Shown here: one piece after another, positions 1-64,000 of the stretch
How the letters are laid out: every line of letters starts with the position of its first letter
Numbering within the stretch: position 1 is the first letter of the stretch
NCBI GenBank assembly: GCA_905478925.1
Contig: CAJQKQ010000005.1
Location: forward strand, 1-64,000
From: an uncultured Verrucomicrobiales bacterium
GTDB lineage: Bacteria > Verrucomicrobiota > Verrucomicrobiia > Verrucomicrobiales > Akkermansiaceae
DNA: 64,000 nucleotides
Direction of reading: 5' to 3'
Made by a program: the position numbers and the translations under genes
Notes under the pieces: generated by a model
Databases searched by the model: none
Seen by the model: only the letters and a program-made list of their open reading frames with translations
What the model was told of the DNA's origin: nothing

Positions 1-936
1 ACTCCGTGCCCGGACTTCCGTAGCTTCCCGAGAGTGTGTCGATCATAATAGGTGAGATGTTTGTATCTGGTGGTCATTGTGTTTGATTGTCTTCGGTGCG
101 GTGTTGCACTTCGATTTTCAAATCACACTTCGGGGGTTGGATTGTCAGAATGGGGGCATGAAGGGGAAAAAGCGCTGGATTGCACCGTGGGCGGATTCGG
201 AGGAAAAGCCATCGATCTACCATTGTGTGTCGAGGGTTGTGGATAGGCGGTTTGTGTTTGGCGATGAGGAGCGAGAGAAGTTCCGGATGTTCATGCGGAT
301 GATGGAGAATTTCAGTGGTTGCCGGGTGCTTTCCTACTGCGTGATGTCCAACCATTTCCACATTCTCCTTGAGGTTCCGGCAATGCCTGCGGGTGGTTTG
401 AGCGATGCGGAGTTGCTGCGGAGGTTGGGGGTTTTCTATGGGGAAAACTTCGTGAAATCCGTAGGAGACGAGCTGCTTGCGGCAAGGTCGGAGGGTGGGG
501 TGAAAGGCGGAAACCCGGAACGGGTGGCGGAGATCCACGGGCGTTTTAGCAATGCGGATGCATGATCTGAGCGACTTCATGAAAACGCTGCTCCAGAGAT
601 TTACCCGCTGGTTCAACCGCACGCACGAGCGGACGGGAACTCTTTGGGAGAACCGTTTCAAGAGCGTGATCGTGGAGAGCGGGACTGCAGCGCGGATGAT
701 GGCGGCTTACATCGATCTCAATCCAGTGCGGGCGGGGATGGTGGATGATCCGGCGGAGTATCGCTGGAGCAGCTACGGGGAGGCGGTTGGTGGCGGGAAC
801 AAAGGGAACGGTAAGAAGGCGCGGGAGGGGCTGGTGCGGGCGATTTCCTCCGACACGGATACAGGGTTTGATGCGGGGAAGTGGAAGGAGGTCTCTCGGC
901 GGTACCGCAGGTTGATGGGGCTGGCGCTGGCGAGGA

Positions 937-971
937 AAAATTCAAATTCTGAATCTCAAAATTCAAGGAAG
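937..971. repeat. heptad-repeat tract inside the RAYT gene
   Basis: Five consecutive 7-mers in register: AAAATTC, AAATTCT, GAATCTC, AAAATTC, AAGGAAG. The same heptamers occur in intergenic tracts elsewhere in this window, and AAGGAAG also ends the nuoK tract. Here the tract is translated in frame as a polar linker (KNSNSESQNSRK) and lies in the opposite orientation to the tracts ahead of other genes. Confidence 0.75.
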
Positions 972-1034
972 ACGGTTGCGGCGGATGGGATGAATGAAAA
1001 GGAGGCTGTGGCTGCGATGAAGAGAGGGGAAGGA

Positions 1035-1055
1035 GCGGCGACTGAAAGTCACCGC
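1035..1055. repeat. REP-like hairpin in RAYT coding region
   Basis: GCGGCGACT, loop GAA, AGTCACCGC. Eight of nine stem positions pair. A related core, GGCGACTGAAAG, occurs at 6245-6256. RAYT enzymes act on short palindromes of this kind; that this one is a substrate is inference. Confidence 0.5.
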
Positions 1056-1334
1056 GGTCTGCCGGAGCTGGGGATGGCGAAGATGTTGCGTTGCCGAGTG
1101 AGATATTTTTCGGACGGGGCGGTGATCGGAGGGAAGGATTTTGTGAACGAGGTATTCAACGCGTCGCGGGAGAGGTTTTCTGAGAAGAGGAAGGACGGAG
1201 CGCGGCGATTGCGGGGCAATGCGAAGGCGGTGGCTGGGGTGCTATGGTGTGTGAGAGATTTACGGGTGGATGTGGGGTAGGGGTGTCCGCCTTTACTACT
1301 CCACTTTCAGTTACACCCGAATCGATTGCGTCCC

Positions 1335-2174
1335 TCACTGCTTTCTCGCTGGGATGTCGATATGGTCGATCAAGCGGACATCGCCGTAGAAAACCGCACA
1401 GGCCAGCACCGAGGGTGCGGAAAGGCGATCGACGGGGAGCAGTGTTTCCGAATCAACGAGGGAAAGGTAATCGATACGGGCGTAGGGAGATGCTTCGATG
1501 AGGTCGCCTGCCACGCGAAGAATTTTCTCCGGTGTGCCCTGCTTTGATGCTTCGAGAAGTGCTTTTTGAATTCGAGGGGCGTCATTCCGGTGCTCCGGGA
1601 TCAGCCTTTCGTTGCGGGACGACATCGCGAGGCCGTCATCTTCGCGGACGGTTGGATGGGGGATAATTTCGACGCCCAGATCGAGATCCCTGATCATGCG
1701 GCGGATGATGGCGAGTTGTTGAAAATCCTTTTCCCCGAAGACCGCGGCATCGCAGCGGCTCAGGTTGAAAAGCTTGAGGACAACCGTGCAGACGCCGTCG
1801 AAGTGGCCCGGGCGGGTGGCACCGCAGAGATAGCTGGAAAGGGATGATTCGATGACGGTGACGGATCGGTCCGGGGAATACACTTCACCGGTATCTGGGA
1901 CGAAAATCCCGTCGGCACCATGGCGTTCGCAGAGTTCGAGGTCGGTGTCCAGTGGGCGGGGGTAGCTTTCGAGGTCGCTGCCGCGGTCGAACTGGATCGG
2001 GTTTACAAAAATGGAAACGATGACCGTGCCGGTATCTCCCGCTTGCTCCTTTGCAAGGGAGATCAAGGATGCGTGACCGGGGTGCAGGGCGCCCATGGTC
2101 GGCACGAGAATGACCGGTTCCTTGCAGGTGCTGAGATGAGCCTGGAGTTCTGATTTTTTGTTGGCGATCCACAT
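1335..2174 (-). CDS. panC: Pantothenate synthetase (pantoate-beta-alanine ligase)
   Basis: Catalyses ATP-dependent joining of pantoate and beta-alanine, the last step of pantothenate (vitamin B5, CoA precursor) synthesis in the cytoplasm. The 279-residue protein has the usual family length. It shows the N-terminal nucleotide-binding motif VPTMGALHPGHASLI (about residues 24-38), the FVNPIQFD substrate loop, and FGEKDFQQLAIIRRM near residue 145, followed by the AMSSRN motif. It is the last gene of a minus-strand run, 17 bp after pgsA. No panB or panD is in the window. Confidence 0.97.
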   Translation of the reverse strand: MWIANKKSELQAHLSTCKEPVILVPTMGALHPGHASLISLAKEQAGDTGTVIVSIFVNPIQFDRGSDLESYPRPLDTDLELCERHGADGIFVPDTGEVYSPDRSVTVIESSLSSYLCGATRPGHFDGVCTVVLKLFNLSRCDAAVFGEKDFQQLAIIRRMIRDLDLGVEIIPHPTVREDDGLAMSSRNERLIPEHRNDAPRIQKALLEASKQGTPEKILRVAGDLIEASPYARIDYLSLVDSETLLPVDRLSAPSVLACAVFYGDVRLIDHIDIPARKQ

Positions 2175-2191
2175 GATGTTCCAGAGAAAAC

Positions 2192-2773
2192 CTAGCCTTG
2201 GGCTTCACTACGAAGCATGACGACGCCTTGGCGGATGTATTCTGCCATCGACAGGAGTATGAGAACCGAGGCGAAAAGGCATGGATAGGAGGGCGGGAGA
2301 TTCGTTATTCGCAGCATCACCCAACCGAGCACAACGAACAGGGCGAAGGTGCAGGCTTTTCCCGTCCAATGGGGCTGGATCGCGACTTTTTTCCCGGCGG
2401 AGTAGAGGATGCGGATACCCACTAGGATCACGCAGTCGCGGAGAATCACGATCCCGCAAAACCATATCGGGAGACCCCAGCCGTCGGGACCCCAGTTTAG
2501 AGCCGTGAGGATGATGACTGCGCTGGATACGAGCGCCTTGTCCGCGATCGGGTCGAGATAGGCTCCAAGATCCGATTTCTGGTTGAAACGGCGGGCGATC
2601 CAGCCGTCGATCCCGTCGCTGGCGGCGGCGGCGATGAACACTGCGAGTGCGGCCAAGCGGTAATTCTCCCGTGGTGTGCCGGCTTCGACACTGAGACCAT
2701 ACATGATCGCCAATACGGAAAAGACCGGCACCAGAACCATCCGTCCGACGGTGATTTTCGTGGCGAAGGTCAT
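2192..2773 (-). CDS. pgsA: CDP-alcohol phosphatidyltransferase, probable phosphatidylglycerophosphate synthase
   Basis: Integral membrane enzyme that transfers a phosphatidyl group from CDP-diacylglycerol to an alcohol, most likely glycerol-3-phosphate. The CDP-alcohol signature is complete at residues about 56-78: DG, two residues, AR, eight residues, G, three residues, D, three residues, D. The 193 residues include four to six hydrophobic segments, as expected for PgsA. The exact acceptor alcohol cannot be read from sequence; PgsA is the most likely choice by length and motif. Sits between the M15 peptidase gene and panC, probably co-transcribed. Confidence 0.9.
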   Translation of the reverse strand: MTFATKITVGRMVLVPVFSVLAIMYGLSVEAGTPRENYRLAALAVFIAAAASDGIDGWIARRFNQKSDLGAYLDPIADKALVSSAVIILTALNWGPDGWGLPIWFCGIVILRDCVILVGIRILYSAGKKVAIQPHWTGKACTFALFVVLGWVMLRITNLPPSYPCLFASVLILLSMAEYIRQGVVMLRSEAQG

Positions 2774-2829
2774 GCCACGAAGCTAACAGGCACTAGCGGA
2801 AAAGGAAACGCGGAAACGCCGTGTTCGGC

Positions 2830-3555
2830 TCACCAGTTGACGTTCTGGCCGCGGGTGTCGATGTGTGTGAAGCTGGAGTAGCTGCCGACACCACCCTTGA
2901 AGAGCCCGCGGTCGCGCAGGCTGCGGGTCGCTCTGGTGACGTTGTGTGCTGAAGTGTCAAATTTCACGTCAACTGCCACGTTCGCCTGGTGCCATGAATG
3001 CGTTTTCGCGCCTTTGCAGCGTGCGTTGTATTGCGGGCAGCGGTATGCGGAAAGGATCTCTTTTACGGGCACTTTCATGTCCGAGGAGATGCGGTCGATT
3101 ACCTGGAGAGTGTAGCCCATGCGCTTCCACCATTGGCGCGGCGGGAGGGTGTTCCAGACGGAGCCACGCTGTTTCGCATGGGCGGAAATTACGTCCTGAG
3201 CGCTGATGTTGCGCATCTTTAGAGAGTTGAGGTAAGAGGCGTAGGCCTTGAGGTTGCGGCCTTGCATGCGCGTCCACTGATCCGGAAAGCCGCCAATTTT
3301 TTTGCTGGGTGAGCTGGTGCGACCGGTGCGACCGGCGCGTGAATCGCTTGGGATGGTCTTGACCTTCACGATGGGAAGATCGTCCTTCTTTTTCCAGAGC
3401 CAACCTGCGCTGGCCTGTATCGATGAGGCGCAGAGCGCGGTGCCTGCGAGTCCCAGCGTCCCTACGACCTTGCGGCGGCTGGTGAAAGAATCCGAGATAT
3501 CTTCAGGTATTGTTGACGCGGAGGAAGAGGATATCGGGTCTTTCGTATCGGACAT
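2830..3555 (-). CDS. Secreted M15-family peptidase (DUF882/YcbK-like), Tat-type signal
   Basis: Probable periplasmic zinc peptidase acting on peptidoglycan stem peptides. The C-terminal half contains SAYRCPQYNARC, then the M15 zinc signature H-x6-D in WHQANVAVD, and a final metal-ligand histidine in THIDTRG. The N-terminus carries SRRKVVGTLGLAGTALCASS, a twin-arginine-like signal followed by a hydrophobic stretch. I chose the ATG at 3555 (MSDTKDP); a GTG at 3600 would add 15 residues. Alternative reading: a non-proteolytic D,D-peptidase-like domain. It lies 168 bp downstream of lnt, and pgsA follows 56 bp later. Confidence 0.8.
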   Translation of the reverse strand: MSDTKDPISSSSASTIPEDISDSFTSRRKVVGTLGLAGTALCASSIQASAGWLWKKKDDLPIVKVKTIPSDSRAGRTGRTSSPSKKIGGFPDQWTRMQGRNLKAYASYLNSLKMRNISAQDVISAHAKQRGSVWNTLPPRQWWKRMGYTLQVIDRISSDMKVPVKEILSAYRCPQYNARCKGAKTHSWHQANVAVDVKFDTSAHNVTRATRSLRDRGLFKGGVGSYSSFTHIDTRGQNVNW

Positions 3556-3723
3556 TGCGGAAGTGTTGATGGAATTGTCAGCTAAAAGCATGCCAAACAC
3601 ACCGTCTGGCGATGTGCAAGCACCTGAAAAATCAGGGCAAGCAAACCATTATCTGGAATTGTCACAAGCAAAAAAGGCGAATATCGGCCTAACAGTGACC
3701 GTAGGACGGGAGGAATTCGTCAA

Positions 3724-5478
3724 TTAGGTGGCAATCGCGTTGTGTTTCCTGCATGCGAACGCCAGCACGATGCCGATGACCGATAGTCCGATGATCCCCC
3801 AGTCGCCGATCACGGCGTAGAGGGAGGTGGAGGGTTTGAGCGGTATTTTCAGTTCCGTGAGGAGGCTGCCGCGGACGAAGGTGCTTCCGTCCGCATCCGT
3901 GATGATCTGGGGTTTTCCGGTTTTGGGGTGGGCGGTGGAGCCGATGGTGTCGATCGCGGCACTGACTCCGGAGTTCGCGCAGCGCAGCATGGGGCGGCGC
4001 AGCTCGATGGCGCGGAAGCGGGCGTTGGCAAAGTGCTGGGCGGCGGCGGGGGATTCCTTGAACCAACCGTCGTTGGTGAGATTGACGATGATCTGGGGAG
4101 CGTCCCGGACGAATTTTCGGGTGAGACTGGGAACGGTATCTTCAAAGCAGACGGAGGGGATGATCTGCACTTTCTTTCCATCCAGCATCACTACCAGCGG
4201 ATCGAGCGATGTCCCTGAAGTGAATGACCCGTTGTATTGGGCACCTGATTGTTGCTCGTAGATTTTTTTCAGGAGCGGGATGGAGTCCACAAAGGGGATG
4301 GTCTCACCGAAGGTGACAAGGTGATGTTTCCGGAACGTCTGGAGATCGTCATCCGCGCTCTGGATGGCGATGGAATTGTAAATGCGCGGGTTCTCCTTTT
4401 GGTAAAGGCCGTCATCGCGGGCTTCACCCTCGATCTCGACAGCTCCGTAGATGAGATCGAATTTGCCGGCCTCACGGACTCGTCCTATGGTATCCATGTT
4501 TTCCCGCCATGTGCCCCACTCGCCGTCATCGCTGCGTATGATACGGCCGGTCAGCGCGGTTTCCGGCCAGAGAACCCAATCGGGGCTGCCGAGCTGGATG
4601 CCGCCTTCCTTTCCCTTGGTAATCGCTGCCTGCAACTTTTCTTCGTCTTCCGCTTGGATTTTCCTCAGTCTCTCGATGGTCTCATCCTCGTAGGCCATGT
4701 GGACTTTTTCCGCAGCCCAGAGAACCTGGCTCGCATCCTGTGGAATGTTAATCTGGACGAGAAGAGCTTTCAGGGGGATGGATTCCTTGGCTCCTTCCGT
4801 GGCGATGCGAACAATACCGTAGGCGAGGAGCAAACCCACGGCCAGGGCTGCAATAGTGAAGTCCCAGCGCGGGCGCCGAATGCCATCGCTGGCCGTTCTT
4901 TTTAAGCGATGGCCGACCTGGACTAGCACCGACTGGAAAAACACGAGCATGAGCGAGAGCCCCGTCACGCCAAGAAGGTCAGCGGCCTGTGAGATGGCGA
5001 GGGTGTCATGGAAGGCGATCCCAAGGCCGTTCCATCCGAAGCCGACGTAGACCATTGCGCCGCGAAGCCATTCGAGCCCTGCCCATATTGAAGCGTGGGT
5101 GAACGCGGTGAAAAGGCATCGCAGCGGGTTTTCGGAAACCACTCCCCGCTGGTGCCATGGATTTCCGATGGTTGCGGCAAATGCCCCGAAAGCCCCCCAG
5201 TATAGTGCTAGGTAGAGGGGCAGCGCGATGGCTCCGCCGAGGGTCACCTCTGACAGCCATGAAAGCTGGATTCCGAAGCTGAGGGCACCGGCGAGATAGC
5301 CGATGAGGAAGCCTTTCTTCGCACGGTGTTTTCCATCCAGCGACCACAGTGCGATGAGCAGGGGGATGAGGCATAGCCATGCGAGACCCGCGAAGGAATA
5401 GGGAGGGAAAAGCGAAACCACCATCAGACTGGTGGCTGCGATGGCAAGAAACCTGAGGATGAAGGCGCGGTCGGGCAT
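3724..5478 (-). CDS. lnt: Apolipoprotein N-acyltransferase
   Basis: Inner-membrane enzyme that adds the third acyl chain to the N-terminal cysteine of lipoproteins. The first roughly 225 residues contain several membrane segments (MVVSLFPPYSFAGLAWLCLI at the start), and the rest is the periplasmic nitrilase-like domain. Visible catalytic-region motifs are WPETALTGR, LVTFGETIPF, the nucleophile cysteine in SVCFEDTVPS, and NLTNDGWFK. At 584 residues it is somewhat longer than the E. coli enzyme. It starts 3 bp after the end of the HAD phosphatase gene, so the two are probably translationally coupled. Confidence 0.95.
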   Translation of the reverse strand: MPDRAFILRFLAIAATSLMVVSLFPPYSFAGLAWLCLIPLLIALWSLDGKHRAKKGFLIGYLAGALSFGIQLSWLSEVTLGGAIALPLYLALYWGAFGAFAATIGNPWHQRGVVSENPLRCLFTAFTHASIWAGLEWLRGAMVYVGFGWNGLGIAFHDTLAISQAADLLGVTGLSLMLVFFQSVLVQVGHRLKRTASDGIRRPRWDFTIAALAVGLLLAYGIVRIATEGAKESIPLKALLVQINIPQDASQVLWAAEKVHMAYEDETIERLRKIQAEDEEKLQAAITKGKEGGIQLGSPDWVLWPETALTGRIIRSDDGEWGTWRENMDTIGRVREAGKFDLIYGAVEIEGEARDDGLYQKENPRIYNSIAIQSADDDLQTFRKHHLVTFGETIPFVDSIPLLKKIYEQQSGAQYNGSFTSGTSLDPLVVMLDGKKVQIIPSVCFEDTVPSLTRKFVRDAPQIIVNLTNDGWFKESPAAAQHFANARFRAIELRRPMLRCANSGVSAAIDTIGSTAHPKTGKPQIITDADGSTFVRGSLLTELKIPLKPSTSLYAVIGDWGIIGLSVIGIVLAFACRKHNAIAT

Positions 5479-5481
5479 GGT

Positions 5482-6225
5482 TCAGAGTTTGGCGGGATTA
5501 CCGCCGAGTGCGAGCAGAAGCGCAAGGATGCGCCAGCCCTTTTCGAAAGTGGATTTCCACGGGCGAACGGGGCGGAGGATAGGCCATCCGTTTTGGCCGG
5601 CGAGTTCTACGAGAGCAGGCTTGGGGTTCACCACGGTGGCTGAGTCGCAGATCGCAAGCATTGGCAAATCAGCGGTGCTGTCGGTGTAGCCGTGGGAGTT
5701 CACGAGTTTCCCACCGATGAAATGCGAAGGCGGTAGTAGTTTCCGCAGGCGGGTGACCTTGTTTTCCCCCTTGTGGTTCACTAGGTCGGGGAAAAGGCGG
5801 TTATCCTCCAGGACGGTTCCCAGCGAGATGTCGAAGTCCAGCAGTCTGCCGACTTCCGCCGCGTAGCATTCCGGGCTGGCGGAGCTGAGGATGGTGAGGT
5901 GGCCTGCTTCCTTGTGGCTGACGAGCTTTTCTTTGAGCTCGGCATAGATGCTAGGTTGGAGTTTTTTGGCAAAGCTGCGAGACAGCTCTGCGAGCCGGTC
6001 GGGAGGCATTTTCCAGAGGAAGCAGTGGAAGATTCGCTTCATGTTTTCCGTGCCCAGCAGCTTTGCGAAAGGCAGGAAGGCGAGGAACAGCGGAACCGAG
6101 AAATACCGGGCGGGTTCCTCGCGCAGGACGTGGTGGCGGAAAAGGAGCTGGCAGTCCCAGGCCAGCAGAGTGCCGTCCATGTCGAACAGGGCGATGCCGG
6201 GAGGTGGTGCGTCCGGCAGTGGCAT
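5482..6225 (-). CDS. HAD-IB family phosphatase (SerB/PgpC-like)
   Basis: Haloacid dehalogenase phosphatase of subfamily IB. Motif I is IALFDMDGTLLAWD (residues about 11-24), motif II is LSSASPE near residue 116, and motif III is GYTDSTADLPML near residue 180. A long cap insertion lies between motifs I and II. The family covers phosphoserine phosphatase and phosphatidylglycerophosphatase C. Proximity to lnt and pgsA makes a lipid phosphatase attractive, but this is only context. The gene is 42 bp downstream of leuD and almost abuts lnt. Confidence 0.85.
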   Translation of the reverse strand: MPLPDAPPPGIALFDMDGTLLAWDCQLLFRHHVLREEPARYFSVPLFLAFLPFAKLLGTENMKRIFHCFLWKMPPDRLAELSRSFAKKLQPSIYAELKEKLVSHKEAGHLTILSSASPECYAAEVGRLLDFDISLGTVLEDNRLFPDLVNHKGENKVTRLRKLLPPSHFIGGKLVNSHGYTDSTADLPMLAICDSATVVNPKPALVELAGQNGWPILRPVRPWKSTFEKGWRILALLLALGGNPAKL

Positions 6226-6262
6226 GATATTTGATGGATGTATTGGCGACTGAAAGCCGCTA

Positions 6263-6282
6263 CTCCACTACACGTAGTGGAG
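6263..6282. repeat. Palindrome at the leuD stop codon
   Basis: CTCCACTAC, two bases, GTAGTGGAG: a perfect 9-bp stem spanning the last codons and stop of leuD. There is no T-run, so a simple intrinsic terminator is unlikely. The adjacent GGCGACTGAAAG resembles the REP-like core seen in the RAYT gene. Confidence 0.6.
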
Positions 6283-6870
6283 TGCTTTGGCGCGCTCGTT
6301 GATCGCAGCGTCGTTGTCGATGAGTTCCTGGATGGGATCCCAGCGGCCGGAAATCAGTGCATCGCGGGCGGACTCGGGCATTTTCACGGAGAACTCCAGG
6401 TCGCAGCAGGTGCTGACCTTGAGGTTCTCCACGTCGATGGTGATTTTCGTGTCGGGCTTGGCTTCGATGGCGGCGCGGAGTTTCGTGATATTCTCGGCGG
6501 ATGCCATCACGCAAGGCATGGCGAGCGTGGTGGAGTTTCCGTAGAAAATTTCCGCGAAGGACTCGGCGATCACAGCCGTGAAGCCGTATTTTGCAAGCGA
6601 CTGCGGGGCGTGTTCACGGGAGGAGCCGCAACCGAAGTTGACCCCGGCGATGAGGATGGAGGCATCCTTGAAGCGCTCGTCGTTGAGCGGATGATTGGTT
6701 TTCTCTCCGGTTTCGGAGTCGAAGCGGACGTCGTAGAAGGCGAATTCGCCGAGTCCATCGAAGGTGACGCATTTCATGAAACGCGCCGGGATGATGCGGT
6801 CGGTATCGATGTCAGCGCCGGGGATGAATACTCCGGTGCCGGAGGCTTGTGTTACTGGGTCGAGTGCCAT
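6268..6870 (-). CDS. leuD: 3-isopropylmalate dehydratase, small subunit
   Basis: Small swivel subunit of the isopropylmalate isomerase that converts 2- to 3-isopropylmalate in leucine synthesis, working with the LeuC subunit encoded just upstream. Motifs include IPGADIDTDRIIPARFMK near residue 17 and the loop GCGSSREHAPQSL near residue 80. The length (200 residues) is normal. The start codon is preceded by a heptad tract that fills the whole 39-bp gap after leuC, with no recognisable Shine-Dalgarno sequence. Confidence 0.97.
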   Translation of the reverse strand: MALDPVTQASGTGVFIPGADIDTDRIIPARFMKCVTFDGLGEFAFYDVRFDSETGEKTNHPLNDERFKDASILIAGVNFGCGSSREHAPQSLAKYGFTAVIAESFAEIFYGNSTTLAMPCVMASAENITKLRAAIEAKPDTKITIDVENLKVSTCCDLEFSVKMPESARDALISGRWDPIQELIDNDAAINERAKALHYV

Positions 6871-6876
6871 GCTTTT

Positions 6877-6911
6877 AAATTCTAAATTTTAAGTTATAAA
6901 TCCGAAACCTT
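6877..6911. repeat. Heptad-repeat tract, leuC-leuD spacer
   Basis: Plus-strand heptamers AAATTCT, AAATTTT, AAGTTAT, AAATCCG, AAACCTT in exact 7-nt register. The tract covers the spacer between leuC and leuD and ends 6 bp from the leuD ATG. It overlaps the leuC stop codon. In the mRNA it reads as T-rich NNNNTTT units. Confidence 0.85.
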
Positions 6912-8334
6912 AGGCGACGGCGGAGGTTTCCGAGAGGTCGAACAGGTTGCGGGCGTCGGTGACGTGTCCCTTGATGGCTGCTGCGGCGACCATGACGGGT
7001 GACATGAGAACGGTGCGGCCGGTCGGGGAGCCCTGGCGGCCTTTGAAATTTCGGTTTGAGGAGGAGGCGCAGAGCTGATCGCCGATGAGTTTGTCCGGGT
7101 TCATGGCGAGGCACATGGAGCAACCGGCGGCGCGCCATTCGAAGCCTGCTTCGCGGAAAATCTCCGGGAGGCCTTCCTGTTCGCACTGGATCGCGACGAT
7201 CTGTGAGCCGGGGACGGCGATGGCTTTGACGTTTGCCGCGACCTTGTGACCCTTGATGTATTTTGCGACTTCGCGGAAGTCCGAGAGACGGCCGTTGGTG
7301 CAGGAGCCGAGGAATGCGACATCGATCTTGACTCCTTCGATCGGGGTGCCGCCGGGCAGCTTCATGTAGGCGAGGGCTTCCTCAATGCTTGCCTTTTCCT
7401 CGGGGGTGGAGGCGTTGAGAGGGTCGGGGATGTTTTCCGTGATGGAGATGCCGGCGTCCGGGGAGATGCCCCAGGTGACGGTTGGCTCGATGTCGGCGGC
7501 GTCGATTTTCACGATGTCGTCGAAGTGTGCGTCGGCATCGGATGCGAAGGACAGCCAGCGGGCGGCGGTTTCTTCGAAATTGTCGTTGTCGACGTAGGGG
7601 CGACCTTGGAGGTAGGCGACGGTCTTCGCGTCTGGGTTGACGTATCCGCAGCGGGCACCGCCCTCGATGGACATGTTGCAGACAGTCATGCGCTCTTCCA
7701 TGGACATGCGTTCGAAGAGATCGCCCGCGTATTCGTAGGCGTAGCCGATGCCGCCGTTGGCGCCGAGCTGGCGGATGATGTGGAGGATCACGTCCTTGGC
7801 GTAAACGCCGGGGCGGAGGTCGCCGTTGACCTCGATGCGGCGGACTTTCATTTCCTGAAGCGCGATGGTCTGGGTGGCGAGGACGTCACGAACCTGGCTG
7901 GTGCCGATGCCGAAAGCGATGGCTCCGAATGCGCCGTGGGTGGCGGTGTGGGAGTCGCCACAGGCGATGGTCGTGCCGGGTTGAGTGATGCCCTGCTCGG
8001 GGCCGACGACGTGGAGGATGCCCTGTTTTCCGGATTTGAGGTCGAAATAGGTGACGCCGAAGTCATCGCAGTTCTTGCGGATGGCTTCGATCATTTCCGC
8101 GGCCATAGGATCGGCAGGCTGGTCCTGGTTTTCCGTAGGGACGATGTGATCGATGGTGGCGAAGGTGCGCTGTGGGAATTTTACTTTCAAGCCGAGATCG
8201 CGGAGCATCCCGAAAGCCTGCGGCGAGGTGACCTCGTGGATGAGGTGCGTGCCGATGAAGAGTTGTGTGCGTCCGTCGCCGAGAGTGCCGACGCGGTGTG
8301 AATCCCAGACTTTTTGAAACAGACTTTTTCCCAT
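6910..8334 (-). CDS. leuC: 3-isopropylmalate dehydratase, large subunit
   Basis: Aconitase-family subunit that holds the [4Fe-4S] cluster of isopropylmalate isomerase (leucine pathway). The three cluster cysteines are visible: one in [11 protein letters not shown] and two in [14 protein letters not shown]. Other landmarks are [20 protein letters not shown] and [13 protein letters not shown] placed the start at the ATG at 8334 ([13 protein letters not shown]), giving 474 residues as is usual; upstream in-frame codons to 8403 are not homologous to the family. leuD follows 39 bp later. Divergent from holA across a 332-bp region rich in repeats. Confidence 0.97.
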
Positions 8335-8387
8335 GATACTTGCCGCCGTGGTTCGCGGCGGGGCGGGAAGATGGATAGGGGACGGGG

Positions 8388-8415
8388 AAACTTCAACTCT
8401 CAAAACTCAAATTCC
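8388..8415. repeat. Heptad-repeat tract upstream of leuC
   Basis: AAACTTC, AACTCTC, AAAACTC, AAATTCC in register, about 55 bp upstream of the leuC ATG (minus strand). Confidence 0.75.
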
Positions 8416-8459
8416 ATGGCGGGTGGGATGGGGCGTTATTGGGGGGCGGCTTTGATTTT

Positions 8460-8563
8460 TATCGGAGGAGACGGAGGGAAGAGGGAGGTGACGGAGAAGG
8501 TTTTGGAATCCAAACCGAGAATTACTCCGTTACCTCTGTCATCTCCGCTTCCTCCGTTTAGGG
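8460..8563. repeat. Long imperfect inverted repeat, purine-rich arm
   Basis: A purine-rich arm of about 38 nt beginning ATCGGAGGAGACGGAGGG (from 8461) is followed after about 20 nt by a pyrimidine-rich arm ACTCCGTTACCTCTG to CTTCCTCCGTTT (8523-8560). The reverse complement of the second arm tracks the first with scattered mismatches, so a long RNA stem can form in either transcript. Confidence 0.65.
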
Positions 8564-8614
8564 GAAATACCGGATTTTGTGTCCGGATTGTGCAAATCGG
8601 CAGCTTGATGATGG

Positions 8615-8649
8615 GATTTTTGAGATTTGAATTTTGCAGTTTGGATTTT
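8615..8649. repeat. Heptad-repeat tract upstream of holA
   Basis: Five plus-strand heptamers GATTTTT, GAGATTT, GAATTTT, GCAGTTT, GGATTTT. G and TTT recur exactly every seven bases. Ends 17 bp before the holA GTG. This is the reverse-complement version of the AAANNNN tracts, so it has the same sense orientation relative to its gene. Confidence 0.85.
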
Positions 8650-8666
8650 CTCGCTAGACCTCTCCT

Positions 8667-9806
8667 GTGGCTGCAAAACCGAAAAGCTCCCCGGCGAATT
8701 CCAATTTTCACGTGATCGTGGGCAGCGACGATGGGTTGGTGCGCGAGGAGGCGCTGGCTTTGTACAATCAACTGACGGGCGGGAACGACGACGGGTTCAC
8801 TCACGAGACGATCGACGGGAATGCAGACAACTCCGAGGGCGCCTTCCAGCTTTGCTCCGCGGCGGTCCAGTCGCTGATGACCATGCCGATGTTCGGCGGC
8901 GACAAGGTGGTGTGGCTGCGGAACGTGAATTTCCTCGGCGACGATGTCACCGGGCGCGCTCAGCGCACTGAGTCCGGAGTGGAGTCGCTGCGGGCGACCC
9001 TCGAAAAGGGTCTGCCGGATGGGATCAAATTTATCCTCTCCGCCGACAAGGTGGACAAGCGGCGGGCGTTCTGGAAATTCCTGGCGAAGACCGCTTCCGT
9101 CAGCAGTTACGACAAGATTGATATCAGCCGCGACGGCTGGCAGGATGAGGTCGGCAGAATGGTTGATGGCCGCGCTAATGAGCTGGGGCTGGAGTTCGAG
9201 CATACTGCGATGGAGCTGTTCATTATGCTCGCCGGGGAGCAGACCAAGCAGATCGCGAACGAGCTGGAGAAGCTGGATCTCTACCTCGGCAAGGAACGCC
9301 GCACTGTCACTGAGGAGGATGTCCGCGCGCTCGTGCCGCTCAGCCGGGCAGCGGTGATTTTTGAGACGGGAAAAGCGATCCAGACCGGCAATGTCGCCCG
9401 CGCGATCCAGCTTATCGACGAGCAGCTCGCCGCGGAGGAATCCGCGATCGGGATCATGCGCGCCTCGATCATCAACGTCGTGCGCAATCTCTACATGGCG
9501 AAGCTGATCCTGGAGAAATTCAAGGCACCTTCGGGGAACTACTCATCCTTCGCCGGCGCCCTCAACAAACTCCCGGCCTCGGATCGTGCCTGGCTGCCCC
9601 AGAAAAAGGACGGTTCCGGTGTGAACGTCTATCCAATTTTCCTCGCGGTTCAAAACGCGAAAAACTTCGACCTCGCCGGCCTCCAGCATGTCATGGAGCA
9701 GACCCAGAAGGCGGATCAGGCGCTGGTGACGACCGGACTGGATCACCGGTTGGTGCTGCACCGCTTGATTGCTGAAATTGCGGCGGCTAGAAAGCGGAAG
9801 AGGTAG
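8667..9806 (+). CDS. holA: DNA polymerase III, delta subunit
   Basis: Clamp-loader subunit that opens the beta sliding clamp during replication. The 379-residue protein has the HolA layout: a N-terminal AAA+-like region (FHVIVGSDDGLVREEALAL), the interior ILSADKVDKRRAFWKFL segment, then LAGEQTKQIANELEKLDLY and the C-terminal collar helices (LIDEQLAAEESAIGIMR). Start is a GTG at 8667, the only candidate that keeps the conserved N-terminus. It stands alone on the plus strand. Confidence 0.9.
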   Translation: MAAKPKSSPANSNFHVIVGSDDGLVREEALALYNQLTGGNDDGFTHETIDGNADNSEGAFQLCSAAVQSLMTMPMFGGDKVVWLRNVNFLGDDVTGRAQRTESGVESLRATLEKGLPDGIKFILSADKVDKRRAFWKFLAKTASVSSYDKIDISRDGWQDEVGRMVDGRANELGLEFEHTAMELFIMLAGEQTKQIANELEKLDLYLGKERRTVTEEDVRALVPLSRAAVIFETGKAIQTGNVARAIQLIDEQLAAEESAIGIMRASIINVVRNLYMAKLILEKFKAPSGNYSSFAGALNKLPASDRAWLPQKKDGSGVNVYPIFLAVQNAKNFDLAGLQHVMEQTQKADQALVTTGLDHRLVLHRLIAEIAAARKRKR

Positions 9807-9814
9807 TAGGGAAA

Positions 9815-9905
9815 GTCGTCCTTCCAGGCGGCTGCCCAACCCAAGCAAAATCTTTAATCTGGATGAAGCCTTGGTGAAATTCTGCCGCCTAGAAGGACGG
9901 CGTTC
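9815..9905. repeat. Inverted repeat downstream of holA (REP-like)
   Basis: GTCGTCCTTCCAGGCGGC (about 9815-9832) is matched in inverse by GCCGCCTAGAAGGACGGC (about 9887-9904) across a spacer of about 55 nt. Lies between the holA stop and a second hairpin. Confidence 0.65.
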
Positions 9906-9911
9906 CTTGCG

Positions 9912-9948
9912 CTCCCGTAGCGGCGACCAAAGAGCGCCGCTACGGGAG
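9912..9948. terminator. 14-bp perfect hairpin between holA and DUF2238 gene
   Basis: CTCCCGTAGCGGCG, 9-nt loop, CGCCGCTACGGGAG, then TTT on the plus strand. It overlaps the last codons of the minus-strand DUF2238 gene. It could terminate holA transcription or be a REP-type repeat; the T-run is short. Confidence 0.55.
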
Positions 9949-10548
9949 TTTCTCCATCGATCTGTTGTGGGGGATTTGGAGGAAGAGGAAGGCGGTGCTG
10001 GCGCCGATGAGGGCGCAGAACATGTCGGTCTGGGTGTCCCAGATATCGCCCTGGGTGCCGAGGAAGGCGGCCGATGCTTCGGCGGAAACGAGGGCGGCGG
10101 CCCATTCGAGGAGTTCGTAGATGGCGCTGACGGCCATGCAGAAGGAAATTACGCAGAAGGCGAGCCAGCCGCGTTTTGCGATGACCTTGTTGCGGATGAA
10201 AACCTCGCGGCAGAGGATGGCGGGGACGAGGCCCTGCATGAGATGGCCGAGTCGATCGTAGTGGTTGCGCGAGAGGTCGAAGGCGTTCTTTGCCCAATCG
10301 CCGATAGGAACCAGGGCGTAGGTGTAGCGGCCACCGACTATGAGGACGATCATGTGGAGTCCGAGGAGGACGAGGGAGAAATTGGAAAACCTCCAGCCCT
10401 TTGACTGGGCAATGAATAGGCCGACGAAGCCCATGAAAACGGGGGCGATTTCAAGCCACCATGTCGTTCTGTCGTAGGGATGAATTCCGGACCAGATGAG
10501 TATGGGTAGCATCGCCGCCAGCAGGAGGAAATTGGGATGGATTTTCAT
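9940..10548 (-). CDS. DUF2238 (YjdF-like) inner-membrane protein
   Basis: Integral membrane protein of the DUF2238 family, function unknown. 202 residues with about six hydrophobic segments, beginning MKIHPNFLLLAAMLPILIW. Conserved-looking blocks are NHYDRLGHLMQG and AIYELLEWAAA, followed by GTQGDIWDTQTDMFCALIG near the C-terminus, which carry the family's conserved acidic and histidine residues. The start at 10548 gives the expected length; an open frame upstream to 10884 overlaps the flavoprotein gene and is not used. Its 3' end lies in a perfect hairpin. Confidence 0.85.
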   Translation of the reverse strand: MKIHPNFLLLAAMLPILIWSGIHPYDRTTWWLEIAPVFMGFVGLFIAQSKGWRFSNFSLVLLGLHMIVLIVGGRYTYALVPIGDWAKNAFDLSRNHYDRLGHLMQGLVPAILCREVFIRNKVIAKRGWLAFCVISFCMAVSAIYELLEWAAALVSAEASAAFLGTQGDIWDTQTDMFCALIGASTAFLFLQIPHNRSMEKLP

Positions 10549-10607
10549 GGTGTTGCCTGAGCGAAAGCCAATGCTCGCAGTGCCGGGCAAAAGGTCAATG
10601 CGGCGAG

Positions 10608-11840
10608 TTAGGTGATCATCGCCAGTCCGGCGATGTGGCCTCCGGTCCAGGCGGCCTGGAAATTGAAGCCGCCGGTGATGCCGTCGATATCGAGGCATTC
10701 GCCGGCGAAGTGGAGGCCGGGGACGAGGCGGCTTTCCATGCTGCGGAAGTCGATCTCCTTGAGGCGGACGCCGCCGCAGGTGACGAATTCCTCCTTGTTG
10801 GTGGTTTTTCCCTGAACTTCGAACCGGCCTTCGGTGAGCTCGCGGATAAGTGTATTTTCCTTTTCCTTGGGGAGCTGCGACCACTGGGTTTCAGGGGAAA
10901 TACCTGAGATCTCGGTGAGGCGTTCCCAGAGGCGACGGGGGATATCGCCTGGGATGCGGTTTTTGATGAGGGCTTTTCCGGAATCGGCGCGGAGGGAGGC
11001 GAGTGTGCTGCGGAGTTGCTCAGGGCGGCTGTTGCCGAGCCAGTTGATGGAGATCTCGAAACGGTAGTCCTGTGCCTGGAGCGTGCGCGCCTCCCAAGCG
11101 GAAAGGCGCAGGATGGCTGGGCCGCTGAAGCCGCGGTGGGTGATGAGGACGGGGCCGGTCTGCGGCGGGCTTTTCGGGAGAGCGCGGACGGTGGCGGACT
11201 GGACGGAGAGGCCTGCGAGGCCTTCGGTGCGTGGGTCGGTGACGTTGAAGGAAAACAGGGAAGGGGCGAGCGGTTCGATGCTGTGGCCGAGGTTTTCGAT
11301 GGCGGAGGTGAGCGGGGATGCCTTGAGTGAACCGGAGGCGATGCAGAGCTTGTCCACGGCGGCTTCGGAGCCGTCGCCGAAAGTGAGGTGGAAGCCGTTC
11401 CCGGATACGGCGATCGTTTTCAGCGGCATTCCTTTGCGGAGGGTGATGCCGGCATCGCGGGCGGCTTTCATGAAGCAGTCGATGATGGTCTGTGAGCTGT
11501 CGGTGTCGGGGAACATCCGGCCATCGGGCTCGGTTTTTAGGGTCACGCCGCGTTCTGCGAACCAGGCTATGGTGTTCTGTGGTTGCCAGCGGTGGAAGGC
11601 TCCGCGCAACTCACGGGAGCCGCGCGGGTAGCGTTTTGCGAGTTCGGTGGGGTCAAAGCAGGAATGAGTGACGTTGCAGCGCCCGCCTCCGGATACTTTC
11701 ACCTTGGTTAGGAAGGCATTGCCCTTTTCATAGACCGTGACCTCGGCTTCGGGATCGGACTCCGCGGCGGTGATGGCGGCGAAAAAGCCCGCTGCGCCGC
11801 CACCGATGACGGCGATCTTTTTTACGGAGTCCGAAGGCAT
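10608..11840 (-). CDS. HI0933/BaiN-family FAD-dependent oxidoreductase
   Basis: Cytoplasmic flavoprotein of the HI0933-like family (BaiN/YhiN). Residues about 8-25 form the dinucleotide-binding fold (IAVIGGGAAGFFAAI). Family-specific blocks follow: TKVKVSGGGRCNVTHS, GRMFPDTDSSQTI, and the C-terminal HFAGECLDIDGITGG and AAWTGGHIAG. At 410 residues it is full length. The substrate of most family members is unknown. The DUF2238 gene follows 59 bp later. Confidence 0.9.
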   Translation of the reverse strand: MPSDSVKKIAVIGGGAAGFFAAITAAESDPEAEVTVYEKGNAFLTKVKVSGGGRCNVTHSCFDPTELAKRYPRGSRELRGAFHRWQPQNTIAWFAERGVTLKTEPDGRMFPDTDSSQTIIDCFMKAARDAGITLRKGMPLKTIAVSGNGFHLTFGDGSEAAVDKLCIASGSLKASPLTSAIENLGHSIEPLAPSLFSFNVTDPRTEGLAGLSVQSATVRALPKSPPQTGPVLITHRGFSGPAILRLSAWEARTLQAQDYRFEISINWLGNSRPEQLRSTLASLRADSGKALIKNRIPGDIPRRLWERLTEISGISPETQWSQLPKEKENTLIRELTEGRFEVQGKTTNKEEFVTCGGVRLKEIDFRSMESRLVPGLHFAGECLDIDGITGGFNFQAAWTGGHIAGLAMIT

Positions 11841-11852
11841 CTTTGGAAAGTC

Positions 11853-12773
11853 CTAAGGCGCGGCTTGGTTCGGAAGCTCGGTTTCTAAAAGCCAGCGGAG
11901 TGCCTTTGTTAGAACGGAAGGAGGCGGCATCTGGTGACCGCCCTCGAAGGCGTGGACACTGACAACCGAGTCGGCGCGATGGAGAACCTCCGTATCTTTT
12001 TTCATGACCCTGATGGCCGCATAGTCTTTGTCGCCATTCACCATCGCGACGCGCATGCGGGGATAGGGAAGGTCATACCATTGTTCTCCCCCTAGCCATC
12101 CACCGCTTGCGAGAATGCCTGCCCATGGACGTGGAACCTGTGCTGAGTAGTGGTATGAGCGCCATGCTCCGCCGGAGGTTCCACCCATGAACATGCGTTT
12201 CTCATCGTGGGGCACGGCGGCCTCGATCTGCGGTAGGATAGCGGTGAAACGTTGCAACATTTCAGACTCCCTTTGCGGGTTATTATCGGTGTTTTTGAAA
12301 TGGTCGAAGGACACCAACGTCACCCCGAGGGCGGCGGCCGTTTCGATATAGCGGTAGATGACGCGGCCGCCGTTGCCACCCGGATGGAATAGGAAAAGCA
12401 GGGGAGGTTTCGCATCATTAGCGTCCGGCTCGGTGGCTGGTACGTAAACTGAATACGTGGTGGCGAACGCCCCGGTGGTGGTGTAGCGGGTGATGGTGCC
12501 GCCGATTTTGGTGAGCTGGGCTTGCGCTTCCTCGTATTGCTCCACCCATTGAAGAATCCATGCGCGGTCGATTGCGGTGAACTTGGACTCATCGAGCTTG
12601 AGCGTTTTCCCTTTCGAAGATTGCAGGGTGACGATACGGGTGATTTCGTCGAAATCGGTGATTTCCGCCTGGATCTTTTCCTCGGAGGCGAACGTCCAAT
12701 TCCGCATCTGGTCGTTCGCTATGGCAATGTTGATTAGACAAAGTGAGGCAATTACGGGAATAAGACCTTTCAT
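11853..12773 (-). CDS. Secreted alpha/beta-hydrolase with N-terminal SHD1-like domain
   Basis: Probable exported esterase. A signal peptide (MKGLIPVIASLCLINIAIAN) is followed by a roughly 45-residue SHD1-like segment (RNWTFASE, ITRIVTLQSSKGKTLKL, FTAIDRAWILQW), a domain frequent in secreted proteins of Planctomycetes and Verrucomicrobia. The hydrolase part resembles PHB-depolymerase-type esterases: oxyanion region LLFLFHPGGNGG, nucleophile serine in MGGTSGGAW, aspartate in NGDKDYA and histidine in EGGHQMPPP. The substrate is unknown. The gene lies 12 bp upstream of the flavoprotein gene on the same strand. Confidence 0.8.
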   Translation of the reverse strand: MKGLIPVIASLCLINIAIANDQMRNWTFASEEKIQAEITDFDEITRIVTLQSSKGKTLKLDESKFTAIDRAWILQWVEQYEEAQAQLTKIGGTITRYTTTGAFATTYSVYVPATEPDANDAKPPLLFLFHPGGNGGRVIYRYIETAAALGVTLVSFDHFKNTDNNPQRESEMLQRFTAILPQIEAAVPHDEKRMFMGGTSGGAWRSYHYSAQVPRPWAGILASGGWLGGEQWYDLPYPRMRVAMVNGDKDYAAIRVMKKDTEVLHRADSVVSVHAFEGGHQMPPPSVLTKALRWLLETELPNQAAP

Positions 12774-12873
12774 CGGAGGATGTGATATCGCTTGAGTGGA
12801 GGTGAGACAAGGCGAATCCAGCCGAGGGAGCTATTGCGACACGGTCAACCCCGGCTTTTCTGACGGCGATCCT

Positions 12874-14016
12874 TTAGGGGATGGAGCGGTAGATTTCTTC
12901 AAGAGCCATCACGGTGTAGGCGGTGACAAGGACGGCGTTGGATTCCATCCAACGGCCGTTGTCGTTAACCCATGATCCGTTCTCGCGCTGGGAGGTGAGG
13001 AGCTTGCCGCCGAGGTCCTTGCGCCAGTCGGCCTCGGAGCCGTCCTCAAGCTTGAGTTTGTCGATGCCTGCGGCGTTGAGGGCTTTCGCCATTGCCTGAT
13101 AGTAATAATACAGCCCCTCGGCTCCCAAATTTGGGTTTTCCTCGACGGTGTAGTTTCTCCCAAGCCATTCCATCACGGCGACCACACGCGGGTCATCGGG
13201 GGAGAGTTTGGCATAGATGAAGGACATCAGGCCGGCGTAGGAGATCGATCCGTAGGAGCGCAGGGCGACCTTGCCGTCGGCGGTCACGTCGGTGCCGGCC
13301 TTGGAGTCGCCGGGGCTGTAGATGAAGCCGCCTTTGTTCTTCGGGTCGTCCGAGGCCCATTCTTGGTCGTTGGTTGCGGTCAGGTTCTGACTGCGGGAGA
13401 GGAAAGTCAGCGCAGCGTCCCAGTTGAGGTTCGGTTGGTCGCCGAAATTGCCGTCCTCGATCACCTTGTCGGAAAGGGCGAGAGCCTCGAGGGCGAGGTA
13501 GGTGTTCGACATATCGGTGTGCTGGTCACTGGAGCCATAGCCGATGCCGCCGTCGTTGGGGTTGTCGGTTTTGCCTTTCTCGCCGATGTCCCACTGGTTG
13601 TTGATGAGGTGCTTGCGGGCTTTGACGATCGCAGGATCGAATTTGTCCATGCCAGTGGAAGCCAGTGCGGTGAGCGAGGTTGCGGTGTTATAGACGGAAA
13701 GCCCGCGGTTGTAGATCCCGCCGTCCTCTTTCTGTTGTGCGGTGAGCCAGTCAAAGCCTTTTGCGATGTGATCCGGGAGCTTGCCGCCGGAGAGGTCGAA
13801 GTTCGGGTCGCGCACCTGCGCGGTGAGGGCGAGGGCGGTGAAGGCGGGCAGACCACCGTCGTCCCAGAAGCCTTTATCTTTCTGTTGTTCCGCGAGCCAG
13901 GCGTTGCCGCGGGCGATGGATTGGCGGACCTCCTGCTTGATCGACGTGTAGTTGCCCTGTGCTTGGGCAGAAGTAACGGTCATGCAGATGGCCAGGGACA
14001 GGTAGGCGGTTTTCAT
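12874..14016 (-). CDS. Secreted terpene-cyclase/prenyltransferase-repeat protein
   Basis: Exported protein with alpha/alpha-toroid repeats of the squalene-cyclase/prenyltransferase type. A signal peptide (MKTAYLSLAICMTVTSAQAQ) precedes repeats such as ARGNAWLAEQQKDKGFWDDG, GFDWLTAQQKEDGGIYNRG and a C-terminal QRENGSWVNDNG. At 380 residues it is about half the size of a squalene-hopene cyclase, and I see no DxDD catalytic motif. It is therefore more likely a binding or structural member than an active cyclase. It stands as a single gene, with about 100 bp to its downstream neighbour. Confidence 0.75.
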   Translation of the reverse strand: MKTAYLSLAICMTVTSAQAQGNYTSIKQEVRQSIARGNAWLAEQQKDKGFWDDGGLPAFTALALTAQVRDPNFDLSGGKLPDHIAKGFDWLTAQQKEDGGIYNRGLSVYNTATSLTALASTGMDKFDPAIVKARKHLINNQWDIGEKGKTDNPNDGGIGYGSSDQHTDMSNTYLALEALALSDKVIEDGNFGDQPNLNWDAALTFLSRSQNLTATNDQEWASDDPKNKGGFIYSPGDSKAGTDVTADGKVALRSYGSISYAGLMSFIYAKLSPDDPRVVAVMEWLGRNYTVEENPNLGAEGLYYYYQAMAKALNAAGIDKLKLEDGSEADWRKDLGGKLLTSQRENGSWVNDNGRWMESNAVLVTAYTVMALEEIYRSIP

Positions 14017-14109
14017 AGTGGATTGGAGTTGGATCTGTGAGCGGGGAAATCGGCCTGCGGTTTCCTCAGTCCCTAAGGACTACGGATAGAGCGTCAGAAA
14101 GCTTAGGTT

Positions 14110-14241
14110 TCATTTTAAATATCCGCGAGCTTGGAAATTATTCAAGCGATGGGCGGTCTCGACCAGGCCGTCGATGAAGCCGATGTGGGTCGGAACGATG
14201 CCGAGTGAGATGTTGGGTTTGAGAGAAAATGTTTCTGGCAT
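14110..14241 (-). CDS. Possible small protein of 43 residues
   Basis: Open frame from an ATG at 14241, beginning MPETFSLKPNISLGIVP and ending NNFQARGYLK. I do not recognise it. No convincing Shine-Dalgarno sequence precedes the start. It fills the centre of the 333-bp gap between fusA and the cyclase-repeat gene. It may be a short gene or a remnant of a longer one. Confidence 0.3.
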   Translation of the reverse strand: MPETFSLKPNISLGIVPTHIGFIDGLVETAHRLNNFQARGYLK

Positions 14242-14281
14242 GGTAGGAGTTTATTTCGGAAATCAGGCGAGCCAAGGACGT

Positions 14282-14316
14282 AAAAAACCCGCCGTCCGTT
14301 TCCGGAGCGGCGGGTT
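14282..14316 (-). terminator. Rho-independent terminator of fusA
   Basis: On the minus strand AACCCGCCG, a 13-nt loop, CGGCGGGTT, then a T-run (TTTTTT including the stem end). Lies 34 bp after the fusA stop codon. Confidence 0.9.
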
Positions 14317-14349
14317 GGAAGCTCGGCGGTAGAGACCGCCGGGCGTGAA

Positions 14350-16440
14350 TTACTTGCGGAGAGCTTCTTCGCGCTCCTTGGCCTTGACGATGACTTCTTC
14401 CGCGATGTTGCGCGGGCAGGCAGCGTAGTGGCTGAACTCCATGGAGAACTGGCCGCGGCCGGAGGTCATGGTGCGGAGGTCGCCGATGTAGCCGAACATC
14501 GCGGAGAGAGGAGCTTCTGCTTTGACGCGGACACCGCCCGGAGTCGGCTCCTGGCCTTGGATCATGCCACGACGGCGGTTGAGGTCGCCGATGACGTCAC
14601 CGATTTTTTCTTCTGGGGAGAAGACATCGAGTTTCATCATTGGTTCGAGGATCTGCGGGCCGGCCTTGACCATCGACTGACGGTAGGCTGCTTTCGCGGC
14701 GATCTCGAAGGCGATTGCCGAGGAGTCAACTGCGTGGAAGCCACCGTCCTGGAGCGTGACCTTGAAGTCCAAGCAAGGATAACCGGCGAGCGGCCCCTTG
14801 TTGACGGAGAACTTGAAGCCTTTTTCGACGGCAGGGATGTATTCCTTGGGAACGTTACCACCGACGATTTTGGATTCGAAGATGAACCCAGAGCCGACTT
14901 CGCCGGGCTCGATGGTGTAGTCGATTTTCGCGAACTGACCGGAACCACCGGACTGCTTCTTGTGGGTGTAGCTGTCGGAAACTGGCTTGGTGATGGTTTC
15001 ACGGTAGGCGACCTGAGGTGCGCCGACTTCTACCTCGACCTTGTGGGTGCGCTTGAGGATGTCGATTTTGATGTCGAGGTGGAGCTCGCCCATGCCTTTG
15101 AGGATCATTTCGTTGGTTTCCTCGTCGGTTTCGACGCGGAAGGACGGATCCTCCTGGATCATCTTGCCGATCGCGTTGCCAAGCTTCTCGGCGTTTGCCT
15201 TGTCCTTAGGAGCAACGGCGATGGAGATGACGGGATCGGGGAAGACCATCGGCTCGAGGGTCGCTGGATTCTTGATATCGCAGAGAGTGTGACCGGTTTG
15301 GACGTTTTTGAGGCCGACGATAGCGATGATGTCACCGGCTTGCGCTACGTCGATTTCCTTGCGGTCATCGGCGTGCATTTCGACCATGCGGCCGACGCGT
15401 TCGGTTTTGCCAGTGAACGAGTTCAGGATGGTATCGCCCTTCTTGATGCTGCCCGAGTAGATGCGGGTGAAGGTGAGTGCGCCGAACTTGTCATCCATGA
15501 TTTTGAATGCGAGCCCGCGGAGCGGTGCTTCCGGGTCGATGACGGCGAAGTTACCGGTTTCGGCGCCTTCTGCGTCCACTTCCGGGAGAGGTTTGACATC
15601 GAGCGGGTTAGGCAGGTAATCGACGACGGCGTCGAGGATGAGCTGGAGGCCTTTGTTTTTGAAGGAAGAGCCGCAGTAGGTGGGGAAGAATGCGAGATCA
15701 ATGGTGCCCTTGCGGATGCACTTCTTAAGGGTCTCGATATCGGGTTGTTCGCCATCGAGGTATTTCTCCATGACATCGTCGTCCTGCTCAACGGCGGTTT
15801 CGACCATTTCGGCACGGTATTCGGTGGCCTTGTCGAGCATGTCGGCAGGGATATCTTCGATGGTGAAATTCTCAGGCTGGCCGGAGTCATCCCAGACGTG
15901 GGCTTTCATGGTCATGAGATCGACGAGGCCGACGAAATCGGATTCCGTGCCGATCGGGAGAACCATGACAAGAGGAGTTGCGCCGAGGACTTTTTTCACC
16001 TGAGCGACGACGCGGTAGAAGTCAGCGCCGATGCGGTCGAGCTTGTTGACGTAAATGATACGGGAGACCTCGGAGTCGTTGGCGTAGCGCCAGTTGGTCT
16101 CGGACTGTGGCTCAACGCCGCCGGATCCGCAGAAAACGCCGACGCCGCCGTCGAGAACTTTAAGGGAACGATAAACTTCGATGGTGAAGTCAACGTGGCC
16201 CGGGGTGTCGATGACGTTGAACTGGTGGTCATTCCAGAAACAAGTGGTGGCGGCGGATTGAATGGTGATGCCGCGTTCAGCTTCCTGATCCATGAAGTCC
16301 ATGGTGGATTCGCCGTCGTGAACCTCACCGATCTTGTGGATTTTTCCGGAAAGTTTGAGAATACGCTCGGTGGTGGTTGTCTTGCCGGCGTCAACGTGGG
16401 CGAAAATGCCGATGTTGCGATATTTGGTGAGGTCCTTCAT
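14350..16440 (-). CDS. fusA: Translation elongation factor G
   Basis: GTPase that drives translocation of tRNA and mRNA on the ribosome. 696 residues, normal length. G-domain motifs are [15 protein letters not shown] (residues 15-29), [12 protein letters not shown] and [13 protein letters not shown]; the domain IV/V signatures [15 protein letters not shown] and [12 protein letters not shown] are present. It stands alone rather than in a str operon with rpsL, rpsG and tuf. A strong intrinsic terminator follows. The opposite strand is also open over most of its length, an artefact of high GC codon use. Confidence 0.98.
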
Positions 16441-16595
16441 GCCTTTGGTGTGTAATGGTTTGTGAGAGCCGAGGGCTCTCGGCGGGGCGGGTTTTTAGCC
16501 GAGGATAGAGGTTTTGCAACCTTTGATTGAGGAATTGGCGGCGGGACCGTGCGGGTCTGTGGATTTTTAGGGTTGAGACGGCGGCGGAGGCAGGC

Positions 16596-17876
16596 ATGGT
16601 TTCCAGCGTGACGGAGGTTGCGGTCGGAATGTTGAGGGTGCCGGGGCTCATGGGGCTTGAGGCCTCCGGAGTCGCGAACCGACTGCGCCATTTGGGCGGA
16701 TTGGTGTTTTTCGACACGGCAGGGAACATCCCGGAAAAAGCGGGCAGGCCGGTTTCGGTGATCGCGGCGGATCCTGTGAATATATATAGGGGTTCCGTTT
16801 TCTCGGAAACGAATCTTGGCGCGCTGCGTGCGGCGCTGGAGTCTAATGCCTGCCAGGGCGGCGACCACGGATTTCCGGACGGCGGGCTATGCGGTTGGGT
16901 GGATTACGAGGGGGATTTTGTTTTCGGCGAATACCGTGAAATGCTCGTTAAGGATGAGGACACTGGCGAGTGGTGGGAGCGCGGCGGTCTTTCCGAGAAA
17001 ATGTGCGATTCGGATGAAAAGGCCGTCGCGATTGGGAGTTTCCGGGAGGAGACGGGGCGGGGGAGTTTCCTCGAATCCGTTCGGAAGGTGCAGGAATGGA
17101 TCGTGGCAGGGGATATCTACCAGGTGAATGTCACCCAGGCATTCTCGGCGGAGGTGAGTGGTGATGGTTCGCTCTATGGGCTATATGAAGTGCTCCGCGA
17201 GGCCAGCCCCGCACCGATGGCTGCCTGGATGGAGTTGGATGGAAAGGAAGTCCTGAGTACCTCCCCGGAGCTTTTTTTGAAGATTTCCGGGAACGGAGTG
17301 GAGACCTGCCCGATCAAGGGCACGCGACCTCGTTTCGACGATACGGATGAGGACAGGCGCTCTGCAGTGGAGTTGCAGACCTCGCCGAAGGAGGTGGCGG
17401 AGTTGGTGATGATCACGGATTTGCTCCGCAACGATCTCGGGCGCGTTTGCGAATTTGGCAGTGTGGAGGTGACGCAGATGCTGCAGTTGGAAAGCTTGGC
17501 TCAGGTGCATCACCTTGTCTCCACTGTGACAGGCACGCTTTGCGAAAAGGAGGATGCGCTCGGCGCACTCGCCTCCTGTTTCCCCGGCGGCAGCATCACC
17601 GGTGCGCCAAAGAAACGGGCGATGGAAATTATCTCGGAACTCGAGAGCAAGCCGCGCGGCATCTATTGCGGAGCGATCGGGTGGCTTGGCTTCAATGGTG
17701 AGAGCCAGTTCAATATCGCCATCCGCACCCTCGTCCGAGAGGGCGGGGAGCTCCGTTACCATGTCGGGGCGGGCATCGTCGCGGATTCGATCCCCGAGGA
17801 GGAGTATGAGGAGACCGAGCAGAAGGCCGCCGGGATCCGTCTGGGTATTGCGCGGTGGCAGGGGAAATGCCGGTAG
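16596..17876 (+). CDS. pabB: Aminodeoxychorismate synthase, component I
   Basis: Converts chorismate to aminodeoxychorismate for folate synthesis, with ammonia from a PabA-type glutaminase (not in this window). The chorismate-binding domain fills the C-terminal half. The motif CPIKGTRPR carries the lysine typical of PabB, where anthranilate synthase has alanine. Other family motifs are ITDLLRNDLGRVC and CFPGGSITGAPKKRAMEI. I chose the ATG at 16596 because GGAGG lies 5-6 bp upstream; an in-frame TTG at 16527 is an alternative. Divergent from fusA. Confidence 0.92.
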   Translation: MVSSVTEVAVGMLRVPGLMGLEASGVANRLRHLGGLVFFDTAGNIPEKAGRPVSVIAADPVNIYRGSVFSETNLGALRAALESNACQGGDHGFPDGGLCGWVDYEGDFVFGEYREMLVKDEDTGEWWERGGLSEKMCDSDEKAVAIGSFREETGRGSFLESVRKVQEWIVAGDIYQVNVTQAFSAEVSGDGSLYGLYEVLREASPAPMAAWMELDGKEVLSTSPELFLKISGNGVETCPIKGTRPRFDDTDEDRRSAVELQTSPKEVAELVMITDLLRNDLGRVCEFGSVEVTQMLQLESLAQVHHLVSTVTGTLCEKEDALGALASCFPGGSITGAPKKRAMEIISELESKPRGIYCGAIGWLGFNGESQFNIAIRTLVREGGELRYHVGAGIVADSIPEEEYEETEQKAAGIRLGIARWQGKCR

Positions 17877-17905
17877 GCGAGACCGGCGGAGGCTTCCATG
17901 AGGCT

Positions 17906-17930
17906 GCTGCGGTTCTTATCCGCAGCTTTT
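17906..17930 (+). terminator. Intrinsic terminator after pabB
   Basis: GCTGCGG, 7-nt loop, CCGCAGC, TTTT; 29 bp after the pabB stop. Confidence 0.75.
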
Positions 17931-18086
17931 GGGGTGGCTGACAATCAAGCGGACAATGCCGGTATCGACCGATCGCTCCGGTAATCAAGCTCCTCCGTAA
18001 GAGCTGGGAATGAAGAATCCCAGCAGTCCAGAGCCTCCGGTGGAAGAAATAACCAAGGCAGGTGTGCACTTGTGCGTTACGGAAAC

Positions 18087-18554
18087 ATGGCACGTCACAA
18101 AGCAAGGATACTCCCTATTCTGTCCGAACCCGATCTCGATATCTCGTCGCTTATCGATATCTGCTTCCTGCTCCTGATCTATTTCCTCGTCTCTATGACG
18201 ATCGTCCCACGCGAGCAGGATCTTGCGATGGCTCTTCCTGCCAAGGAACGGGAGAGCGACAACCAGCCGCCTATTCCTCCGATGGTCATAAGGATCGATG
18301 GCCAGGGAGCGGTGTATACAGGAAGCGGCCTGGCGGAGCGCCAGTTGGATACGTATGAAGACAGCAGGGATCTGCCCCTACTGTCCAGTCATCTCGTTCT
18401 TTTCAAGGATGCCGCTCGCACTGCCGGGGATCATCCCTCGGTGATGCTCCGCGTCGACTCGAATACCCGCCAGCAGCGCGTCATTGATGTGCTCAATGCG
18501 CTCGCCGCCGTCGGAATCTCATCGGTCACCTTCGAAGACCTGCTTGTCCTCTGA
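18087..18554 (+). CDS. ExbD/TolR-family biopolymer transport protein
   Basis: Small inner-membrane protein of the ExbD/TolR type, normally the periplasmic partner of an ExbB/TolQ proton channel that energises outer-membrane transport. It shows the short cytoplasmic start, then a single membrane helix containing the conserved aspartate region (DISSLIDICFLLLIYFLVSM) and a periplasmic domain ending in VDSNTRQQRVIDVLNALAAV. No exbB or tonB gene is next to it, so its partner must be elsewhere. Start chosen at ATG 18087; a GTG at 18072 adds five residues. Confidence 0.85.
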   Translation: MARHKARILPILSEPDLDISSLIDICFLLLIYFLVSMTIVPREQDLAMALPAKERESDNQPPIPPMVIRIDGQGAVYTGSGLAERQLDTYEDSRDLPLLSSHLVLFKDAARTAGDHPSVMLRVDSNTRQQRVIDVLNALAAVGISSVTFEDLLVL

Positions 18555-18563
18555 AAAAAAGGC

Positions 18564-19001
18564 TCAAGCGATCTCCGCCGTGTGGAATTCCTGCCAGTCG
18601 TCGAGATTGTTCAGGTTGATCGCATCCGTTGGCTTGCCGTCCGGAAGGCCGACGGTGGAAAGGATCCCTTGGCGCGTCTCATCCGTGTGCTGGTAACCGG
18701 TAATGGCGGCGTTGAGCTCGGAAACCGAGGTTTCGTTCAGCAAGCTGGCGCTTGCGGCGAAGAATTTTTCAAACTCCACGTAGGTCGGCTTCTTTTCGGA
18801 GACGAAGGCGACGAGGGTCTCGCGATTCACGCCCAGTGCATCGAGCACCATCATGTCATAGCCCGGTGCGCAGTTTGCGTAGCCGTCGGCGAGTTTGCCT
18901 GCGGCACCAAGTGACATTTTCTGCCAAAGGCGCGGAAGGTGGAGGACTCCGAGTGGGCCGGTGGTGCCGGACGAAATAGTTGGAACGATTTTGTTGCTCA
19001 T
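18564..19001 (-). CDS. DUF5069-like protein
   Basis: 145-residue soluble protein resembling the DUF5069 family, which is common in Verrucomicrobia and has no known function. Features include LGVLHLPRLWQKMSLGAAGK near the N-terminus and YDMMVLDALGVNRETLVAFV in the centre. No catalytic motif is evident. Assignment is by overall pattern, so moderate. It is convergent with the exbD-like gene, ending 9 bp from it, and its start is preceded by a six-unit heptad tract. Confidence 0.6.
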   Translation of the reverse strand: MSNKIVPTISSGTTGPLGVLHLPRLWQKMSLGAAGKLADGYANCAPGYDMMVLDALGVNRETLVAFVSEKKPTYVEFEKFFAASASLLNETSVSELNAAITGYQHTDETRQGILSTVGLPDGKPTDAINLNNLDDWQEFHTAEIA

Positions 19002-19015
19002 GATGGCGCGACGTT

Positions 19016-19057
19016 AAACTTCAAATCTCAAAATTCAAACTCCAATGAAGAAATTTC
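19016..19057. repeat. Heptad-repeat tract upstream of DUF5069 gene
   Basis: Six units in register: AAACTTC, AAATCTC, AAAATTC, AAACTCC, AATGAAG, AAATTTC. Begins 15 bp upstream of the ATG at 19001 (minus strand). One of the longest in the window. Confidence 0.85.
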
Positions 19058-19067
19058 TCAGCGGATT

Positions 19068-19236
19068 GATCACAAGCGGCACAAGCAAGAGCGTGGTTCG
19101 GACTTCGTAGTTTTTTTCTGAAAATAGAAACAATAAGACCCGTATTTAAGATGTCCAAAAACGCTCCAACTAAGAATTCGCGAGAGTGATTCCGGAGAGC
19201 TTGAACCAAAATCCCCCTTGTGCCCCTTGTGTAGGA
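19068..19236. repeat. Inverted pair of 9-nt-period repeats
   Basis: The arm at 19068-19097 (CACAAG twice, 9 nt apart, then GAGCGTGGTT) is matched inversely by 19207-19236, whose reverse complement contains CACAAGGGGCACAAGGGG and ends TTTTGGTT. The arms are separated by about 110 nt. A single related copy, GACAAGGGGCACAAAG, occurs at 56408-56423. Confidence 0.55.
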
Positions 19237-19311
19237 TTCTTCCTCTTTCCCTGAAGCGCATCCCTTGTTTCTGCTTGCGGGGCGGGGCGGGGTGGGTTTT
19301 CCTGCCGCCTC

Positions 19312-20452
19312 ATGTCTTTACTCCCTACCGCTGACCTCCTGGCGCTCGATACGGATGGCTTTTCCAGCCGTCTTTCGAAACTCAGGGGGTATCTTTGACG
19401 TCCCTGTTTTAGAAAACAAGATCCAGACGCTAGAGGAAGCGATGGGCGCCCCGGATTTCTGGGACGATACGGACAAAGCCCGCACCGTTTCCGAGGATGC
19501 GGCAGGAATGAAAAAGAAACTCGAAGCCTTTACCGATCTGGAAAGCCGCAGCAAGGACGTCATCGAAGGCGTGGCACTGGCGAAGGAATTCGACGACGAG
19601 GAACTCGCCAAAGAAGCGATCGACGGCGCAGCCAAGCTCGAAAAAGACATCCGCCAATTCGAACTCCTGACCCTTCTGAACCGACCCAACGACGAGGCCT
19701 CCTGTTACCTCGCCATCCAGGCGGGCGCCGGCGGCACCGAAGCCTGCGACTGGGCGCAGATGCTTCACCGCATGTACACCCGCTGGGCGGAGAGCAAGGG
19801 ATTCAAAGTCGAAACCCTCGACTGGGAAGACGGCGATGGTGCCGGCCTCCGCTCCGCCACGGTCAAAATTATTGGCGAGAACGCCTTCGGTTTCCTCAAG
19901 AACGAACGCGGCGTCCACCGCCTTGTCCGCATCTCACCATTCGACTCCGCAGGCAAACGCCACACCTCCTTCGCTTCGATCGACGCCACTCCGGAAGTGA
20001 ACGATAAGATCGAGATTGAGATTGCCGATAAGGACGTGGAGATTAGCACCATGCGCTCCGGCGGCAAAGGCGGCCAGAACGTCAACAAGGTCGAGACCGC
20101 AGTGCTGCTACGGCACCTTCCTTCCGGGATACTGATCAAGTCCACCGCCTCCCGCACGCAAGGCGCGAACAAGATACTCGCCTTCCAAATCCTCAAAGCG
20201 AAACTCTTCCAGATTGAGGAAGATAAACGCGCCGCCGATGCCGAAGCCGTCTACGGCGAAAAGAGCGATGTCTCATGGGGAAGCCAGATCCGTTCCTACG
20301 TGTTCCAGCCCTATCAAAAAGTCCTCGACCTCCGCACCGGCGAGGAAAGCGGCAGCATCCAGGACGTTATGGATGGAGATATTGACGCCTTCATCGAGGC
20401 CAAGCTCAGAGGAAAAGTCCGAGTGAAGGGCGTGAAGGACGATGAGGATTGA
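19312..20452 (+). CDS. prfB: Peptide chain release factor 2 with programmed +1 frameshift
   Basis: Class I release factor recognising UGA and UAA. The gene starts at ATG 19312 ([13 protein letters not shown]), reads 28 codons to AGG GGG TAT CTT, and meets an in-frame TGA at 19396-19398. A +1 shift on CTT TGA C continues as [17 protein letters not shown] to the stop at 20452. The internal Shine-Dalgarno-like AGGGGG three bases before CTT is the classical stimulator. Codon recognition SPF ([13 protein letters not shown]) and catalytic GGQ ([13 protein letters not shown]) are present. The coding join is 19312-19395 plus 19397-20452. Confidence 0.97.
19384..19399 (+). promoter_or_regulatory. prfB programmed frameshift site
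   Basis: AGGGGGTATCTTTGAC: internal SD-like AGGGGG, slippery CTT, stop TGA, then C. It senses RF2 level: low RF2 leaves the ribosome paused at UGA and favours slipping. Confidence 0.97.
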
Positions 20453-20478
20453 TGGAGCCCCAAGTTTCCGGGTGATCT

Positions 20479-20739
20479 CTACTGGTAGTGATACCGAGCT
20501 TGCGCCACCTCGATGGCATTTCCAGATATCCGGTAAACGAGCCGGTGCTCATCGGTGATTCTGCGTGACCAGAAACCGGAGAACGCATGCTTCAGCGGTT
20601 CAGGCTTCCCGATGCCTTGGTATGGGTCGTCCCGTGAGATATCTTGGAGTAGGGCGTTGACCTTTTTCTGGATCTTCCGGTCGAATTGCTGCCAATGCAG
20701 GTAATCCTCCCAGGCTCGTTCGGAGAAAAGGACGTTCAC
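20479..20739 (-). CDS. yoeB: YoeB-family toxin (Txe/YoeB mRNA endoribonuclease)
   Basis: 86-residue RelE-superfamily toxin that cleaves mRNA on the ribosome. The whole sequence fits YoeB: FSERAWEDYLHWQQFDRKI at the N-terminus, PLKHAFSGFWSRRITDEHR in the centre and the C-terminal RYHY that closes the active site. It overlaps the antitoxin gene by 4 bp, the usual coupled arrangement. It ends 26 bp from the prfB stop, convergent. Confidence 0.95.
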   Translation of the reverse strand: MNVLFSERAWEDYLHWQQFDRKIQKKVNALLQDISRDDPYQGIGKPEPLKHAFSGFWSRRITDEHRLVYRISGNAIEVAQARYHYQ

Positions 20740-20993
20740 AGCAGCGCACCAAGTTCCCTGATGACCACCTTGCCCTGATCAAGTTGGGCGATGCCTTCGG
20801 AAAGCCGTTTGGCGTTCGCCGGCGAGCGCAGCAGGTAAGCGGTTTCCTGGAGCGATTCGTAATCCTCAAGCGACATCATCACCACGGCCTGATCACGTTT
20901 CCGTGTGATGATCACCGGATCATGGTTGTCACAAACCCGGTTCATCGTCGTGGCCAGATTCTCCCGCGCAGCGGTATACGTGATGGCTTCCAT
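20736..20993 (-). CDS. yefM: YefM-family antitoxin
   Basis: 85-residue Phd/YefM antitoxin that binds YoeB and represses its own operon. The start MEAITYTAARENLATTMNRV is the family's DNA-binding N-terminus, followed by PVIITRKRDQAVVMMSLEDY and a C-terminal toxin-binding tail. The ATG at 20993 is chosen over an upstream in-frame start at 21077 because it matches the family and is preceded by an operator-like palindrome. Confidence 0.95.
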   Translation of the reverse strand: MEAITYTAARENLATTMNRVCDNHDPVIITRKRDQAVVMMSLEDYESLQETAYLLRSPANAKRLSEGIAQLDQGKVVIRELGALL

Positions 20994-21031
20994 ATGGACA
21001 GGATAACGGACAGGTCGTGACTGTCCAGTTT
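20994..21031 (-). promoter_or_regulatory. Probable yefM-yoeB operator and promoter
   Basis: GGACAG occurs at 20996 and 21008, and CTGTCC at 21021, so 21008-21026 is an inverted repeat with a 7-nt spacer plus an extra half-site. On the minus strand TGGACA and TATCCT, 16 bp apart, could serve as -35 and -10, with transcription beginning close to the ATG. Confidence 0.6.
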
Positions 21032-21242
21032 TTTGAGATATGCAGCTTTTTAGGCCATTTCGTTCAATCGAGGTCATTCGGTGCGGAGCGATGGATGATC
21101 TCTTTTTCTGTGTTTGTGAAAGTTCGCAGTTGAATTAAACACCGCGCCACAAAGACAACAGAGATGTGCGTCAGTTGGAGCCGGAAAACCCATTTTTCTT
21201 ACTCTTGCCAGTATCGCCGAGCCGCCCTCACAGTGACGCCCC

Positions 21243-21863
21243 ATGGGTGAGATTTATACGACAGCAATAACCGTCTTTCTCGGGTTCTTCGCGATCATGA
21301 ACCCGATCGCAAACACCGCCGCCTTCGCCGGTCTTGCAGGGAATCGGGATAGATCCGAACAGGTTCAAATTGCAGCCAAGGCTCTACTCATTACCTTCTG
21401 CATCATCGTGGCCTTTGCTTTTCTCGGGAAAGCGATCTTCCACATGTTCGGCATCACCCTCGCCGCCCTACGGATCACCGGTGGGGTGCTCGTCTTCCTC
21501 GTCGGCTACCATATGCTGCAGGGCGGAGGGTCCGACATGCACTCGGCCGAGAAAGACGATGGCTCCGACATCGCCATATCACCCCTCGCCGTCCCATTGC
21601 TCGCCGGTCCCGGCACCATTGCCACCGCTATGAACTACTCTGCTTCCGGCGGCATCGTCGGCATCACTATCACCGTGAGTGTCTTCGCTGTCCTCTGTCT
21701 GATTACCTTTTTTTGTTTCGTCTTCAGCTCGAAGATCCTCCTCCTCATCGGGAAAAGCGGCCTCAGCATCGTTACCCGCCTCATGGGGCTCATCCTCGCC
21801 GTCATTGGTACACAGATGCTCATCGAAGGCATCGCGGAAGCAGTCCGCATCGCCCCCGCCTAG
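21243..21863 (+). CDS. MarC-family (UPF0056) integral membrane protein
   Basis: 206-residue inner-membrane protein with six predicted membrane segments. Family features are the start FLGFFAIMNPIANTAAFAGL and the second-half repeat region SPLAVPLLAGPGTIATAMNY. The family was named for a multiple-antibiotic-resistance locus, but its transport role is not established. A GCGTAGCTACGC palindrome (21870-21881) follows the stop codon. Confidence 0.9.
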   Translation: MGEIYTTAITVFLGFFAIMNPIANTAAFAGLAGNRDRSEQVQIAAKALLITFCIIVAFAFLGKAIFHMFGITLAALRITGGVLVFLVGYHMLQGGGSDMHSAEKDDGSDIAISPLAVPLLAGPGTIATAMNYSASGGIVGITITVSVFAVLCLITFFCFVFSSKILLLIGKSGLSIVTRLMGLILAVIGTQMLIEGIAEAVRIAPA

Positions 21864-21982
21864 GACGGCAAGCGTAGCTACGCGACAGGGGTTGGGTGGC
21901 GTTCATGCTGCGGTTGACTGTTTTTCATGGGATGTGCTGCGTCGGGTCTTGATTCAGGATGGATTGGGGGTGAGGCTCCCGC

Positions 21983-22501
21983 ATGGTTGAGCGGCTGAGA
22001 GAAGCGATCCGGGATGTGCACGATTTTCCGAAGGAGGGGATCGTGTTCAAGGACATCACGCCCATACTCGCCGACGCCGAGCTTTTCCGTGGATCGATCG
22101 ATTTGCTTTGTGCAACGGCTGGCGGCACCAAGGTGGACAAGGTGGTGGGAATCGATGCGCGCGGTTTCATTTTTGCGGCGGCGGTGGCGGATCGGCTGGG
22201 GGTGGGTTTTGTGCCGATCAGGAAAAAGGGCAAGTTGCCGTGGAAATGCACCGAGGCGGCCTACGCGCTGGAATACGGTGAGGCGGTCGTGGAGATCCAT
22301 CAAGATGCGGTCAAGCCGGGTGAAAAGATCCTGTTAGTGGATGACCTATTGGCAACCGGTGGCACGGCTGCCGCTGCGCTCAAGCTCCTCGACGGGCTGG
22401 GTGCAGAAATCATCGCGGTGTCGTTCCTAATCGAGCTTTCCTTCCTCAGTGGGAGAGGCAAGCTTGGGTCGCACGAGGTGAAAGCGATCCTCAAATACTG
22501 A
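21983..22501 (+). CDS. apt: Adenine phosphoribosyltransferase
   Basis: Purine-salvage enzyme making AMP from adenine and PRPP. 172 residues, normal length. Diagnostic segments are DFPKEGIVFKDITPILAD, GIDARGFIFAAAVADRLG, the loop RKKGKLPWKC, and the PRPP-binding motif ILLVDDLLATGGTAAAA. It is 22 bp upstream of pgi and probably in one transcript with it. Confidence 0.96.
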   Translation: MVERLREAIRDVHDFPKEGIVFKDITPILADAELFRGSIDLLCATAGGTKVDKVVGIDARGFIFAAAVADRLGVGFVPIRKKGKLPWKCTEAAYALEYGEAVVEIHQDAVKPGEKILLVDDLLATGGTAAAALKLLDGLGAEIIAVSFLIELSFLSGRGKLGSHEVKAILKY

Positions 22502-22523
22502 GAATTTTTCGAAACGAAATATA

Positions 22524-24068
22524 ATGAGCTGGAAAGAATACGACGAGAGTTTGGTGCGGTACGATGATCTAGGTTTCACCCTGGATCTCTCGCTGATGGA
22601 TCTGGATCAGGGCTACAGGGAAGGCCTCGCGAAAAAGGTTTCCAAGGCATTCGATGACATGGTTGCCCTTGAGGGTGGCGCCATCGCGAACCCCGACGAA
22701 GGGCGCATGGTCGGCCACTACTGGCTGCGCAACGCCGATCTCGCGCCGACCCCGGAGATCAAGGCGCAGATCACGGAGCCGATCAAGGAGTTGAAGCAAT
22801 TCGCGGAACACGTGCACACGGGTCGTGTGGTTGCGGCGAACGGGCAGATGTTCAAGGAGATCCTGTTGATTGGTATCGGTGGCTCCGCACTCGGTCCGCA
22901 GTTGGTTACACAGGCGATCGGCCAGAAGGCCAAGATGCCTATCCATTTTATCGATAATACGGATCCACAGGGCATCGACAACACGCTGGCGACCATCAAC
23001 CTCGAGCACACGCTGGTGCTGGTGATCTCAAAATCCGGTGGCACCCCTGAGACCCGCAACGGGATGCTCGAAGCCAAGGCTGCTTTTGAGAAGGCGGGCA
23101 TCGATTTTGGGAAACACACGGTGGCCGTGACTGGTGAGGGGTCCAAGCTCGACCATTTCGCCCAAGAGCAGGGATTCATCGGCTGTTTCCCGATGGAGGA
23201 CTGGGTCGGCGGAAGATCTTCGGTGCTTTCGACGGTCGGTCTCGTGCCCGCCGCGCTGCAGGGGCTGGACATCGATGCGATGTTGGCCGGTGCCGCCGCG
23301 ATGGATGAAAAGACCCGCAACAAGGACGCTGCGAATAACGCCGCGATGCAGCTTGCCATCGCATGGCACAAGGCGACCAACGGCAAAGGCGAGAAGGACA
23401 TGGTCGTGCTGCCTTACAAGGATTCGCTCGTCCTGTTTTCCAAGTACCTCCAGCAGCTCGTCATGGAGTCGCTGGGCAAGGAAAAGGATCTCGATGGCAA
23501 GGTCGTCAACCAGGGGATCGCGGTTTACGGCAACAAGGGCTCGACGGATCAGCACGCCTACGTGCAGCAGCTCCGCGACGGGGTGAATAACTTTTTCGCG
23601 ACATTCATTGAGGTGCGCCACGGGCGGAAGGGGAAATCCATCGAGGTGGATCCCGGCAATACCGCACAGGATTATTTGCAGGGGTTCCTGCGCGGCACCC
23701 GCAATGCTCTCTATGACAGCGGCCGGAAATCGCTTACGATCTCGGTCTACGAGGTCACGCCTCACACGCTCGGGATGCTGATCGCGCTCTTCGAGCGGAC
23801 GGTTTCCTTCTATGCATCCCTCGTGAACGTCAACGCCTACCATCAGCCAGGCGTGGAAGCAGGGAAAGCGGCGGCCGCGACCTTCCTCGATCTCCTCGGC
23901 CAGGTACGCAGTCGCCTCGTATCGGAAGAAAAGAACGCCGAGCAAGTTGCCTTCGAGGTCGATGGTGATCCGGAGGCGGTTTATCACTGCCTGGTCCACC
24001 TCGCGAACAACGGCGAAGCGCAGATGTCCATCGGCAAGAGCCCTGTGGACGATCTGTTCCAGCTCTGA
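22524..24068 (+). CDS. pgi: Glucose-6-phosphate isomerase
   Basis: Glycolytic enzyme interconverting glucose-6-phosphate and fructose-6-phosphate. 514 residues. The sugar-phosphate binding SIS folds are marked by IGIGGSALGPQL and SKSGGTPETRNGML, and the family signature GGRSSVLSTVGLVPAAL is present. The catalytic-region histidine lies in GSTDQHAYVQQLRDGVNNFF. It follows apt closely. Confidence 0.96.
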   Translation: MSWKEYDESLVRYDDLGFTLDLSLMDLDQGYREGLAKKVSKAFDDMVALEGGAIANPDEGRMVGHYWLRNADLAPTPEIKAQITEPIKELKQFAEHVHTGRVVAANGQMFKEILLIGIGGSALGPQLVTQAIGQKAKMPIHFIDNTDPQGIDNTLATINLEHTLVLVISKSGGTPETRNGMLEAKAAFEKAGIDFGKHTVAVTGEGSKLDHFAQEQGFIGCFPMEDWVGGRSSVLSTVGLVPAALQGLDIDAMLAGAAAMDEKTRNKDAANNAAMQLAIAWHKATNGKGEKDMVVLPYKDSLVLFSKYLQQLVMESLGKEKDLDGKVVNQGIAVYGNKGSTDQHAYVQQLRDGVNNFFATFIEVRHGRKGKSIEVDPGNTAQDYLQGFLRGTRNALYDSGRKSLTISVYEVTPHTLGMLIALFERTVSFYASLVNVNAYHQPGVEAGKAAAATFLDLLGQVRSRLVSEEKNAEQVAFEVDGDPEAVYHCLVHLANNGEAQMSIGKSPVDDLFQL

Positions 24069-24073
24069 TACTT

Positions 24074-24101
24074 GAAGTTTGGTGTTTATTGTTCGGCTTT
24101 T
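24074..24101. repeat. Weaker heptad-repeat tract upstream of hesB-like gene
   Basis: GAAGTTT, GGTGTTT, ATTGTTC, GGCTTTT: four plus-strand 7-mers of the NNNNTTT type, one imperfect, ending 17 bp before the GTG start at 24119. Same sense orientation as the holA tract. Confidence 0.5.
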
Positions 24102-24118
24102 CGAGCTATTTTTCCGGC

Positions 24119-24511
24119 GTGGCGATCATCGATATTACGGAAAAGGCGCAGCGGGAGCTCGGAACACTGCTGGCTGGAAAGGCGGCGTCCCCGGACGCAG
24201 GCCTGAGGCTTGGCGTGAGTAAGGGCGGTTGTGCGGGCTGGCAGTATGAGATGAAAGTCTCGGAGCCGGAGGCCGGCGACGAGATTGTGGAACAAGGCGG
24301 TGTGCGGGTGATCGTCGCGGCGGACAGTTTGGATAAACTACGCGGTTGCGAGGTAGATTTCTCCGACGACCTGACGGATGCCGGCTTCAAGATCAACAAC
24401 CCAAAGGCGCGCCGTGCGTGCGGCTGTGGGACTTCTTTCGAGCCGGAGGATGAGCCCGAGGGCAGCGGCGCGGAGGACGGGGAAGTTTGCGGCGGGGGAG
24501 GCGCTGCCTAG
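24119..24511 (+). CDS. HesB/IscA-type iron-sulfur carrier protein
   Basis: A-type iron-sulfur scaffold or carrier. The three conserved cysteines are in KGGCAGWQYEM and in the C-terminal ACGCGTSF. The core is about 105 residues, followed by an unusual acidic, glycine-rich tail with one further cysteine (DGEVCGGGGAA). Start set at the GTG at 24119 (MAIIDITEKAQRELG); an ATG at 24089 would add ten poorly conserved residues. The next gene begins 3 bp after the stop. Confidence 0.88.
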   Translation: MAIIDITEKAQRELGTLLAGKAASPDAGLRLGVSKGGCAGWQYEMKVSEPEAGDEIVEQGGVRVIVAADSLDKLRGCEVDFSDDLTDAGFKINNPKARRACGCGTSFEPEDEPEGSGAEDGEVCGGGGAA

Positions 24512-24514
24512 GCC

Positions 24515-25270
24515 GTGGCTGTGAATAGGCGGAAGAAGAGTGCGCTCGATGACGAGACGCCGCGCAGGCCAGCGTATTTCTGGTGGTTCCTAGCGAATAC
24601 CCTCGCGCTCTGTTTCGCGATCTTTAGCTGGGCGGTCTGCCTCAACGTTTTCGGGAACCCCGAGACGCCCAGGAACTATGCGATCCTCAAGAAACTGGGA
24701 CGCCTGCCGAAGTTGGAACGCTACACCGTGCTCGATGTGCCGAACGGCAACGCCCTGAATCCCAGCGAGCTTTACGGGAAATACTTCGGGCTCGACGAAT
24801 CGGAGCGCGAGCGTCTCAACACCCTGCTGATGCGCAACTACATGCGCAACTTTGAGAAAAATCTCCTACTCAGTTACGTGGAGGGCGATTTCCAGGTGGT
24901 CGAGGTCAGGAAGCTCGATGCCGGGGGATTCATTCATCCCGGATTCGCGATCCGTGCGCAGGCGATGGTGAAACCGGACGATTTCACGCAGGCGGTGGGC
25001 TTTCCGGTGGTCATCGAATACATTTTTCCGACGGGAAACGAGACAGCCGCCGATAGATTCAGCGTCGGAGATATCCTCGAGGTCAGTAAGAATCCGAACT
25101 GCGCGGCGGTCGTCAATGTATCCAAGGTCGTGGTGGACGAGGAGCCGGCGCTGCAGCTGACTGTGATCCCGATCGCCTACGGGCCCTACCGGATTGGCAA
25201 AGAGAAGTCTTTCTCCATCGAGCCGCCTGAGGAGTTGAATCCCTTGGCAGGCCTGCCGATCTGGAAGTGA
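24515..25270 (+). CDS. Conserved membrane-anchored protein of unknown function
   Basis: 251 residues, no family recognised. A basic N-terminus (RRKKSALDDETPRRP) is followed by one membrane helix (WFLANTLALCFAIFSWAVCL) and a soluble domain of about 200 residues. That domain ends in a segment, IAYGPYRIGKEKSFSIEPPE, that looks beta-rich. It is probably exported and anchored in the inner membrane. Start is a GTG at 24515, with a second GTG two codons later. It is tightly linked to the hesB-like gene. Confidence 0.65.
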   Translation: MAVNRRKKSALDDETPRRPAYFWWFLANTLALCFAIFSWAVCLNVFGNPETPRNYAILKKLGRLPKLERYTVLDVPNGNALNPSELYGKYFGLDESERERLNTLLMRNYMRNFEKNLLLSYVEGDFQVVEVRKLDAGGFIHPGFAIRAQAMVKPDDFTQAVGFPVVIEYIFPTGNETAADRFSVGDILEVSKNPNCAAVVNVSKVVVDEEPALQLTVIPIAYGPYRIGKEKSFSIEPPEELNPLAGLPIWK

Positions 25271-25348
25271 CTGCTGAGAGGCGTCTCTCCGAGCGCCTGC
25301 ACAAGCCCGGGCAACTGCAGATGCCCAGGTCAAGGCTGCCACTTTCGG

Positions 25349-26392
25349 TCACATACTCACTTTTTTTCCACCGTTCTGGGCGGATTCGTAGATGGCTCGG
25401 ATCACCGCGACGGCCTTGCGAGCCTCGCCGGCATGGGTGAAGCACTGGCGGTCTTCCGCAATCGACTGCACGACTTCCTCGAAGTTGCGCTGGTGCTGGT
25501 AGAAATTGATCGCCGATGGATCGTTCGCCCCGAGTCCGGCCTCCTGGCCTTTCATCAGTGTCGCCTTGATCTCTGCATCCTCCGGTTTCTCTTCGCGGAA
25601 ATTCCACATCTCGAAAGATTCGTCGGCAAGGAAAACCGAGCCGTCGGTTCCTGCGAGTTGGACGCGCGCCGGGTGGCCGTCCTTGGACCAGGTGCAGGTG
25701 GAGCATTCAATCACGCCGAGTGCGCCGTTCTCGAACTCGACTGTCGCGACGACGATGTCCTCGACCTCGATGCGCTCGTGGGCGAGGCATGCGGTGGTGG
25801 CCTGCACGGATTTGATCGGCCCGGCGAGGTAGACGAGCGCGTCGACCGTGTGGACCGACTGGTTCATCAGCGCACCGCCGCCATCGAGCGCCCATGTCCC
25901 GCGCCAACCGGCGGAATCGTAGTATGCTTGGTCTCGGAACCATTTCACGTAGCAAGAGGCAGATGTGAGTTTACCGAAACGGCCTTCGTCTGCGGCCTTC
26001 TTGAACGCATCCATGCCCGGGTGGAAACGGCGGTTCAGCACGGCGGAAAGTGTCTTGCCGTTCTTTTCGGCGGCTTCCATGAGTTGGTCGATGCGCTCGA
26101 TGGTGATCTCAAGCGGCTTCTCGCAGATCACGTGCTTGCCGGCGTTGAGCGCGGCGAGTGCGGGATCGAGGTGGGCGCCGGAGGGTGTGCCGATCGTTAC
26201 GATCTGAAGTTCCGGATCGGCGAGGAAATCTTCGATGTTGGAAAAGGGTTTTCCGCCATATTCGGCAGTGAGCTTTTCGGCGGCCTCGCCGCGCAGATCG
26301 AAGACTGAATGGAGTTCTCCGCCTGTCATGGCGGTGATGGCTTTCGCATGGAAGTGGCCGATCATGCCGGCGCCGATGATTCCGAATTTCAT
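25349..26392 (-). CDS. Gfo/Idh/MocA-family NAD(P)-dependent oxidoreductase
   Basis: Sugar- or cyclitol-type dehydrogenase. The N-terminal Rossmann fold begins FGIIGAGMIGHFHAKAI, followed by TIGTPSGAHLDPALAALNAG and the family motif CEKPLEITIERI. The C-terminal substrate domain includes GGALMNQSVHTVDALVYLAG, with the conserved histidine. At 347 residues it is typical. Start at ATG 26392; an upstream frame to 26437 is not conserved. The true substrate cannot be inferred. Confidence 0.9.
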   Translation of the reverse strand: MKFGIIGAGMIGHFHAKAITAMTGGELHSVFDLRGEAAEKLTAEYGGKPFSNIEDFLADPELQIVTIGTPSGAHLDPALAALNAGKHVICEKPLEITIERIDQLMEAAEKNGKTLSAVLNRRFHPGMDAFKKAADEGRFGKLTSASCYVKWFRDQAYYDSAGWRGTWALDGGGALMNQSVHTVDALVYLAGPIKSVQATTACLAHERIEVEDIVVATVEFENGALGVIECSTCTWSKDGHPARVQLAGTDGSVFLADESFEMWNFREEKPEDAEIKATLMKGQEAGLGANDPSAINFYQHQRNFEEVVQSIAEDRQCFTHAGEARKAVAVIRAIYESAQNGGKKVSM

Positions 26393-26812
26393 ATGGAAAA
26401 TGGTGTTGTTGGATTGGTGAGAGGATTTTCCCTCCACAGCTATCGTTGGCCAAGAGGTGCGGGGCTGGCAAGGGTGTGTTTGTGGGAAATGGGGACTTTA
26501 TGGGTAAGCTCCGAAACTCTCACTCGATGATTATTGCGCTGCGGGCGCTCTTGCGTGGTCTGCGGAAGCCTGCTGCCGCTCTGGGTTACGCAGCTTGCTA
26601 GCGCGCCCGGCGGCATTGGTGTCTCGCGGTCGGATGGAACCTAGGCTGCCCCCCTCGCAGCAGAGCGGCCTTGGGGGAAGTTACAGCGGATTTAGCTGTC
26701 TAGGGAGGCAGATCCTTATTCTTCGTGCCTCTGGGACTTGGAGGAATGATATGTAGGTGCTTCCTGTTTTGAACCTTTCTCTACCAAAGCGAAAAGTTTT
26801 TTTCCAAACAAA
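26393..26812. other. Gap without recognised genes
   Basis: About 420 bp upstream of the Gfo/Idh/MocA gene. I found no protein-coding frame with homology, no tRNA cloverleaf and no repeat belonging to the families above. It is GC-rich in the middle (26520-26660). Confidence 0.5.
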
Positions 26813-26842
26813 AGGGGCCTACGGAGTGAACCGCAGACCCCT
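26813..26842 (-). terminator. Intrinsic terminator of the outer-membrane protein gene
   Basis: Minus strand AGGGGTCTGCGG, 6-nt loop, CCGTAGGCCCCT, then TTTGTTT. Begins 20 bp after the stop codon. Confidence 0.85.
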
Positions 26843-26862
26843 GTTGGTTCGGCCTTTGCTGA

Positions 26863-27933
26863 TCAGAAGGCGTATTGCCAGCCGAGGGCAAGGGTGTAGT
26901 CGGTGCCGAGGCTGAGGCCGTTGCGGTCTTGCCAGAGCGGGACGCGAATATCGGCGGCGATGCGGTGGTTGAGCAGGGCGCCACCGGGGATGACGAAGTT
27001 CACGCCGGCCAGTGCCTCGATGCGCTGTCCGCCATAGTTTTCACCGAAGGCGGTGGGCACGGTGCGGTTTCCGCCGATGTTCTGTGTGATGTCGCTCTGG
27101 GTTCCGTTCAGCTCGTCCTCCCAGTGGTAGGAAATGCCGGTGGAAACCGAGGCCCACTCATTGACGCGGTAGGAGATCCACGAATTGAGGTCGAATTTGT
27201 TTCCGAGGCGGTAGCCGTGATGGTTCCTCCCGGTGCGGATGGCTGCTGCTGCCTGCACGCCGGCTGACCAGCAATCAGCAACATAGGTGTAGGTGAGGGA
27301 TGGTAGCAAATCAAACGTGCCGGAACCCAACTGCATGGCGGCGGGAAGCTGGCGACTGGTGCGCCCTCCGAGCGGGGGAGGCCCCGGGGTCACATCCTCC
27401 TCCGCGATGGAGCCAGTGGGGAGGCTGATTCCGATTCCGCCGTGGAAATGGTGCGACCCCTCATCCACGATGCGAATCAGAGCGCCGAGCTTGAGGTCTC
27501 CGATGCCATTGGATTTTGTGGTAAAGGTCGGGCTCCCGCCGTTTGATGCCTGCAGTGGCGGCGGGGCCGTCGGCGAGATCAGGTGATCCATTTCAGTGGC
27601 AAGGTAGGGTAGCATCGCGGACAGGGTGATGCGGTCGGTCGGCGCGTACATGGCACCGAGCATTTGCATCTCCATGGTCATGCGGGTCGGGGTGACATTG
27701 TAGCCATTTCCAAATACCCCGGCGGAGGAGATGGAATTCGAGCCCTTGTACATGCCGTCCATGTCCATGAACATGTATCGGTAGGAGAGCATCCATTCGC
27801 CGACGTTGTGGGCGTGGCTCGCCATGATGGAGATCGGCGCGTGGCTGTCGGGCCGGGCGAGATCGCAATGGACGTTTTGGGCGGATGCCACGGCGCAAAG
27901 GGCGGTGGCGACAGTGATAGATTGGTATTTCAT
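26863..27933 (-). CDS. Met-rich outer-membrane beta-barrel protein (transporter-like)
   Basis: Exported 356-residue protein with a short signal peptide (MKYQSITVATALCAVASAQ) and a C-terminal LALGWQYAF ending in phenylalanine, typical of outer-membrane barrels. Early segments are rich in methionine and histidine (PISIMASHAHNVGEWMLSYR, MFMDMDGMYKG, MTMEMQMLGAMYAP). From memory, proteins of this type are often encoded near copper or heavy-metal genes. The small HPC/ELC-type protein encoded upstream fits that picture. Metal binding is inference; no efflux pump gene is adjacent. Confidence 0.75.
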   Translation of the reverse strand: MKYQSITVATALCAVASAQNVHCDLARPDSHAPISIMASHAHNVGEWMLSYRYMFMDMDGMYKGSNSISSAGVFGNGYNVTPTRMTMEMQMLGAMYAPTDRITLSAMLPYLATEMDHLISPTAPPPLQASNGGSPTFTTKSNGIGDLKLGALIRIVDEGSHHFHGGIGISLPTGSIAEEDVTPGPPPLGGRTSRQLPAAMQLGSGTFDLLPSLTYTYVADCWSAGVQAAAAIRTGRNHHGYRLGNKFDLNSWISYRVNEWASVSTGISYHWEDELNGTQSDITQNIGGNRTVPTAFGENYGGQRIEALAGVNFVIPGGALLNHRIAADIRVPLWQDRNGLSLGTDYTLALGWQYAF

Positions 27934-28092
27934 TTCTTATGTAAATTTGGATTGGTGCGCGGTTGTGCGCATTGGATTGAGTATCCCGCTTAGGGATCAC
28001 ATGGGGAAACGGACACGCGAAAATCCGGTCGGAAGACCGTTTGCGAGGGTTCGTGGACACTCCGGGGCAAGATGCCGGAGCCATCGGGGCGC

Positions 28093-28491
28093 TTAGGAAA
28101 ACCTCGGCGGCGGGGTGTCGGGGGACTTCCGAAAAACGGGGGAGAAAGTTCTCGGGTCCGCGTATCCGGGCGGGATGAAATCATCGTAGCGAGGCTTGCT
28201 CGCCGCGAGCTGTTCTGTTGACAGCAGGTTTTTCAACTCAAGCTTCTTCAGTTGGGATTTCCAAGGGATTTCCGGGGAGGTGGAATCAGATTTTTTCGCC
28301 TCCGCAATGGAGGCGCAGAGTTCGCAGGGGCGCTCTCCGCCGAAGGTGTCCTTCACTCCCTCCACCAGGCCTTTTTCCGCCGAGTAATCGACGATCATCT
28401 TCCCCCATGCGAACATCTGCATGACCCCGTAGTGGCCGCCGCAAAGATGCAGGCAGCCGGTCAGGACGAGGATGAAACGGAGAATTCGCAA
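28093..28491 (-). CDS. Small exported Cys-containing protein, partner of the Met-rich barrel protein
   Basis: 132 residues with a hydrophobic start (RILRFILVLTGCLHLCGGHY) and the motif GGERPCELCASIAEAKK, whose CxxC in an RPCELC setting recalls small metal-associated proteins of unknown function. The start codon appears to be TTG at 28491. It lies 159 bp upstream of the Met-rich barrel gene on the same strand, and I infer a shared role, perhaps metal handling. Not a recognised family by name. Confidence 0.6.
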   Translation of the reverse strand: MRILRFILVLTGCLHLCGGHYGVMQMFAWGKMIVDYSAEKGLVEGVKDTFGGERPCELCASIAEAKKSDSTSPEIPWKSQLKKLELKNLLSTEQLAASKPRYDDFIPPGYADPRTFSPVFRKSPDTPPPRFS

Positions 28492-28599
28492 AACCGGTGG
28501 CAGGGTGTGCGGGAGTGTATTGGGAGGGAAGCCAAAAATAGCGGCGAAGCGCAGGGGTGCGCTCCGCCGCCGTGAGGCGTTATGTTTTACGCAAGTGGA

Positions 28600-30837
<2,238 letters not shown>

Positions 30838-31260
30838 TCAGGATGCGTGTGTACCGAGGCACTCCGGGCAGGTGCCCCAATAGACCACCTCCGCCTCATC
30901 GATTTGGAAGCCGCAATCCGCGCTGGCGGTCAGGCATGGGGTGTGGCCGACGGAGCAGTCGACATCGACCGTTTTCCCGCAGCTGCGGCAGACGAGGTGG
31001 TGGTGATTGTCGCCGGTTCTGTTCTCGTAACGGGCAGGGGAACCGGCCGGCTGGATGCGGCGAATCAGCCCTTTTTCCGCAAGAAGGCCGACGGCATTGT
31101 AGACAGCCTGCCGGGAAATCGTGCCGATTTCCGCCCGGACATCCACGGCGATCTCGTCCGCCGTGGCGTGTGGCCGACCCGTCACCGCCCGCAGCACAGC
31201 TAGTCGCTGCGCCGTTACTGGCACGCCGTGTTCACGGAGAAGATTAGTTGGAGGGTTCAC
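30838..31260 (-). CDS. Fur/PerR-family metal-dependent repressor (FurA-like)
   Basis: 140-residue regulator with the winged-helix DNA-binding domain ([39 protein letters not shown]) and a metal-binding dimerisation domain ([18 protein letters not shown] and the C-terminal CPEC). The two CxxC pairs would hold a structural zinc. Immediately upstream of katG, so it is most likely a peroxide-sensing repressor of the pair. It begins with a GTG at 31260. PerR versus Fur function is inferred from neighbourhood only. Confidence 0.92.
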
Positions 31261-31658
31261 GTAAGGGAGTTTCCGTCATTGTTCTGGACTCTGTCAAGAA
31301 GTTGCTCGAATCCATTTGCCCAAAAAGAAAAATCGGAGGGTAAGCCAAAGGTGGTGTCCCATCGAAATACGCGACATCACGCGGAGTCCCACAGGAGGGG
31401 CTGGCGCTGGTCTGCCCCGACTGTCTCCAGCCCACCAATGAAGCTGAAAAACTTGCTTTCAGGCAGTGGCGTCGTGGTTTTTGTGCGGGCAGTCGTGGTA
31501 GACAGAGCCATGCTCCACCGCGGTTTTTTCGATGGGAGCGGCGTCTCGAGCGCTGGATAATTAGAGAGGAAATAGCTGCAATCGGGGCATAGCTGAGCCC
31601 CTACTTAGCCGAGCGATACGTTCGTCGCCATTCCGCGATAGTTCTCGAAGTCCCGCGC
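31261..31658. other. Gap between fur-like gene and BatA-like gene
   Basis: 398 bp with no supported gene. A weak hairpin GGGGC-GCCCC lies near 31574-31591 and may serve the BatA-like gene as a terminator, but it lacks a T-run. Open frames on both strands here have no homology I recognise. Confidence 0.5.
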
Positions 31659-33431
31659 TCAGCCAAGATTGCTTGAGGGACGGTGTTTCAGTTGCTTACG
31701 TTCCTTCGGCGAAGTGAAGTGCCATGCGACGAGGAGGCCGGCGAGGAGGAGGAGGATCCAGAGACGGGCGAGCGGGTCGGGGGCGGTGTGGAGCTGGAGA
31801 GAGGCGGAGTTTGAGACGGCGGCGAGCTCGGAGGGGGCGCAGGCGCTGAGGTCGGCTTCGCGGGTGTCGGCAAAGTGGACGGCGGCTTGGAGGAGGGATT
31901 GGTCGTCCTGGGAGACGGTGAGGAAACCGGGCTGGGAGGGGGCGCGATTGACGGGCGGTGCGGGGACGGATTTTCCTGCGGAATCGGTGGCGGAGACTTC
32001 GACCGTGATGCCGGGAGCGGAGGCGATGCGAATGGTCTGGCTGGTTTCGAGGTTGAGCGCCTGGGAGGCGATCTTGGCATCGCGGAGGGACTCGGCGAAG
32101 CGGTGAAGGAGGACGATGAAGGCGGGTTGCTGGGTGGAGTTGGAGAGGCGCAGGTCGAAGTTAAAACAGAGGATGCGCTTGCTGGCGTTTTCGCGGAGGA
32201 AGATGAGCGGGCGTTTCTCCTGCCAGAGGAGGACGCGATCCTCGGGGAGGCGGGGGAGTTGGAGTGTCTCGCGGACGAGCAGCGCCTGCCAGTTGATGCC
32301 GTCCATAAGAGGATGCGACTCGGCGAGGATCCCGCCTTTGAGATATTTCCCGGCAGAGGTGGGATCCTCGACGAAGAGGATGGCGTGGGTCTCCGGGAGG
32401 GCGGGATCGAGGGGATCGTAGGAGGTGATGACGAGGTCGGACGATGCCGCATCAGTGGAGGGGCGGGTGGACTCCAAAGAGCGGAGGAGCTTTTCCGTGA
32501 GATCGGCAAAGCCCGGGGAAGTGGCGGTGAAGAGGTTCAAGGCTTTGGGCCTCGGGGCGATGATGGGGAGGGTGTCATCGAGTGTGAAGGCGTCCGGGGT
32601 GAGGGTGAGGCGGACGTTTTCCGCTCCCTCGGGGAAGGCCGCAGAGAGGGTGACGAAGGATCTCGGGGCGAGGTCGAAGCTGCGGGGTTCGGTGGTGCTG
32701 CCGGATGCGTTGAGCGACCAAGAACGGGTGGCGGTCGAGTCGCCGTAGTTGCGGACGATGGCCTGGAAGGTGAGCGCTCCCTCCTTTTGTCTGAAGCTGA
32801 TGCCGGTGAAGCCGACGTTGCCCGTGGGCTTGCCGACGGCGATGAGCTGCGACTCGTAGGGCAGCGCCTCGGCGGGGGTGTCGGTGAGGTAGATGACGAT
32901 CCCGTCCTTGGAGACGATGGAGCGGGCGAGGCGGAGGGCGTAGGATGGATCGATGATGCCGCTATCCAGCGAGAGGTTTTCGAGGGCGTCGAGGAGTTCG
33001 TCGGTGGACTCGCCGGCGTATAGGCGGTCGGCGCCGGGGACGGAGGGCAGCAGGGTAAGCTCCATGGTCGAGGCGCTGCCCTGGAGAGCGGGGAGCTTGT
33101 CGCGGAGGGCGGCGATGGCGTCCTTTTTGAAGACCGTCATCGAGGCGGAGGAATCAATGACGACAGCGACGCGCTGGACGGAATTTTCCTTGTCGAAGCG
33201 CGGCTCTGCGAGGAACCAGGTGAGCAGGAGGACAGCGAGCAACTGCATCCACAGAGGGACGGAGGGGATGATACGCTCGAAGCGTCGGCCGGAGGTGGCC
33301 TCGCGCTGCGTGCGCTCAAGCAGGAACAGGGTGGAGACCGGGAGGGTGATGGATTTCCGCTGGAGGAAATGGATCGCAAGGATCGCCGGGATGGCGAGCA
33401 GGGTCAGGAGGCCGAGAGGGTTTGCGAACAT
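31659..33431 (-). CDS. BatA/VWA-domain membrane protein
   Basis: 590-residue inner-membrane protein. The N-terminal BatA-type region has two membrane helices (FANPLGLLTLLAIPAILAIH and SVPLWMQLLAVLLLTWFLAE), then a von Willebrand factor A fold with the MIDAS start VVIDSSASMTVF. A large periplasmic middle precedes a C-terminal helix (LWILLLLAGLLVAW). Proteins of this kind occur with MoxR ATPases and DUF58 proteins, but none are next to it here. Start at ATG 33431; an in-frame GTG at 33446 is possible. An AAGNNNN heptad tract lies directly upstream. Confidence 0.85.
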   Translation of the reverse strand: MFANPLGLLTLLAIPAILAIHFLQRKSITLPVSTLFLLERTQREATSGRRFERIIPSVPLWMQLLAVLLLTWFLAEPRFDKENSVQRVAVVIDSSASMTVFKKDAIAALRDKLPALQGSASTMELTLLPSVPGADRLYAGESTDELLDALENLSLDSGIIDPSYALRLARSIVSKDGIVIYLTDTPAEALPYESQLIAVGKPTGNVGFTGISFRQKEGALTFQAIVRNYGDSTATRSWSLNASGSTTEPRSFDLAPRSFVTLSAAFPEGAENVRLTLTPDAFTLDDTLPIIAPRPKALNLFTATSPGFADLTEKLLRSLESTRPSTDAASSDLVITSYDPLDPALPETHAILFVEDPTSAGKYLKGGILAESHPLMDGINWQALLVRETLQLPRLPEDRVLLWQEKRPLIFLRENASKRILCFNFDLRLSNSTQQPAFIVLLHRFAESLRDAKIASQALNLETSQTIRIASAPGITVEVSATDSAGKSVPAPPVNRAPSQPGFLTVSQDDQSLLQAAVHFADTREADLSACAPSELAAVSNSASLQLHTAPDPLARLWILLLLAGLLVAWHFTSPKERKQLKHRPSSNLG

Positions 33432-33440
33432 GGTGAGGGA

Positions 33441-33475
33441 AAGCACGAAGGACTAAGCATGAAGTCCGAAAGGAA
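33441..33475. repeat. Heptad-repeat tract upstream of BatA-like gene
   Basis: AAGCACG, AAGGACT, AAGCATG, AAGTCCG, AAAGGAA in exact register, 10 bp upstream of the ATG. In the mRNA it reads as NNNNCTT units. Confidence 0.85.
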
Positions 33476-33516
33476 GAAGTTGTGACGGTGATGAGAACTA
33501 GCGGGGATGGGGGGGA

Positions 33517-33551
33517 GTGACAAGTGCCGGGTGCCGAGTGATCAGTGGTAG
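33517..33551. repeat. Heptad-repeat tract, GTGNNNN type
   Basis: GTGACAA, GTGCCGG, GTGCCGA, GTGATCA, GTGGTAG in perfect register, in the spacer between the DUF2071 gene and the BatA-like gene. GTGATCA and GTGCCGA recur in the tract upstream of DUF2071. Confidence 0.85.
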
Positions 33552-33625
33552 AGGCTTGGGTTGGGGGAGGCAAAGGCTTGAGTGCCGGGCAGTTGCCGGC
33601 TCGCCCCTTCTTGGGGAAGAGCAAG

Positions 33626-33663
33626 ACTATAGTACTGTGGGCGTTCTGGAGAACGCCTAGCCC
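33626..33663. repeat. Hairpin at the DUF2071 gene 3' end
   Basis: GGCGTTC-TGGA-GAACGCC core, with flanking ACTGTG and TACAGT nearly complementary. May act as a transcription terminator or be a REP-type element. Confidence 0.5.
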
Positions 33664-34403
33664 TACAGTTTCTTGAGGGGAAATATGGTGACGTCGACGG
33701 GGAGGGCGGAGAGCATGGAGGCGGGAGGGCTGTTCGGCACGGAGAAGTTGTTGAGGGCGAAGGGGGTGGTGGAGCAGGTGGCCTCGGGCATGGGCTCGAT
33801 ACGGTAGGGGCTGTGGTGGACCATTCCGCTGAAGAGGTTTCCTTTGGCATCGGTGGAGAAGAGGCGGTAGCGCTCGACGAGAAACCACTCGAGGCTGCCT
33901 TGCTCTGCGGGGGCGGGGGAGATGGATTTCGGATAGGAGAAAATGGATTCCGGGAGTTGATTGTTTTTTCTGATGCTGCGGTAGCGGATGTTTCCGGAAT
34001 CCACGGAGGAGGACATGCGGGCGTGTTCGTAGGGAAGGTTGAAGCCGCGGCGGGCGATTTCTACGGCGAGAGGTTGGTTGCAATCGAGGGAGAAGAACCA
34101 GACTCCGGGGTTGCCGTTATCGTCGAAGACGTAGGTGCGGAGGTTGAGTTCGTGGAACCATGAGAGCCATGGCAGCGGCGGCAGGCCGACCGGGCGGATG
34201 CGCTGCATGAGGAAGGGGACGATGCCGAGCCATGCCTGGCCGTCGAAGGTATCGACGTGAAGGCCGGGAGGGAGGCGGGAGGCGATGATTTCCTGGTCGA
34301 CTGGCCAATGGAAGAAGCCGAGGGATGCCCAGCGTTGCTTCATCACCGGGAAGCCGGACGGGCGGTCGCGTTGAGCGAGGCGTTGGGCTTTGGTGGGAGG
34401 CAT
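33663..34403 (-). CDS. DUF2071 (YqjF-like) protein
   Basis: 246-residue soluble protein of the DUF2071 family, whose function is unknown. Typical blocks are SLGFFHWPVDQEIIASRLPP, LHVDTFDGQAWLGIVPFLM and FHELNLRTYVFDDNGNPGVW. It is transcribed in the same direction as the polyketide synthase gene but separated from it by 233 bp carrying a heptad tract. Whether it belongs to that cluster is uncertain. Confidence 0.85.
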   Translation of the reverse strand: MPPTKAQRLAQRDRPSGFPVMKQRWASLGFFHWPVDQEIIASRLPPGLHVDTFDGQAWLGIVPFLMQRIRPVGLPPLPWLSWFHELNLRTYVFDDNGNPGVWFFSLDCNQPLAVEIARRGFNLPYEHARMSSSVDSGNIRYRSIRKNNQLPESIFSYPKSISPAPAEQGSLEWFLVERYRLFSTDAKGNLFSGMVHHSPYRIEPMPEATCSTTPFALNNFSVPNSPPASMLSALPVDVTIFPLKKL

Positions 34404-34444
34404 TAGTTTTCAGTTTGAAGGCTAGGTTGATGGAGAGTTTGCTA

Positions 34445-34472
34445 GTGCCGAGTGATCAGTGATCAGTGGGAA
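34445..34472. repeat. Heptad-repeat tract upstream of DUF2071 gene
   Basis: GTGCCGA, GTGATCA, GTGATCA, GTGGGAA in register, about 41 bp upstream of the ATG at 34403. In the mRNA it reads NNNNCAC. Confidence 0.85.
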
Positions 34473-34636
34473 GACTAGGATTCTGGATTTTTTTTGCCGC
34501 TAAGGAAGAGAAGTTCACTGAGCTGAATTCTAATAATTCCGAGTTCACCATGGTCTCATTTTTCTCCCTCAACCAGTCTCCTTATTTTCGAAATTCAATT
34601 TGGCGAACGTCTCTTCCTTGGTGGTTGGAAATTGTT

Positions 34637-35665
34637 TCATCGGGAGAGGTGACAGGAGTGGGCGGCGAAGCCGGCTCCGAAGGCGGTGAGCCAGAGGCAG
34701 GTGTCGTCGGGGTTGGTGCGTAGGCGCTCCTCGAGGGCGAAGAGGACGGAGGGGCTGGACATGTTGCCGTGGCGGAGGAGGACTTCCCGGGTTTCGGTGA
34801 GGTTGAAGCTGGGGATGGCGGCTTCGATGGCCTCAATGACATCGCGTCCGCCGGAGTGGGCGACGATCTGGTCGGGCTCCGCGCTGCGGCGGTTGTAGAG
34901 GGTGGATACGGCGGCGGCGGCGAGGTTTGGGACGCTGCGGTGGAGCTGGTTTTTGAGTTTTCCGCCGGAGTTGGTGAAGCGGATTTTCTCGCGGTCGGCG
35001 GGGACGTGGTGGGTGTCGAAGCCGTGAAATTTCCAGCCGGTTGCGGTAGATTGCTCCCCGGAAAGGATGGCGGCGGCGGCTCCGTCGCCGAACAGGCAGA
35101 GTGAGATCAGGACGCCGGGATCGTCGTCGATATAGAAGGCAGCGGAGGAGATCTCGACGGCGACCATTGCGACGCGGTGGGTCGGGTTTGCAGCGAGATA
35201 TCCTTGCGCGGCGCGGAGGGTGGGGATGGCCGCGCCGCAGCCGAGGCCGACGAGATCGCAGAGATAGGTGTCGGGGCGGAGGCCGGCCTTTTCCGAGACG
35301 TAGCTCGATGGCCCGGGGCAGAGGTAGCCGGTGCATGTGCAGAGGAACAGGGCGTCGATCTCAGCCGCTTTGATCCCGGCCTTGGCGATGGCCTTTTCGA
35401 GCGCGGCGATGGCGAGATTGGGTGCGTGGGTTTCGAAGGAGCGGTTCAGTTCCTCCGCGTCCTTCTTGAAGACCGGGCCGAGATCGGGGGATGTGAACTG
35501 GCGGTGGCTGATCCCGGAACCGCTGTTGGTGAGGATCTTTTCGAGGAGGGAAAGGGATCGGGATTTGAGGCCGCCAATGTCCGGATGGGATTGTAGGGCG
35601 GACCATGTTTCCGGCTGGGTGAAGGTGTGCGGCGGGTTGGCGGTTGCGAGGGAGGTGAGATACAT
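34637..35665 (-). CDS. Type III polyketide synthase (chalcone/stilbene synthase-like)
   Basis: Homodimeric ketosynthase that extends an acyl-CoA with malonyl-CoA units and cyclises the product. The catalytic triad is visible: Cys143 in VGLGCGAAIPTL, His270 in QIVAHSGGRDVIEA and Asn301 in RHGNMSSPSVLFAL. Length is 342 residues. The FAD oxidoreductase and methyltransferase genes lie just upstream on the same strand. The same three activities make methylated and oxidised alkylresorcinol-type lipids in the Streptomyces srs operon, so a phenolic lipid or alkylquinone product is plausible. The starter unit is unknown. Confidence 0.92.
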   Translation of the reverse strand: MYLTSLATANPPHTFTQPETWSALQSHPDIGGLKSRSLSLLEKILTNSGSGISHRQFTSPDLGPVFKKDAEELNRSFETHAPNLAIAALEKAIAKAGIKAAEIDALFLCTCTGYLCPGPSSYVSEKAGLRPDTYLCDLVGLGCGAAIPTLRAAQGYLAANPTHRVAMVAVEISSAAFYIDDDPGVLISLCLFGDGAAAAILSGEQSTATGWKFHGFDTHHVPADREKIRFTNSGGKLKNQLHRSVPNLAAAAVSTLYNRRSAEPDQIVAHSGGRDVIEAIEAAIPSFNLTETREVLLRHGNMSSPSVLFALEERLRTNPDDTCLWLTAFGAGFAAHSCHLSR

Positions 35666-35673
35666 TCGGGAGA

Positions 35674-35701
35674 GTGGGTAGTAAAAAGTGATCAGTGGAA
35701 G
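35674..35701. repeat. Heptad-repeat tract upstream of polyketide synthase gene
   Basis: GTGGGTA, GTAAAAA, GTGATCA, GTGGAAG in register, 9 bp upstream of the ATG at 35665. It lies in the 53-bp spacer after the FAD oxidoreductase gene. Confidence 0.8.
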
Positions 35702-35718
35702 AACTGTTCGCTACGCGT

Positions 35719-36720
35719 TTAGCGGATGAGGTGGAGGATGGGTTTCATTGGGGCGTGGCTGAGGATGGGGAGTGCTGCGGGGTGGAAGAGCAGGGGATGG
35801 ATGAGTTTTGCTGCGGTGAGACGTTTTCTGAACGCCTTGTGTAGGGAGGTTTGGATTGCTTTGCAGGTATCGGGCCATGGGGTTTTTCCTTCGGCGAAGG
35901 CGATCAGATGGGGGAGTGCGATTTCTGCGGACTGGAAGGCCATGGTCATGCCGTTTCCGGTGAAGGGGGGGATGATGGCATGGGAGTCGCCGAGCGCGAG
36001 AACTCCGGGCATGGGTTCCTGGAGGCCGAGTCCGAAGCCTGCGACGGCGGTGAACGAGCCTTCCTTCCATTCCGCATCCCGGATCCGTTGTGCTAGATCT
36101 GTGTTGCCGTTGCCTTCGAGGTAGGCGGGGAGAAGGGCGGCATGCTTGGTCTTGATGGAGCTGTCGATTTTGAAGAGGCCGCAGGCATTGCTCCAGCCGT
36201 CCTCGATCGGGGTGATGCCGAGGTAGCCGCCCGGGCCACTGTGCATTTCAAGCTCGGCGGTGGTGGTGATCCCACGGATGTGCGCCTTGAGGCCAATCCA
36301 GTTACCTTTGACGGGTCTGCGCCCTGCTGCCCAGACAAGACCCGGAGCACCGGGCTGTGGTTTCATGCGGGATCTGGTTTGGAGATCGACCCCGCTGCGG
36401 ATGGCCATTTGCTGCAGGCGGTCGTCGAGGAGGTGTCTGGATATGGCAAGCGCCGGCTCGCTGAGGGTGTTGCGCCGCAGCGGGCGGTTGCCGGAAAACC
36501 AGGATAGGCTGCGGTGCGGGAGCGCATCGGTGAGGGTTTCCGAGATTCCCAGGCGCTCCAAGGTGTCCGGCGAGATGCCGGAGATGAATTCGCCGCAGAC
36601 CCGGTGGCGCGGATACGATCCCGCCTCGTGGAGGGTCACGGGGAGGCCGTGATTCCGGAGGGCAATGGCGAGGGAGAGCCCGCTGAGCCCGCCTCCGATG
36701 ATCGTGATAGATTCCGTCAA
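35719..36720 (-). CDS. FAD-dependent oxidoreductase (geranylgeranyl-reductase/hydroxylase-like)
   Basis: 333-residue flavoprotein. The N-terminal nucleotide-binding motif is ITIIGGGLSGLSLAIALRNH. HRVCGEFISGISPDTLERLG is the substrate-side block typical of geranylgeranyl-reductase-like enzymes, and the second FAD motif is LALGDSHAIIPPFTGNGMTM. Lying between the methyltransferase and the type III polyketide synthase genes, it probably hydroxylates or oxidises the polyketide product. Confidence 0.88.
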   Translation of the reverse strand: MTESITIIGGGLSGLSLAIALRNHGLPVTLHEAGSYPRHRVCGEFISGISPDTLERLGISETLTDALPHRSLSWFSGNRPLRRNTLSEPALAISRHLLDDRLQQMAIRSGVDLQTRSRMKPQPGAPGLVWAAGRRPVKGNWIGLKAHIRGITTTAELEMHSGPGGYLGITPIEDGWSNACGLFKIDSSIKTKHAALLPAYLEGNGNTDLAQRIRDAEWKEGSFTAVAGFGLGLQEPMPGVLALGDSHAIIPPFTGNGMTMAFQSAEIALPHLIAFAEGKTPWPDTCKAIQTSLHKAFRKRLTAAKLIHPLLFHPAALPILSHAPMKPILHLIR

Positions 36721-36758
36721 GCCATGGAAGCTATCACCGCTTCGCCTGCATGCGAGGG

Positions 36759-37400
36759 CTACTTTTTGCGGGCGACCATGCGAATGGATCCACGCCAGTC
36801 CGTTGTTTCCGTGATCCGGTAATCCGCCGGGTCGAGTCCGAGGGCGGCGGGCAGTTCCCCAGGGCGGAATCCCGCCTCGATGCTCACGCGCATGTCGTGG
36901 CGAGTGTATGGGTGGACGAATGGAGTCGCCAGTTTTCCCATAAACAAAGGGATATGTGCTCTGTGAGGTTCACTGGTAATGATCGCTTTAAACGATCGAA
37001 TGAAACGACCCAGTGAAGAAAGTTCCATCTCTGTGAAATGGTGGAGAAAGAGGTTGGCGATGAGTGTTCCGCCTTGGATATCTGGTGTTTGGGCGAAGAG
37101 ATCGCCCTGGATCCAATTGGCATGGGCGGGCAGATCCGCAGGGGGAGGGGCGAGATCATAGGCAGCGATGGGAACGCCCGGACGAGCCCCGGCAATCTTG
37201 GTGAGTAGGTTACCATCACCCGCGCCGACCTCGGTGATGGAGGAGGTATCGGGCGGGATATTCTGAAGGATCCAGGATTCGCTGCCCATGAAACGGTTGA
37301 TGCGACGGAGGTCGCGGCGGGAGCGGATCGCGCCCGGATCATCGTGCGAGATGCTGTCGAGGATCTCCGGGGTGAGTTTGCGGGTGGAAAGATTGTTCAT
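36759..37400 (-). CDS. Class I SAM-dependent methyltransferase of the polyketide cluster
   Basis: 213-residue methyltransferase. The SAM-binding glycine loop is SITEVGAGDGNLLTKIAG, and a following acidic residue sits in the second strand (IAAYDLAPP). The N-terminal segment IRSRRDLRRINRFMGSESWI is characteristic of the methyltransferases I associate with type III polyketide synthase loci. It is first in the minus-strand gene order, 38 bp before the FAD oxidoreductase. Start at ATG 37400; an in-frame start at 37433 is possible. The methyl acceptor is not known. Confidence 0.8.
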   Translation of the reverse strand: MNNLSTRKLTPEILDSISHDDPGAIRSRRDLRRINRFMGSESWILQNIPPDTSSITEVGAGDGNLLTKIAGARPGVPIAAYDLAPPPADLPAHANWIQGDLFAQTPDIQGGTLIANLFLHHFTEMELSSLGRFIRSFKAIITSEPHRAHIPLFMGKLATPFVHPYTRHDMRVSIEAGFRPGELPAALGLDPADYRITETTDWRGSIRMVARKK

Positions 37401-37461
37401 TTCCGGGTCGGGTTTCGAAGTCACTGTTTGCAAAGAAAACCGTTATGTAGGAGAAACGGCT

Positions 37462-38064
37462 ATGAAAATTTCCACATACACCGGCGGCATGGTGCAGACG
37501 AACGGCTATCTGGTGGAGACCACGGAGGGAAATTTTCTCGTCGACGCGCCTGCGGGGATCACTTCCTGGCTGGATGAAAAGGGGATACGGGTGGATGCGC
37601 TCTACCTGACGCACCAGCATTACGATCATGTGGAGGATGTGGCGGCGCTGCGTGGAAAAGGAGTGAAGGTGTATGCTTGGGCGCCCTACTCGAAGGATCT
37701 CACGCTGGAATCCTACGGATCGAGTTGGGGCTTGCCGGAGGTTGCGGATTTTCAGGTGGACGAGCTGATCGTGGAAGGGGACGGGAAGATGTTCGGCACC
37801 GCCGTGAAGGTGGGTCATGTGCCCGGTCATTCTGCGGACAGCCTGACGTTTTACGTGCCGGCTGAGGGGCTTGTTTTCGCGGGGGATGCTCTTTTCGCCG
37901 GCTCGGTTGGCCGCTGCGACCTTCCTGGCGGCGATTTCGAGCTGCTTCTTTCCGGTATACGGAGGGAGCTGCTGACGTTGCCAGAAGAAACGAAAGTTCT
38001 ATCCGGTCACGGTGGGGCGACAACGGTGGGCCGCGAGAAGGTGAGCAACGGCTATCTCAAGTAG
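37462..38064 (+). CDS. Metallo-beta-lactamase-fold hydrolase (glyoxalase II-like)
   Basis: 200-residue binuclear metal hydrolase. The metal-binding motif is LTHQHYDHVEDVAAL, with later ligands in VGHVPGHSADSLTFYVP, FAGDALFAGSVGRCDLPG and VLSGHGGATTVG. The fold and spacing are like small glyoxalase II-type enzymes, but the substrate is not determined. AGGAG lies 11 bp before the chosen ATG. Element copy A (mobile_element at 38086) begins 21 bp after the stop codon. Confidence 0.9.
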   Translation: MKISTYTGGMVQTNGYLVETTEGNFLVDAPAGITSWLDEKGIRVDALYLTHQHYDHVEDVAALRGKGVKVYAWAPYSKDLTLESYGSSWGLPEVADFQVDELIVEGDGKMFGTAVKVGHVPGHSADSLTFYVPAEGLVFAGDALFAGSVGRCDLPGGDFELLLSGIRRELLTLPEETKVLSGHGGATTVGREKVSNGYLK

Positions 38065-38085
38065 AAGGATATATCATTCCTAAAT

Positions 38086-38343
38086 GAGTGTGATTTTTAT
38101 CGATGTTTCACACACGGTAGGGCTGATCCGGCTCGGTCAGCCCACTTTAAAAATCTAGCGACCCGTCTCACCCACACGGAAGTGAGATCCCGGGGGAAAT
38201 GCAGTGTCTTGGCGTGGCTTCACTCCCTTTCCGGAGATACGGCGCTTGCGTTTTTGATCAGGGTCGACCGAGCCGGATCAGCCCTACCATGATTGAATGG
38301 GCTTGGGCTGCCTCAGGCGAATACACCGATAAAAATCACATTT
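38086..38343 (+). mobile_element. MITE-like element, copy A
   Basis: 258 bp. Terminal inverted repeats: TGTGATTTTTATCGATGT at 38089-38106 and ACACCGATAAAAATCACA at 38323-38340, one mismatch. Flanked by a perfect 9-bp direct repeat TTCCTAAAT at 38077-38085 and 38344-38352. Subterminal inverted repeats GGTAGGGCTGATCCGGC and GCCGGATCAGCCCTACC lie at 38117 and 38288. It codes for no transposase. Starts 21 bp after the MBL hydrolase stop, between convergent genes. Confidence 0.9.
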
Positions 38344-38504
38344 TTCCTAAATCGGCAGTTCGGATCGGATTTTTCACCACAGAATCGTAAAGGTCGCAGA
38401 AGGAGTCGGAGCCGGGCTTGAGTTTGGGAGTTGGGATTCGAAGAAACGGAAAAGGCACGCATTTTTCCGCCGGGTGATGCAGTTTTTCACTGCGGAATAT
38501 GGGG

Positions 38505-40982
38505 TCATTCCGGGACGACGAGAGCCTTCGGCGGGGCTTTCAGGAGGATGTCGTTCTGTGCTTCCGGAGGGGAGGTGAAGTGGACGTTTTTCCAAGTGGG
38601 CTTGGAGAGTGGACCGGTGCCCCTGAACTGGAACAGGCCGTAGAAGGGGCGCAGCGGGAGAGTGATCAGCCCGAGCAGGCCACGGGCGTTGAGGCGTATC
38701 GTGAAGTCGATGACCTTGGTGCTGAGATCTACCTCGCCATCCCCCGTGAATGTGACGGAAGTCGTGGCTGTCTGGAAATCGCGGGTGCTCAGGATGCCGT
38801 CATTGATGTCGAAGGTGAAGAATGCCGATTTGGCGCGCTCGAAGCCCATACGCTTGTCGTTGAGCACTGTTGCCATGACGGTGGAGAGCGGGCCGAAGAC
38901 GGGAACGGACAAGAGTTCCGCACCCTCCAGCCCCAGGAGGCCTTTGGCGCTCATCGTTTTCACGTCGGATCCGGTGATGCCGAAATCGATGCGGCCCGTG
39001 ACGAGGCCTCCGCCCTTCATTTTGAAACCGTATGTGGAGGCCAGCGAGGTCATCGAAAGTTTAGACCAGCTGAGCTCTCCGGAAAACCGGGAATTGCCGG
39101 AGTTGAGTAGGTTTCCGGTGACGGATCCATCGAAGGCGCCGAGAGAGAGATCCGAGATGGTGACCTTTTTACCACGGATGGAAACGGTCGCCTTTGGTTT
39201 ACTGAGCGTCAGATCCTCGCCGAGGAATTTGTAGTCGGCCTTGCCGGAGCTACTGAATTTTACCGTGAGGTCGGTGCGACCCTGCGGCGTGACATCGACG
39301 ACCCCGGAACCTCTCAGCATGGGAGGGCTGTGGAAGCGGTATTGTTCGAGGCTGTCGGCGATTTTCGGAGAGAACAAGCGAATGAGTGGAGCTGCCCAAA
39401 CCTCGCCAGAAACCGCTTCGACAGCGACGGTTTTGGTCGGTCTGTCGTAGCGGATCCTGCCTACCTTTGCGGTGCCTTTTGTGGGGCCGCCGTAGGTTTT
39501 GCGTAACGGATAGTCGGTGTAATCGAAGGTTACGCTGCCGTCGTGGAAATCGAGCTCGTTGTGGCTGATGTTGAAAGAGCAGTTGGCCGCCTTCACCGGA
39601 ACGCCCCTGTAGGAGAGGTTTTTTAGGGTGCCATGTCCGCGGTATTTCCAGGCGTAGCGATCAGCGGTATCGAAGGAGCCATCGAGGAAAATCTCGGTGG
39701 ACGGATTTTTGTTTTCGGTGAAGTTGGCGATGATTTTCTCAAGCGGTTTTCCGGGGAAAAACGGTTTAAAGAGTGGGGCGGGCAGCGTCGAGTGGAGGGT
39801 CAGTTGTACGGCGCTGCCCTGTTTGAGGAGTTTCGCCTCTGCCTTGCCGTCCGGGCGGATGAGGGTGAGATCGCGGAGGAAGAGGTTTCCGTCCTGCCAT
39901 GAGAACCATGTTTCGAGAGAGTCGAAGGAAACGCCACGAAACATGATTGAATCGCAGAGGGCATGCCCGGTTAGGTGCACGACAGGTTTCGAGCTGTCGC
40001 TGAGTTTGAAATCACCCGCAGATTGGATTTGCTGGCGGCCTGCGATTAGGAGATCGATGCCGACTGGAGCATCGAGCCAGGATTTCAGGAGGCGGGGGAT
40101 TTCGATCGAAGACTCGAGGTCGAAACGCCCCTCGTGTGCGAGCAGTCGGTAGTCCGCATGTCCGCTGAGGGTTCCCCTCGCATCGTGGGCGGAGAATGAG
40201 CTTACCGTGAGCAGGTAGCCGAGCAGGGTTCCGCGGGCGCTGACGTCCTCCAGTCTGTATTGCTTCTTCTCGACGGAGGGCGCATCGATCTGGAATTCCG
40301 CTTTCAAGGATCCCTTGTCCTCGAGGTTTCCGTCGATCTCAACGTGGATTTTCGGAAGAGATTCGGTTCCGAAATCCCAGTGCTGCATCTCGTCGAGGAT
40401 ACTTGCGATCAATTCCCTGCGGCGACCGTCGTTTCCCTGCTCATCAGTCGGGCTGTTAGGAGCTTGGTTTCCCTGCAGCCTCGCCGCGATGGTTACGGCA
40501 ATTCCGCCGACTTCGCCACGGCCTTTGCGGATTTCAATGAGGTTTTCGGAGGAAATCAGTATGGTCCCGTAGATTCCGGTGAAATCGAGGGATTCTCCGG
40601 AGGGTTCCTTGGGATCGACGGGAAGCAGGAGCCGCGCATTCCTCAGAATGGCTTTCCGGATTCGGAATTCGCCGCCCGCGAGCTTGGCGTTATCCAGTAC
40701 TAGCTCGACCCGCTCCAGCCGTGAGATCTCGTGGATGCGTTCTGGCTCCGCGAAGATGCGAACATTCTGGGCGACGAATCCACGCAATGGGATGTAGGTG
40801 AGGGAGGCGATTTCCACGTGCACGCCGTGCTTGGAAATTTCCTGTTCGATCGCCTCGCGCCATTCTTCCGGAAGCCCGGTCTTGTTCGCCCAGTACAGCC
40901 CGAACACGCAGAGCGGAATGAGTGCAAACAGCACCAGCCAGACGACTGTCCTGAGGTTGCGGACTAGGTGGAAGCGGAGCAT
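38505..40982 (-). CDS. AsmA/YhdP-like envelope protein
   Basis: 825-residue protein with one N-terminal membrane helix (LRTVVWLVLFALIPLCVFGL) and a long periplasmic part built of repeating beta-strand segments. The C-terminal region (FFTFDINDGILSTRDFQTAT, GDGEVDLSTKVIDFTIRLNA, FRGTGPLSKPTWKNV) matches the AsmA-like C-terminal domain. Such proteins are now considered bridge-like lipid carriers between inner and outer membranes. Transcribed as the last of a minus-strand run that includes radC, yicC and recJ. Confidence 0.85.
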   Translation of the reverse strand: MLRFHLVRNLRTVVWLVLFALIPLCVFGLYWANKTGLPEEWREAIEQEISKHGVHVEIASLTYIPLRGFVAQNVRIFAEPERIHEISRLERVELVLDNAKLAGGEFRIRKAILRNARLLLPVDPKEPSGESLDFTGIYGTILISSENLIEIRKGRGEVGGIAVTIAARLQGNQAPNSPTDEQGNDGRRRELIASILDEMQHWDFGTESLPKIHVEIDGNLEDKGSLKAEFQIDAPSVEKKQYRLEDVSARGTLLGYLLTVSSFSAHDARGTLSGHADYRLLAHEGRFDLESSIEIPRLLKSWLDAPVGIDLLIAGRQQIQSAGDFKLSDSSKPVVHLTGHALCDSIMFRGVSFDSLETWFSWQDGNLFLRDLTLIRPDGKAEAKLLKQGSAVQLTLHSTLPAPLFKPFFPGKPLEKIIANFTENKNPSTEIFLDGSFDTADRYAWKYRGHGTLKNLSYRGVPVKAANCSFNISHNELDFHDGSVTFDYTDYPLRKTYGGPTKGTAKVGRIRYDRPTKTVAVEAVSGEVWAAPLIRLFSPKIADSLEQYRFHSPPMLRGSGVVDVTPQGRTDLTVKFSSSGKADYKFLGEDLTLSKPKATVSIRGKKVTISDLSLGAFDGSVTGNLLNSGNSRFSGELSWSKLSMTSLASTYGFKMKGGGLVTGRIDFGITGSDVKTMSAKGLLGLEGAELLSVPVFGPLSTVMATVLNDKRMGFERAKSAFFTFDINDGILSTRDFQTATTSVTFTGDGEVDLSTKVIDFTIRLNARGLLGLITLPLRPFYGLFQFRGTGPLSKPTWKNVHFTSPPEAQNDILLKAPPKALVVPE

Positions 40983-40995
40983 ACGACAAATTTCC

Positions 40996-41691
40996 CTAGG
41001 AATTTAGCACACCTGCGGCTCGGAAGGAAAAGAAACCCGGGTGGCCGGGTGAGGGGCGGCCGATGATGACATGGTCGACCAGCCGGATCTGCATGATTTC
41101 GGCGGCTTTTGCGAGTCTGTCCGTGATCGTATGGTCGGCGCGGCTGGGCGAGGGATCACCGGAGGGGTGGTTGTGGATGAGAATGAAACCGTATGCGTTC
41201 CTAGAGATTACGGGGCGCAAGATTTCACGGGGGTGGGCGGTGGTCTCGTTGACCGTGCCGATGGATACTGTGGTGGTGCTGGTGTGCTCCAGGCGTGAAT
41301 TGACCGTCACCACCAGGGCGTTCTCGTTGGGCAGATTGCTGAGTTGGTGGCCGAAGTGCTCGTAGATGAGCTCCGGTGAATCGAGCGGCTGGAGGCGGAT
41401 CTTTTCCCGCGACAGGCGGCTGCCGAGTTCGAAGGCGGCTGCCAGCTTGCAGGCCTTCGCGAGGCCGATGCCCTTGTTGTTCATGTATTCCGCCACGCTC
41501 AATCTGCCCAATTCCTGGAGGCCACCGTATTTCTCCAGAAGATCCCCGGCAACCTGGATGACGTTCCTGCCGACGATCCCGGAGGTCAGAAAAATCGCCA
41601 TGAGTTCGGCGTTGCTCAGGGATGCCGCGCCGTATTTGTAGATCTTCTCGCGGGGAAGATCCTGGTCTGCGGAATCGTTGAGAAGCGACAT
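40996..41691 (-). CDS. radC: RadC-family JAB-domain protein
   Basis: 231 residues: an N-terminal helix-hairpin-helix-like part (LSVAEYMNNKGIGLAKACKL) followed by a JAB/MPN domain with the metal motif FILIHNHPSGDPSPSRAD. The RadC name is historical and a repair role is not established. It lies 4 bp after the yicC-like gene and 13 bp before the AsmA-like gene, so all three are probably co-transcribed. Confidence 0.93.
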   Translation of the reverse strand: MSLLNDSADQDLPREKIYKYGAASLSNAELMAIFLTSGIVGRNVIQVAGDLLEKYGGLQELGRLSVAEYMNNKGIGLAKACKLAAAFELGSRLSREKIRLQPLDSPELIYEHFGHQLSNLPNENALVVTVNSRLEHTSTTTVSIGTVNETTAHPREILRPVISRNAYGFILIHNHPSGDPSPSRADHTITDRLAKAAEIMQIRLVDHVIIGRPSPGHPGFFSFRAAGVLNS

Positions 41692-41695
41692 GGGA

Positions 41696-42577
41696 TCACT
41701 CGATATTCTGCACTTGTTCGCGGAGCTTTTCGAGCTCGGTTTTCGCTTCGACTACAGTCTGTGCGATGAGCGCGTCGTTGGCCTTCGAGCCGATCGTGTT
41801 GAACTCACGGAAAAGCTCCTGGCACAGGAAATCAAGTGAGCGGCCGGAGGCTTCGGCGGAATGGGTGTATTCGTGGAACTTCGTGAAATGCGAGTGCAGC
41901 CGGGTGAGCTCTTCGGAAACGTCGCAACGATCCGCAAACAGCGCGACTTCCTTGGCGAGGCGGTCGTCATCGCTTGCCAAGGAGATTTGCATGTCCGCAA
42001 GACGTTTCAGGAGTAACTCTCGCTGGCGTTCCGGACGGGATGGTGCGTGGTCGGCGATCGTCTGGGTGAAGGCCATGAGCTTGCCGAGACGGGAGAGAAA
42101 ATCCTCCTGTAGGTGTTTTCCTTCGGTGGCACGCATCGCGTTGAGATTTGTGATCGCCTGCTCCAGAGCGGGGGCAATCACCTCCCATGCTTTCTCGGGA
42201 TCGATGGAATCCGACTCGTCGATCTCGATGATGCCTGGCTGGCGGATGAAGTCGGCGGGGGTGGGGAGAAGAGGGCGGCCGATGGAGAGGGAGAGTTCGG
42301 AAAAGGCCGACTCGAAGGATTTTGCGAGTTCCGCATTGATCCGGATCTGCCCGGAGGAGGAGCCCTCCGTCTTCTCGAGGCGGATCGAGAGTTGCACGCG
42401 TCCCCGTGATATGTGGGGCAGGGTTGCCTGCCTGACGCGGCTCTCAAGGGATTGCAGCGAGCGGGGGAGGTTGGCGACGATCTCCGCCTGTTTCCGGTTG
42501 ATCGCCGAGGCCTCGACACTGGCCTGCCACTCGTCCGTCGTATGGGTTCCACGGCCGAAGCCGGTCATCGATTGCAT
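41696..42577 (-). CDS. YicC-family endoribonuclease
   Basis: 293-residue protein with the YicC N-terminal start MQSMTGFGRG and the C-terminal DUF1732 block (SGRSLDFLCQELFREFNTIG). YicC-type proteins are endoribonucleases linked to small-RNA turnover. I chose the ATG at 42577 to match the family's start; an upstream ATG at 42589 adds four residues. It lies between recJ and radC on the same strand. Confidence 0.92.
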   Translation of the reverse strand: MQSMTGFGRGTHTTDEWQASVEASAINRKQAEIVANLPRSLQSLESRVRQATLPHISRGRVQLSIRLEKTEGSSSGQIRINAELAKSFESAFSELSLSIGRPLLPTPADFIRQPGIIEIDESDSIDPEKAWEVIAPALEQAITNLNAMRATEGKHLQEDFLSRLGKLMAFTQTIADHAPSRPERQRELLLKRLADMQISLASDDDRLAKEVALFADRCDVSEELTRLHSHFTKFHEYTHSAEASGRSLDFLCQELFREFNTIGSKANDALIAQTVVEAKTELEKLREQVQNIE

Positions 42578-42629
42578 GGTGCAATTCAAGGCCGGAGGCC
42601 GTGGCTTGTCGATGGTGGATTGGCTTAGA

Positions 42630-44330
42630 TCAGGGAGCCACGGCGGCTTTCACGCCCTGGATGATGATCTGCAGGCTGGTTTTTCCGCGGTAGGTATTGC
42701 GGTCGATGGTGAAAGCGATATCCCACGGCGGCTCGGGAAGTTCATGCTCTCCGCCGCCGAAGAAAACAGCATCCTGCTCATGGTATCCTTGGCGGAGCAT
42801 CAGGCGGAGATGGTTGTTCTTCATATGGAAAGGCGGGCGGCTGAGCCCGACATTCCGTGAAACGAATACCGGCTGCGGGTTGGCGTTTCCGAAGGGTTGC
42901 AGTAGCTCGTAGCTGGCCAGGAAATCGAGGGAGAGCTGTGAAAAACCGATCTCGGCGTCATAAATGAGACGCGGGCGGCGATCTTCCTCGGAGGTGTTGG
43001 CTAGCACGTATTCGGCGAAGTTCGCGCGGAAGCGATCCATGTTTTTCTCGCGGATCGAAAGTCCGGCGGCCATGGCATGCCCGCCACCGGCGATGAGGTC
43101 GCCCTCGCAGGCGCGGATGGCATCGACCAGTGAGACTCCCTCGATGCTCCTGCCGGATCCTTTTCCGACGCCCTCGGCGTCGATCGCGATGACGAATGTG
43201 GGCTTGTGGTATTGCCGCATCAGGCGCGAGGCGACGATGCCGACCACGCCGTGGTGCCATGAGCGAGATCCGATCACGATGACCGGATCTTTCGCAGGGT
43301 CGAAGCCGCCGGAGAGCTGTTCGGTGGCTTCCCTGCGGATCAGGCTTTCGTGTTCTTGGCGCTGGCGGTTGTAGCGATCGAGTTTCTTCGCAAGTTCCTC
43401 GGCGGATCTGCGGCAGTCCGTGTTGAGTGTGGCCAGGGCGTCCTCGGGGAAATCCATGCGGCCTGCGGCGTTGATGCGCGGGCCGATGCGGAAACCGACA
43501 TCCATGGATGTCGCGGTGCCGTTCATTCCCGTGATTTCCTGGAGAGCCCTCAGGCCGGGGTTTAGCGTTTTGGGAAGAGCCTTGAGTCCGTGGCGGACGA
43601 GCAGGCGGTTCTCGTCGATAAGTGGCACGATGTCCGCGACCGTGGCGACTGCGACGAGATCGAGGAGTTCTTTGAGATCCAACGCGGCGGGACGAGCTTT
43701 CAGGAGGGCGTGTCCGACCTTGAAAACCACCCCGGCGGCGCAGAGGTAGGTGAAATCTTTCCCGCATTTCGGGTTTACCAGCGCCGTGCAATTCGGTCTT
43801 CCTTCGGGATCCGGCTCATGATGGTCGACGATGATCACATCGATTCCCATTTCCCGCAGGTGGGCGACCTCTTTGACGGAGACGGTGCCGCAATCGACTG
43901 AGATTAGGAGATCGGGTTTCTCTCCCTCGGAAAGGCAGCGCTCGATTGCGGCGATGCTGATTCCGTATCCCTCCGCACCCCGGCGAGGGATGAACGGCCT
44001 CGGCTCCAACCCGTAGGCGTGGAGGATTTTCGACATCAGGGTGACCGAGGAGACCCCGTCGACATCGTAGTCGCCGTAAATGCAGACTTTTTCCTGTGAG
44101 TCGACAGCCTTGAGAATGCGCTCGACGGCCGGATGCATGTCGGGAATCAGGAACGGATCGCTGAGATCTTTCAGCTTCGGGCGGAGGAAGGATTCCATCG
44201 CCTCGCCCTCGGGAATTCCCCGCTGGCTGACGAGATGTCGCAGGATTTCAGGGAAGCTTTCGTCGGGGGGGTGCGAGCCCGGGATGAAGGGCTCGCCGCG
44301 TTGGATCCATCGGAAAGCCGTTGCGCTCAT
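42630..44330 (-). CDS. recJ: Single-stranded-DNA-specific exonuclease RecJ
   Basis: 5'-3' single-strand exonuclease of the DHH superfamily, used in recombination and mismatch repair. 566 residues. Motifs: IYGDYDVDGVSSVTLMSKIL, VDCGTVSVKEV, the DHH triad in IIVDHHEPDPEG, and NAAGRMDFPEDALATL. Start at ATG 44330; an in-frame start at 44351 is not conserved. The MITE-like copy B occupies its upstream region, with its end 45 bp from the ATG. Confidence 0.95.
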   Translation of the reverse strand: MSATAFRWIQRGEPFIPGSHPPDESFPEILRHLVSQRGIPEGEAMESFLRPKLKDLSDPFLIPDMHPAVERILKAVDSQEKVCIYGDYDVDGVSSVTLMSKILHAYGLEPRPFIPRRGAEGYGISIAAIERCLSEGEKPDLLISVDCGTVSVKEVAHLREMGIDVIIVDHHEPDPEGRPNCTALVNPKCGKDFTYLCAAGVVFKVGHALLKARPAALDLKELLDLVAVATVADIVPLIDENRLLVRHGLKALPKTLNPGLRALQEITGMNGTATSMDVGFRIGPRINAAGRMDFPEDALATLNTDCRRSAEELAKKLDRYNRQRQEHESLIRREATEQLSGGFDPAKDPVIVIGSRSWHHGVVGIVASRLMRQYHKPTFVIAIDAEGVGKGSGRSIEGVSLVDAIRACEGDLIAGGGHAMAAGLSIREKNMDRFRANFAEYVLANTSEEDRRPRLIYDAEIGFSQLSLDFLASYELLQPFGNANPQPVFVSRNVGLSRPPFHMKNNHLRLMLRQGYHEQDAVFFGGGEHELPEPPWDIAFTIDRNTYRGKTSLQIIIQGVKAAVAP

Positions 44331-44375
44331 AGTGATGCAAAGAACCTGCACCGCACCGTGCGGTGAGACAAGGGC

Positions 44376-44630
44376 GGGTGTGATTTTTATCGGTGTATTT
44401 GCCTGACGCAGCCCAAGCCATTCAATATTGGTAGGGATGATCCGGCTCGGTCAGCCCTGATCAAAAACGCAAGCGCCGTATCCCCGGAAAGGGAGTGAAC
44501 CGATGGCAAGACACCGCATTTCTCCCGAGTTCTCACTTCCGTGTGGGTGAGGCGGGCTGCCAGATTTTTGAAGTGGGCTGACCGAGCCGGATCAGCCCTA
44601 CCGGGTGAAACACCGATAAAAATCACACCC
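44376..44630 (-). mobile_element. MITE-like element, copy B (inverted)
   Basis: 255 bp. Terminal inverted repeats GGGTGTGATTTTTATCGGTGT at 44376-44396 and ACACCGATAAAAATCACACCC at 44610-44630, a perfect 21-bp match. Direct repeats GACAAGGGC (44367-44375) and GACAAGGGT (44631-44639) match at 8 of 9 bases. Interior is the reverse complement of copy A. Begins 29 bp after the nuoK stop and lies upstream of recJ. Confidence 0.92.
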
Positions 44631-44659
44631 GACAAGGGTGGAAGCCCATATCGGAGGGT

Positions 44660-44980
44660 TCAGCCCTTCAGCGAGACCAGTTCATCGGTGTGGATGGTCT
44701 GGCGGGCGCGGTAGAGGGCGACGATGATCGCGAGGCCGACGGCGACCTCGGCGGCGGCAACCGTGATGACGAAGAAGACCAGCATCTGGCCATCGTAGTC
44801 GGGGAGGTCGTTGGCGGTGACCTTGAAGCGGGAGAAGGCGACCAGGGTGAGGTTCGCGGCGGAGAGCATGAGCTCCAGGCACATGAAGACGATGATGATG
44901 TTGCGGCGGAGCACGACGCCGGCGAGGCCGATGGAGAACAGGAGGCCGGAGACGAGGAGGTAGTCGTTGAGCGCTGGCAT
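44660..44980 (-). CDS. nuoK: NADH-quinone oxidoreductase subunit K
   Basis: Small membrane subunit of complex I. 106 residues with three membrane helices; the conserved glutamate lies in [20 protein letters not shown]. The last nuo gene here: nuoL, nuoM and nuoN, which usually follow, are missing, and a MITE-like element and recJ come next. The start codon is preceded by a heptad tract rather than a Shine-Dalgarno sequence. Confidence 0.96.
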
Positions 44981-44981
44981 G

Positions 44982-45016
44982 AAATTTGAAACTTTAAATT
45001 CTAAACCCTAAGGAAG
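44982..45016. repeat. Heptad-repeat tract upstream of nuoK
   Basis: AAATTTG, AAACTTT, AAATTCT, AAACCCT, AAGGAAG in exact register, from 2 bp upstream of the nuoK ATG almost to the nuoJ stop codon. Confidence 0.9.
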
Positions 45017-45018
45017 AT

Positions 45019-45585
45019 TTAGTTCGTTTGGCGTTTGGAGAGGACGACTACGCCGACGGTGGCGACGAGGAGGAGGATCCCGAGTATCTGGAGGGGGAGG
45101 TTGTATTGGGTGAAGAGTGTCTCACCGATGAGGTGGACATCGGGGAGCTTGCCGTTGGTGAGGGCTTCGTTGATCTTGGAGCCTTCGGGGTAGTCACCGG
45201 CAGCAGCGGCGAGGGTGGCTTTGTCGAGAATGGGTGCGCTCTGGTTTGGCAGTTTGTTGGAAAGGACGCCGATGAGTTGGATGAAAAAGATGCCGACGAG
45301 TGAGAGACCTGCCACCAGCGGTAGGTAGCTTTCGGTGCGGCGTTTCTCATCCTTGAGGTCGAGGAGCATGATGATGAAGAGGAACAGCACCATGATCGCG
45401 CCGGAGTAGACAAGGATCTGGATGACGCCGACGAAGAAGGCGGAGAGGCCGATGAAGAGCGCGGCGAGGCCGACGAAGGAGGTCACCATCGCAAGTGCGC
45501 TGGAGACGGGATTGCGGAAGGCGATGACCGCGCACGCTCCGATGAGCATGATGGTGGCAAACAACCAAAATAAATAGGAAGGCAT
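45019..45585 (-). CDS. nuoJ: NADH-quinone oxidoreductase subunit J
   Basis: Membrane subunit of complex I, 188 residues with five predicted helices. Features include the N-terminal LFWLFATIMLIGACAVIAFR and the conserved pi-bulge region VQILVYSGAIMVLFLFIIML. It lies between nuoI and nuoK in the usual order. The gap to nuoI is filled by a five-unit heptad tract. Confidence 0.95.
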   Translation of the reverse strand: MPSYLFWLFATIMLIGACAVIAFRNPVSSALAMVTSFVGLAALFIGLSAFFVGVIQILVYSGAIMVLFLFIIMLLDLKDEKRRTESYLPLVAGLSLVGIFFIQLIGVLSNKLPNQSAPILDKATLAAAAGDYPEGSKINEALTNGKLPDVHLIGETLFTQYNLPLQILGILLLVATVGVVVLSKRQTN

Positions 45586-45591
45586 CAGGTG

Positions 45592-45626
45592 AAATTCTAA
45601 ATCTTAAATTCTAAATCTGAAACGAA
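45592..45626. repeat. Heptad-repeat tract upstream of nuoJ
   Basis: AAATTCT, AAATCTT, AAATTCT, AAATCTG, AAACGAA: perfect AAANNNN register. Ends 6 bp from the nuoJ ATG and fills the nuoI-nuoJ spacer. Confidence 0.9.
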
Positions 45627-45628
45627 GA

Positions 45629-46195
45629 CTATTTCAGTTCGTTCCATTTGTTGACGAGTCCGACGCGGACGCCGCCGATTTCGTAGAGTTTTTTCTTATC
45701 GTGAACCATTTCGGCGCGGGAGGTGCCGGTGATGAGGTAGTCTTTTCGGAGGTAGATGGCCTGCTCGGGGCAGACTTCCTCACACATGCCGCAGTAGATG
45801 CAGCGTGTCATGTCGATGTCGAATTCAAAGGGGCGTTTCTCTACCTTTGCCCACTTGTCGTCGGAGGGGATTTCCGAAGGGATGATTTTGATCGCCTTTG
45901 GCGGGCAGATGAATTCGCAGAGCTGGCAGGAGACGCAGCGTTCGCGGCCCTGCTCATCGGTGACGAGGGTGGGCGCGCCGCGGTAGTATTCCGGCATGTG
46001 GTCGTCCCAGCGTTGCTCCGGGAACTGCATGGTCACGCCGAGGCCGGAGGAGGCGAGGCCTTCCGCTCCGTAGGACTTGCCGCGCAGGGATTTCACCGCG
46101 TGCATCATCGTGAGGAAAAATCCCTTGATGAGTGCGCCGAAGTAGATTTTTTCTCCTACGTTGAGTTTCGGTCGGGTGAGCTTGATGGTGGGCAT
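45629..46195 (-). CDS. nuoI: NADH-quinone oxidoreductase subunit I
   Basis: Peripheral-arm subunit with two [4Fe-4S] clusters (N6a and N6b). Both ferredoxin motifs are present: CVSCQLCEFICPPKAIKI and CIYCGMCEEVCPEQAIYL. 188 residues. Conserved N-terminal segment GEKIYFGALIKGFFLTMMHA. It lies between nuoH and nuoJ. Confidence 0.97.
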   Translation of the reverse strand: MPTIKLTRPKLNVGEKIYFGALIKGFFLTMMHAVKSLRGKSYGAEGLASSGLGVTMQFPEQRWDDHMPEYYRGAPTLVTDEQGRERCVSCQLCEFICPPKAIKIIPSEIPSDDKWAKVEKRPFEFDIDMTRCIYCGMCEEVCPEQAIYLRKDYLITGTSRAEMVHDKKKLYEIGGVRVGLVNKWNELK

Positions 46196-46215
46196 TTGAA
46201 GAAAGTTTGCTGGTT

Positions 46216-46236
46216 TTCAGTGTTCAGTTTTCAGGG
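46216..46236. repeat. Heptad-repeat tract upstream of nuoI
   Basis: TTTTCAG, TGTTCAG, TTTTCAG on the plus strand, three units in register, 20 bp from the ATG; in the mRNA CTGAAMA units. Shorter than the other nuo tracts and with a different fixed part. Confidence 0.65.
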
Positions 46237-46248
46237 CAGAAACTGAAC

Positions 46249-47520
46249 TTATGCGCGGAGCACTTTTGCGGGTGGTTCGGAGACCTTGGCGACCCAGATG
46301 ATGGCAGCTGTGACCACGGCGAGGAGGATGAGGCCTATCACGGTGATGGTGGAGGCCATGCCGGGGGCGGCGATGATGAGTGCGGCGAGGAAGACATTGA
46401 TGAGTGCGGCCTCGAAGAAGATGACCCAGCCGAGTTTCATGAGTTGGTCGTAGCGGAAGCGGGGAACCGTCCAACGGACGAGGATGAAGAACAGGATGAA
46501 GACGAGGAGTTTGGTGAGGAAGATGCCGACGTGGATGAAACCGCCGATGCGGAAGTCGCCGATGGAGAAATTCGCGATCGCTTCGTCGAAGCCGAAGCCA
46601 GCGGACCAGCCGCCGAGGAAGAGTGTGATGATGAGGGCGGAGCCGATGACCATTGCGGCATATTCGCCCATGAAGAACATCGCGAATTTCATCGAGGAGT
46701 ATTCCGTGTGGTAGCCGCCGACGAGTTCCGTTTCACACTCCGGGAGATCGAAGGGCATGCGGTTGGTTTCGGCGAAGATCGATACCGTAAAGATGATGAA
46801 CGCGATAAACGCGGGGATCATGAAAAGCGTGGTCTGCAGGCTGGGGAGAGAGAGTTTCCCATCCGTCCAGAACGGCAGCAGCAGCCAGCCGTTGTCCGCC
46901 TGTTCCTGGACGATGTTGTTGAGGTTGAGATCACCGAAATAGAGCAGGACAGGGATGACTGAAAGGCCGAGGCAGATCTCGTAGGAAATCATCTGCGCGG
47001 TGGAGCGGACGCCGCCGATGAACGGGAATTTGGAATTCGAGGACCAGCCAGCGAGGGTGATGCCGTAGACCGTGAGCGATGAGATTGCGAAGATGAACAG
47101 CGGCCCGACATCGAGATCCGCAATGACGAGTTTTTCGGTGCGGCCGAACAGGGTTACATCCGGCCCGAAGGGGACGACGCAGACGGTGATGAGCGCGGGG
47201 ACGACGGTGAGCACCGGGGCGAGCCAGTAGAAGGCCTTGCGGACGTGATCCGGGGTGAAATCCTCTTTAAGGAACAGTTTCAGGCCGTCGGCGATCGGCT
47301 GGACGAGGCCGAAGAGGTGAAAATCCTTTTTCGCGCCGAAAAGGGTGAGCGGAATGCCGACCCGGTTCGGGCCGACGCGATCCTGGATGATTGCGGAGAA
47401 CCTGCGTTCGAAATAGACGGAAAGCGGCACCAGCGGCAGGACCACCATAAAGGTGAACGCGACGATTTTCGTTATGATGATCGCAAGATCGATGAGGGTT
47501 GCGGTGACTACTTCGGGCAT
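46249..47520 (-). CDS. nuoH: NADH-quinone oxidoreductase subunit H
   Basis: Quinone-site membrane subunit of complex I. 423 residues with about nine to eleven helices. Family motifs: ERRFSAIIQDRVGPNRVG, LKLFLKEDFTP, GWSSNSKFPFIGGVRSTAQM and FAETNRMPFDLPECETELVGG. Slightly longer than the E. coli protein at the C-terminus. The start lies directly after a TAACNNN heptad tract that fills the nuoG-nuoH gap. Confidence 0.96.
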   Translation of the reverse strand: MPEVVTATLIDLAIIITKIVAFTFMVVLPLVPLSVYFERRFSAIIQDRVGPNRVGIPLTLFGAKKDFHLFGLVQPIADGLKLFLKEDFTPDHVRKAFYWLAPVLTVVPALITVCVVPFGPDVTLFGRTEKLVIADLDVGPLFIFAISSLTVYGITLAGWSSNSKFPFIGGVRSTAQMISYEICLGLSVIPVLLYFGDLNLNNIVQEQADNGWLLLPFWTDGKLSLPSLQTTLFMIPAFIAFIIFTVSIFAETNRMPFDLPECETELVGGYHTEYSSMKFAMFFMGEYAAMVIGSALIITLFLGGWSAGFGFDEAIANFSIGDFRIGGFIHVGIFLTKLLVFILFFILVRWTVPRFRYDQLMKLGWVIFFEAALINVFLAALIIAAPGMASTITVIGLILLAVVTAAIIWVAKVSEPPAKVLRA

Positions 47521-47531
47521 ATTCTTCCTAA

Positions 47532-47559
47532 TAACAATTAACCAATAACTTCTAACGAA
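47532..47559. repeat. Heptad-repeat tract, nuoG-nuoH spacer
   Basis: TAACAAT, TAACCAA, TAACTTC, TAACGAA: four perfect units with four fixed bases, ending at the nuoG stop and 12 bp upstream of the nuoH ATG. The fixed part differs from the AAANNNN tracts ahead of nuoJ and nuoK. Confidence 0.9.
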
Positions 47560-49317
47560 TTATCCGTTGATGATCCCGGCGGCGGCGCGGGCGCGTTCGT
47601 TCGTGAGGAGGGGGATCTGGTAGCCGGTTTCGGTGACGACCGTGCCGAGGTGGCCGATCTTGGAGAGGGTGAGGCCTTCGAATGCGGGAGTCGAGGCGGC
47701 GACCTTTTTGAAGAGGTCTTCGATGAGGAAAATGTCCGGCTTGTTTCCAGAAACGGCGGCGGCGAGATCTCGGAGGATTTCCCAGTCGTCGCGGCACTGT
47801 CCCTGGGGCTCGACGGCGCGGTTGAGGCGCTGGAGGCGGCCGGTAAGGTTGACCATGGATCCGCGTTTCTCAGTAAAGGCGGCTCCGGGAAGGACAACGT
47901 CGCTGGCCTCGGCGGTGGCGCCGGCGAGGAGTTGGACGGAGGCGATGAATTCGGGTTTGGCCAGGTCTTCGGTGGTGAAGCCGGCCTCGGCGGTGAGGTC
48001 TTCGCCGAGGACGAGCAGGGCTTTGATGGAGCCGTTGCGGACGCCTTCGCGGATTGCGGAGAGAGAAGCGGACGGATCGGAGGAGTTCCAGACGAGTTTC
48101 GCGCCGGTGGTGTTCGGGTTGCGGTCGGCGGCGATGAGCAGGCCGTCGTTTTCACCCTCGCGAGGGACGGTGGCGAACTGATCTGTCTTGAGTTCGCCGG
48201 CGAGCGCGCGGACGAGGAAGAGCTCTTCGTTGGTCATCCGTGCCGAAGCGATGATGGCGATTTTCGAAGGGTCGAATTGCGACAGGGCTTCGGCGGTTTT
48301 CGCGATGGCTTCCGGCCAAGCGGCAGGGCGATGTGTTGCGTCTTCCTTGATTAGGACGTCGGTGAGGCGGGAGTCGCCGTCGATGTAGTGAAAATTGAGG
48401 CGGTGTGAATCGGGCATCCAGTTCGAGTTCACCTCGTCATTCTGACGCGGAGTGATGCGGTGGATCGTGTCGCCACGGGTGTGGATGACGATGTTGGTGC
48501 CGGTGCCGCAGTTCACGTCGATGGACGGAGTTTCCTTGAGGAACCAGACACGCATCTGGAAGCGGAAGTCGTTCGAGGTGAGCGCGCCGACCGGGCAGAT
48601 ATCGGCAGTGTTGAGCGAGTAGTTGTTGTCCAGGAGTCGCCCTGGATGGACGGTGAGGGTGGTGTGAGTGCCACGCTGGGTGAAGCCGAGTACCGGATCC
48701 CCAGCGACCTCGTCCATGAAACGGATGCAGCGGGAGCACATGATGCAGCGCTCGTCGTCGAGGCGGATGCGTGGGCCGATATCGACGTTTTTCGGTTTCT
48801 TTACCTTCATGTCGACGAAGCGCGAGACGCCACGGCCGAAGCCGACGGATTGCTCCTGGAGTCGGCATTCGCCGGCCTGATCGCAGATTGGGCAATCGAG
48901 AGGGTGGTTGATGAGGAGAAACTCCATCACGCCCTCGCGACATTTCTCGACGAGTTCGCCAGTGGTGCGGATCCCCATGTTTTCCGCGATGCTGTTGGCG
49001 CAGGAAATGGCAGGTCGGGGCATCCAGCCGATGGTCTGGTAGCCGTTTTCGTCGTAAGTGGGATCCTGTCCGGGTGCCAGGCGCGGTGGCATTCCCATCT
49101 GGATAAGGCACATCCGGCAGTTACCAGGGACGGTCAGCTTGGGATGGTAGCAGTAGTAGGGGACATCGACCTTGGCCTTGCGGCAGGCCTCGATCATCCG
49201 AGTGCCTTTGGGGAATTGGTGCCAGATACCGTCGATCTGCACATTCACCATGCCCTTCTCGGCTGCGATGTCCTTGGGTAGTTTGAGTTCCGCTGTGGCC
49301 GGAGAGGTGTCGCTCAT
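47560..49317 (-). CDS. nuoG: NADH-quinone oxidoreductase subunit G
   Basis: Peripheral-arm subunit with several iron-sulfur clusters. The N-terminal [2Fe-2S] ligands lie in DVPYYCYHPKLTVPG and CRMCLIQMG, then CPICDQAGECRLQEQSVGFG and CIMCSRCIRFMDEVAG. The C-terminal molybdopterin-type domain is present but reduced. Start at ATG 49317 (MSDTSPATAELKLPKD), 585 residues; the frame continues to 49392 but that part is not family-like. It is the first nuo gene here; nuoA-F must lie elsewhere. A CRP/FNR-type palindrome is 80 bp upstream. Confidence 0.95.
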   Translation of the reverse strand: MSDTSPATAELKLPKDIAAEKGMVNVQIDGIWHQFPKGTRMIEACRKAKVDVPYYCYHPKLTVPGNCRMCLIQMGMPPRLAPGQDPTYDENGYQTIGWMPRPAISCANSIAENMGIRTTGELVEKCREGVMEFLLINHPLDCPICDQAGECRLQEQSVGFGRGVSRFVDMKVKKPKNVDIGPRIRLDDERCIMCSRCIRFMDEVAGDPVLGFTQRGTHTTLTVHPGRLLDNNYSLNTADICPVGALTSNDFRFQMRVWFLKETPSIDVNCGTGTNIVIHTRGDTIHRITPRQNDEVNSNWMPDSHRLNFHYIDGDSRLTDVLIKEDATHRPAAWPEAIAKTAEALSQFDPSKIAIIASARMTNEELFLVRALAGELKTDQFATVPREGENDGLLIAADRNPNTTGAKLVWNSSDPSASLSAIREGVRNGSIKALLVLGEDLTAEAGFTTEDLAKPEFIASVQLLAGATAEASDVVLPGAAFTEKRGSMVNLTGRLQRLNRAVEPQGQCRDDWEILRDLAAAVSGNKPDIFLIEDLFKKVAASTPAFEGLTLSKIGHLGTVVTETGYQIPLLTNERARAAAGIING

Positions 49318-49397
49318 GACTGGAAAATGGGAGGCAAATTCAATGGCCGGAAGGCCTGCGCGGACTATGTCGGCGCTCGGGCGGCGCGGCAAGTGTG

Positions 49398-49419
49398 CTT
49401 TGTGAAATTTTTCACAAAG
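49398..49419. promoter_or_regulatory. CRP/FNR-family-type operator palindrome between nuoG and tlyA
   Basis: TGTGA-AATTTT-TCACA is an exact match to the CRP consensus TGTGA-N6-TCACA, within a longer palindrome of 10 of 11 pairs (CTTTGTGAAAT and TTTTCACAAAG). It is 80 bp upstream of nuoG (minus strand) and 91 bp upstream of tlyA (plus strand), so either could be controlled. The binding protein is inferred. Confidence 0.65.
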
Positions 49420-49509
49420 TCCGGTTTTCGGTGTTTTCAGGTATTATTCCGCCGAGATTGCTGGATTCCGTGATGGTGCGGTGCGGTGCGGTGCCCTAGA
49501 ACGTGCGGC

Positions 49510-50262
49510 GTGAGGAAAGACCGACTGGATGCCCTGCTTTTCAACCGCGAGATGTGTGATTCCCGTGAGCAGGGGAAGCGGCTGGTTCTGGCCGGGGAGG
49601 TGAAGGTCGACGGGCACGTGTGCGACAAGCCCGCCGAGCGCTTCGGCGAAGATGCGGTTGTGGAGATACGGGAAAAACCCCGGTTCGTCGGCCGGGGTGG
49701 TCTGAAACTCGAGGGCGCGCTGATCCATTTCGGGATCGATGTGACGGGATGGACCTGCGTCGATGTCGGTGCTTCGACGGGTGGCTTCACCGACTGCCTG
49801 TTGCAGCGCGGGGCGACGAAAGTGCATGCGATCGATGTCGGGACGAACCAGCTTGTCTGGAAACTCAGGAGCGATCCACGGGTGGTGGCACGGGAAAAGT
49901 TCAATGCGCGTCACATGGAAGTGGGCGATCTGGGCGAAAAAGTGAGGCTGGCGGTGATGGATCTTTCCTTTATCTCGCTGACCAAGGTGCTGCCTGCCGT
50001 GTTCAGAGTTCTCGAAGCGGGTGGAGAGGTGGTTTGCCTGATTAAGCCTCAGTTTGAGTTGGAGCGAGAGGACGTCGGAAAAGGCGGAATTGTGCGGGAC
50101 GAGGCTCTGCGAGAGCGTGCGGTCAGTAAAATTCGCCGGTTTGTAACCGAACAACATGGGGCGGAATGGCGTGGAGTGGTTCCTGCTAGTATTTCCGGGA
50201 TGGACGGGAATCAGGAATATCTGGCCTGGATCGGCACGGATTATTCCGAAAAAATCGAATAA
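49510..50262 (+). CDS. tlyA: TlyA-family rRNA methyltransferase (hemolysin A-like)
   Basis: S4 domain plus FtsJ-type methyltransferase fold. RKDRLDALLF, SREQGKRLVLAGEVKVDG and CDKPAERFGEDAVVEI form the S4 part; TCVDVGASTGGFTDCLLQRGA is the SAM-binding motif and MDLSFISLTKVLP the catalytic-side strand. Known members 2'-O-methylate 16S and 23S rRNA. I chose the GTG at 49510 (MRKDRLDALLF); a GTG at 49486 would add eight residues. Divergent from nuoG. Confidence 0.92.
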   Translation: MRKDRLDALLFNREMCDSREQGKRLVLAGEVKVDGHVCDKPAERFGEDAVVEIREKPRFVGRGGLKLEGALIHFGIDVTGWTCVDVGASTGGFTDCLLQRGATKVHAIDVGTNQLVWKLRSDPRVVAREKFNARHMEVGDLGEKVRLAVMDLSFISLTKVLPAVFRVLEAGGEVVCLIKPQFELEREDVGKGGIVRDEALRERAVSKIRRFVTEQHGAEWRGVVPASISGMDGNQEYLAWIGTDYSEKIE

Positions 50263-50345
50263 AATCCGCTGGCGTGTATCTCGTATTAGGCTAGGATCTT
50301 TTCGGATATTGATCCAAAACACCAAAAACAAACCAATAAGACACC

Positions 50346-50768
50346 ATGAAACTACTACTAACAGCGTTCTGCGCAGTAATGATCACGTCACCTCTGGCCT
50401 TTGCCGGCGACAAGTGCGAAAAGAAGAAGTGCGATAAGGAGAAGGAAGAGGCCACCATGCTCGCTGGAAAAGACTGCGACAAAAAGAAGAAGTGCGATAA
50501 GGAGAAGGAAGAGGCCACCATGCTCGCTGGAAAAGACTGCGACAAAAAGAAGAAGTGCGACAAGGAGAAGGAAGAGGCCACGATGATTGCTCATTGCGGC
50601 AAATGCGGCAAATGCAACAAAGGCAAAGACGGAGCCAAGTGCGACAAGTGCAAGAAAGCCGGTGAAAAAAAGAAAAAGGAAAAGGAGGGCACCATGCTCG
50701 CTGGTAAGAAGTGCGACAAGAAGAAGTGCGATAAGGACAAGGACAAGGAAGAGGCAACTCTCGCTTGA
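50346..50768 (+). CDS. Secreted Lys/Cys-rich repeat protein
   Basis: 140 residues, no family recognised. A signal peptide (MKLLLTAFCAVMITSPLAFA) is followed by three copies of a 21-residue unit built as CDKEKEEATMLAGKDC then DKKKK, and by a CGKCGKCNKGKDGAKCDKCKK cluster of the same composition. The tail has a further related copy. CxxC spacing suggests metal or disulfide chemistry and the charge suggests polyanion or nucleic-acid binding; both are inference. A strong terminator follows 33 bp later, so it is a defined single-gene unit. The 63-nt repeat is nearly identical at DNA level, so copy number can change by slippage. Confidence 0.75.
   Translation: MKLLLTAFCAVMITSPLAFAGDKCEKKKCDKEKEEATMLAGKDCDKKKKCDKEKEEATMLAGKDCDKKKKCDKEKEEATMIAHCGKCGKCNKGKDGAKCDKCKKAGEKKKKEKEGTMLAGKKCDKKKCDKDKDKEEATLA
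50429..50617 (+). repeat. 63-bp tandem repeat in the Lys/Cys-rich gene
   Basis: GTGCGATAAGG recurs at 50429 and 50492, and GTGCGACAAGG at 50555, each 63 bp apart. Copies one and two are nearly identical; the third diverges after the first 30 bp. The unit equals 21 codons, so the frame is kept. Confidence 0.9.
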
Positions 50769-50801
50769 TCCCTACCACATCCATTGAATAACTTAGGAAA
50801 A

Positions 50802-50828
50802 GCCGCCGGTGAGAACCGGCGGTTTTTT
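50802..50828 (+). terminator. Intrinsic terminator after the Lys/Cys-rich gene
   Basis: GCCGCCGGT, loop GAGA, ACCGGCGG, then TTTTTT. Confidence 0.95.
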
Positions 50829-51050
50829 CGTTTGGGCGACAACTCCTTCCGGAGATGCGGGCTGGTTAGGAACTTTGGATTTCTTGCGCTTGGATCCGTC
50901 CATTTCGTCGGAGGCTGAGATCGACTATGTCCGGTTTTAGGAGGCGGCGCTGATTCCTGAGCCAGCACCGTGCTGTTGGGCCTTTTGAGTGGCTTGGCAT
51001 TGATTGTCCGCAGGAAGCGCTAATCGACAGAATTTCCCCTCTCGGGATAC
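50829..51050. other. Gap with no recognised feature
   Basis: The remainder of the 340-bp space between the Lys/Cys-rich gene and eno. Apart from the two convergent terminators at its edges I see no gene or repeat. Confidence 0.5.
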
Positions 51051-51080
51051 AAAAAAGCCACGGCCTGTGAAGGCCGTGGC
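51051..51080 (-). terminator. Intrinsic terminator of eno
   Basis: On the minus strand GCCACGGCC, 6-nt loop, GGCCGTGGC, then TTTTTT; 28 bp after the eno stop. Confidence 0.95.
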
Positions 51081-51108
51081 TTTATGTTGAATCCGGGTTG
51101 GAAGCGGC

Positions 51109-54280
<3,172 letters not shown>

Positions 54281-54326
54281 GGGCACAGCTTGGAAAGACC
54301 AAGCTAGGAACGCAAGCCTAGTGGTG

Positions 54327-54347
54327 ACAAATCGGTTTTGTTTTCCG
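54327..54347 (-). terminator. Weak terminator-like hairpin after pckG
   Basis: AATCGG, 9-nt loop, CCGATT immediately downstream of the pckG stop on the minus strand. The stem is short and followed by few Ts, so termination would be weak. Confidence 0.4.
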
Positions 54348-54348
54348 A

Positions 54349-56196
54349 TTAAACCAATCTGGCGGCGAGGAGTTCGCGCTGGAAGATGAGTTCCTTCGGC
54401 AAATGGTCGTAGAGATCGATGAAAAGCTCGCCTTGGGAGATGAGTTCGGCGCGCCATTCGTGGCGGTCGAATTTCATGACCTTTTCGAAGTCCTCTTTGG
54501 AGAAATCGGGGAGATCCTCGATATTGAAGTTTTCGTAGTTGGGGATCCAACCGATTTGGGTTTCGTGGCCGGCGGCGGCGCCGTTGCAGCGTTTCATGAT
54601 CCATTCGAGGACGCGCATATTTTCACTGAAGCCGGGCCACAGGAATTTGCCCTCCTCGTCCTTGCGGAACCAGTTGACGTGGAAGAAGCGGGGGAGGTGA
54701 GTGAGGTAGCGCTGCATTTCCAGCCAGTGGGCGAAATACGCGCCCATGTTGTAGCCGCAGAAAGGCAGCATCGCCATGGGGTCGCGGCGGACTTTGCCGA
54801 TGGTTCCGGCGGCGGCGGCGGTCATTTCCGAGCCCATGGTGGCTCCGACGTAGACGCCGTGACCCCAGTTGAAGGCCTGATACACGAGCGGCATGGTGGT
54901 TGCGCGGCGGCCGCCGAAAATGACTCCGTCGATGGGCACCCCGTCGGGGTTTTGCCACTCCGGGTCGATGGTCGGGCATTGTTTCGCGGGAGCGGTGAAA
55001 CGGGAGTTCGCGTGCGCGGCGGTGCGGCCGCAACCGGGTGTCCAGTCCAGGCCTGTCCAGTCGATGAGGTGGGCGGGTTCTTCTTTTGAAAGCCCTTCCC
55101 ACCAGACATCTCCGTCGTCGGTGAGGGCGACATTGGTAAAAATCGCGTTTGCGGTCATGGATTCCATGGCGATGCGGTTGGATTCCCAGTTGGTGCCCGG
55201 AGCGACGCCGAAGAAACCGGTCTCCGGGTTGATTGCGTGGAGTTTTCCATCTTCATGCGGCCAGAGCCAAGCGATGTCGTCCCCAACAATGGAGGTTTTC
55301 CAACCCTTGTCCGCATAGGGCTTGGGAGGTTCGAGCATGGCGAGATTGGTTTTTCCGCAGGCGGATGGGAAAGCAGCGGTGACGTAGGTCTTGCTGCCAT
55401 CGGGAGCGTGGAGGCCGAGGATGAGCATGTGCTCCGCCATCCAACGGTGTTCGCGGGCGATGTTCGAAGCGATGCGGAGTGCGAGGCACTTTTTCCCCAG
55501 CAGGGCGTTGCCGCCGTATCCGGAACCGTAGGACATGATCTCGCGGGCATCGACGAAATGGGAGATGTATTTGTCGTCGTTGCAAGGCCACGGGACATCT
55601 GCCTGGCCTTCTGCGAGGGGAGCACCGACCGAATGGAGGCATTTGATGAATTGGGCGTGGCCGTCGCGTTTTTTCGGAGTGCTGCCGGAAACCTCGTCCT
55701 CCAGGCGTTTGAGGACGTGCGATCCCATGTGCGCCATGATCCGCATGTTCACCACGACGTAGGCGCTGTCGGTAACCTGGACGCCGATCTTGGCGAGCGG
55801 AGAATCGATCGGCCCCATGCAGAAGGGGATCACGTACATCGTGCGGCCCGCCATGGAAGCGGTGAATTTGTCGGTGAGGAGTGTGCGCATCTCGACGGGA
55901 TCGGCCCATTTGTTGGTGGGGCCGGCTTCGTCCGGGCGTTTTGTGCAGATGAAAGTGCGTTCCTCGACGCGGGCGACATCGGACGGCTCGGAGCGGGCGA
56001 GGAAAGAGTTGGGTCGTTTCTCGGGATTCAGCCGAGTGAAAGTGCCTTGGTCGCAGAGTTGTTGTGTGAGGCGATCCCATTCGTCCTGGGAGCCGTCGCA
56101 CCAGACGACTTCTTTGGGGGTGCTGAGGGTGGCCATCTGGTCGACCCATGTTTGGAGTTCTTGGTAGGAGGTTCCTTGAGTGTTTTGAGTATTCAT
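54349..56196 (-). CDS. pckG: Phosphoenolpyruvate carboxykinase (GTP)
   Basis: GTP-dependent enzyme linking oxaloacetate and phosphoenolpyruvate in gluconeogenesis. 615 residues, normal for the GTP class. Kinase loop: [16 protein letters not shown]; metal site: [20 protein letters not shown]-class blocks such as [20 protein letters not shown] and [16 protein letters not shown] are present. It is 68 bp upstream of the greA-like gene; no partner gene of the pathway is adjacent. Confidence 0.97.
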
Positions 56197-56260
56197 AGCC
56201 GATTTGATCTAAGCGGTTAGGGTGCCATGCTGCAAGGATACCCGTTGGAAAAATGGGATA

Positions 56261-56276
56261 TGCCCAGTCTTGGGCA
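56261..56276. repeat. Small perfect hairpin upstream of pckG
   Basis: TGCCCA-GTCT-TGGGCA, 65 bp upstream of the pckG ATG. Possibly part of its leader; function unknown. Confidence 0.4.
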
Positions 56277-56494
56277 ATTGCCGCGCATCAGCTCAGAATT
56301 CCCATGGAATGGCGGTGGATATCCTGGATTGGCACGATACAGGAAAAGCGTTTCATCGCCTATTCGTGCTCCGCCCATTTGAGGGGATGAGTAGTCTTTG
56401 AGGTCATGACAAGGGGCACAAAGTTGGATCTGATGTCACATTCCCGTCACGCAGGGCTTGCACGCCGGGGGCGCGTCAATTAGCACATTTCTGC

Positions 56495-58462
56495 ATGAGT
56501 AACGAACCGGATAAGCACGCCTCGCTGGGAGCGATGTATTCCGATTATTTCCTCGATTACGCGAGCTACGTGATTCTTGAGCGGGCGGTGCCCCATCTTC
56601 ACGACGGCCTGAAGCCGGTGCAGCGGCGCATCCTCCACTCGATGCGTGAGCTCGATGACGGCCGCTACAACAAGGTCGCGAACGTGGTGGGGAATACGAT
56701 GAAGTATCATCCGCACGGCGATCAGTCGATCGGCGATGCGATGGTGCAGATCGGCCAGAAAGACCTGATGATCGACACTCAGGGGAACTGGGGAAACACC
56801 CTGACGGGGGATGGTGCCGCCGCCCCGCGATACATTGAGGCACGGTTGACGAAATTCGCCCTAGAGGTGGCTTTCAACCCGAAGACAACCCATTGGCTGC
56901 CCTCCTACGACGGGCGCAACCAGGAGCCGCTGACCTTGCCGATGAAATTTCCCTTGCTGCTCGCGCAAGGCGTTGAGGGCATCGCGGTCGGCCTCGCCTG
57001 TAAGATCCTGCCGCACAATTTCAATGAACTCGTCGGTGCGGCGATCGCCCATCTTCGGAATCAGCCATTTGAGCTCGTTCCCGATTTTCCGACCGGCGGG
57101 ATCATGGATGCCAGCGAATACCGCGACGGCATCCGTGGTGGGAAAATCCGGGTGCGTGCGCGTATCGGCATTGAGAAAAAGGGTATCCTCCGCATCACGG
57201 AAATTCCCTTCGGCACCACCACCGGCGGGCTGATGGATTCCGTCGTGAACGCAGCGGACAAGAACAAGATCAAGATCCAGAAGATCGAGGATAACACCGC
57301 CGCCCATGCTGACATCCTTGTCTATCTCCCTTCCGGCGCGGATGCGGAGAACACCCGCGACGCGCTCTACGCCTTCACCGATTGCGAGCTGAGTATTTCT
57401 CCGAACAGCGGCACCATCGTCGATGGGAAGCCCGTTTTCCTCGGTGCAACCGAGATCCTCCGCCGCACCACGGATCTTACCAAGGAACTGCTCAGAAGGG
57501 AGTTGGAGATCCGGCTCAGCGAGCTCGGCGACAAATGGCATTTCTCCTCGCTGGAGAAGATTTTCATCGAGAACCGCATTTACCGGGACATCGAGGAAGC
57601 GGAGACTTGGGAAGCCGTGCTGAAGGCGATCGACGACGGCTTGAAGCCTTTCAAGAAACTGCTTAGGCGCGAGGTGACAGAGGAAGACCTCGTCCGCCTC
57701 ACCGAGATTCGGATCAAGCGTATTTCCAAGTTTAATTCCTTCAAGGCGGACGAGGAGATCAAGGCGATCGAGGACGAGATTGAGGAGGCCGAGAAAAACC
57801 TCCGCAATCTCACCCGCTACACGATTCGTTGGTATGAGCAGCTCGGGAAGAAATATGGCAAGGACAGGCAGCGGCTCACCGAGATTTCCAGCTTTGAGCG
57901 CGTGGATCGCACCCAGGTTGTCGCCGCCACCGAGACGCTTTACCTCGATACGAAGAACGGCTTCGCCGGAACCTCGCTGAAGAAGGAGGAGGCGGTGGAG
58001 AAATGCTCGATGCTGGATGATATCATCGTCTTCAGCGCCGATGGGAAAATGAAAGTCATCAAAGTGGCGGATAAGTTCTTCGTCGGGCCGAGGCCTTTGC
58101 GGGTCGCTGTATTCCGCAAGGACGAGGACATGATCTACTCGATGATCTATCGTGACGGACGCAACGGCAACATTATGGCCAAGCGTTTCACCGTCGGCGG
58201 GATCACCCGCGACAAGGAGTATGAGCTGACGAAAGGCACCAAGGGCAGCAAGGTTCTCTACTTCAAGGTGCACACCAGCAACGAGGAAAGCTCCGCGCAG
58301 ATGCTTATGATCCATATGAAATCCGGCCTCGGCCTGCGCAACCTCGTCAGGCCGCTGCACTTCGCCGAATTCGGCATCAAGGGGCGTGGCAGCCAGGGCA
58401 ACATTGTCACCAAGCACTCGGTTGAAAAAATCCTCATCGCCCCGAAGGACTACACGCCTTAG
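56495..58462 (+). CDS. parC: Type II topoisomerase subunit A (ParC-like)
   Basis: DNA-cleaving subunit. QRRILHSMRELDDGRYNKV and YHPHGDQSIGDAMV are the typical helix-turn-helix part, and the catalytic tyrosine is Tyr113 in AAAPRYIEARLTK. At 655 residues it is shorter than GyrA and lacks an obvious full six-bladed C-terminal domain with a GyrA box. That favours a ParC-like assignment, though a GyrA paralogue is possible. No parE is next to it, so the partner lies outside the window. cvfB follows on the same strand. Confidence 0.85.
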   Translation: MSNEPDKHASLGAMYSDYFLDYASYVILERAVPHLHDGLKPVQRRILHSMRELDDGRYNKVANVVGNTMKYHPHGDQSIGDAMVQIGQKDLMIDTQGNWGNTLTGDGAAAPRYIEARLTKFALEVAFNPKTTHWLPSYDGRNQEPLTLPMKFPLLLAQGVEGIAVGLACKILPHNFNELVGAAIAHLRNQPFELVPDFPTGGIMDASEYRDGIRGGKIRVRARIGIEKKGILRITEIPFGTTTGGLMDSVVNAADKNKIKIQKIEDNTAAHADILVYLPSGADAENTRDALYAFTDCELSISPNSGTIVDGKPVFLGATEILRRTTDLTKELLRRELEIRLSELGDKWHFSSLEKIFIENRIYRDIEEAETWEAVLKAIDDGLKPFKKLLRREVTEEDLVRLTEIRIKRISKFNSFKADEEIKAIEDEIEEAEKNLRNLTRYTIRWYEQLGKKYGKDRQRLTEISSFERVDRTQVVAATETLYLDTKNGFAGTSLKKEEAVEKCSMLDDIIVFSADGKMKVIKVADKFFVGPRPLRVAVFRKDEDMIYSMIYRDGRNGNIMAKRFTVGGITRDKEYELTKGTKGSKVLYFKVHTSNEESSAQMLMIHMKSGLGLRNLVRPLHFAEFGIKGRGSQGNIVTKHSVEKILIAPKDYTP

Positions 58463-58480
58463 GGTATTGGAAACGGTTCA

Positions 58481-58603
58481 CCGCAGAGGCGCAGAGGACG
58501 GAGAGGATCGCGGAGCTTAGGCTGTGTATGTTTTTAATTGTTTCATCAAAATATTCCATCGTGTTGGCTCTGCGTCTCTTTGCGAGCTCTGCAGCTCGGC
58601 GGT
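58481..58603. repeat. Imperfect long inverted repeat upstream of cvfB
   Basis: The purine-rich arm ACCGCAGAGGCGCAGAGG (from 58480) is mirrored by the pyrimidine-rich arm CTCTGCGTCTCTTTGCGAG to CTCGGCGGT (58565-58604). The reverse complement of the second arm aligns with the first at roughly three quarters of positions. The layout resembles the 8.46-kb element. Confidence 0.5.
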
Positions 58604-58623
58604 AAAATTCTTAATTCTTCATC

Positions 58624-59454
58624 ATGATCGGCATCGGCACACGGGCAGAGCTCACCATCCTTCGCGAGAAACCCGTTGGGGTTTTCCTCGATGCGGAAAA
58701 CCTCGGTGAGATTCTGTTGCCCCGGCGGGAGATGCCGACGGAATGGGCGATCGGCGGTCAGGTGGACGTTTTCATTTACCTCGATTCCGAGGACAGGTTG
58801 GTCGCCACACTCAAGAAGCCCCGCGCTATTCCCGGGGAGTTCGCGAAGCTCACCTGTATCGCCGTCACGCCGGTCGGCGCGTTCCTCGACTGGGGTCTTC
58901 CGAAGGATCTCTTGGTTCCCTTTCGCGAGCAGAAGACCCGCATGGAAGTCGGGAAAGACTATCTCGTTAAAGTTCTCGTCGATGAGGAAAGCCAGCGCAT
59001 CGTCGCCACCACCCGCATCGCCCGCCACATCGACGTTACGCCCGCTAACTTCGCCACTGGCGATGAGGTCGATCTCATCGTTTATGGAAAAACCCCGATG
59101 GGCTACAAGGCGATCGTCGACAACACCCACACCGGCCTGATTTTCGCCAACGAGGTATTCCAAGAACTCGCCCTAGGCGAAAAGCTCAAGGGCTGGATTG
59201 CTGGCGTCCGCGCCGATGAGAAAATCGACCTTTGTCTCCATCCCCCCGGCCGCACCCGCGTCGATGACCTGGAGAAACAGATCATGGGTGAACTTATCGC
59301 CCGCGGCGGTTTCTGGGCGCTCACCGACAAAAGCCCGGCTGAGGAGATATACAGCGAGCTAGGGGTCTCAAAGCGCACCTTTAAGCAAACCCTCGGGGCA
59401 TTGCTGAGGAAGCGCCTCGTCACGAAGACGGAGACGGGGATGCGGCTGAATTAG
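58624..59454 (+). CDS. cvfB: CvfB-family S1-like RNA-binding protein
   Basis: 276 residues. Successive S1-like beta domains (ELTILREKPVGVFLDAENLG, LTCIAVTPVGAFLDWGLPKD, LIVYGKTPMGYKAIVDN) are followed by a C-terminal winged-helix part (FWALTDKSPAEEIYSELGVS, TFKQTLGALLRKRLV). This is the CvfB/YitL layout, a family of RNA-binding regulators known from Staphylococcus and Streptococcus. The target is unknown here. MITE-like copy C begins 15 bp after the stop codon. Confidence 0.88.
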   Translation: MIGIGTRAELTILREKPVGVFLDAENLGEILLPRREMPTEWAIGGQVDVFIYLDSEDRLVATLKKPRAIPGEFAKLTCIAVTPVGAFLDWGLPKDLLVPFREQKTRMEVGKDYLVKVLVDEESQRIVATTRIARHIDVTPANFATGDEVDLIVYGKTPMGYKAIVDNTHTGLIFANEVFQELALGEKLKGWIAGVRADEKIDLCLHPPGRTRVDDLEKQIMGELIARGGFWALTDKSPAEEIYSELGVSKRTFKQTLGALLRKRLVTKTETGMRLN

Positions 59455-59469
59455 AGTATAAAGACCACC

Positions 59470-59662
59470 GGGTGTGATTTTTATCGGTGTTTCTCACACG
59501 GTAGGGCTGATCCGGGGGGGGCAGCGTCTTGCCGTGGGTTCACTCCCTTTCCGGAGATACGGCGCTTGCGTTTTTGATCCCGGCCGACCGAGCCGGATCA
59601 GCCCTACCATGATTGAATGGCTTGGGCTGCGTCAGGCGAATACGCCGATAACAATCACACCC
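59470..59662 (+). mobile_element. MITE-like element, copy C (internally deleted)
   Basis: 193 bp. Terminal repeats GGGTGTGATTTTTATCGGTGT and CGATAACAATCACACCC. Perfect 9-bp direct repeat AAGACCACC at 59461-59469 and 59663-59671. Same orientation as copy A. About 65 bp of the interior are missing, starting after GGGCTGATCCGG at a GGGGGGG run. Lies 15 bp after the cvfB stop, between convergent genes. Confidence 0.9.
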
Positions 59663-59720
59663 AAGACCACCCAAGACCTTCTCATGGATGCCTGCGGCGC
59701 CCACAATAGGCGGAGTGGGC

Positions 59721-60275
59721 TTACTTCCGCTTGCGCGTCTTTCTCGCTTCGAAATCGACGGATTTGATGTCGAATTTTTCAGGCTCGTAGCCGGGATTTG
59801 CCCACTCGATCTCACCGGCGAGGGCCTGCATGAACTGGAAGGATCCGCCGAAATCCTCGGGAGGGCAGGCGCGTTCCCCGGCGATCATCTCCGGCTCGCC
59901 TTCGCCTTCTGCGCGTTTTTCGAAGACGACCTCGTGAATCCATTCGTCGGCGAAATCGTAGCGATAGAGCATGCGAAGCGGCAGGCGTTTGCGACCCATG
60001 TAGTCGGCGACGGTGAGTTTTAGCTCGTCCTGGAAATCGCCGAGTGTTTGATCCTGCAGGCCGACCGGGCCGATGACATCGACAAGGCGCTTGCCCTTGC
60101 CGTGGCGGAACTCGTGGGGGTGCTTGTTTTCCCAGCCCATGGCGGCCTGGATCGCGTCACTGAGCTGCAGGAAGGTGACGGAGGTGGAAATGGAGAACTG
60201 CCTCCAGACCTTTGGTTGGATGCCATAGGTGAAGATTTTCACAATCACCCTTTCCGCTCCGCTTTTATTTGCCAT
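59721..60275 (-). CDS. Plasmid pRiA4b ORF-3-like family protein
   Basis: 184-residue protein of the pRiA4b ORF-3-like family. Typical opening VIVKIFTYGIQPKVWRQFSI, then FLQLSDAIQAAMGWENKHPH and YRYDFADEWIHEVVFEK. The acidic segment IAGERACPPEDFGG near the C-terminus is also family-typical. Function unknown; members occur on chromosomes and plasmids and are often near mobile DNA. Convergent with cvfB, separated by MITE copy C. Confidence 0.88.
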   Translation of the reverse strand: MANKSGAERVIVKIFTYGIQPKVWRQFSISTSVTFLQLSDAIQAAMGWENKHPHEFRHGKGKRLVDVIGPVGLQDQTLGDFQDELKLTVADYMGRKRLPLRMLYRYDFADEWIHEVVFEKRAEGEGEPEMIAGERACPPEDFGGSFQFMQALAGEIEWANPGYEPEKFDIKSVDFEARKTRKRK

Positions 60276-60324
60276 GGAGGAAAGGTATGGAATCCCCCGT
60301 GTAGATTCAAACCGAATCGTGGGA

Positions 60325-61215
60325 TCAATTGCGGGGAGCGATCATGTCCAGGTTTTTGGAGGATGTTTTGATCCCGGCCTGGTAGATTTCAAGTTGAGCA
60401 GGAGTGAGAACGCCCTCGAATTGCGTCATCTGGCGTGCCATTTCAGCCCTTTGGATTGCGGCAATTTCCTGAATGCCCATGGAGCCTCCGCTGTTGCTGG
60501 TAGCCAGTTTCCTGAGGAGGGTGAAGCCATTGGCGGAAATTTTCCGATCGCCGATGGGAAGCACAGAGCCATCGAGAAGCAGCCGGGTGCTGTCCGGGAT
60601 GGCTGCGGCTTCCTCTAGCGCCCGGTCGAGGAGAATTTCGGTTGCTTGATTCAACTGGGAGGGATCGAGATCGAGTTTGCCGAGTTCCTGCACATATTGC
60701 TGCATGGCCTTGGAATTGAGCTGGTTCTGGAGGGTGCGCTTCTGGAGTTCCCTGAAAGCCTTTGCCTGATCCGCGTTGAGCGTGGCGAGGATGGTCGCCT
60801 GGAGCTTTTCTCCTGCCTCTGCGTAGGCGGCGTCGAGTGCCTGCCCCTCTGCAGGAACCGGTTCGGACTCGGCGATGGCAGCTTCAAGGACTTTCGCCTG
60901 TGCCCCATCCAGGCCGAGGACTTCGGTGAGCCTGTTCCATTTTGCCTGTTGGGCATTTACAACGGCCTCGGAGGGCTTGGTGCTTTCCCTAGGAATCGGC
61001 CTGTTCGGGGAAATGGCGCGATCAATATCGCTTGGGTTGAGTCGCTCCGGGGGGATATCCAGAAGGTTTTCGCTCCTCGGGGCGGGTCTCTTGGGCTTGT
61101 CTACGACGAGTTCGGTTTCAATGGTTTCGAGGTGCACCGTCGCGGACCGGATCATCCAGCCAAAGGTGAATCCGATGGCGATCGATACGGCGGAGCTGAT
61201 GAGGATGGTTTTCAA
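60325..61215 (-). CDS. Membrane-anchored helical protein of unknown function
   Basis: 296 residues. A hydrophobic N-terminal anchor (TILISSAVSIAIGFTFGWMI) and a proline-rich stretch (PKRPAPRSENLLDIPPERLN) precede a predominantly helical domain (EVLGLDGAQAKVLEAAIAES). LNADQAKAFRELQKR and LTPAQLEIYQAG resemble the short LTxxQ-type motifs of periplasmic helical proteins. The start codon appears to be TTG at 61215. Not a named family to me. It lies 18 bp after rpe on the same strand. Confidence 0.6.
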   Translation of the reverse strand: MKTILISSAVSIAIGFTFGWMIRSATVHLETIETELVVDKPKRPAPRSENLLDIPPERLNPSDIDRAISPNRPIPRESTKPSEAVVNAQQAKWNRLTEVLGLDGAQAKVLEAAIAESEPVPAEGQALDAAYAEAGEKLQATILATLNADQAKAFRELQKRTLQNQLNSKAMQQYVQELGKLDLDPSQLNQATEILLDRALEEAAAIPDSTRLLLDGSVLPIGDRKISANGFTLLRKLATSNSGGSMGIQEIAAIQRAEMARQMTQFEGVLTPAQLEIYQAGIKTSSKNLDMIAPRN

Positions 61216-61233
61216 ATGATGGATTGTTGTGGT

Positions 61234-61902
61234 TCAGGCCTCACGGATCTCGGTGATGGCGGCGGCCATGTCCTTCGCTCCGAAGGTGGTGGAGCCGGCG
61301 ACCATGACATTCGCCCCGGCGGCGGCGGAAATGGCGGCGGTCTCGGCACTGATCCCGCCGTCGACCTGGATATGGAAAGCGTAGCCTTTTTCTTTCCGGA
61401 AAGCGGCTGCGGCACGAACTTTGTCCATCATGTCTTCCATGAATGGCTGCCCGCCGAAACCGGGGACGACGGTCATGCAGAGCAGTAGGTCGATTTTGCC
61501 GAGGAAAGGAATCACGTCTTCGAGCGGTGTGGCGGGATTGAGCGCAAGCCCTGCCAGGCAGCCTGCCTCGCGGATGCGATCCAGAGTGTCCGCGACATCG
61601 TGCTCCGCCTCCACGTGAACCGTGATGCAGTCCGAGCCCGCCGCAATGAAGCGCGGCAGATAGTGATCGGGGCGAGAAATCATCAGGTGCACATCTAGGA
61701 AAATGTCGTTCGACTCGTGAATTGTCTGCACTATCGCCGGCCCGAAGGAGATGTTATCCACGAAATGGCCGTCCATCACATCGAGATGCAACCAGTCCGC
61801 CCCGGCGTTAATGGCGCGGGTCGTTTCCTCTCCGACCTTTGAGAAATCGGCGGCGAGCAGGGAAGGGGCGATGACCCGATCATGGAATGTTTTTGCAATC
61901 AC
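61234..61902 (-). CDS. rpe: Ribulose-phosphate 3-epimerase
   Basis: Pentose-phosphate and Calvin-cycle epimerase. TIM-barrel motifs: VIAPSLLAADFSKVGEETTR, WLHLDVMDGHFVDNISFGP, FLDVHLMISRPDHYLP and VVPGFGGQPFMEDMM. I chose a GTG at 61902 (MIAKTFHDRVIAPSLLA) to give 222 residues as usual. The frame stays open to 62541 but that part is antisense to tadA. Divergent from tadA across 96 bp. Confidence 0.93.
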   Translation of the reverse strand: MIAKTFHDRVIAPSLLAADFSKVGEETTRAINAGADWLHLDVMDGHFVDNISFGPAIVQTIHESNDIFLDVHLMISRPDHYLPRFIAAGSDCITVHVEAEHDVADTLDRIREAGCLAGLALNPATPLEDVIPFLGKIDLLLCMTVVPGFGGQPFMEDMMDKVRAAAAFRKEKGYAFHIQVDGGISAETAAISAAAGANVMVAGSTTFGAKDMAAAITEIREA

Positions 61903-61998
61903 GTGGACAAACGAAGCATGGCAGCGGCGGATGGGAAGGAAAATTCGGGATCGGTGAGGTTGCCGACTGGTCGGATGGCGGTTAAAACCGGTCGCCCT

Positions 61999-62499
61999 AT
62001 GAACGAAGAACTGATTATCGACCTGCAGAGTGACGCCCATTTCATGCAGCAGGCGATGCGAGAAGCCAATAAAGCGTATGCGGTCGGCGAGGTGCCGGTT
62101 GGCGCGGTGGTGGTGCATGAGGGGCAAGTCATCGGGAGGGCGTGGAACCAGGTTGAGACACTCAAGGACGCCACGGCGCATGCGGAAATGCTCGCCCTGA
62201 CGGCGGCACAGCAGGCGCTCGGTGACTGGCGGCTGGAGAAATGCACACTCTATGTCACCAAGGAGCCATGCCCGATGTGTGCGGGAGCCATCGTCCACTG
62301 CCGCCCGGATCGGGTGGTCTTCGGCTGCGGTGACCCGAAGGCGGGGGCGGCGGGCGGCTGGATCAATCTTTTGGAATCCAATCCGCCTTTGAACCACCGC
62401 TGCGAGGTCACTGCGGGGGTGATGGGCGAGGAGTCGCTGGCCTTGCTCCAATCTTTTTTCCGCGAGGCTCGTCAGAGGAAGAAGATGGGCGAATCGTGA
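61999..62499 (+). CDS. tadA: tRNA-specific adenosine deaminase
   Basis: Converts adenosine 34 to inosine in tRNA-Arg(ACG). 166 residues. Zinc and catalytic residues are in ATAHAEMLALTAAQ and KEPCPMCAGAIVHCRPD; the substrate-side block GGWINLLESNPPLNHR is present. Start at ATG 61999 (MNEELIIDLQSDAHFMQQAM); the upstream in-frame extension to 61882 overlaps rpe. This is an essential activity in most bacteria. Confidence 0.94.
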   Translation: MNEELIIDLQSDAHFMQQAMREANKAYAVGEVPVGAVVVHEGQVIGRAWNQVETLKDATAHAEMLALTAAQQALGDWRLEKCTLYVTKEPCPMCAGAIVHCRPDRVVFGCGDPKAGAAGGWINLLESNPPLNHRCEVTAGVMGEESLALLQSFFREARQRKKMGES

Positions 62500-62546
62500 A
62501 AAATACGTAGCGGAACGAACGTTAGAGGACAACTTAGACACAGCCT

Positions 62547-64000
62547 ATGAGATATTTTGCCCTAATCAGCCTGTTTGCCGCCACACAGGTCCACTCGGCC
62601 TCCTTTCTTGTCGAAGCCGAACAATTCTCCGATCCCGGTGGTTGGAAGACCGACACGCAGTTTATTGAGTCGATGGGTTCGCCCTACCTGAACGCACATG
62701 GGTTGGGAAAACCGGTGGCGGATGCGACGACGGAGATCGATGTCCCCGAGGACGGAGAATACCGGGTATGGGTGCGTACGATCGACTGGACGAAGCGCCT
62801 CGGTCGCCCGGAAAGCGCGGGGCGTTTCAAGGTTTCGTTGAACGGCGCGCCATTGTCCGCCGAGCTTGGCAGTGGAGATGCGGAATGGACTTGGCAGCTT
62901 GCAGGCAAGGCTTCGCTCAAGACGGGCAAGGCGAAACTGGCGCTGAAAGATCTCACCGGATTCAACGGCCGTGCGGACGCCGTCCTTTTCAGCAGTGATG
63001 CGGATTTCACCCCACCTGGCGACGCGACCTTCGAGGAGCGCACGGCTTGGAAGATTCCCGGAGTGCCGAACGCCATTGAAGATGCCGGAAGCTACGACCT
63101 CGTGGTTGTGGGCGGCGGATATGGCGGGCTCGGTTCCGCAATTTCCGCAGCGCGTATGGGAGCGAAAGTGGCGCTGATCCAGAACCGCGACGTGCTTGGT
63201 GGAAACGGCTCCTCCGAGATCCGGGTCTGGGCGAAGGGCAGCTACGCGCCGAGTGAGTATCCGCTCGACGAGATCATCCGTGAAATCGAGGACAAGGCGA
63301 AGGCCTCCCCGTCTCATGCCGAGGAGTTTGTCGATGACAAGAAGGAGAAGGTTGTCCGTGCCGAGGACAACATCACACTTTTCCTCGGGCACCATGCCTA
63401 CGGGCTGGATATGAAGGACGGGAAGATCGCATCGGTGAAGGCGGTCGATATCGCCGGAGGAAAAATCAAGAGCATCCGTGGAAAGTATTTCGCTGACTGC
63501 ACCGGACATGGATTCGTCGCGCTCTGGTCAGGAGCTGATACGAAATCGGTGAAAAAAGGCCGGATGGGGATGAGCAACATGTGGATCTGGCAAAACCAAT
63601 CCGAGGAAGTCGAGTTCCCCGAGCAAGGCTGGATGCACAAATTTACGGCAGCTAGTTTCCCGTATCCGAGAGAGCGCCACGGTATCCGTCATGCCGAGTG
63701 GTTCTGGGAAAGTGGTTATGATAGCCACCCGATCAAGGAACTCGAACACACCCGCGACCTGAACTTGCTGGCTTCCTTCAGCGCTTGGAATGCGATCAAG
63801 AACCACGGTGCCTATGCGGAGCGTGATCCCGACGGCCACAAGAAGGGGGAGATGACTTGGTTGGCGTATATCGGAGGGACGCGCGAGACGCTTCAGATTC
63901 TCGGGGACGTAATCCTTACGGGCGATGAGATCAGCAATAAGAAGAAGTTCGATGACGGGACGTTCATGACCACCTGGTCGATCGACTTGCACTACCCGGT
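62547..64000 (+). CDS. Secreted FAD-dependent oxidoreductase (FAD_oxidored family), 3' end cut by window
   Basis: 484 codons read to the window end without a stop, so the true length is unknown. A signal peptide (MRYFALISLFAATQVHSAS) is followed by about 130 residues resembling a carbohydrate-binding or golvesin-type beta domain (EIDVPEDGEYRVWVRTIDW). The FAD domain begins YDLVVVGGGYGGLGSAISAA, with VLGGNGSSEIRVWAKG and GKYFADCTGHGFVALWSGAD as further family blocks. Such exported flavoproteins are common in Planctomycetes and Verrucomicrobia and often linked to polysaccharide use. Start at ATG 62547. Confidence 0.85.
   Translation, partial: MRYFALISLFAATQVHSASFLVEAEQFSDPGGWKTDTQFIESMGSPYLNAHGLGKPVADATTEIDVPEDGEYRVWVRTIDWTKRLGRPESAGRFKVSLNGAPLSAELGSGDAEWTWQLAGKASLKTGKAKLALKDLTGFNGRADAVLFSSDADFTPPGDATFEERTAWKIPGVPNAIEDAGSYDLVVVGGGYGGLGSAISAARMGAKVALIQNRDVLGGNGSSEIRVWAKGSYAPSEYPLDEIIREIEDKAKASPSHAEEFVDDKKEKVVRAEDNITLFLGHHAYGLDMKDGKIASVKAVDIAGGKIKSIRGKYFADCTGHGFVALWSGADTKSVKKGRMGMSNMWIWQNQSEEVEFPEQGWMHKFTAASFPYPRERHGIRHAEWFWESGYDSHPIKELEHTRDLNLLASFSAWNAIKNHGAYAERDPDGHKKGEMTWLAYIGGTRETLQILGDVILTGDEISNKKKFDDGTFMTTWSIDLHYP

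Follow-up and report, generated by a model that had tools for sequence, protein, structure and literature searches.

REP-like doublets inside probable ISKra4-type MITEs of an Akkermansiaceae genome

Two classes of small bacterial repeat, REPs (associated with single-strand tyrosine transposases) and MITEs (associated with DDE transposases), are treated as separate; the element analysed here links them. Its inner core resembles GTAG REPs, REP dimers and REPINs in its GTAG-tagged hairpins and their inverted pairing, and the PVC group, Verrucomicrobia included, is known to have GTAG REPs of such anatomy; clustering, tandem reiteration and more than 100 sites are further likenesses (for GTAG REPs, excerpts of PMC3733652). 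The core differs from these REPs in that its hairpins stand far apart, with a spacer of about 115 bp, that no RAYT gene was found beside it, and that DDE-type ends flanked by target duplications here enclose the pair. With bacterial MITEs generally the whole element shares a short, non-coding body, inverted ends, high copy number and a strong fold, whereas it differs from RUP, NEMIS/Correia, ERIC and Nezha (the MITEs named in excerpts of PMC3733652) in its ends, its presumed ISKra4 enzyme and the independently spreading palindromic repeat inside. The third comparison is with ISKra4 insertion sequences (p-MULT 4, Mutator superfamily), whose superfamily makes duplications of 8 or 9 bp and has 18–39-bp ends in which the terminal cytosine is conserved, and whose ISMich2 group has two-ORF transposases with a −1 frameshift; our element is like them, and especially the two-ORF ISMich2 group, in end sequence, 8–9-bp target duplications and terminal G/C (excerpts of PMC3942029). 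It differs from these insertion sequences, which measure about 1.4 kb, in being shorter (190–280 bp), in carrying no transposase and in an interior unrelated to theirs. Among the papers listed by the literature searches, none describes a REP doublet in an ISKra4-type MITE in its title or abstract opening.

The window, a stretch of 64,000 nucleotides, belongs to contig 5 of a draft genome (3.80 Mb in 145 contigs, 94% complete), and the comparison material comprises one draft genome per species. Three copies, A to C, lie in the window, with the following features:

38077–38085, no strand: left target duplication of copy A, TTCCTAAAT, exact (9/9)
38086–38106, plus strand: left terminal inverted repeat of copy A, a probable ISKra4-type end with eroded outer bases, located by end matches
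38116–38288, plus strand: inner core of copy A, 173 bp, two REP-like GTAG-tagged hairpins in inverted orientation plus spacer, from inner-repeat matches, fold and core alignment
38116–38143 and 38261–38288, in inverted orientation: hairpin tips of the copy A core
38323–38343, minus strand: right terminal inverted repeat of copy A, located by end matches
38344–38352, no strand: right target duplication of copy A, TTCCTAAAT, exact (9/9)
44367–44375, no strand: left target duplication of copy B, GACAAGGGC, 8/9 match
44376–44630, minus strand: copy B, 255 bp, opposite in orientation to copy A, core at 44430–44602, from end and core matches
44631–44639, no strand: right target duplication of copy B, GACAAGGGT, 8/9 against GACAAGGGC, final base T
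59461–59469, no strand: left target duplication of copy C, AAGACCACC, 9/9
59470–59662, plus strand: copy C, 193 bp, with both ends kept and an internal deletion of a large part of the core's left half
59663–59671, no strand: right target duplication of copy C, AAGACCACC, 9/9

The preliminary description had set out copy A (38086–38343) as a 258-bp element between exact copies of TTCCTAAAT, with near-perfect ends, a second, subterminal inverted repeat and a fold on two levels, all of which is borne out. Its two ends differ by a single base over the inner 18 bp, and the outermost 3 bp are eroded (GAG and AAA against GGG in the family); the subterminal repeat is exact over 21 bp (38116–38136 and 38268–38288). 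As single-stranded DNA, the element folds with z = −8.55, a value equalled by none of 200 shuffles, and the whole MITE forms one long hairpin. Across the window we find six end matches at up to 3 mismatches, against 0.01 expected.

Over the whole genome, 75 sites match the 18-bp end TGTGATTTTTATCGGTGT and 112 the inner 21-mer, each at up to 2 mismatches and each with none for the reversed-pattern control. At least 27 two-ended members (collected at lengths of 100–600 bp, and spanning 193–279 bp) are present in this genome, all non-coding and none containing a transposase, which clearly disposes of the case, posed in the preliminary description as its refutation, that no copies exist beyond these three. 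The family consensus is 257 bp long and ends in GGGTGTGATTTTTATCGGTGTTT; members are 91–97% identical to it, with a median pairwise identity of 90%. Exact 9-bp target duplications flank 13 of the 27 copies, 15 agree at 8 or more of the nine bases and 19 at 7 or more, a level that 0 of 702 mismatched left/right flank pairs from different elements reach; the other eight copies have no such 9-bp repeat. One exact 8-bp and one exact 10-bp repeat also occur among the 27, and loci L002 and L014 have 7-bp flanking repeats, as judged by eye. Set against the mismatched-pair control, these duplications indicate that the family transposed. The first account of a MITE-like, non-coding, multi-copy element with 9-bp duplications and no transposase is confirmed, and was understated.

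An origin without any transposon, in which recombination spread a structured regulatory RNA or DNA repeat, would accord with the strong fold, with the apparently intergenic position of most copies (13 loci viewed) and with the occurrence of cores in tandem arrays (below). We give this explanation scarcely any credence, because regular 9-bp duplications, with 0/702 in the control, need staggered cuts at the target; in addition, no Rfam family reaches its gathering score in the window. Virtual empty sites made by joining the flanks at the 13 viewed loci give no convincing interrupted gene, a result that weighs neither way.

Several family members are internally deleted. Two-ended copies of 193, 196 and 197 bp are flanked by exact duplications, and a 72-bp minimal derivative (L085:1500–1571, on G000:C49), outside the length range of the two-ended set, consists of both ends plus 10 bp of core and has flanking duplications that match at 7/9 (counted by eye). 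Since all the deleted forms keep both ends and the three longer ones have exact duplications, they suggest that movement does not strictly depend on a complete core, unless the deletions postdate insertion.

The inner core is an independent REP-like unit with a distribution of its own, a point unseen in the preliminary description. It is 172–174 bp long, with GGTAGGGCTGATCCGGCTCGGTCAGCCC-type GTAG-tagged hairpins at both borders in inverted orientation, and it also occurs naked, that is, without the outer ends, in at least 12 copies in this genome, some of them in tandem. Tandem core arrays with flanking repeat DNA are found at L060:1705–2620 (G000:C42) and also at L061, L062 and L063, with a period of about 303 bp in the C42 array and of 230 bp for C11. 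Of 73 genomes of the genus, 19 (this one among them) contain the core end motif, mostly without MITE ends. Twenty-three cores were aligned with copy A as reference, four others being close to it in type or coming from this genome and G022; the tips hardly vary, and cores of other genomes are 62–78% identical to copy A. In G340, single GTAG hairpins that match the tips form dense clusters. A Y1/RAYT gene stands beside the core at 0 of 15 Y1 loci in this genome and at 0 of 30 loci in relatives, these 30 being a subset of the matches listed, so that the grounds for calling it a REP are its anatomy and copy number.

Naked cores behave differently at their borders. Of 17 examined, none attains a duplication score attained by 3 of 272 mismatched pairs, and searches with shifted boundaries also find no target duplications. 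This contrast, 9 bp when the core is wrapped and none when it is naked, is the sharpest single result of the analysis: one core exists in both states, told apart by footprint. It bears directly on one alternative, an ordinary MITE (an internal deletion of an ISKra4 element, or two ends that met) in which the palindrome is the element's own stem and naked cores are copies that lost their ends. The single long hairpin into which the whole element folds would suit such an origin, as would those copies in the genome that have one end and a core without the second end, but the lack of duplications at all 17 naked cores, the spread of the core through 19/73 genomes of the genus mostly without ends, and the match of its tips to clusters of single hairpins in G340 speak against it, and we regard it as improbable.

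Which enzyme moved the family is indicated by its ends. Searches of relatives with the end sequence only led to an insertion sequence in G196, a genome of the same family and another genus. It is present at both ends of one contig, with perfect 24-bp ends GGGTGTGATTTTTTCCGATGTTTT, and joining these parts via a 59-base overlap gives 1,444 bp with two ORFs that overlap a stretch of eight A in a −1 arrangement, a layout shared with the ISMich2 group (excerpts of PMC3942029). The product is best matched, among four families, by NF033572 (ISKra4 family transposase; E = 2.8e-49, 168 bits), a score below the curated cut-off of 205 yet 95 bits above the next family, and ORF B alone also matches the ISKra4 profile. 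The 13 outer bases at both its ends are identical to those of the MITE, and 20 of 23 bases agree with the MITE consensus end (counted by eye), an imperfect match to an element from another genus that lies at contig ends. G724, of the same genus as G196, holds an ISKra4 relic with the end AAAAATCACACCT; G353 encodes a transposase 44% identical to that of G196 inside a 1,467-bp insertion sequence that has GGGTGT ends (GGGTGTAACTG...) and lies between 9-bp duplications differing at one base. These three are the only genomes with ISKra4 matches at E 1e-20 among 260 of the family, and none of those from the window's genus has such a transposase at this threshold.

The proposed search for a full insertion sequence sharing the end thus succeeded in G196, and gave no such gene in the window's own genome. 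There, an ISKra4 profile search returns no match at E 0.001, the loci read have no transposase gene beside any end, and unpaired ends inspected on contigs C68, C46, C87 and C49 of G000 have no adjoining transposase. A MITE can outlive its source, and a transposase in the same genome is not among the defining features of a MITE.

The preliminary description had favoured the IS4 or IS5 groups on the strength of the 9-bp duplications, and a MITE of another DDE family (of IS4, IS5/IS903 or IS256 type), with the likeness to the G196 end due to chance or shared ancestry, would be consistent with the absence of an ISKra4 gene from the window's genome. Duplications of 9 bp do arise from several transposase families. 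On the other side, the end-only search reached an insertion sequence that combines the same 13 outer bases at both ends with an ISKra4 transposase, and the loci read have no other transposase beside such ends. We therefore consider another DDE family very unlikely and prefer ISKra4 to IS4 or IS5, because only one autonomous element with such ends came to light and its transposase belongs to the ISKra4 family, as judged from the ISKra4 profile and from reading of the loci. The duplications add to this, since those of the family are 8–10 bp and the superfamily makes 8–9 bp (excerpts of PMC3942029).

Copies A, B and C are thus, very probably, non-autonomous ISKra4-type MITEs that moved in trans and carry a REP doublet that also exists outside them. 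In this scheme an ISKra4-type, Mutator-like DDE transposase, absent from the assembly, would have acted in trans by binding ends of about 23 bp (putatively GGGTGTGATTTTTxxCGxTGTTT), and insertion through 9-bp staggered cuts would have left the duplications of about 9 bp. The REP-like doublet (172 bp) would ride inside, the MITE serving as its second vehicle, and may be either a mere passenger or a helper through its folding.

Ends of this kind enclose other contents elsewhere. The end search of other genomes gives 23 loci, 16 with paired ends and seven without; 11 of the 16 same-plan elements have duplications of 8–9 bp, a count that takes the best of lengths 8, 9 and 10 and stands without a mismatched-pair control on that set, and the remaining five (L231, L215, L125, L243 and L203) have no convincing duplication. 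Seven elements in G044, from another family of the order, enclose GTAGCCGC/GGCTTTTGAGTGCGG doublets, and exact 9-bp duplications flank four of these elements; two in G389, of the same genus as the window's genome, carry the window's core; a single element in G359 (L222) contains a GGAGCGCGAGTCTTTAGCTCGC doublet, and a single one in G686, a member of a different order of the class, a GGAGCGCGGCTGTGC doublet. That the same ends hold different doublets in different genomes counts further against the palindrome being simply the stem of an ordinary MITE. Two kinds of these foreign insides are also seen outside such ends. The GGCTTTTGAGTGCGG repeat stands without ends as pairs at loci of G008 and of G389, and by itself in G340 (L180, L210 and L206), and the GCGAGTCTTTAGCTCGC repeat, which forms the inside of the ISKra4-type MITE L222, is present in four copies around a Y1-family gene in the same genome, G359 (L278:1104–2817). 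A locus in G005 (L216) with its right end cut is suggestive, and only that, of a wrapper without a core; a 6-bp repeat, CCGGTA, lies at the core's edges, and loss by slippage would also fit. A wider contig scan gave six end-pattern matches, four in MAG LH_M34 and single ones in Nitrospira and Planktophila; the latter two have no second end and were set aside as chance.

The variety of these insides raises the tentative possibility, one we would not yet favour over its opposite, that ISKra4-type ends are a recurrent vehicle, with unrelated REP-like doublets, whose other mode of spread leaves no target duplications, separately packaged in several Verrucomicrobiae lineages and thereby gaining a second, RAYT-independent route of spread. 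If packaging is recurrent, it would explain how REP families persist without a cognate RAYT, and would offer a natural contrast in which to test what the hairpins contribute.

Y1-family genes occur in these genomes in several settings. At 77–1280 of the window lies a Y1-type (IS200/RAYT-like) transposase gene split into overlapping ORFs (77–565 and 552–1280), one of the 15 Y1 matches in the genome; the core motif is not nearby. Elsewhere in the genus, the Y1/RAYT genes of L251, L253 and L264 are flanked by GTAG palindromes of their own, for example GTAGCCGTGGGTTTCAACCCACGG, in inverted orientation. The hairpin clusters of G340 (L195 and L196; G340:C4:1–15500 and 32500–49500) comprise 37 and 51 single or paired GTAG hairpin sites at up to 3 mismatches and surround apparent glycosyltransferase and sugar-nucleotide genes, names that are guessed from sequence. 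Contigs C10 and C16 of G340 carry many near-equal Y1-family genes of about 367–378 codons with identical scores, which probably represent a recently multiplied IS200/RAYT-like element.

What the first reader, a model, noticed from the sequence alone, without database searches (positions are those of the whole stretch)
44982..47559. Heptad-repeat tracts fill the spacers of the nuo genes, each with its own fixed bases
nuoK, nuoJ, nuoI and nuoH are each preceded by 3-5 heptamers in strict 7-nt register. The fixed part is AAA(NNNN) before nuoK and nuoJ, TTCAG before nuoI, and TAAC(NNN) before nuoH. They sit inside one operon, so they are not promoters. Only nuoH has an SD-like sequence next to the start. 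Seven is not a coding period. Strongly defined triplets or quadruplets spaced by variable bases recall repeated binding sites for a modular RNA-binding protein (compare TRAP, which reads spaced NAG triplets), or a heptanucleotide slippage element such as the STRR of cyanobacteria. A function is inference.
Basis: partly seen in the sequence, partly recalled or inferred. Interest (0 to 1): 0.92.

Follow-up and report, generated by a model that had tools for sequence, protein, structure and literature searches.

The report
Seven-base arrays between Verrucomicrobial operon genes
The gaps between genes in this bacterium, its relatives and some phage-like sequences often hold short words repeated every seven bases; the spacing stays the same while the words change fast, pointing to a widespread and unexplained kind of DNA between genes.

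Summary
In an unbiased 760 kb of the same Verrucomicrobiales genome, 23 of 231 co-directional spacers carry a period-7 tract, against 1.1 expected from shuffles; only lags 7, 14 and 21 stand out. A unit has a contiguous fixed block and a contiguous variable block (significant in two independent samples). Many unit families exist. Arrays hug gene ends with one polarity. They stand singly before a start codon, or as inverted pairs: stop, reverse array, loop, array, start. The orthologous nuo spacers of relatives keep period 7 but change the unit. In one pair of genomes with nuoI and nuoJ 98% identical, two neighbouring spacers swapped unit family and a third differs by 49 nt (7 x 7). In 39 selected viral contigs, 84 of 128 co-directional spacers carry arrays. 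A protein reading specific bases is not supported: the fixed word differs from spacer to spacer and turns over fast, and cold-shock-domain proteins are nearly absent from the genus. Best reading: rapidly rewritten heptad arrays, akin to the TAACTGA repeats (MacGregor 2015) and the paired arrays of Geobacter (Aklujkar 2009), tolerated or used as open leaders or mismatched hairpins. How they are written and what they do remain inferred.

The parts
44660..44980 (-). nuoK, gene downstream of tract 1
   Evidence: NCBIfam NuoK E=5e-35
44981..45011 (-). Tract 1: coding strand TTAGGG-TTTAGAA-TTTAAAG-TTTCAAA-TTTC then ATG; family F1, fixed TTT, single arm before the start
   Evidence: lag-7 score 12, 0/5000 shuffles; matches many other spacers of the genome at 82-96%
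45012..45017 (+). GGAAGA (coding strand TCTTCC), head motif at the gene-distal end of F1 arrays
   Evidence: F1 consensus CTCTTCC-TTAGGG-TTTAGAA-TTTAAAA-TTTAAAA-TTT from 59 hits
45019..45585 (-). nuoJ
   Evidence: NCBIfam NuoJ E=5e-34
45592..45616 (-). Tract 2 before nuoJ: coding strand ATTTAGA-ATTTAAG-ATTTAGA-ATTT, family F1
   Evidence: lag-7 score 10, p=0.0010
45629..46195 (-). nuoI
   Evidence: NCBIfam/TIGR01971 NuoI E=2.5e-30
46213..46234 (-). Tract 3 before nuoI: coding strand CTGAAAA-CTGAACA-CTGAAAA-C, family F3
   Evidence: lag-7 score 11, p=0.0006; same element in many relatives
46249..47520 (-). nuoH
   Evidence: NCBIfam NuoH E=1e-108
47532..47556 (-). Tract 4 before nuoH: coding strand GTTAGAA-GTTATTG-GTTAATT-GTTA (TAACNNN on +), stop-side (5' arm) type
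   Evidence: lag-7 score 8, p=0.0054; TAACNNN x4 in 50 of 73 genomes of the genus
47522..47528 (+). TTCTTCC (coding strand GGAAGAA), the SD-like word next to the nuoH start; same motif that sits at the inner end of other arrays
   Evidence: read; motif shared across families
47560..49392 (-). nuoG, upstream gene of the set
   Evidence: NCBIfam NuoG E=8e-139
6873..6899 (-). Further F1 tract in the window (co-directional spacer 6871-6909)
   Evidence: lag-7 score 12
8393..8411 (+). Tract of a pair in divergent spacer 8335-8666
   Evidence: lag-7 score 8
8619..8649 (+). Tract of a pair in divergent spacer 8335-8666
   Evidence: lag-7 score 12
19011..19045 (+). F1-like tract in divergent spacer 19002-19354
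   Evidence: lag-7 score 12
33516..33547 (-). CACT-NNN (family F2) tract
   Evidence: lag-7 score 11
34444..34468 (-). CACTGAT (family F2) tract
   Evidence: lag-7 score 12

Best explanation
The four tracts belong to a large class of degenerate heptad arrays that occupy spacers between genes. A unit is a fixed block of about 3-4 nt plus a variable block, at an exact 7-nt step; 3-5 units (up to 9 or more) make an array. An array stands against a gene end with fixed polarity, alone before a start codon or as an inverted pair lining the whole spacer. Arrays are gained, lost, swapped for another unit family and lengthened or shortened in 7-nt steps much faster than the genes around them. I think a repeat-copying process with a 7-nt step writes them (slippage or template switching that re-anneals on the fixed block). 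I think they persist because a direct repeat of a non-self-complementary word makes an open leader before start codons that have no SD, and a mismatched hairpin when paired. Shown: period, block structure, positions, polarity, inverted pairing by family, turnover, low structure at starts. Inferred: the writing process and any benefit to the cell.
For: Period 7 specific: 23/231 vs 1.1; TAAC 3-unit arrays 112 at period 7 vs 0, 0, 3, 0 at periods 5, 6, 8, 9; TAACNNN x4 in 50/73 genomes vs 2/73 at period 8. Block structure: circular autocorrelation of column variability 0.089 vs null -0.166 sd 0.036, repeated on viral contigs 0.100 vs -0.166 sd 0.043. Position: 54 of 84 tracts in long spacers lie within 15 nt of a gene end vs 26 expected. 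Polarity: 39/40 F1 elements near starts; pair order 42:0 in viral contigs and 12:0 for TAAC, CACT and CTGA in other loci. Arms of one spacer match by family: 28/112 vs 9.4 re-paired. Turnover: in L061 vs L265 nuoI and nuoJ are 98% identical, yet the nuoI-J spacer is a 37-nt F1 array in one and an 87-nt GTTA/TAAC pair in the other, the array before nuoI is CCAATAT in one and ACCGATC in the other, and the nuoG-H spacer differs by 49 nt. Start regions after tracts: MFE -3.2 vs -6.8 kcal/mol, and 1.4 above composition-matched shuffles. SD words 0/36 at tract starts and 6% at other spacers; Verrucomicrobiae such as Akkermansia are listed as SD-scarce (PMC10783764).
Against: The writing process is not observed. 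Low structure could be a by-product of any direct repeat. Arrays after stop codons and in convergent or divergent spacers are not leaders. Wholesale family swaps and the shared TCTTCC head motif are not explained by slippage alone. Turnover rests on one closely related pair of nuo regions, where homologous import cannot be excluded. Arrays are sparse in some relatives (G004, 5/117), so any benefit is not general.
Confidence: 0.45

Rival explanations
1. Binding arrays for a protein with a 7-nt pitch (modular RNA-binding protein, S1- or cold-shock-like OB-fold protein, or IHF/HU-like DNA-binding protein), each unit's fixed block being the contact.
For: Strict 7-nt period with a contiguous fixed block. 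Position next to starts. MacGregor 2015 proposes S1, Csp or Csr for TAACTGA heptamers, and cites CspB binding heptamers with weak specificity; Aklujkar 2009 proposes IHF/HU for paired arrays in Geobacter.
Against: Fixed word differs between neighbouring spacers and is swapped between near-identical operons. Reverse complements stand after stop codons. Cold-shock domain found in 2 of 73 genomes of the genus, none in this one. Orthologous spacers often lack any array.
Confidence: 0.2
2. Plain heptanucleotide microsatellites (STRR/LSSR kind) that grow by polymerase slippage, decay by mutation and survive only between genes.
For: 7-nt length steps (49 nt between L061 and L265; 31 vs 38 nt before nuoK). 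Absent from 356 kb of coding sequence of G004. Heptanucleotides are the most abundant long repeat class in many prokaryotes (Mrazek 2007, as cited).
Against: Variation is concentrated in a contiguous block and invariant columns exceed uniform decay, 3.29 vs 2.99 sd 0.06. Preference for gene ends, fixed polarity and inverted pairs are not predicted.
Confidence: 0.15
3. Selected intercistronic hairpins: the stop-side and start-side arrays pair, coupling translation of adjacent genes or setting mRNA processing; single arms are decayed or one-sided forms.
For: Arms in one spacer are inverted copies of one family; pair order 42:0 and 12:0 for TAAC, CACT and CTGA. A consensus fold of nuoI-J spacers of eight species pairs the fixed GTTA/TAAC blocks in successive heptads, with 5 pairs showing a both-side change.
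Against: Own arms do not pair better than arms taken from other species of the same family. Test of the nine-pair inner helix: no excess over shuffles. In viral contigs variable triplets of own arms are less complementary than re-dealt arms, 0.582 vs 0.659 sd 0.024. Most arrays of the window are single.
Confidence: 0.15
4. Short mobile elements (MITE- or REP-like) dispersed by an encoded enzyme, for example the REP-associated Y1 transposases.
For: Dispersed copies with a common head motif and polarity. Fifteen Y1_Tnp hits in the genome. True REP-like inverted repeats line other spacers.
Against: Spacers beside the best Y1_Tnp genes examined carry REP-like repeats; only one array (TTCGAAC kind) was found, in a neighbouring spacer. 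No target-site duplication or empty-site pair was demonstrated. Many unrelated unit families would need separate elements.
Confidence: 0.1

Closest known systems
TAACTGA direct repeats of Beggiatoaceae, Cyanobacteria and Bacteroidetes (MacGregor 2015, PMC4679880)
   Same: Heptamer direct repeats, mostly intergenic and within a few nt of a start codon, in genes without SD; 7-nt indels between close strains; TAACTGA itself occurs here (TATCAGT array in L046/L247 nuoI-J, TAACTGA units in G177 and G241).
   Different: There one exact heptamer, related heptamers rarely or never in direct repeats (Beggiatoaceae); here many unit families with a fixed and a variable block, plus inverted pairs lining spacers. 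Verrucomicrobia are not mentioned in that paper (0 hits for the word).
Paired 'global regulator binding sites' of Geobacter metallireducens (Aklujkar 2009, PMC2700814), class 3 five tandem heptanucleotides MTYCTGA, classes 1-2 other tandem units
   Same: Tandem units with ambiguous positions, in pairs on opposite strands with a variable loop, multicopy and mostly intergenic.
   Different: A few classes with 16-48 sites in one genome, partly of period 8 and no report of turnover; here period 7 throughout, many families, patchy across a phylum and dense in viral contigs.
Heptanucleotide STRR/LSSR of cyanobacteria and other prokaryotes
   Same: Seven-nt unit, tandem, intergenic, length steps of 7.
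   Different: Those are near-exact repeats; here variation falls in a contiguous block, with gene-end polarity and inverted pairs.
REP/BIME elements
   Same: Dispersed intergenic elements in inverted pairs between co-directional genes.
   Different: REPs are single imperfect palindromes; heptad arrays are direct repeats, and REP-like elements occur beside them as a separate class.

Membership tests
TAACTGA-type heptamer repeats (MacGregor 2015) | Direct repeats of a heptamer in intergenic DNA close to start codons | tested here: met
   48 of 92 tracts in co-directional spacers end within 8 nt of a start; period 7 only
TAACTGA-type heptamer repeats (MacGregor 2015) | Unit is TAACTGA, related heptamers rare as repeats | tested here: not met
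   Many families in one genome
STRR/LSSR microsatellites | Length differs between relatives by multiples of 7 | tested here: met
   49-nt difference L061/L265 in nuoG-H; but nuoI-J differs by 50 nt through a family swap
STRR/LSSR microsatellites | Units identical up to evenly spread mutations | tested here: not met
   Block structure; an earlier, weaker statistic had not seen it
TRAP-like protein binding array | Same short word repeated at targets of one regulon | tested here: not met
   Word differs between the four nuo spacers and between relatives
TRAP-like protein binding array | Binding of array RNA by a protein | not testable with these tools
   Needs pull-down
Cold-shock protein heptamer binding | Genome encodes cold-shock-domain proteins | tested here: not met
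   PF00313: 0 in G000, 2/73 in the genus; control genomes positive in 9 of 14
Paired arrays of Geobacter (Aklujkar 2009) | Tandem units in pairs on opposite strands with variable loop | tested here: met
   many arrays here are unpaired
REP/MITE mobile elements | Flanked or moved by an encoded transposase, target duplication or empty site | tested here: inconclusive
   Y1_Tnp genes present, arrays not found flanking them; no empty-site proof
Rfam RNA families | Match to a curated family | tested here: not met
   No match above gathering score in 44000-50000

The most novel reading that the evidence does not exclude
A dedicated enzyme or replication pathway writes heptad arrays (fixed block plus freely varied block) into spacers next to gene ends, in host and phage alike, and the arrays act as generic separators of cistrons whose job depends on the 7-nt beat and on imperfect pairing of arms rather than on sequence.
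Probability: 0.15. Interest if true: 0.92.

Novelty: new variant of a known kind. Interest (0 to 1): 0.72.

Why it matters
Heptamer repeats between genes were known as single words in scattered bacteria. Here the period is constant while the word changes, down to adjacent spacers of one essential operon, with an internal fixed/variable division, gene-end polarity and inverted pairing. That separates 'why seven' from 'which letters' and makes it testable whether a polymerase, a binding protein or mRNA structure sets the beat. The viral contigs in which about two thirds of sampled spacers are such arrays offer dense material for that test.

Tried and rejected
Uniform-decay test counting distinct letters per column found no fixed columns; a better statistic on contiguity reversed that result, so the first test was underpowered. 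The totals also counted convergent spacers as co-directional through a slip in my script; correct this. Three-frame stop cassette: many units carry a stop, but families such as CTGTCTT and ACTTCCG carry none on either strand, so it is not general (read). Cold-shock proteins as one-per-heptamer binders: rejected for lack of the proteins. Y1 transposases as movers: no arrays flanking them. Base-level covariation of arms: none found. SD replacement as a special feature of tract genes: SD words are rare at other starts too. The 16S gene was not found in this MAG, so the anti-SD could not be read.
Full report
Setting. The window lies in a draft genome of 3.8 Mb in 145 contigs (G000); its closest relatives by NuoH are MAGs labelled Verrucomicrobiaceae, Akkermansiaceae, Luteolibacter and Prosthecobacter. 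The genes are nuoG-nuoH-nuoI-nuoJ-nuoK on the minus strand.

Observation. Single-spacer p values against dinucleotide shuffles are 0/5000, 0.0010, 0.0006 and 0.0054. The tracts of nuoJ and nuoK belong to one family that recurs through the genome at 82-96% identity.

Genome-wide test. I took stretches of the genome chosen without regard to hits (760 kb) and, separately, stretches holding hits. In the unbiased set 23 of 231 co-directional spacers, 1 of 55 convergent and 4 of 62 divergent spacers have a lag-7 segment scoring 9 or more; shuffles give 1.1, 0.1 and 0.5. Lags 4-6 and 8-13 give 0-6 in the co-directional set. In coding sequence of a relative, lag-7 tracts of score 12 or more number 0 in 356 kb, whereas lags 6 and 9 occur, as codon structure predicts. 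Genes were called with a simple script of my own, so spacer edges are approximate.

Anatomy. Units are not simple repeats that decayed evenly. Within tracts, variable columns are adjacent to each other and invariant columns form one block: circular lag-1 autocorrelation 0.089 against -0.166 (sd 0.036, 0/2000 permutations), with 3.29 invariant columns per tract against 2.99 (sd 0.06) in a uniform-decay simulation. An independent set of viral contigs gives 0.100 against -0.166 (sd 0.043). Families include TTT-NNNN (F1), CACT-NNN or ACTG-NNN (F2), CTGA-NNN (F3), TAAC-NNN, CAAT-NNN, CTGTCTT and ACTTCCG. F1, F2 and F3 arrays share a TCTTCC-like head at the end away from the gene.

Position and polarity. 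In spacers of 80 nt or more, 54 of 84 tracts lie within 15 nt of a gene end against 26 expected. F1 elements near a start point their heptad end at the gene in 39 of 40 cases; near stops 10 of 16 do so, and the others may be short spacers in which the next start is also close. Spacers with two arms read stop, reverse array, loop, array, start. The two arms of a spacer belong to one family more often than re-paired arms (28 of 112 against 9.4 at score 12 or more). The order reverse-then-forward holds 7:0, 3:0 and 2:0 for TAAC, CACT and CTGA arrays and 42:0 in viral contigs; it was not clear for the TTTA pattern (1:2). Inverted repeats that are not heptadic also line spacers of this genome, so lining a spacer with inverted repeats is not confined to heptads.

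Pairing. If a hairpin were selected base by base, own arms should pair better than arms from other species. They do not. A consensus fold does pair the fixed blocks, as expected from inverted arms of one family. In viral contigs the variable triplets of own arms match less than re-dealt arms (0.582 against 0.659, sd 0.024). That hints at avoidance of perfect hairpins, but the contigs are related to each other and the result is provisional.

Turnover. In about 90 relatives the same nuo spacers hold arrays of different families, short spacers without arrays, or gene overlaps. In the closest informative comparison, L061 against L265 (G008), nuoI and nuoJ differ at 11 of 567 and 12 of 594 positions. 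Yet the nuoI-J spacer is a 37-nt F1 array in one and an 87-nt GTTA/TAAC pair in the other; the spacer before nuoI shares its first 18 nt and then carries CCAATAT units in one and ACCGATC units in the other; the nuoG-H spacer differs by 49 nt, seven units; and the nuoJ-K spacer is identical. Import by homologous recombination cannot be excluded, since nuoH and nuoK are 6-7% different in the same comparison.

Spread. TAACNNN four times in a row occurs in 50 of 73 genomes of the genus and 65 of 289 genomes sampled across the phylum; the same word at period 8 occurs in 2 of 73. ACTGNNN four times occurs in 30 of 73. TTTARRR arrays are found in 6 of 145 genomes across the phylum. A scan of IMG/VR for CACTGAT arrays returned 39 stretches. 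They were selected for one array, yet 84 of 128 of their non-redundant co-directional spacers carry tracts. Four contigs were examined: three of them (L277, L289, L268) carry phage head or tail genes, with array pairs between them; the fourth (L301) gave no family match.

Function. The genome hardly uses SD: words of the SD kind stand before 6% of starts in co-directional spacers of 25 nt or more, and before 0 of 36 starts that follow an array. A survey lists Verrucomicrobiae such as Akkermansia as SD-scarce (PMC10783764). Start regions after an array are less folded than others and than their own shuffles. This fits an open leader, but any direct repeat tends to be open. Binding by cold-shock proteins, suggested for TAACTGA repeats (PMC4679880), lacks the proteins here.

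Comparison. The closest precedents are the TAACTGA repeats (MacGregor 2015) and the paired tandem arrays of Geobacter metallireducens (Aklujkar 2009). What is added here is the fixed/variable division, the number of families, the constant period with changing words at orthologous spacers, the polarity towards gene ends, and the density in viral contigs. I found no paper in the searched library that describes this in Verrucomicrobia; the library lacks most subscription journals.

Verdict. Real, general and only partly explained. New variant of a known kind.

Noticed in passing
L266-L304 (IMG/VR contigs), e.g. L277 144-8600 and L289 1540-10443: In contigs with phage head and tail genes most spacers are long paired arrays, (CAGT-NNN)n, an AAAGGCAAA-like loop, (ACTG-NNN)n, often followed by an SD word and the start codon.
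   Followed up: partly
L170, L129, L122, L124, L188 spacers (G000): Dispersed REP-like inverted repeats (GGAGCGCGGCTTTTCAAGCCGC kind) line other spacers of this genome; 15 Y1_Tnp hits are present, one near the window start (215-379).
   Followed up: partly
G000 and 72 genus members: Cold-shock-domain proteins (PF00313) are nearly absent from the genus: 2 of 73 genomes with a match.
   Followed up: partly
window 50412-50749: Tandem repeats of 63 and 15 nt (AAGTGCGAAAAGAAG kind) lie within an open reading frame and may encode a repeat protein.
   Followed up: no
L265 3312-3866 and 3973-4128: Some relatives have extra predicted genes between nuoH and nuoI.
   Followed up: no
L229 2502-2618: Another heptad family (TTCGACG/TTCGATG kind) in a divergent spacer next to a Y1_Tnp locus.
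   Followed up: no

Follow-up and report, generated by a model that had tools for sequence, protein, structure and literature searches.

A MITE carrying a GTAG-type REP doublet in a Verrucomicrobiales genome: avoidance of start codons and a moderate excess behind stop codons

The window analysed here, a stretch of 64,000 nt from an uncultured Verrucomicrobiales bacterium, contains three copies of a short repeat, each 15-29 nt behind a stop codon. By their anatomy the three copies are MITEs, and their interior is a doublet of inverted REP sequences. Genome-wide, the bias towards stop codons is real but moderate. The clearest signal in the placement of the family is a gap before start codons; the pattern is probably due for the most part to selection. 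We regard it as reasonably probable that a composite MITE inserts with little choice of site and is lost by purifying selection where it lands before starts.

Copy A (38086..38342, forward strand) is a full-length element of 257 nt. Its left REP, GGTAG followed by a bulged hairpin, is at 38116..38143 (forward) and its inverted right REP at 38261..38288 (reverse). The target-site duplication TTCCTAAAT occupies 38077..38085 on the left and 38344..38352 on the right, the latter starting one base past the assumed end of the element. Copy B (44376..44630, reverse strand) is also full-length (255 nt), with the left REP, in element orientation, at 44575..44602 (reverse), the inverted right REP at 44430..44457 (forward), and a perfect target-site duplication of 8 nt at 44367..44374 on the lower side and 44631..44638 on the upper side. 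Copy C (59470..59662, forward strand) is flanked by AAGACCACC at 59461..59469 and 59663..59671. An internal deletion of ~64 nt has reduced it to 193 nt and truncated its left REP (59500..59515, forward); the inverted right REP is at 59581..59608 (reverse).

The gene upstream of copy A encodes a metallo-beta-lactamase-fold (MBL-fold) hydrolase (37462..38064, forward; PF00753), copy B follows nuoK (44660..44980, reverse; PF00420), and copy C follows a cvfB-like gene (58624..59454, forward; PF13509 and PF17783). The stop-to-copy distances given in an earlier note on this DNA are correct: 21 nt for A (TAG), 29 nt for B (TGA) and 15 nt for C (TAG). The gaps that hold copies A and C are convergent: the stop codon of the opposite gene is 162 nt (A) or 58 nt (C) away. 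The opposite gene at C (59721..60248, reverse; PF07929) has an uncertain start, a longer open reading frame reaching 60275. Because both gaps are convergent, whether A and C share the orientation of their gene hinges on the gene taken as reference; copy B is the only one in the window whose match involves no such choice. Elsewhere in the window, a gene at 50379-50768 contains exact 63-nt internal repeats encoding a lysine-rich stretch.

The assembly of this genome comprises 3.8 Mb in 145 contigs and is 94% complete. A search with the 19-nt end of the terminal inverted repeat (TIR), allowing up to three mismatches, returned 77 matches in it (39 on the forward and 38 on the reverse strand), against none for the reversed pattern. 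The copy list combines this search with a first pass that scored 40 of 89 candidates. It contains 52 element places, of which 27 are two-ended and provide our main counts; wider counts use 42 copies, after places at contig edges or with other interiors had been dropped. Tandem core arrays without TIRs (contigs 42, 11, 59 and 108) are excluded from all counts. The two-ended copies end in the terminal inverted repeats GGGTGTGATTTTTATCGGTGT. When the element ends were free to slide by 2 nt, 19 of the 27 had a perfect target duplication of 7-11 nt, mostly 9 nt, and three more had one with a single mismatch; the 9-nt targets have no common sequence evident by eye. At 193-279 nt (n = 27), these copies have no room for a transposase gene. 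A typical full-length element measures ~255 nt, and copies diverge from the consensus by ~5%.

Identical or similar ends enclose other interiors at four loci (L066 3807-4041, L067 3692-4027, L069 3971 and L172 2312-2544), and the end sequence thus serves several MITE types. The same unit of TIRs and doublet is found in a second species (L116), with an apparent 8-nt duplication by eye, and in one-sided form in L114. We infer that a DDE-type transposase moves the MITE, although the gene itself was not found. TIR patterns revealed no autonomous partner in this or the genus genomes: 14 regions around single TIR-like matches contained no TIR pair, and the fetched loci had no TIR pair 330-3500 nt apart. 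Transposases of the IS256 and IS1595 types (PF00872, PF12762) are absent from the 145 contigs of this 94% complete genome. Viral contigs gave no match to the TIR, and Rfam gave no match within the window.

Each end of the doublet consists of GGTAG and the bulged hairpin GGGCTGA-T-CCG-GCT-CGG-TCAGCCC, so that a GTAG tag adjoins a short imperfect palindrome, as in GTAG REPs. We aligned 49 distinct REP sequences from the fetched loci, out of 51 selected from 63; the two 28-mers left out looked like chance matches. Six of the ten hairpin pairs have changed on both sides. Two-sided changes fill 13 cells, compared with 2.8 in shuffled alignments, and none of 500 shuffles reached this number; sliding the hairpin partner abolishes the covariation. 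In three of the other pairs the changes are confined to one side, and the last pair departs only through unpaired cells.

The REP is present in 19 of 61 genomes of the genus. Relatives carry a ~172-nt doublet that is bounded by GGTAGGG...CCCTACC and frequently retains part of a MITE end on one side. Full-span doublets of this kind occur in six of seven genomes compared, and also in G004; the seventh genome, G022, has a diverged full-span match (75%). Two inverted REPs dispersed as a single unit are a trait of REPINs. None of 56 PF01797 loci, a subset of the matches with fetched flanks, had a RAYT gene flanked by this REP, and many of these loci encode long proteins that are perhaps not RAYTs.

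Two kinds of array were seen as well. The doublet forms tandem arrays without TIRs in the genome of the window (L037, L043, L041, L040 and L013, on contigs 42, 11, 59, 108 and 115), with a period of ~230-303 nt and several at contig ends; the array in L013 starts within a TIR-bearing copy. Genome G082 contains dense arrays of the REP-like GGTAGGGCGGATCCGGCCCG, mostly on one strand, in a cassette-like region (contig 4 1-16000, locus L122; contig 4 33168-48312; contig 13 25225-29982), where they alternate with small genes and runs of GATCACC-like repeats. The small genes resemble PIN-type and DUF433-type toxin-antitoxin genes.

We analysed placement with genes from our own simple hexamer-model caller, which is not a standard one, a caveat that concerns starts above all. 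Pfam support (E<=1e-5; 20 proteins beside 16 copies) was obtained for 9 of 10 neighbours in divergent gaps and for 5 of 10 mostly stop-proximal ones. None of the 27 two-ended copies lies within 40 nt of a start codon, where 6.5 were expected (P=5e-5), and the shortest distance from a start is not under 44 nt. Inclusion of truncated copies gave 1 of 42 in this zone, compared with 11.3 expected, and among unique sites of the REP doublet in relatives the count was 0 of 26, compared with 3.0 (P=0.03). The empty zone before starts speaks more for the loss of unfavourably placed copies than for targeting.

The excess behind stop codons is smaller. Of the 24 two-ended copies outside the window, 8 are found between -10 and 35 nt from a facing stop, compared with 14.9% of random intergenic points (binomial p=0.019); the remaining 16 either lie at a greater distance or face no stop. 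Conditioning on each copy's own gap gave 8 against 3.0 expected (P=0.003), or 14 of 39 against 6.0 (P=0.0001) when truncated copies were included. With the start zone removed, the expectation for the 24 copies rises from 3.0 to 4.2 and the excess remains (P=0.018). Selection at starts alone is therefore insufficient, and the small remainder could reflect targeting, transcription-linked access or a benefit of the element in the 3' UTR.

The genome-wide map of copies that the earlier note had proposed as a check thus yields a weak excess near stops, but it does not extend the finer regularities of the window. The orientation shared with the upstream gene at A, B and C recurs in only 10 of 16 cases outside the window (5 of 8 among the near-stop copies), and we rejected it as a rule. 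A tight distance of 15-30 nt had to be given up as well, since only 4 of 24 outside copies fall at 10-30 nt, against a null of 8.4%. These results bear on whether the three copies are simply three draws from a broad distribution, with their common feature picked out by the reader. The feature was indeed selected after the data had been seen, and only 5 of the 24 outside copies are both stop-proximal and same-oriented. The stop excess and the start gap are nevertheless significant without the window copies, and we consider chance a very improbable explanation.

A transposase that prefers sites behind genes, attracted for instance by terminator hairpins or by the topology of the DNA that follows a transcribed gene, would account directly for the near-stop excess within the copies' own gaps, with or without truncated copies. 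The copy in L025 (4488-4744) has split a strong terminator-like hairpin and occupies its loop; the empty site would fold with -37.7 kcal/mol on one strand. More generally, folding at <=-20 kcal/mol is predicted for 8 of 27 empty sites; the corresponding share is 11.9% for random intergenic positions and 19.9% for positions near stops. Set against this, the empty sites of near-stop copies fold no better than near-stop controls (p=0.15), the 9-nt targets lack an evident shared sequence, and roughly a quarter to one third of the stop excess is lost once the start zone is taken out. The distribution over gap types also argues against such a preference. The 24 outside copies occupy 15 tandem, 8 divergent and 1 convergent gaps, and random intergenic points fall 51%, 31% and 17% into these types; divergent gaps, between two starts, are therefore occupied at the random rate. 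Terminator hairpins as the main target were rejected, as the empty sites are only slightly hairpin-rich. The suggestion in the earlier note that the transposase targets 3' ends is thus weakly borne out at best, and we judge a preference of this kind unlikely.

A different possibility is that the element is favoured behind genes, where it could supply the upstream transcript with a 3' hairpin that protects or terminates it. The predicted fold of copy A is very strong (-131.9 kcal/mol, z=-9.05), that of copy C has z=-3.77, and the REP pairs covary. The covariation would be equally expected from recognition by a REP transposase, and orientation to the gene is not fixed (the 10 of 16 given above). 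A scan for intrinsic terminators, defined as a GC hairpin plus a T run, found no site at A, two at C that lie outside the element, and one small hairpin at B, at the element junction. Of the terminator-like 3' UTR proposed previously, the strong fold stands, but no intrinsic terminator was found inside the element. A selective benefit of this kind appears quite unlikely.

If copies before starts are lost by selection, those near stops might be older. Mean divergence is 0.052 for near-stop copies, 0.054 for far copies and 0.064 for copies in divergent gaps, and the near-stop copies do not differ from the others (p=0.43). Near-stop copies are not older, and loss over time is therefore not directly seen. 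Retention of stop-proximal copies, the other proposal of the earlier note, is still the better supported one, given the empty start zone and the sharing of near-stop sites between loci described below.

In the relatives we considered 39 places with a doublet of at least 110 nt, taken from chosen loci and thus a selection rather than a full census. Leaving aside two at contig edges, we merged the remaining 37 by flank homology into 26 independent sites; one further site, in L111, is interrupted by a large insert into pieces shorter than 110 nt and is uncounted. The doublet is within 35 nt of a stop at 12 of the 26 sites (null 12.9%, p=3.5e-5) and within 10 nt at 10 (null 4.4%, p=8e-8). Conditioned on each site's own gap, these figures become 12 against 9.45 expected (P=0.09) and 9 against 5.8 (P=0.02), the count being 9 rather than 10 because one locus was taken per site. 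The stop excess in the relatives thus largely reflects location in convergent gaps, which argues against targeting. Of the 8 sites that are shared, recurring in loci with homologous flanks, 7 are near stops, as against 5 of the 18 remaining sites (p=0.009); the shared sites include one pair duplicated within one genome, plus its relative. At two related gene-flanked sites in one genome (listed under L112 2072-2243 and 3503-3674, L136 2980-3150) the doublet lies 3 nt behind the stop, and the gene end and the doublet have apparently been duplicated together.

At 5 of the 26 independent sites the TAG of the REP is itself the stop codon of the gene. One of these genes is holA, which has a match in 54 of 61 genomes, with the 3' end read in 30. 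The doublet follows AGG-TAG in G066, G075 and G082 and, in diverged form, in G080. The three nearest relatives that have no doublet (G004, the genome of the window and G022) also end in AGG-TAG, and the gene ends in TGA in 22 of the other 23 genomes. Since the doublet-free nearest relatives share the AGG-TAG end, the doublet most likely inserted behind a GG-TAG stop that already existed; its loss from those three relatives is a less simple alternative. A second stop-overlapping site, behind a glycosyltransferase gene (L106/L125), has a relative in the genome of the window that ends in TGA with a different tail. A native TAG is therefore seen at one of the two stop-overlapping sites with testable relatives.

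The holA site raises the possibility, which we put forward tentatively, that stop codons are landing sites: the doublet would insert immediately 3' of an existing GG-TAG by single-strand transposition, and an unrelated DDE vehicle would carry the doublet as well. In that case tag and stop would be the same letters and the gene would remain intact, and one repeat would have two independent routes of movement with two insertion rules.

The composite MITE with little site choice and loss before starts remains our preferred explanation. The family consists of short non-autonomous MITEs with GGGTGTGATTTTTATCGGTGT as TIRs, a 9-bp target duplication and a REPIN-like GTAG-type REP doublet as interior. 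A putative DDE-type transposase would paste the element with little choice of place, and purifying selection would remove insertions in genes or within ~40 nt before starts, as suggested by the count of 0 of 27. The surviving copies would then occupy promoter gaps beyond 40 nt and, somewhat above chance, positions behind stops; the window would merely happen to hold three stop-proximal ones. The doublet also occurs in relatives without full ends, often directly behind stops, and its placement at holA is what may be expected of a TnpA_REP/IS200-like single-strand enzyme acting beside GTAG. If this explanation is right, the clustering of mobile repeats behind genes can arise largely from selective removal before starts, and the exclusion zone of ~40 nt before starts is measurable. 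One doublet in two vehicles would make targeting and retention separable, and the empty holA site would make the origin of stop codons supplied by GTAG REPs testable.

For REPINs and their RAYT transposases we refer to Bertels and Rainey 2011 (PMC3116915) and Nunvar et al. 2010 (PMC2817692). The doublet resembles REPINs in that two inverted REPs make up one mobile unit (PMC3116915, PMC2817692). Y1 transposase genes are likewise abundant, being present in 41 of 41 genomes of the genus, but unlike in REPIN/RAYT systems this REP flanks a RAYT gene at none of the 56 loci. Cleavage by TnpA_REP is guided by GTAG (PMC8266576).

Close parallels exist with the GTAG REPs. According to Di Nocera et al. 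2013, these are located <20 bp from the 3' ends of genes, in tandem as well as convergent gaps, and provide TAG stop codons; Verrucomicrobia (O. terrae) are mentioned there for their wealth of GTAG repeats (PMC3733652). Our repeat shares with GTAG REPs and their dimers the GTAG tag, the short palindrome, head-to-head doublets with conserved spacers, the location behind genes and between convergent genes, and the terminus that supplies TAG stops. Its spacer is ~116 nt, compared with 20-100 nt in most GTAG dimers. It differs from the dimers presented there in that the doublet is also carried within a TIR unit with 9-bp duplications. A. variabilis GTAG-15 and H. neapolitanus CGTC-1 are similar too, each being a REP dimer framed by a long conserved inverted repeat; frames free of REPs were not found for them, and the frame was interpreted in that paper as a palindromic target (PMC3733652). 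The frame here is instead MITE-like, with 9-bp duplications, and similar frames enclose other interiors (L066, L067). We found no report in the open-access literature searched of a REP doublet between MITE ends with target duplications. Bacterial MITEs such as MITEAba12 (PMC6382973) resemble our element in being short, having TIRs and target duplications and occurring in many copies; what sets our element apart is the REP doublet as interior. REPs behind genes are thus already known; what is new is the vehicle of TIRs and target duplications around the doublet.
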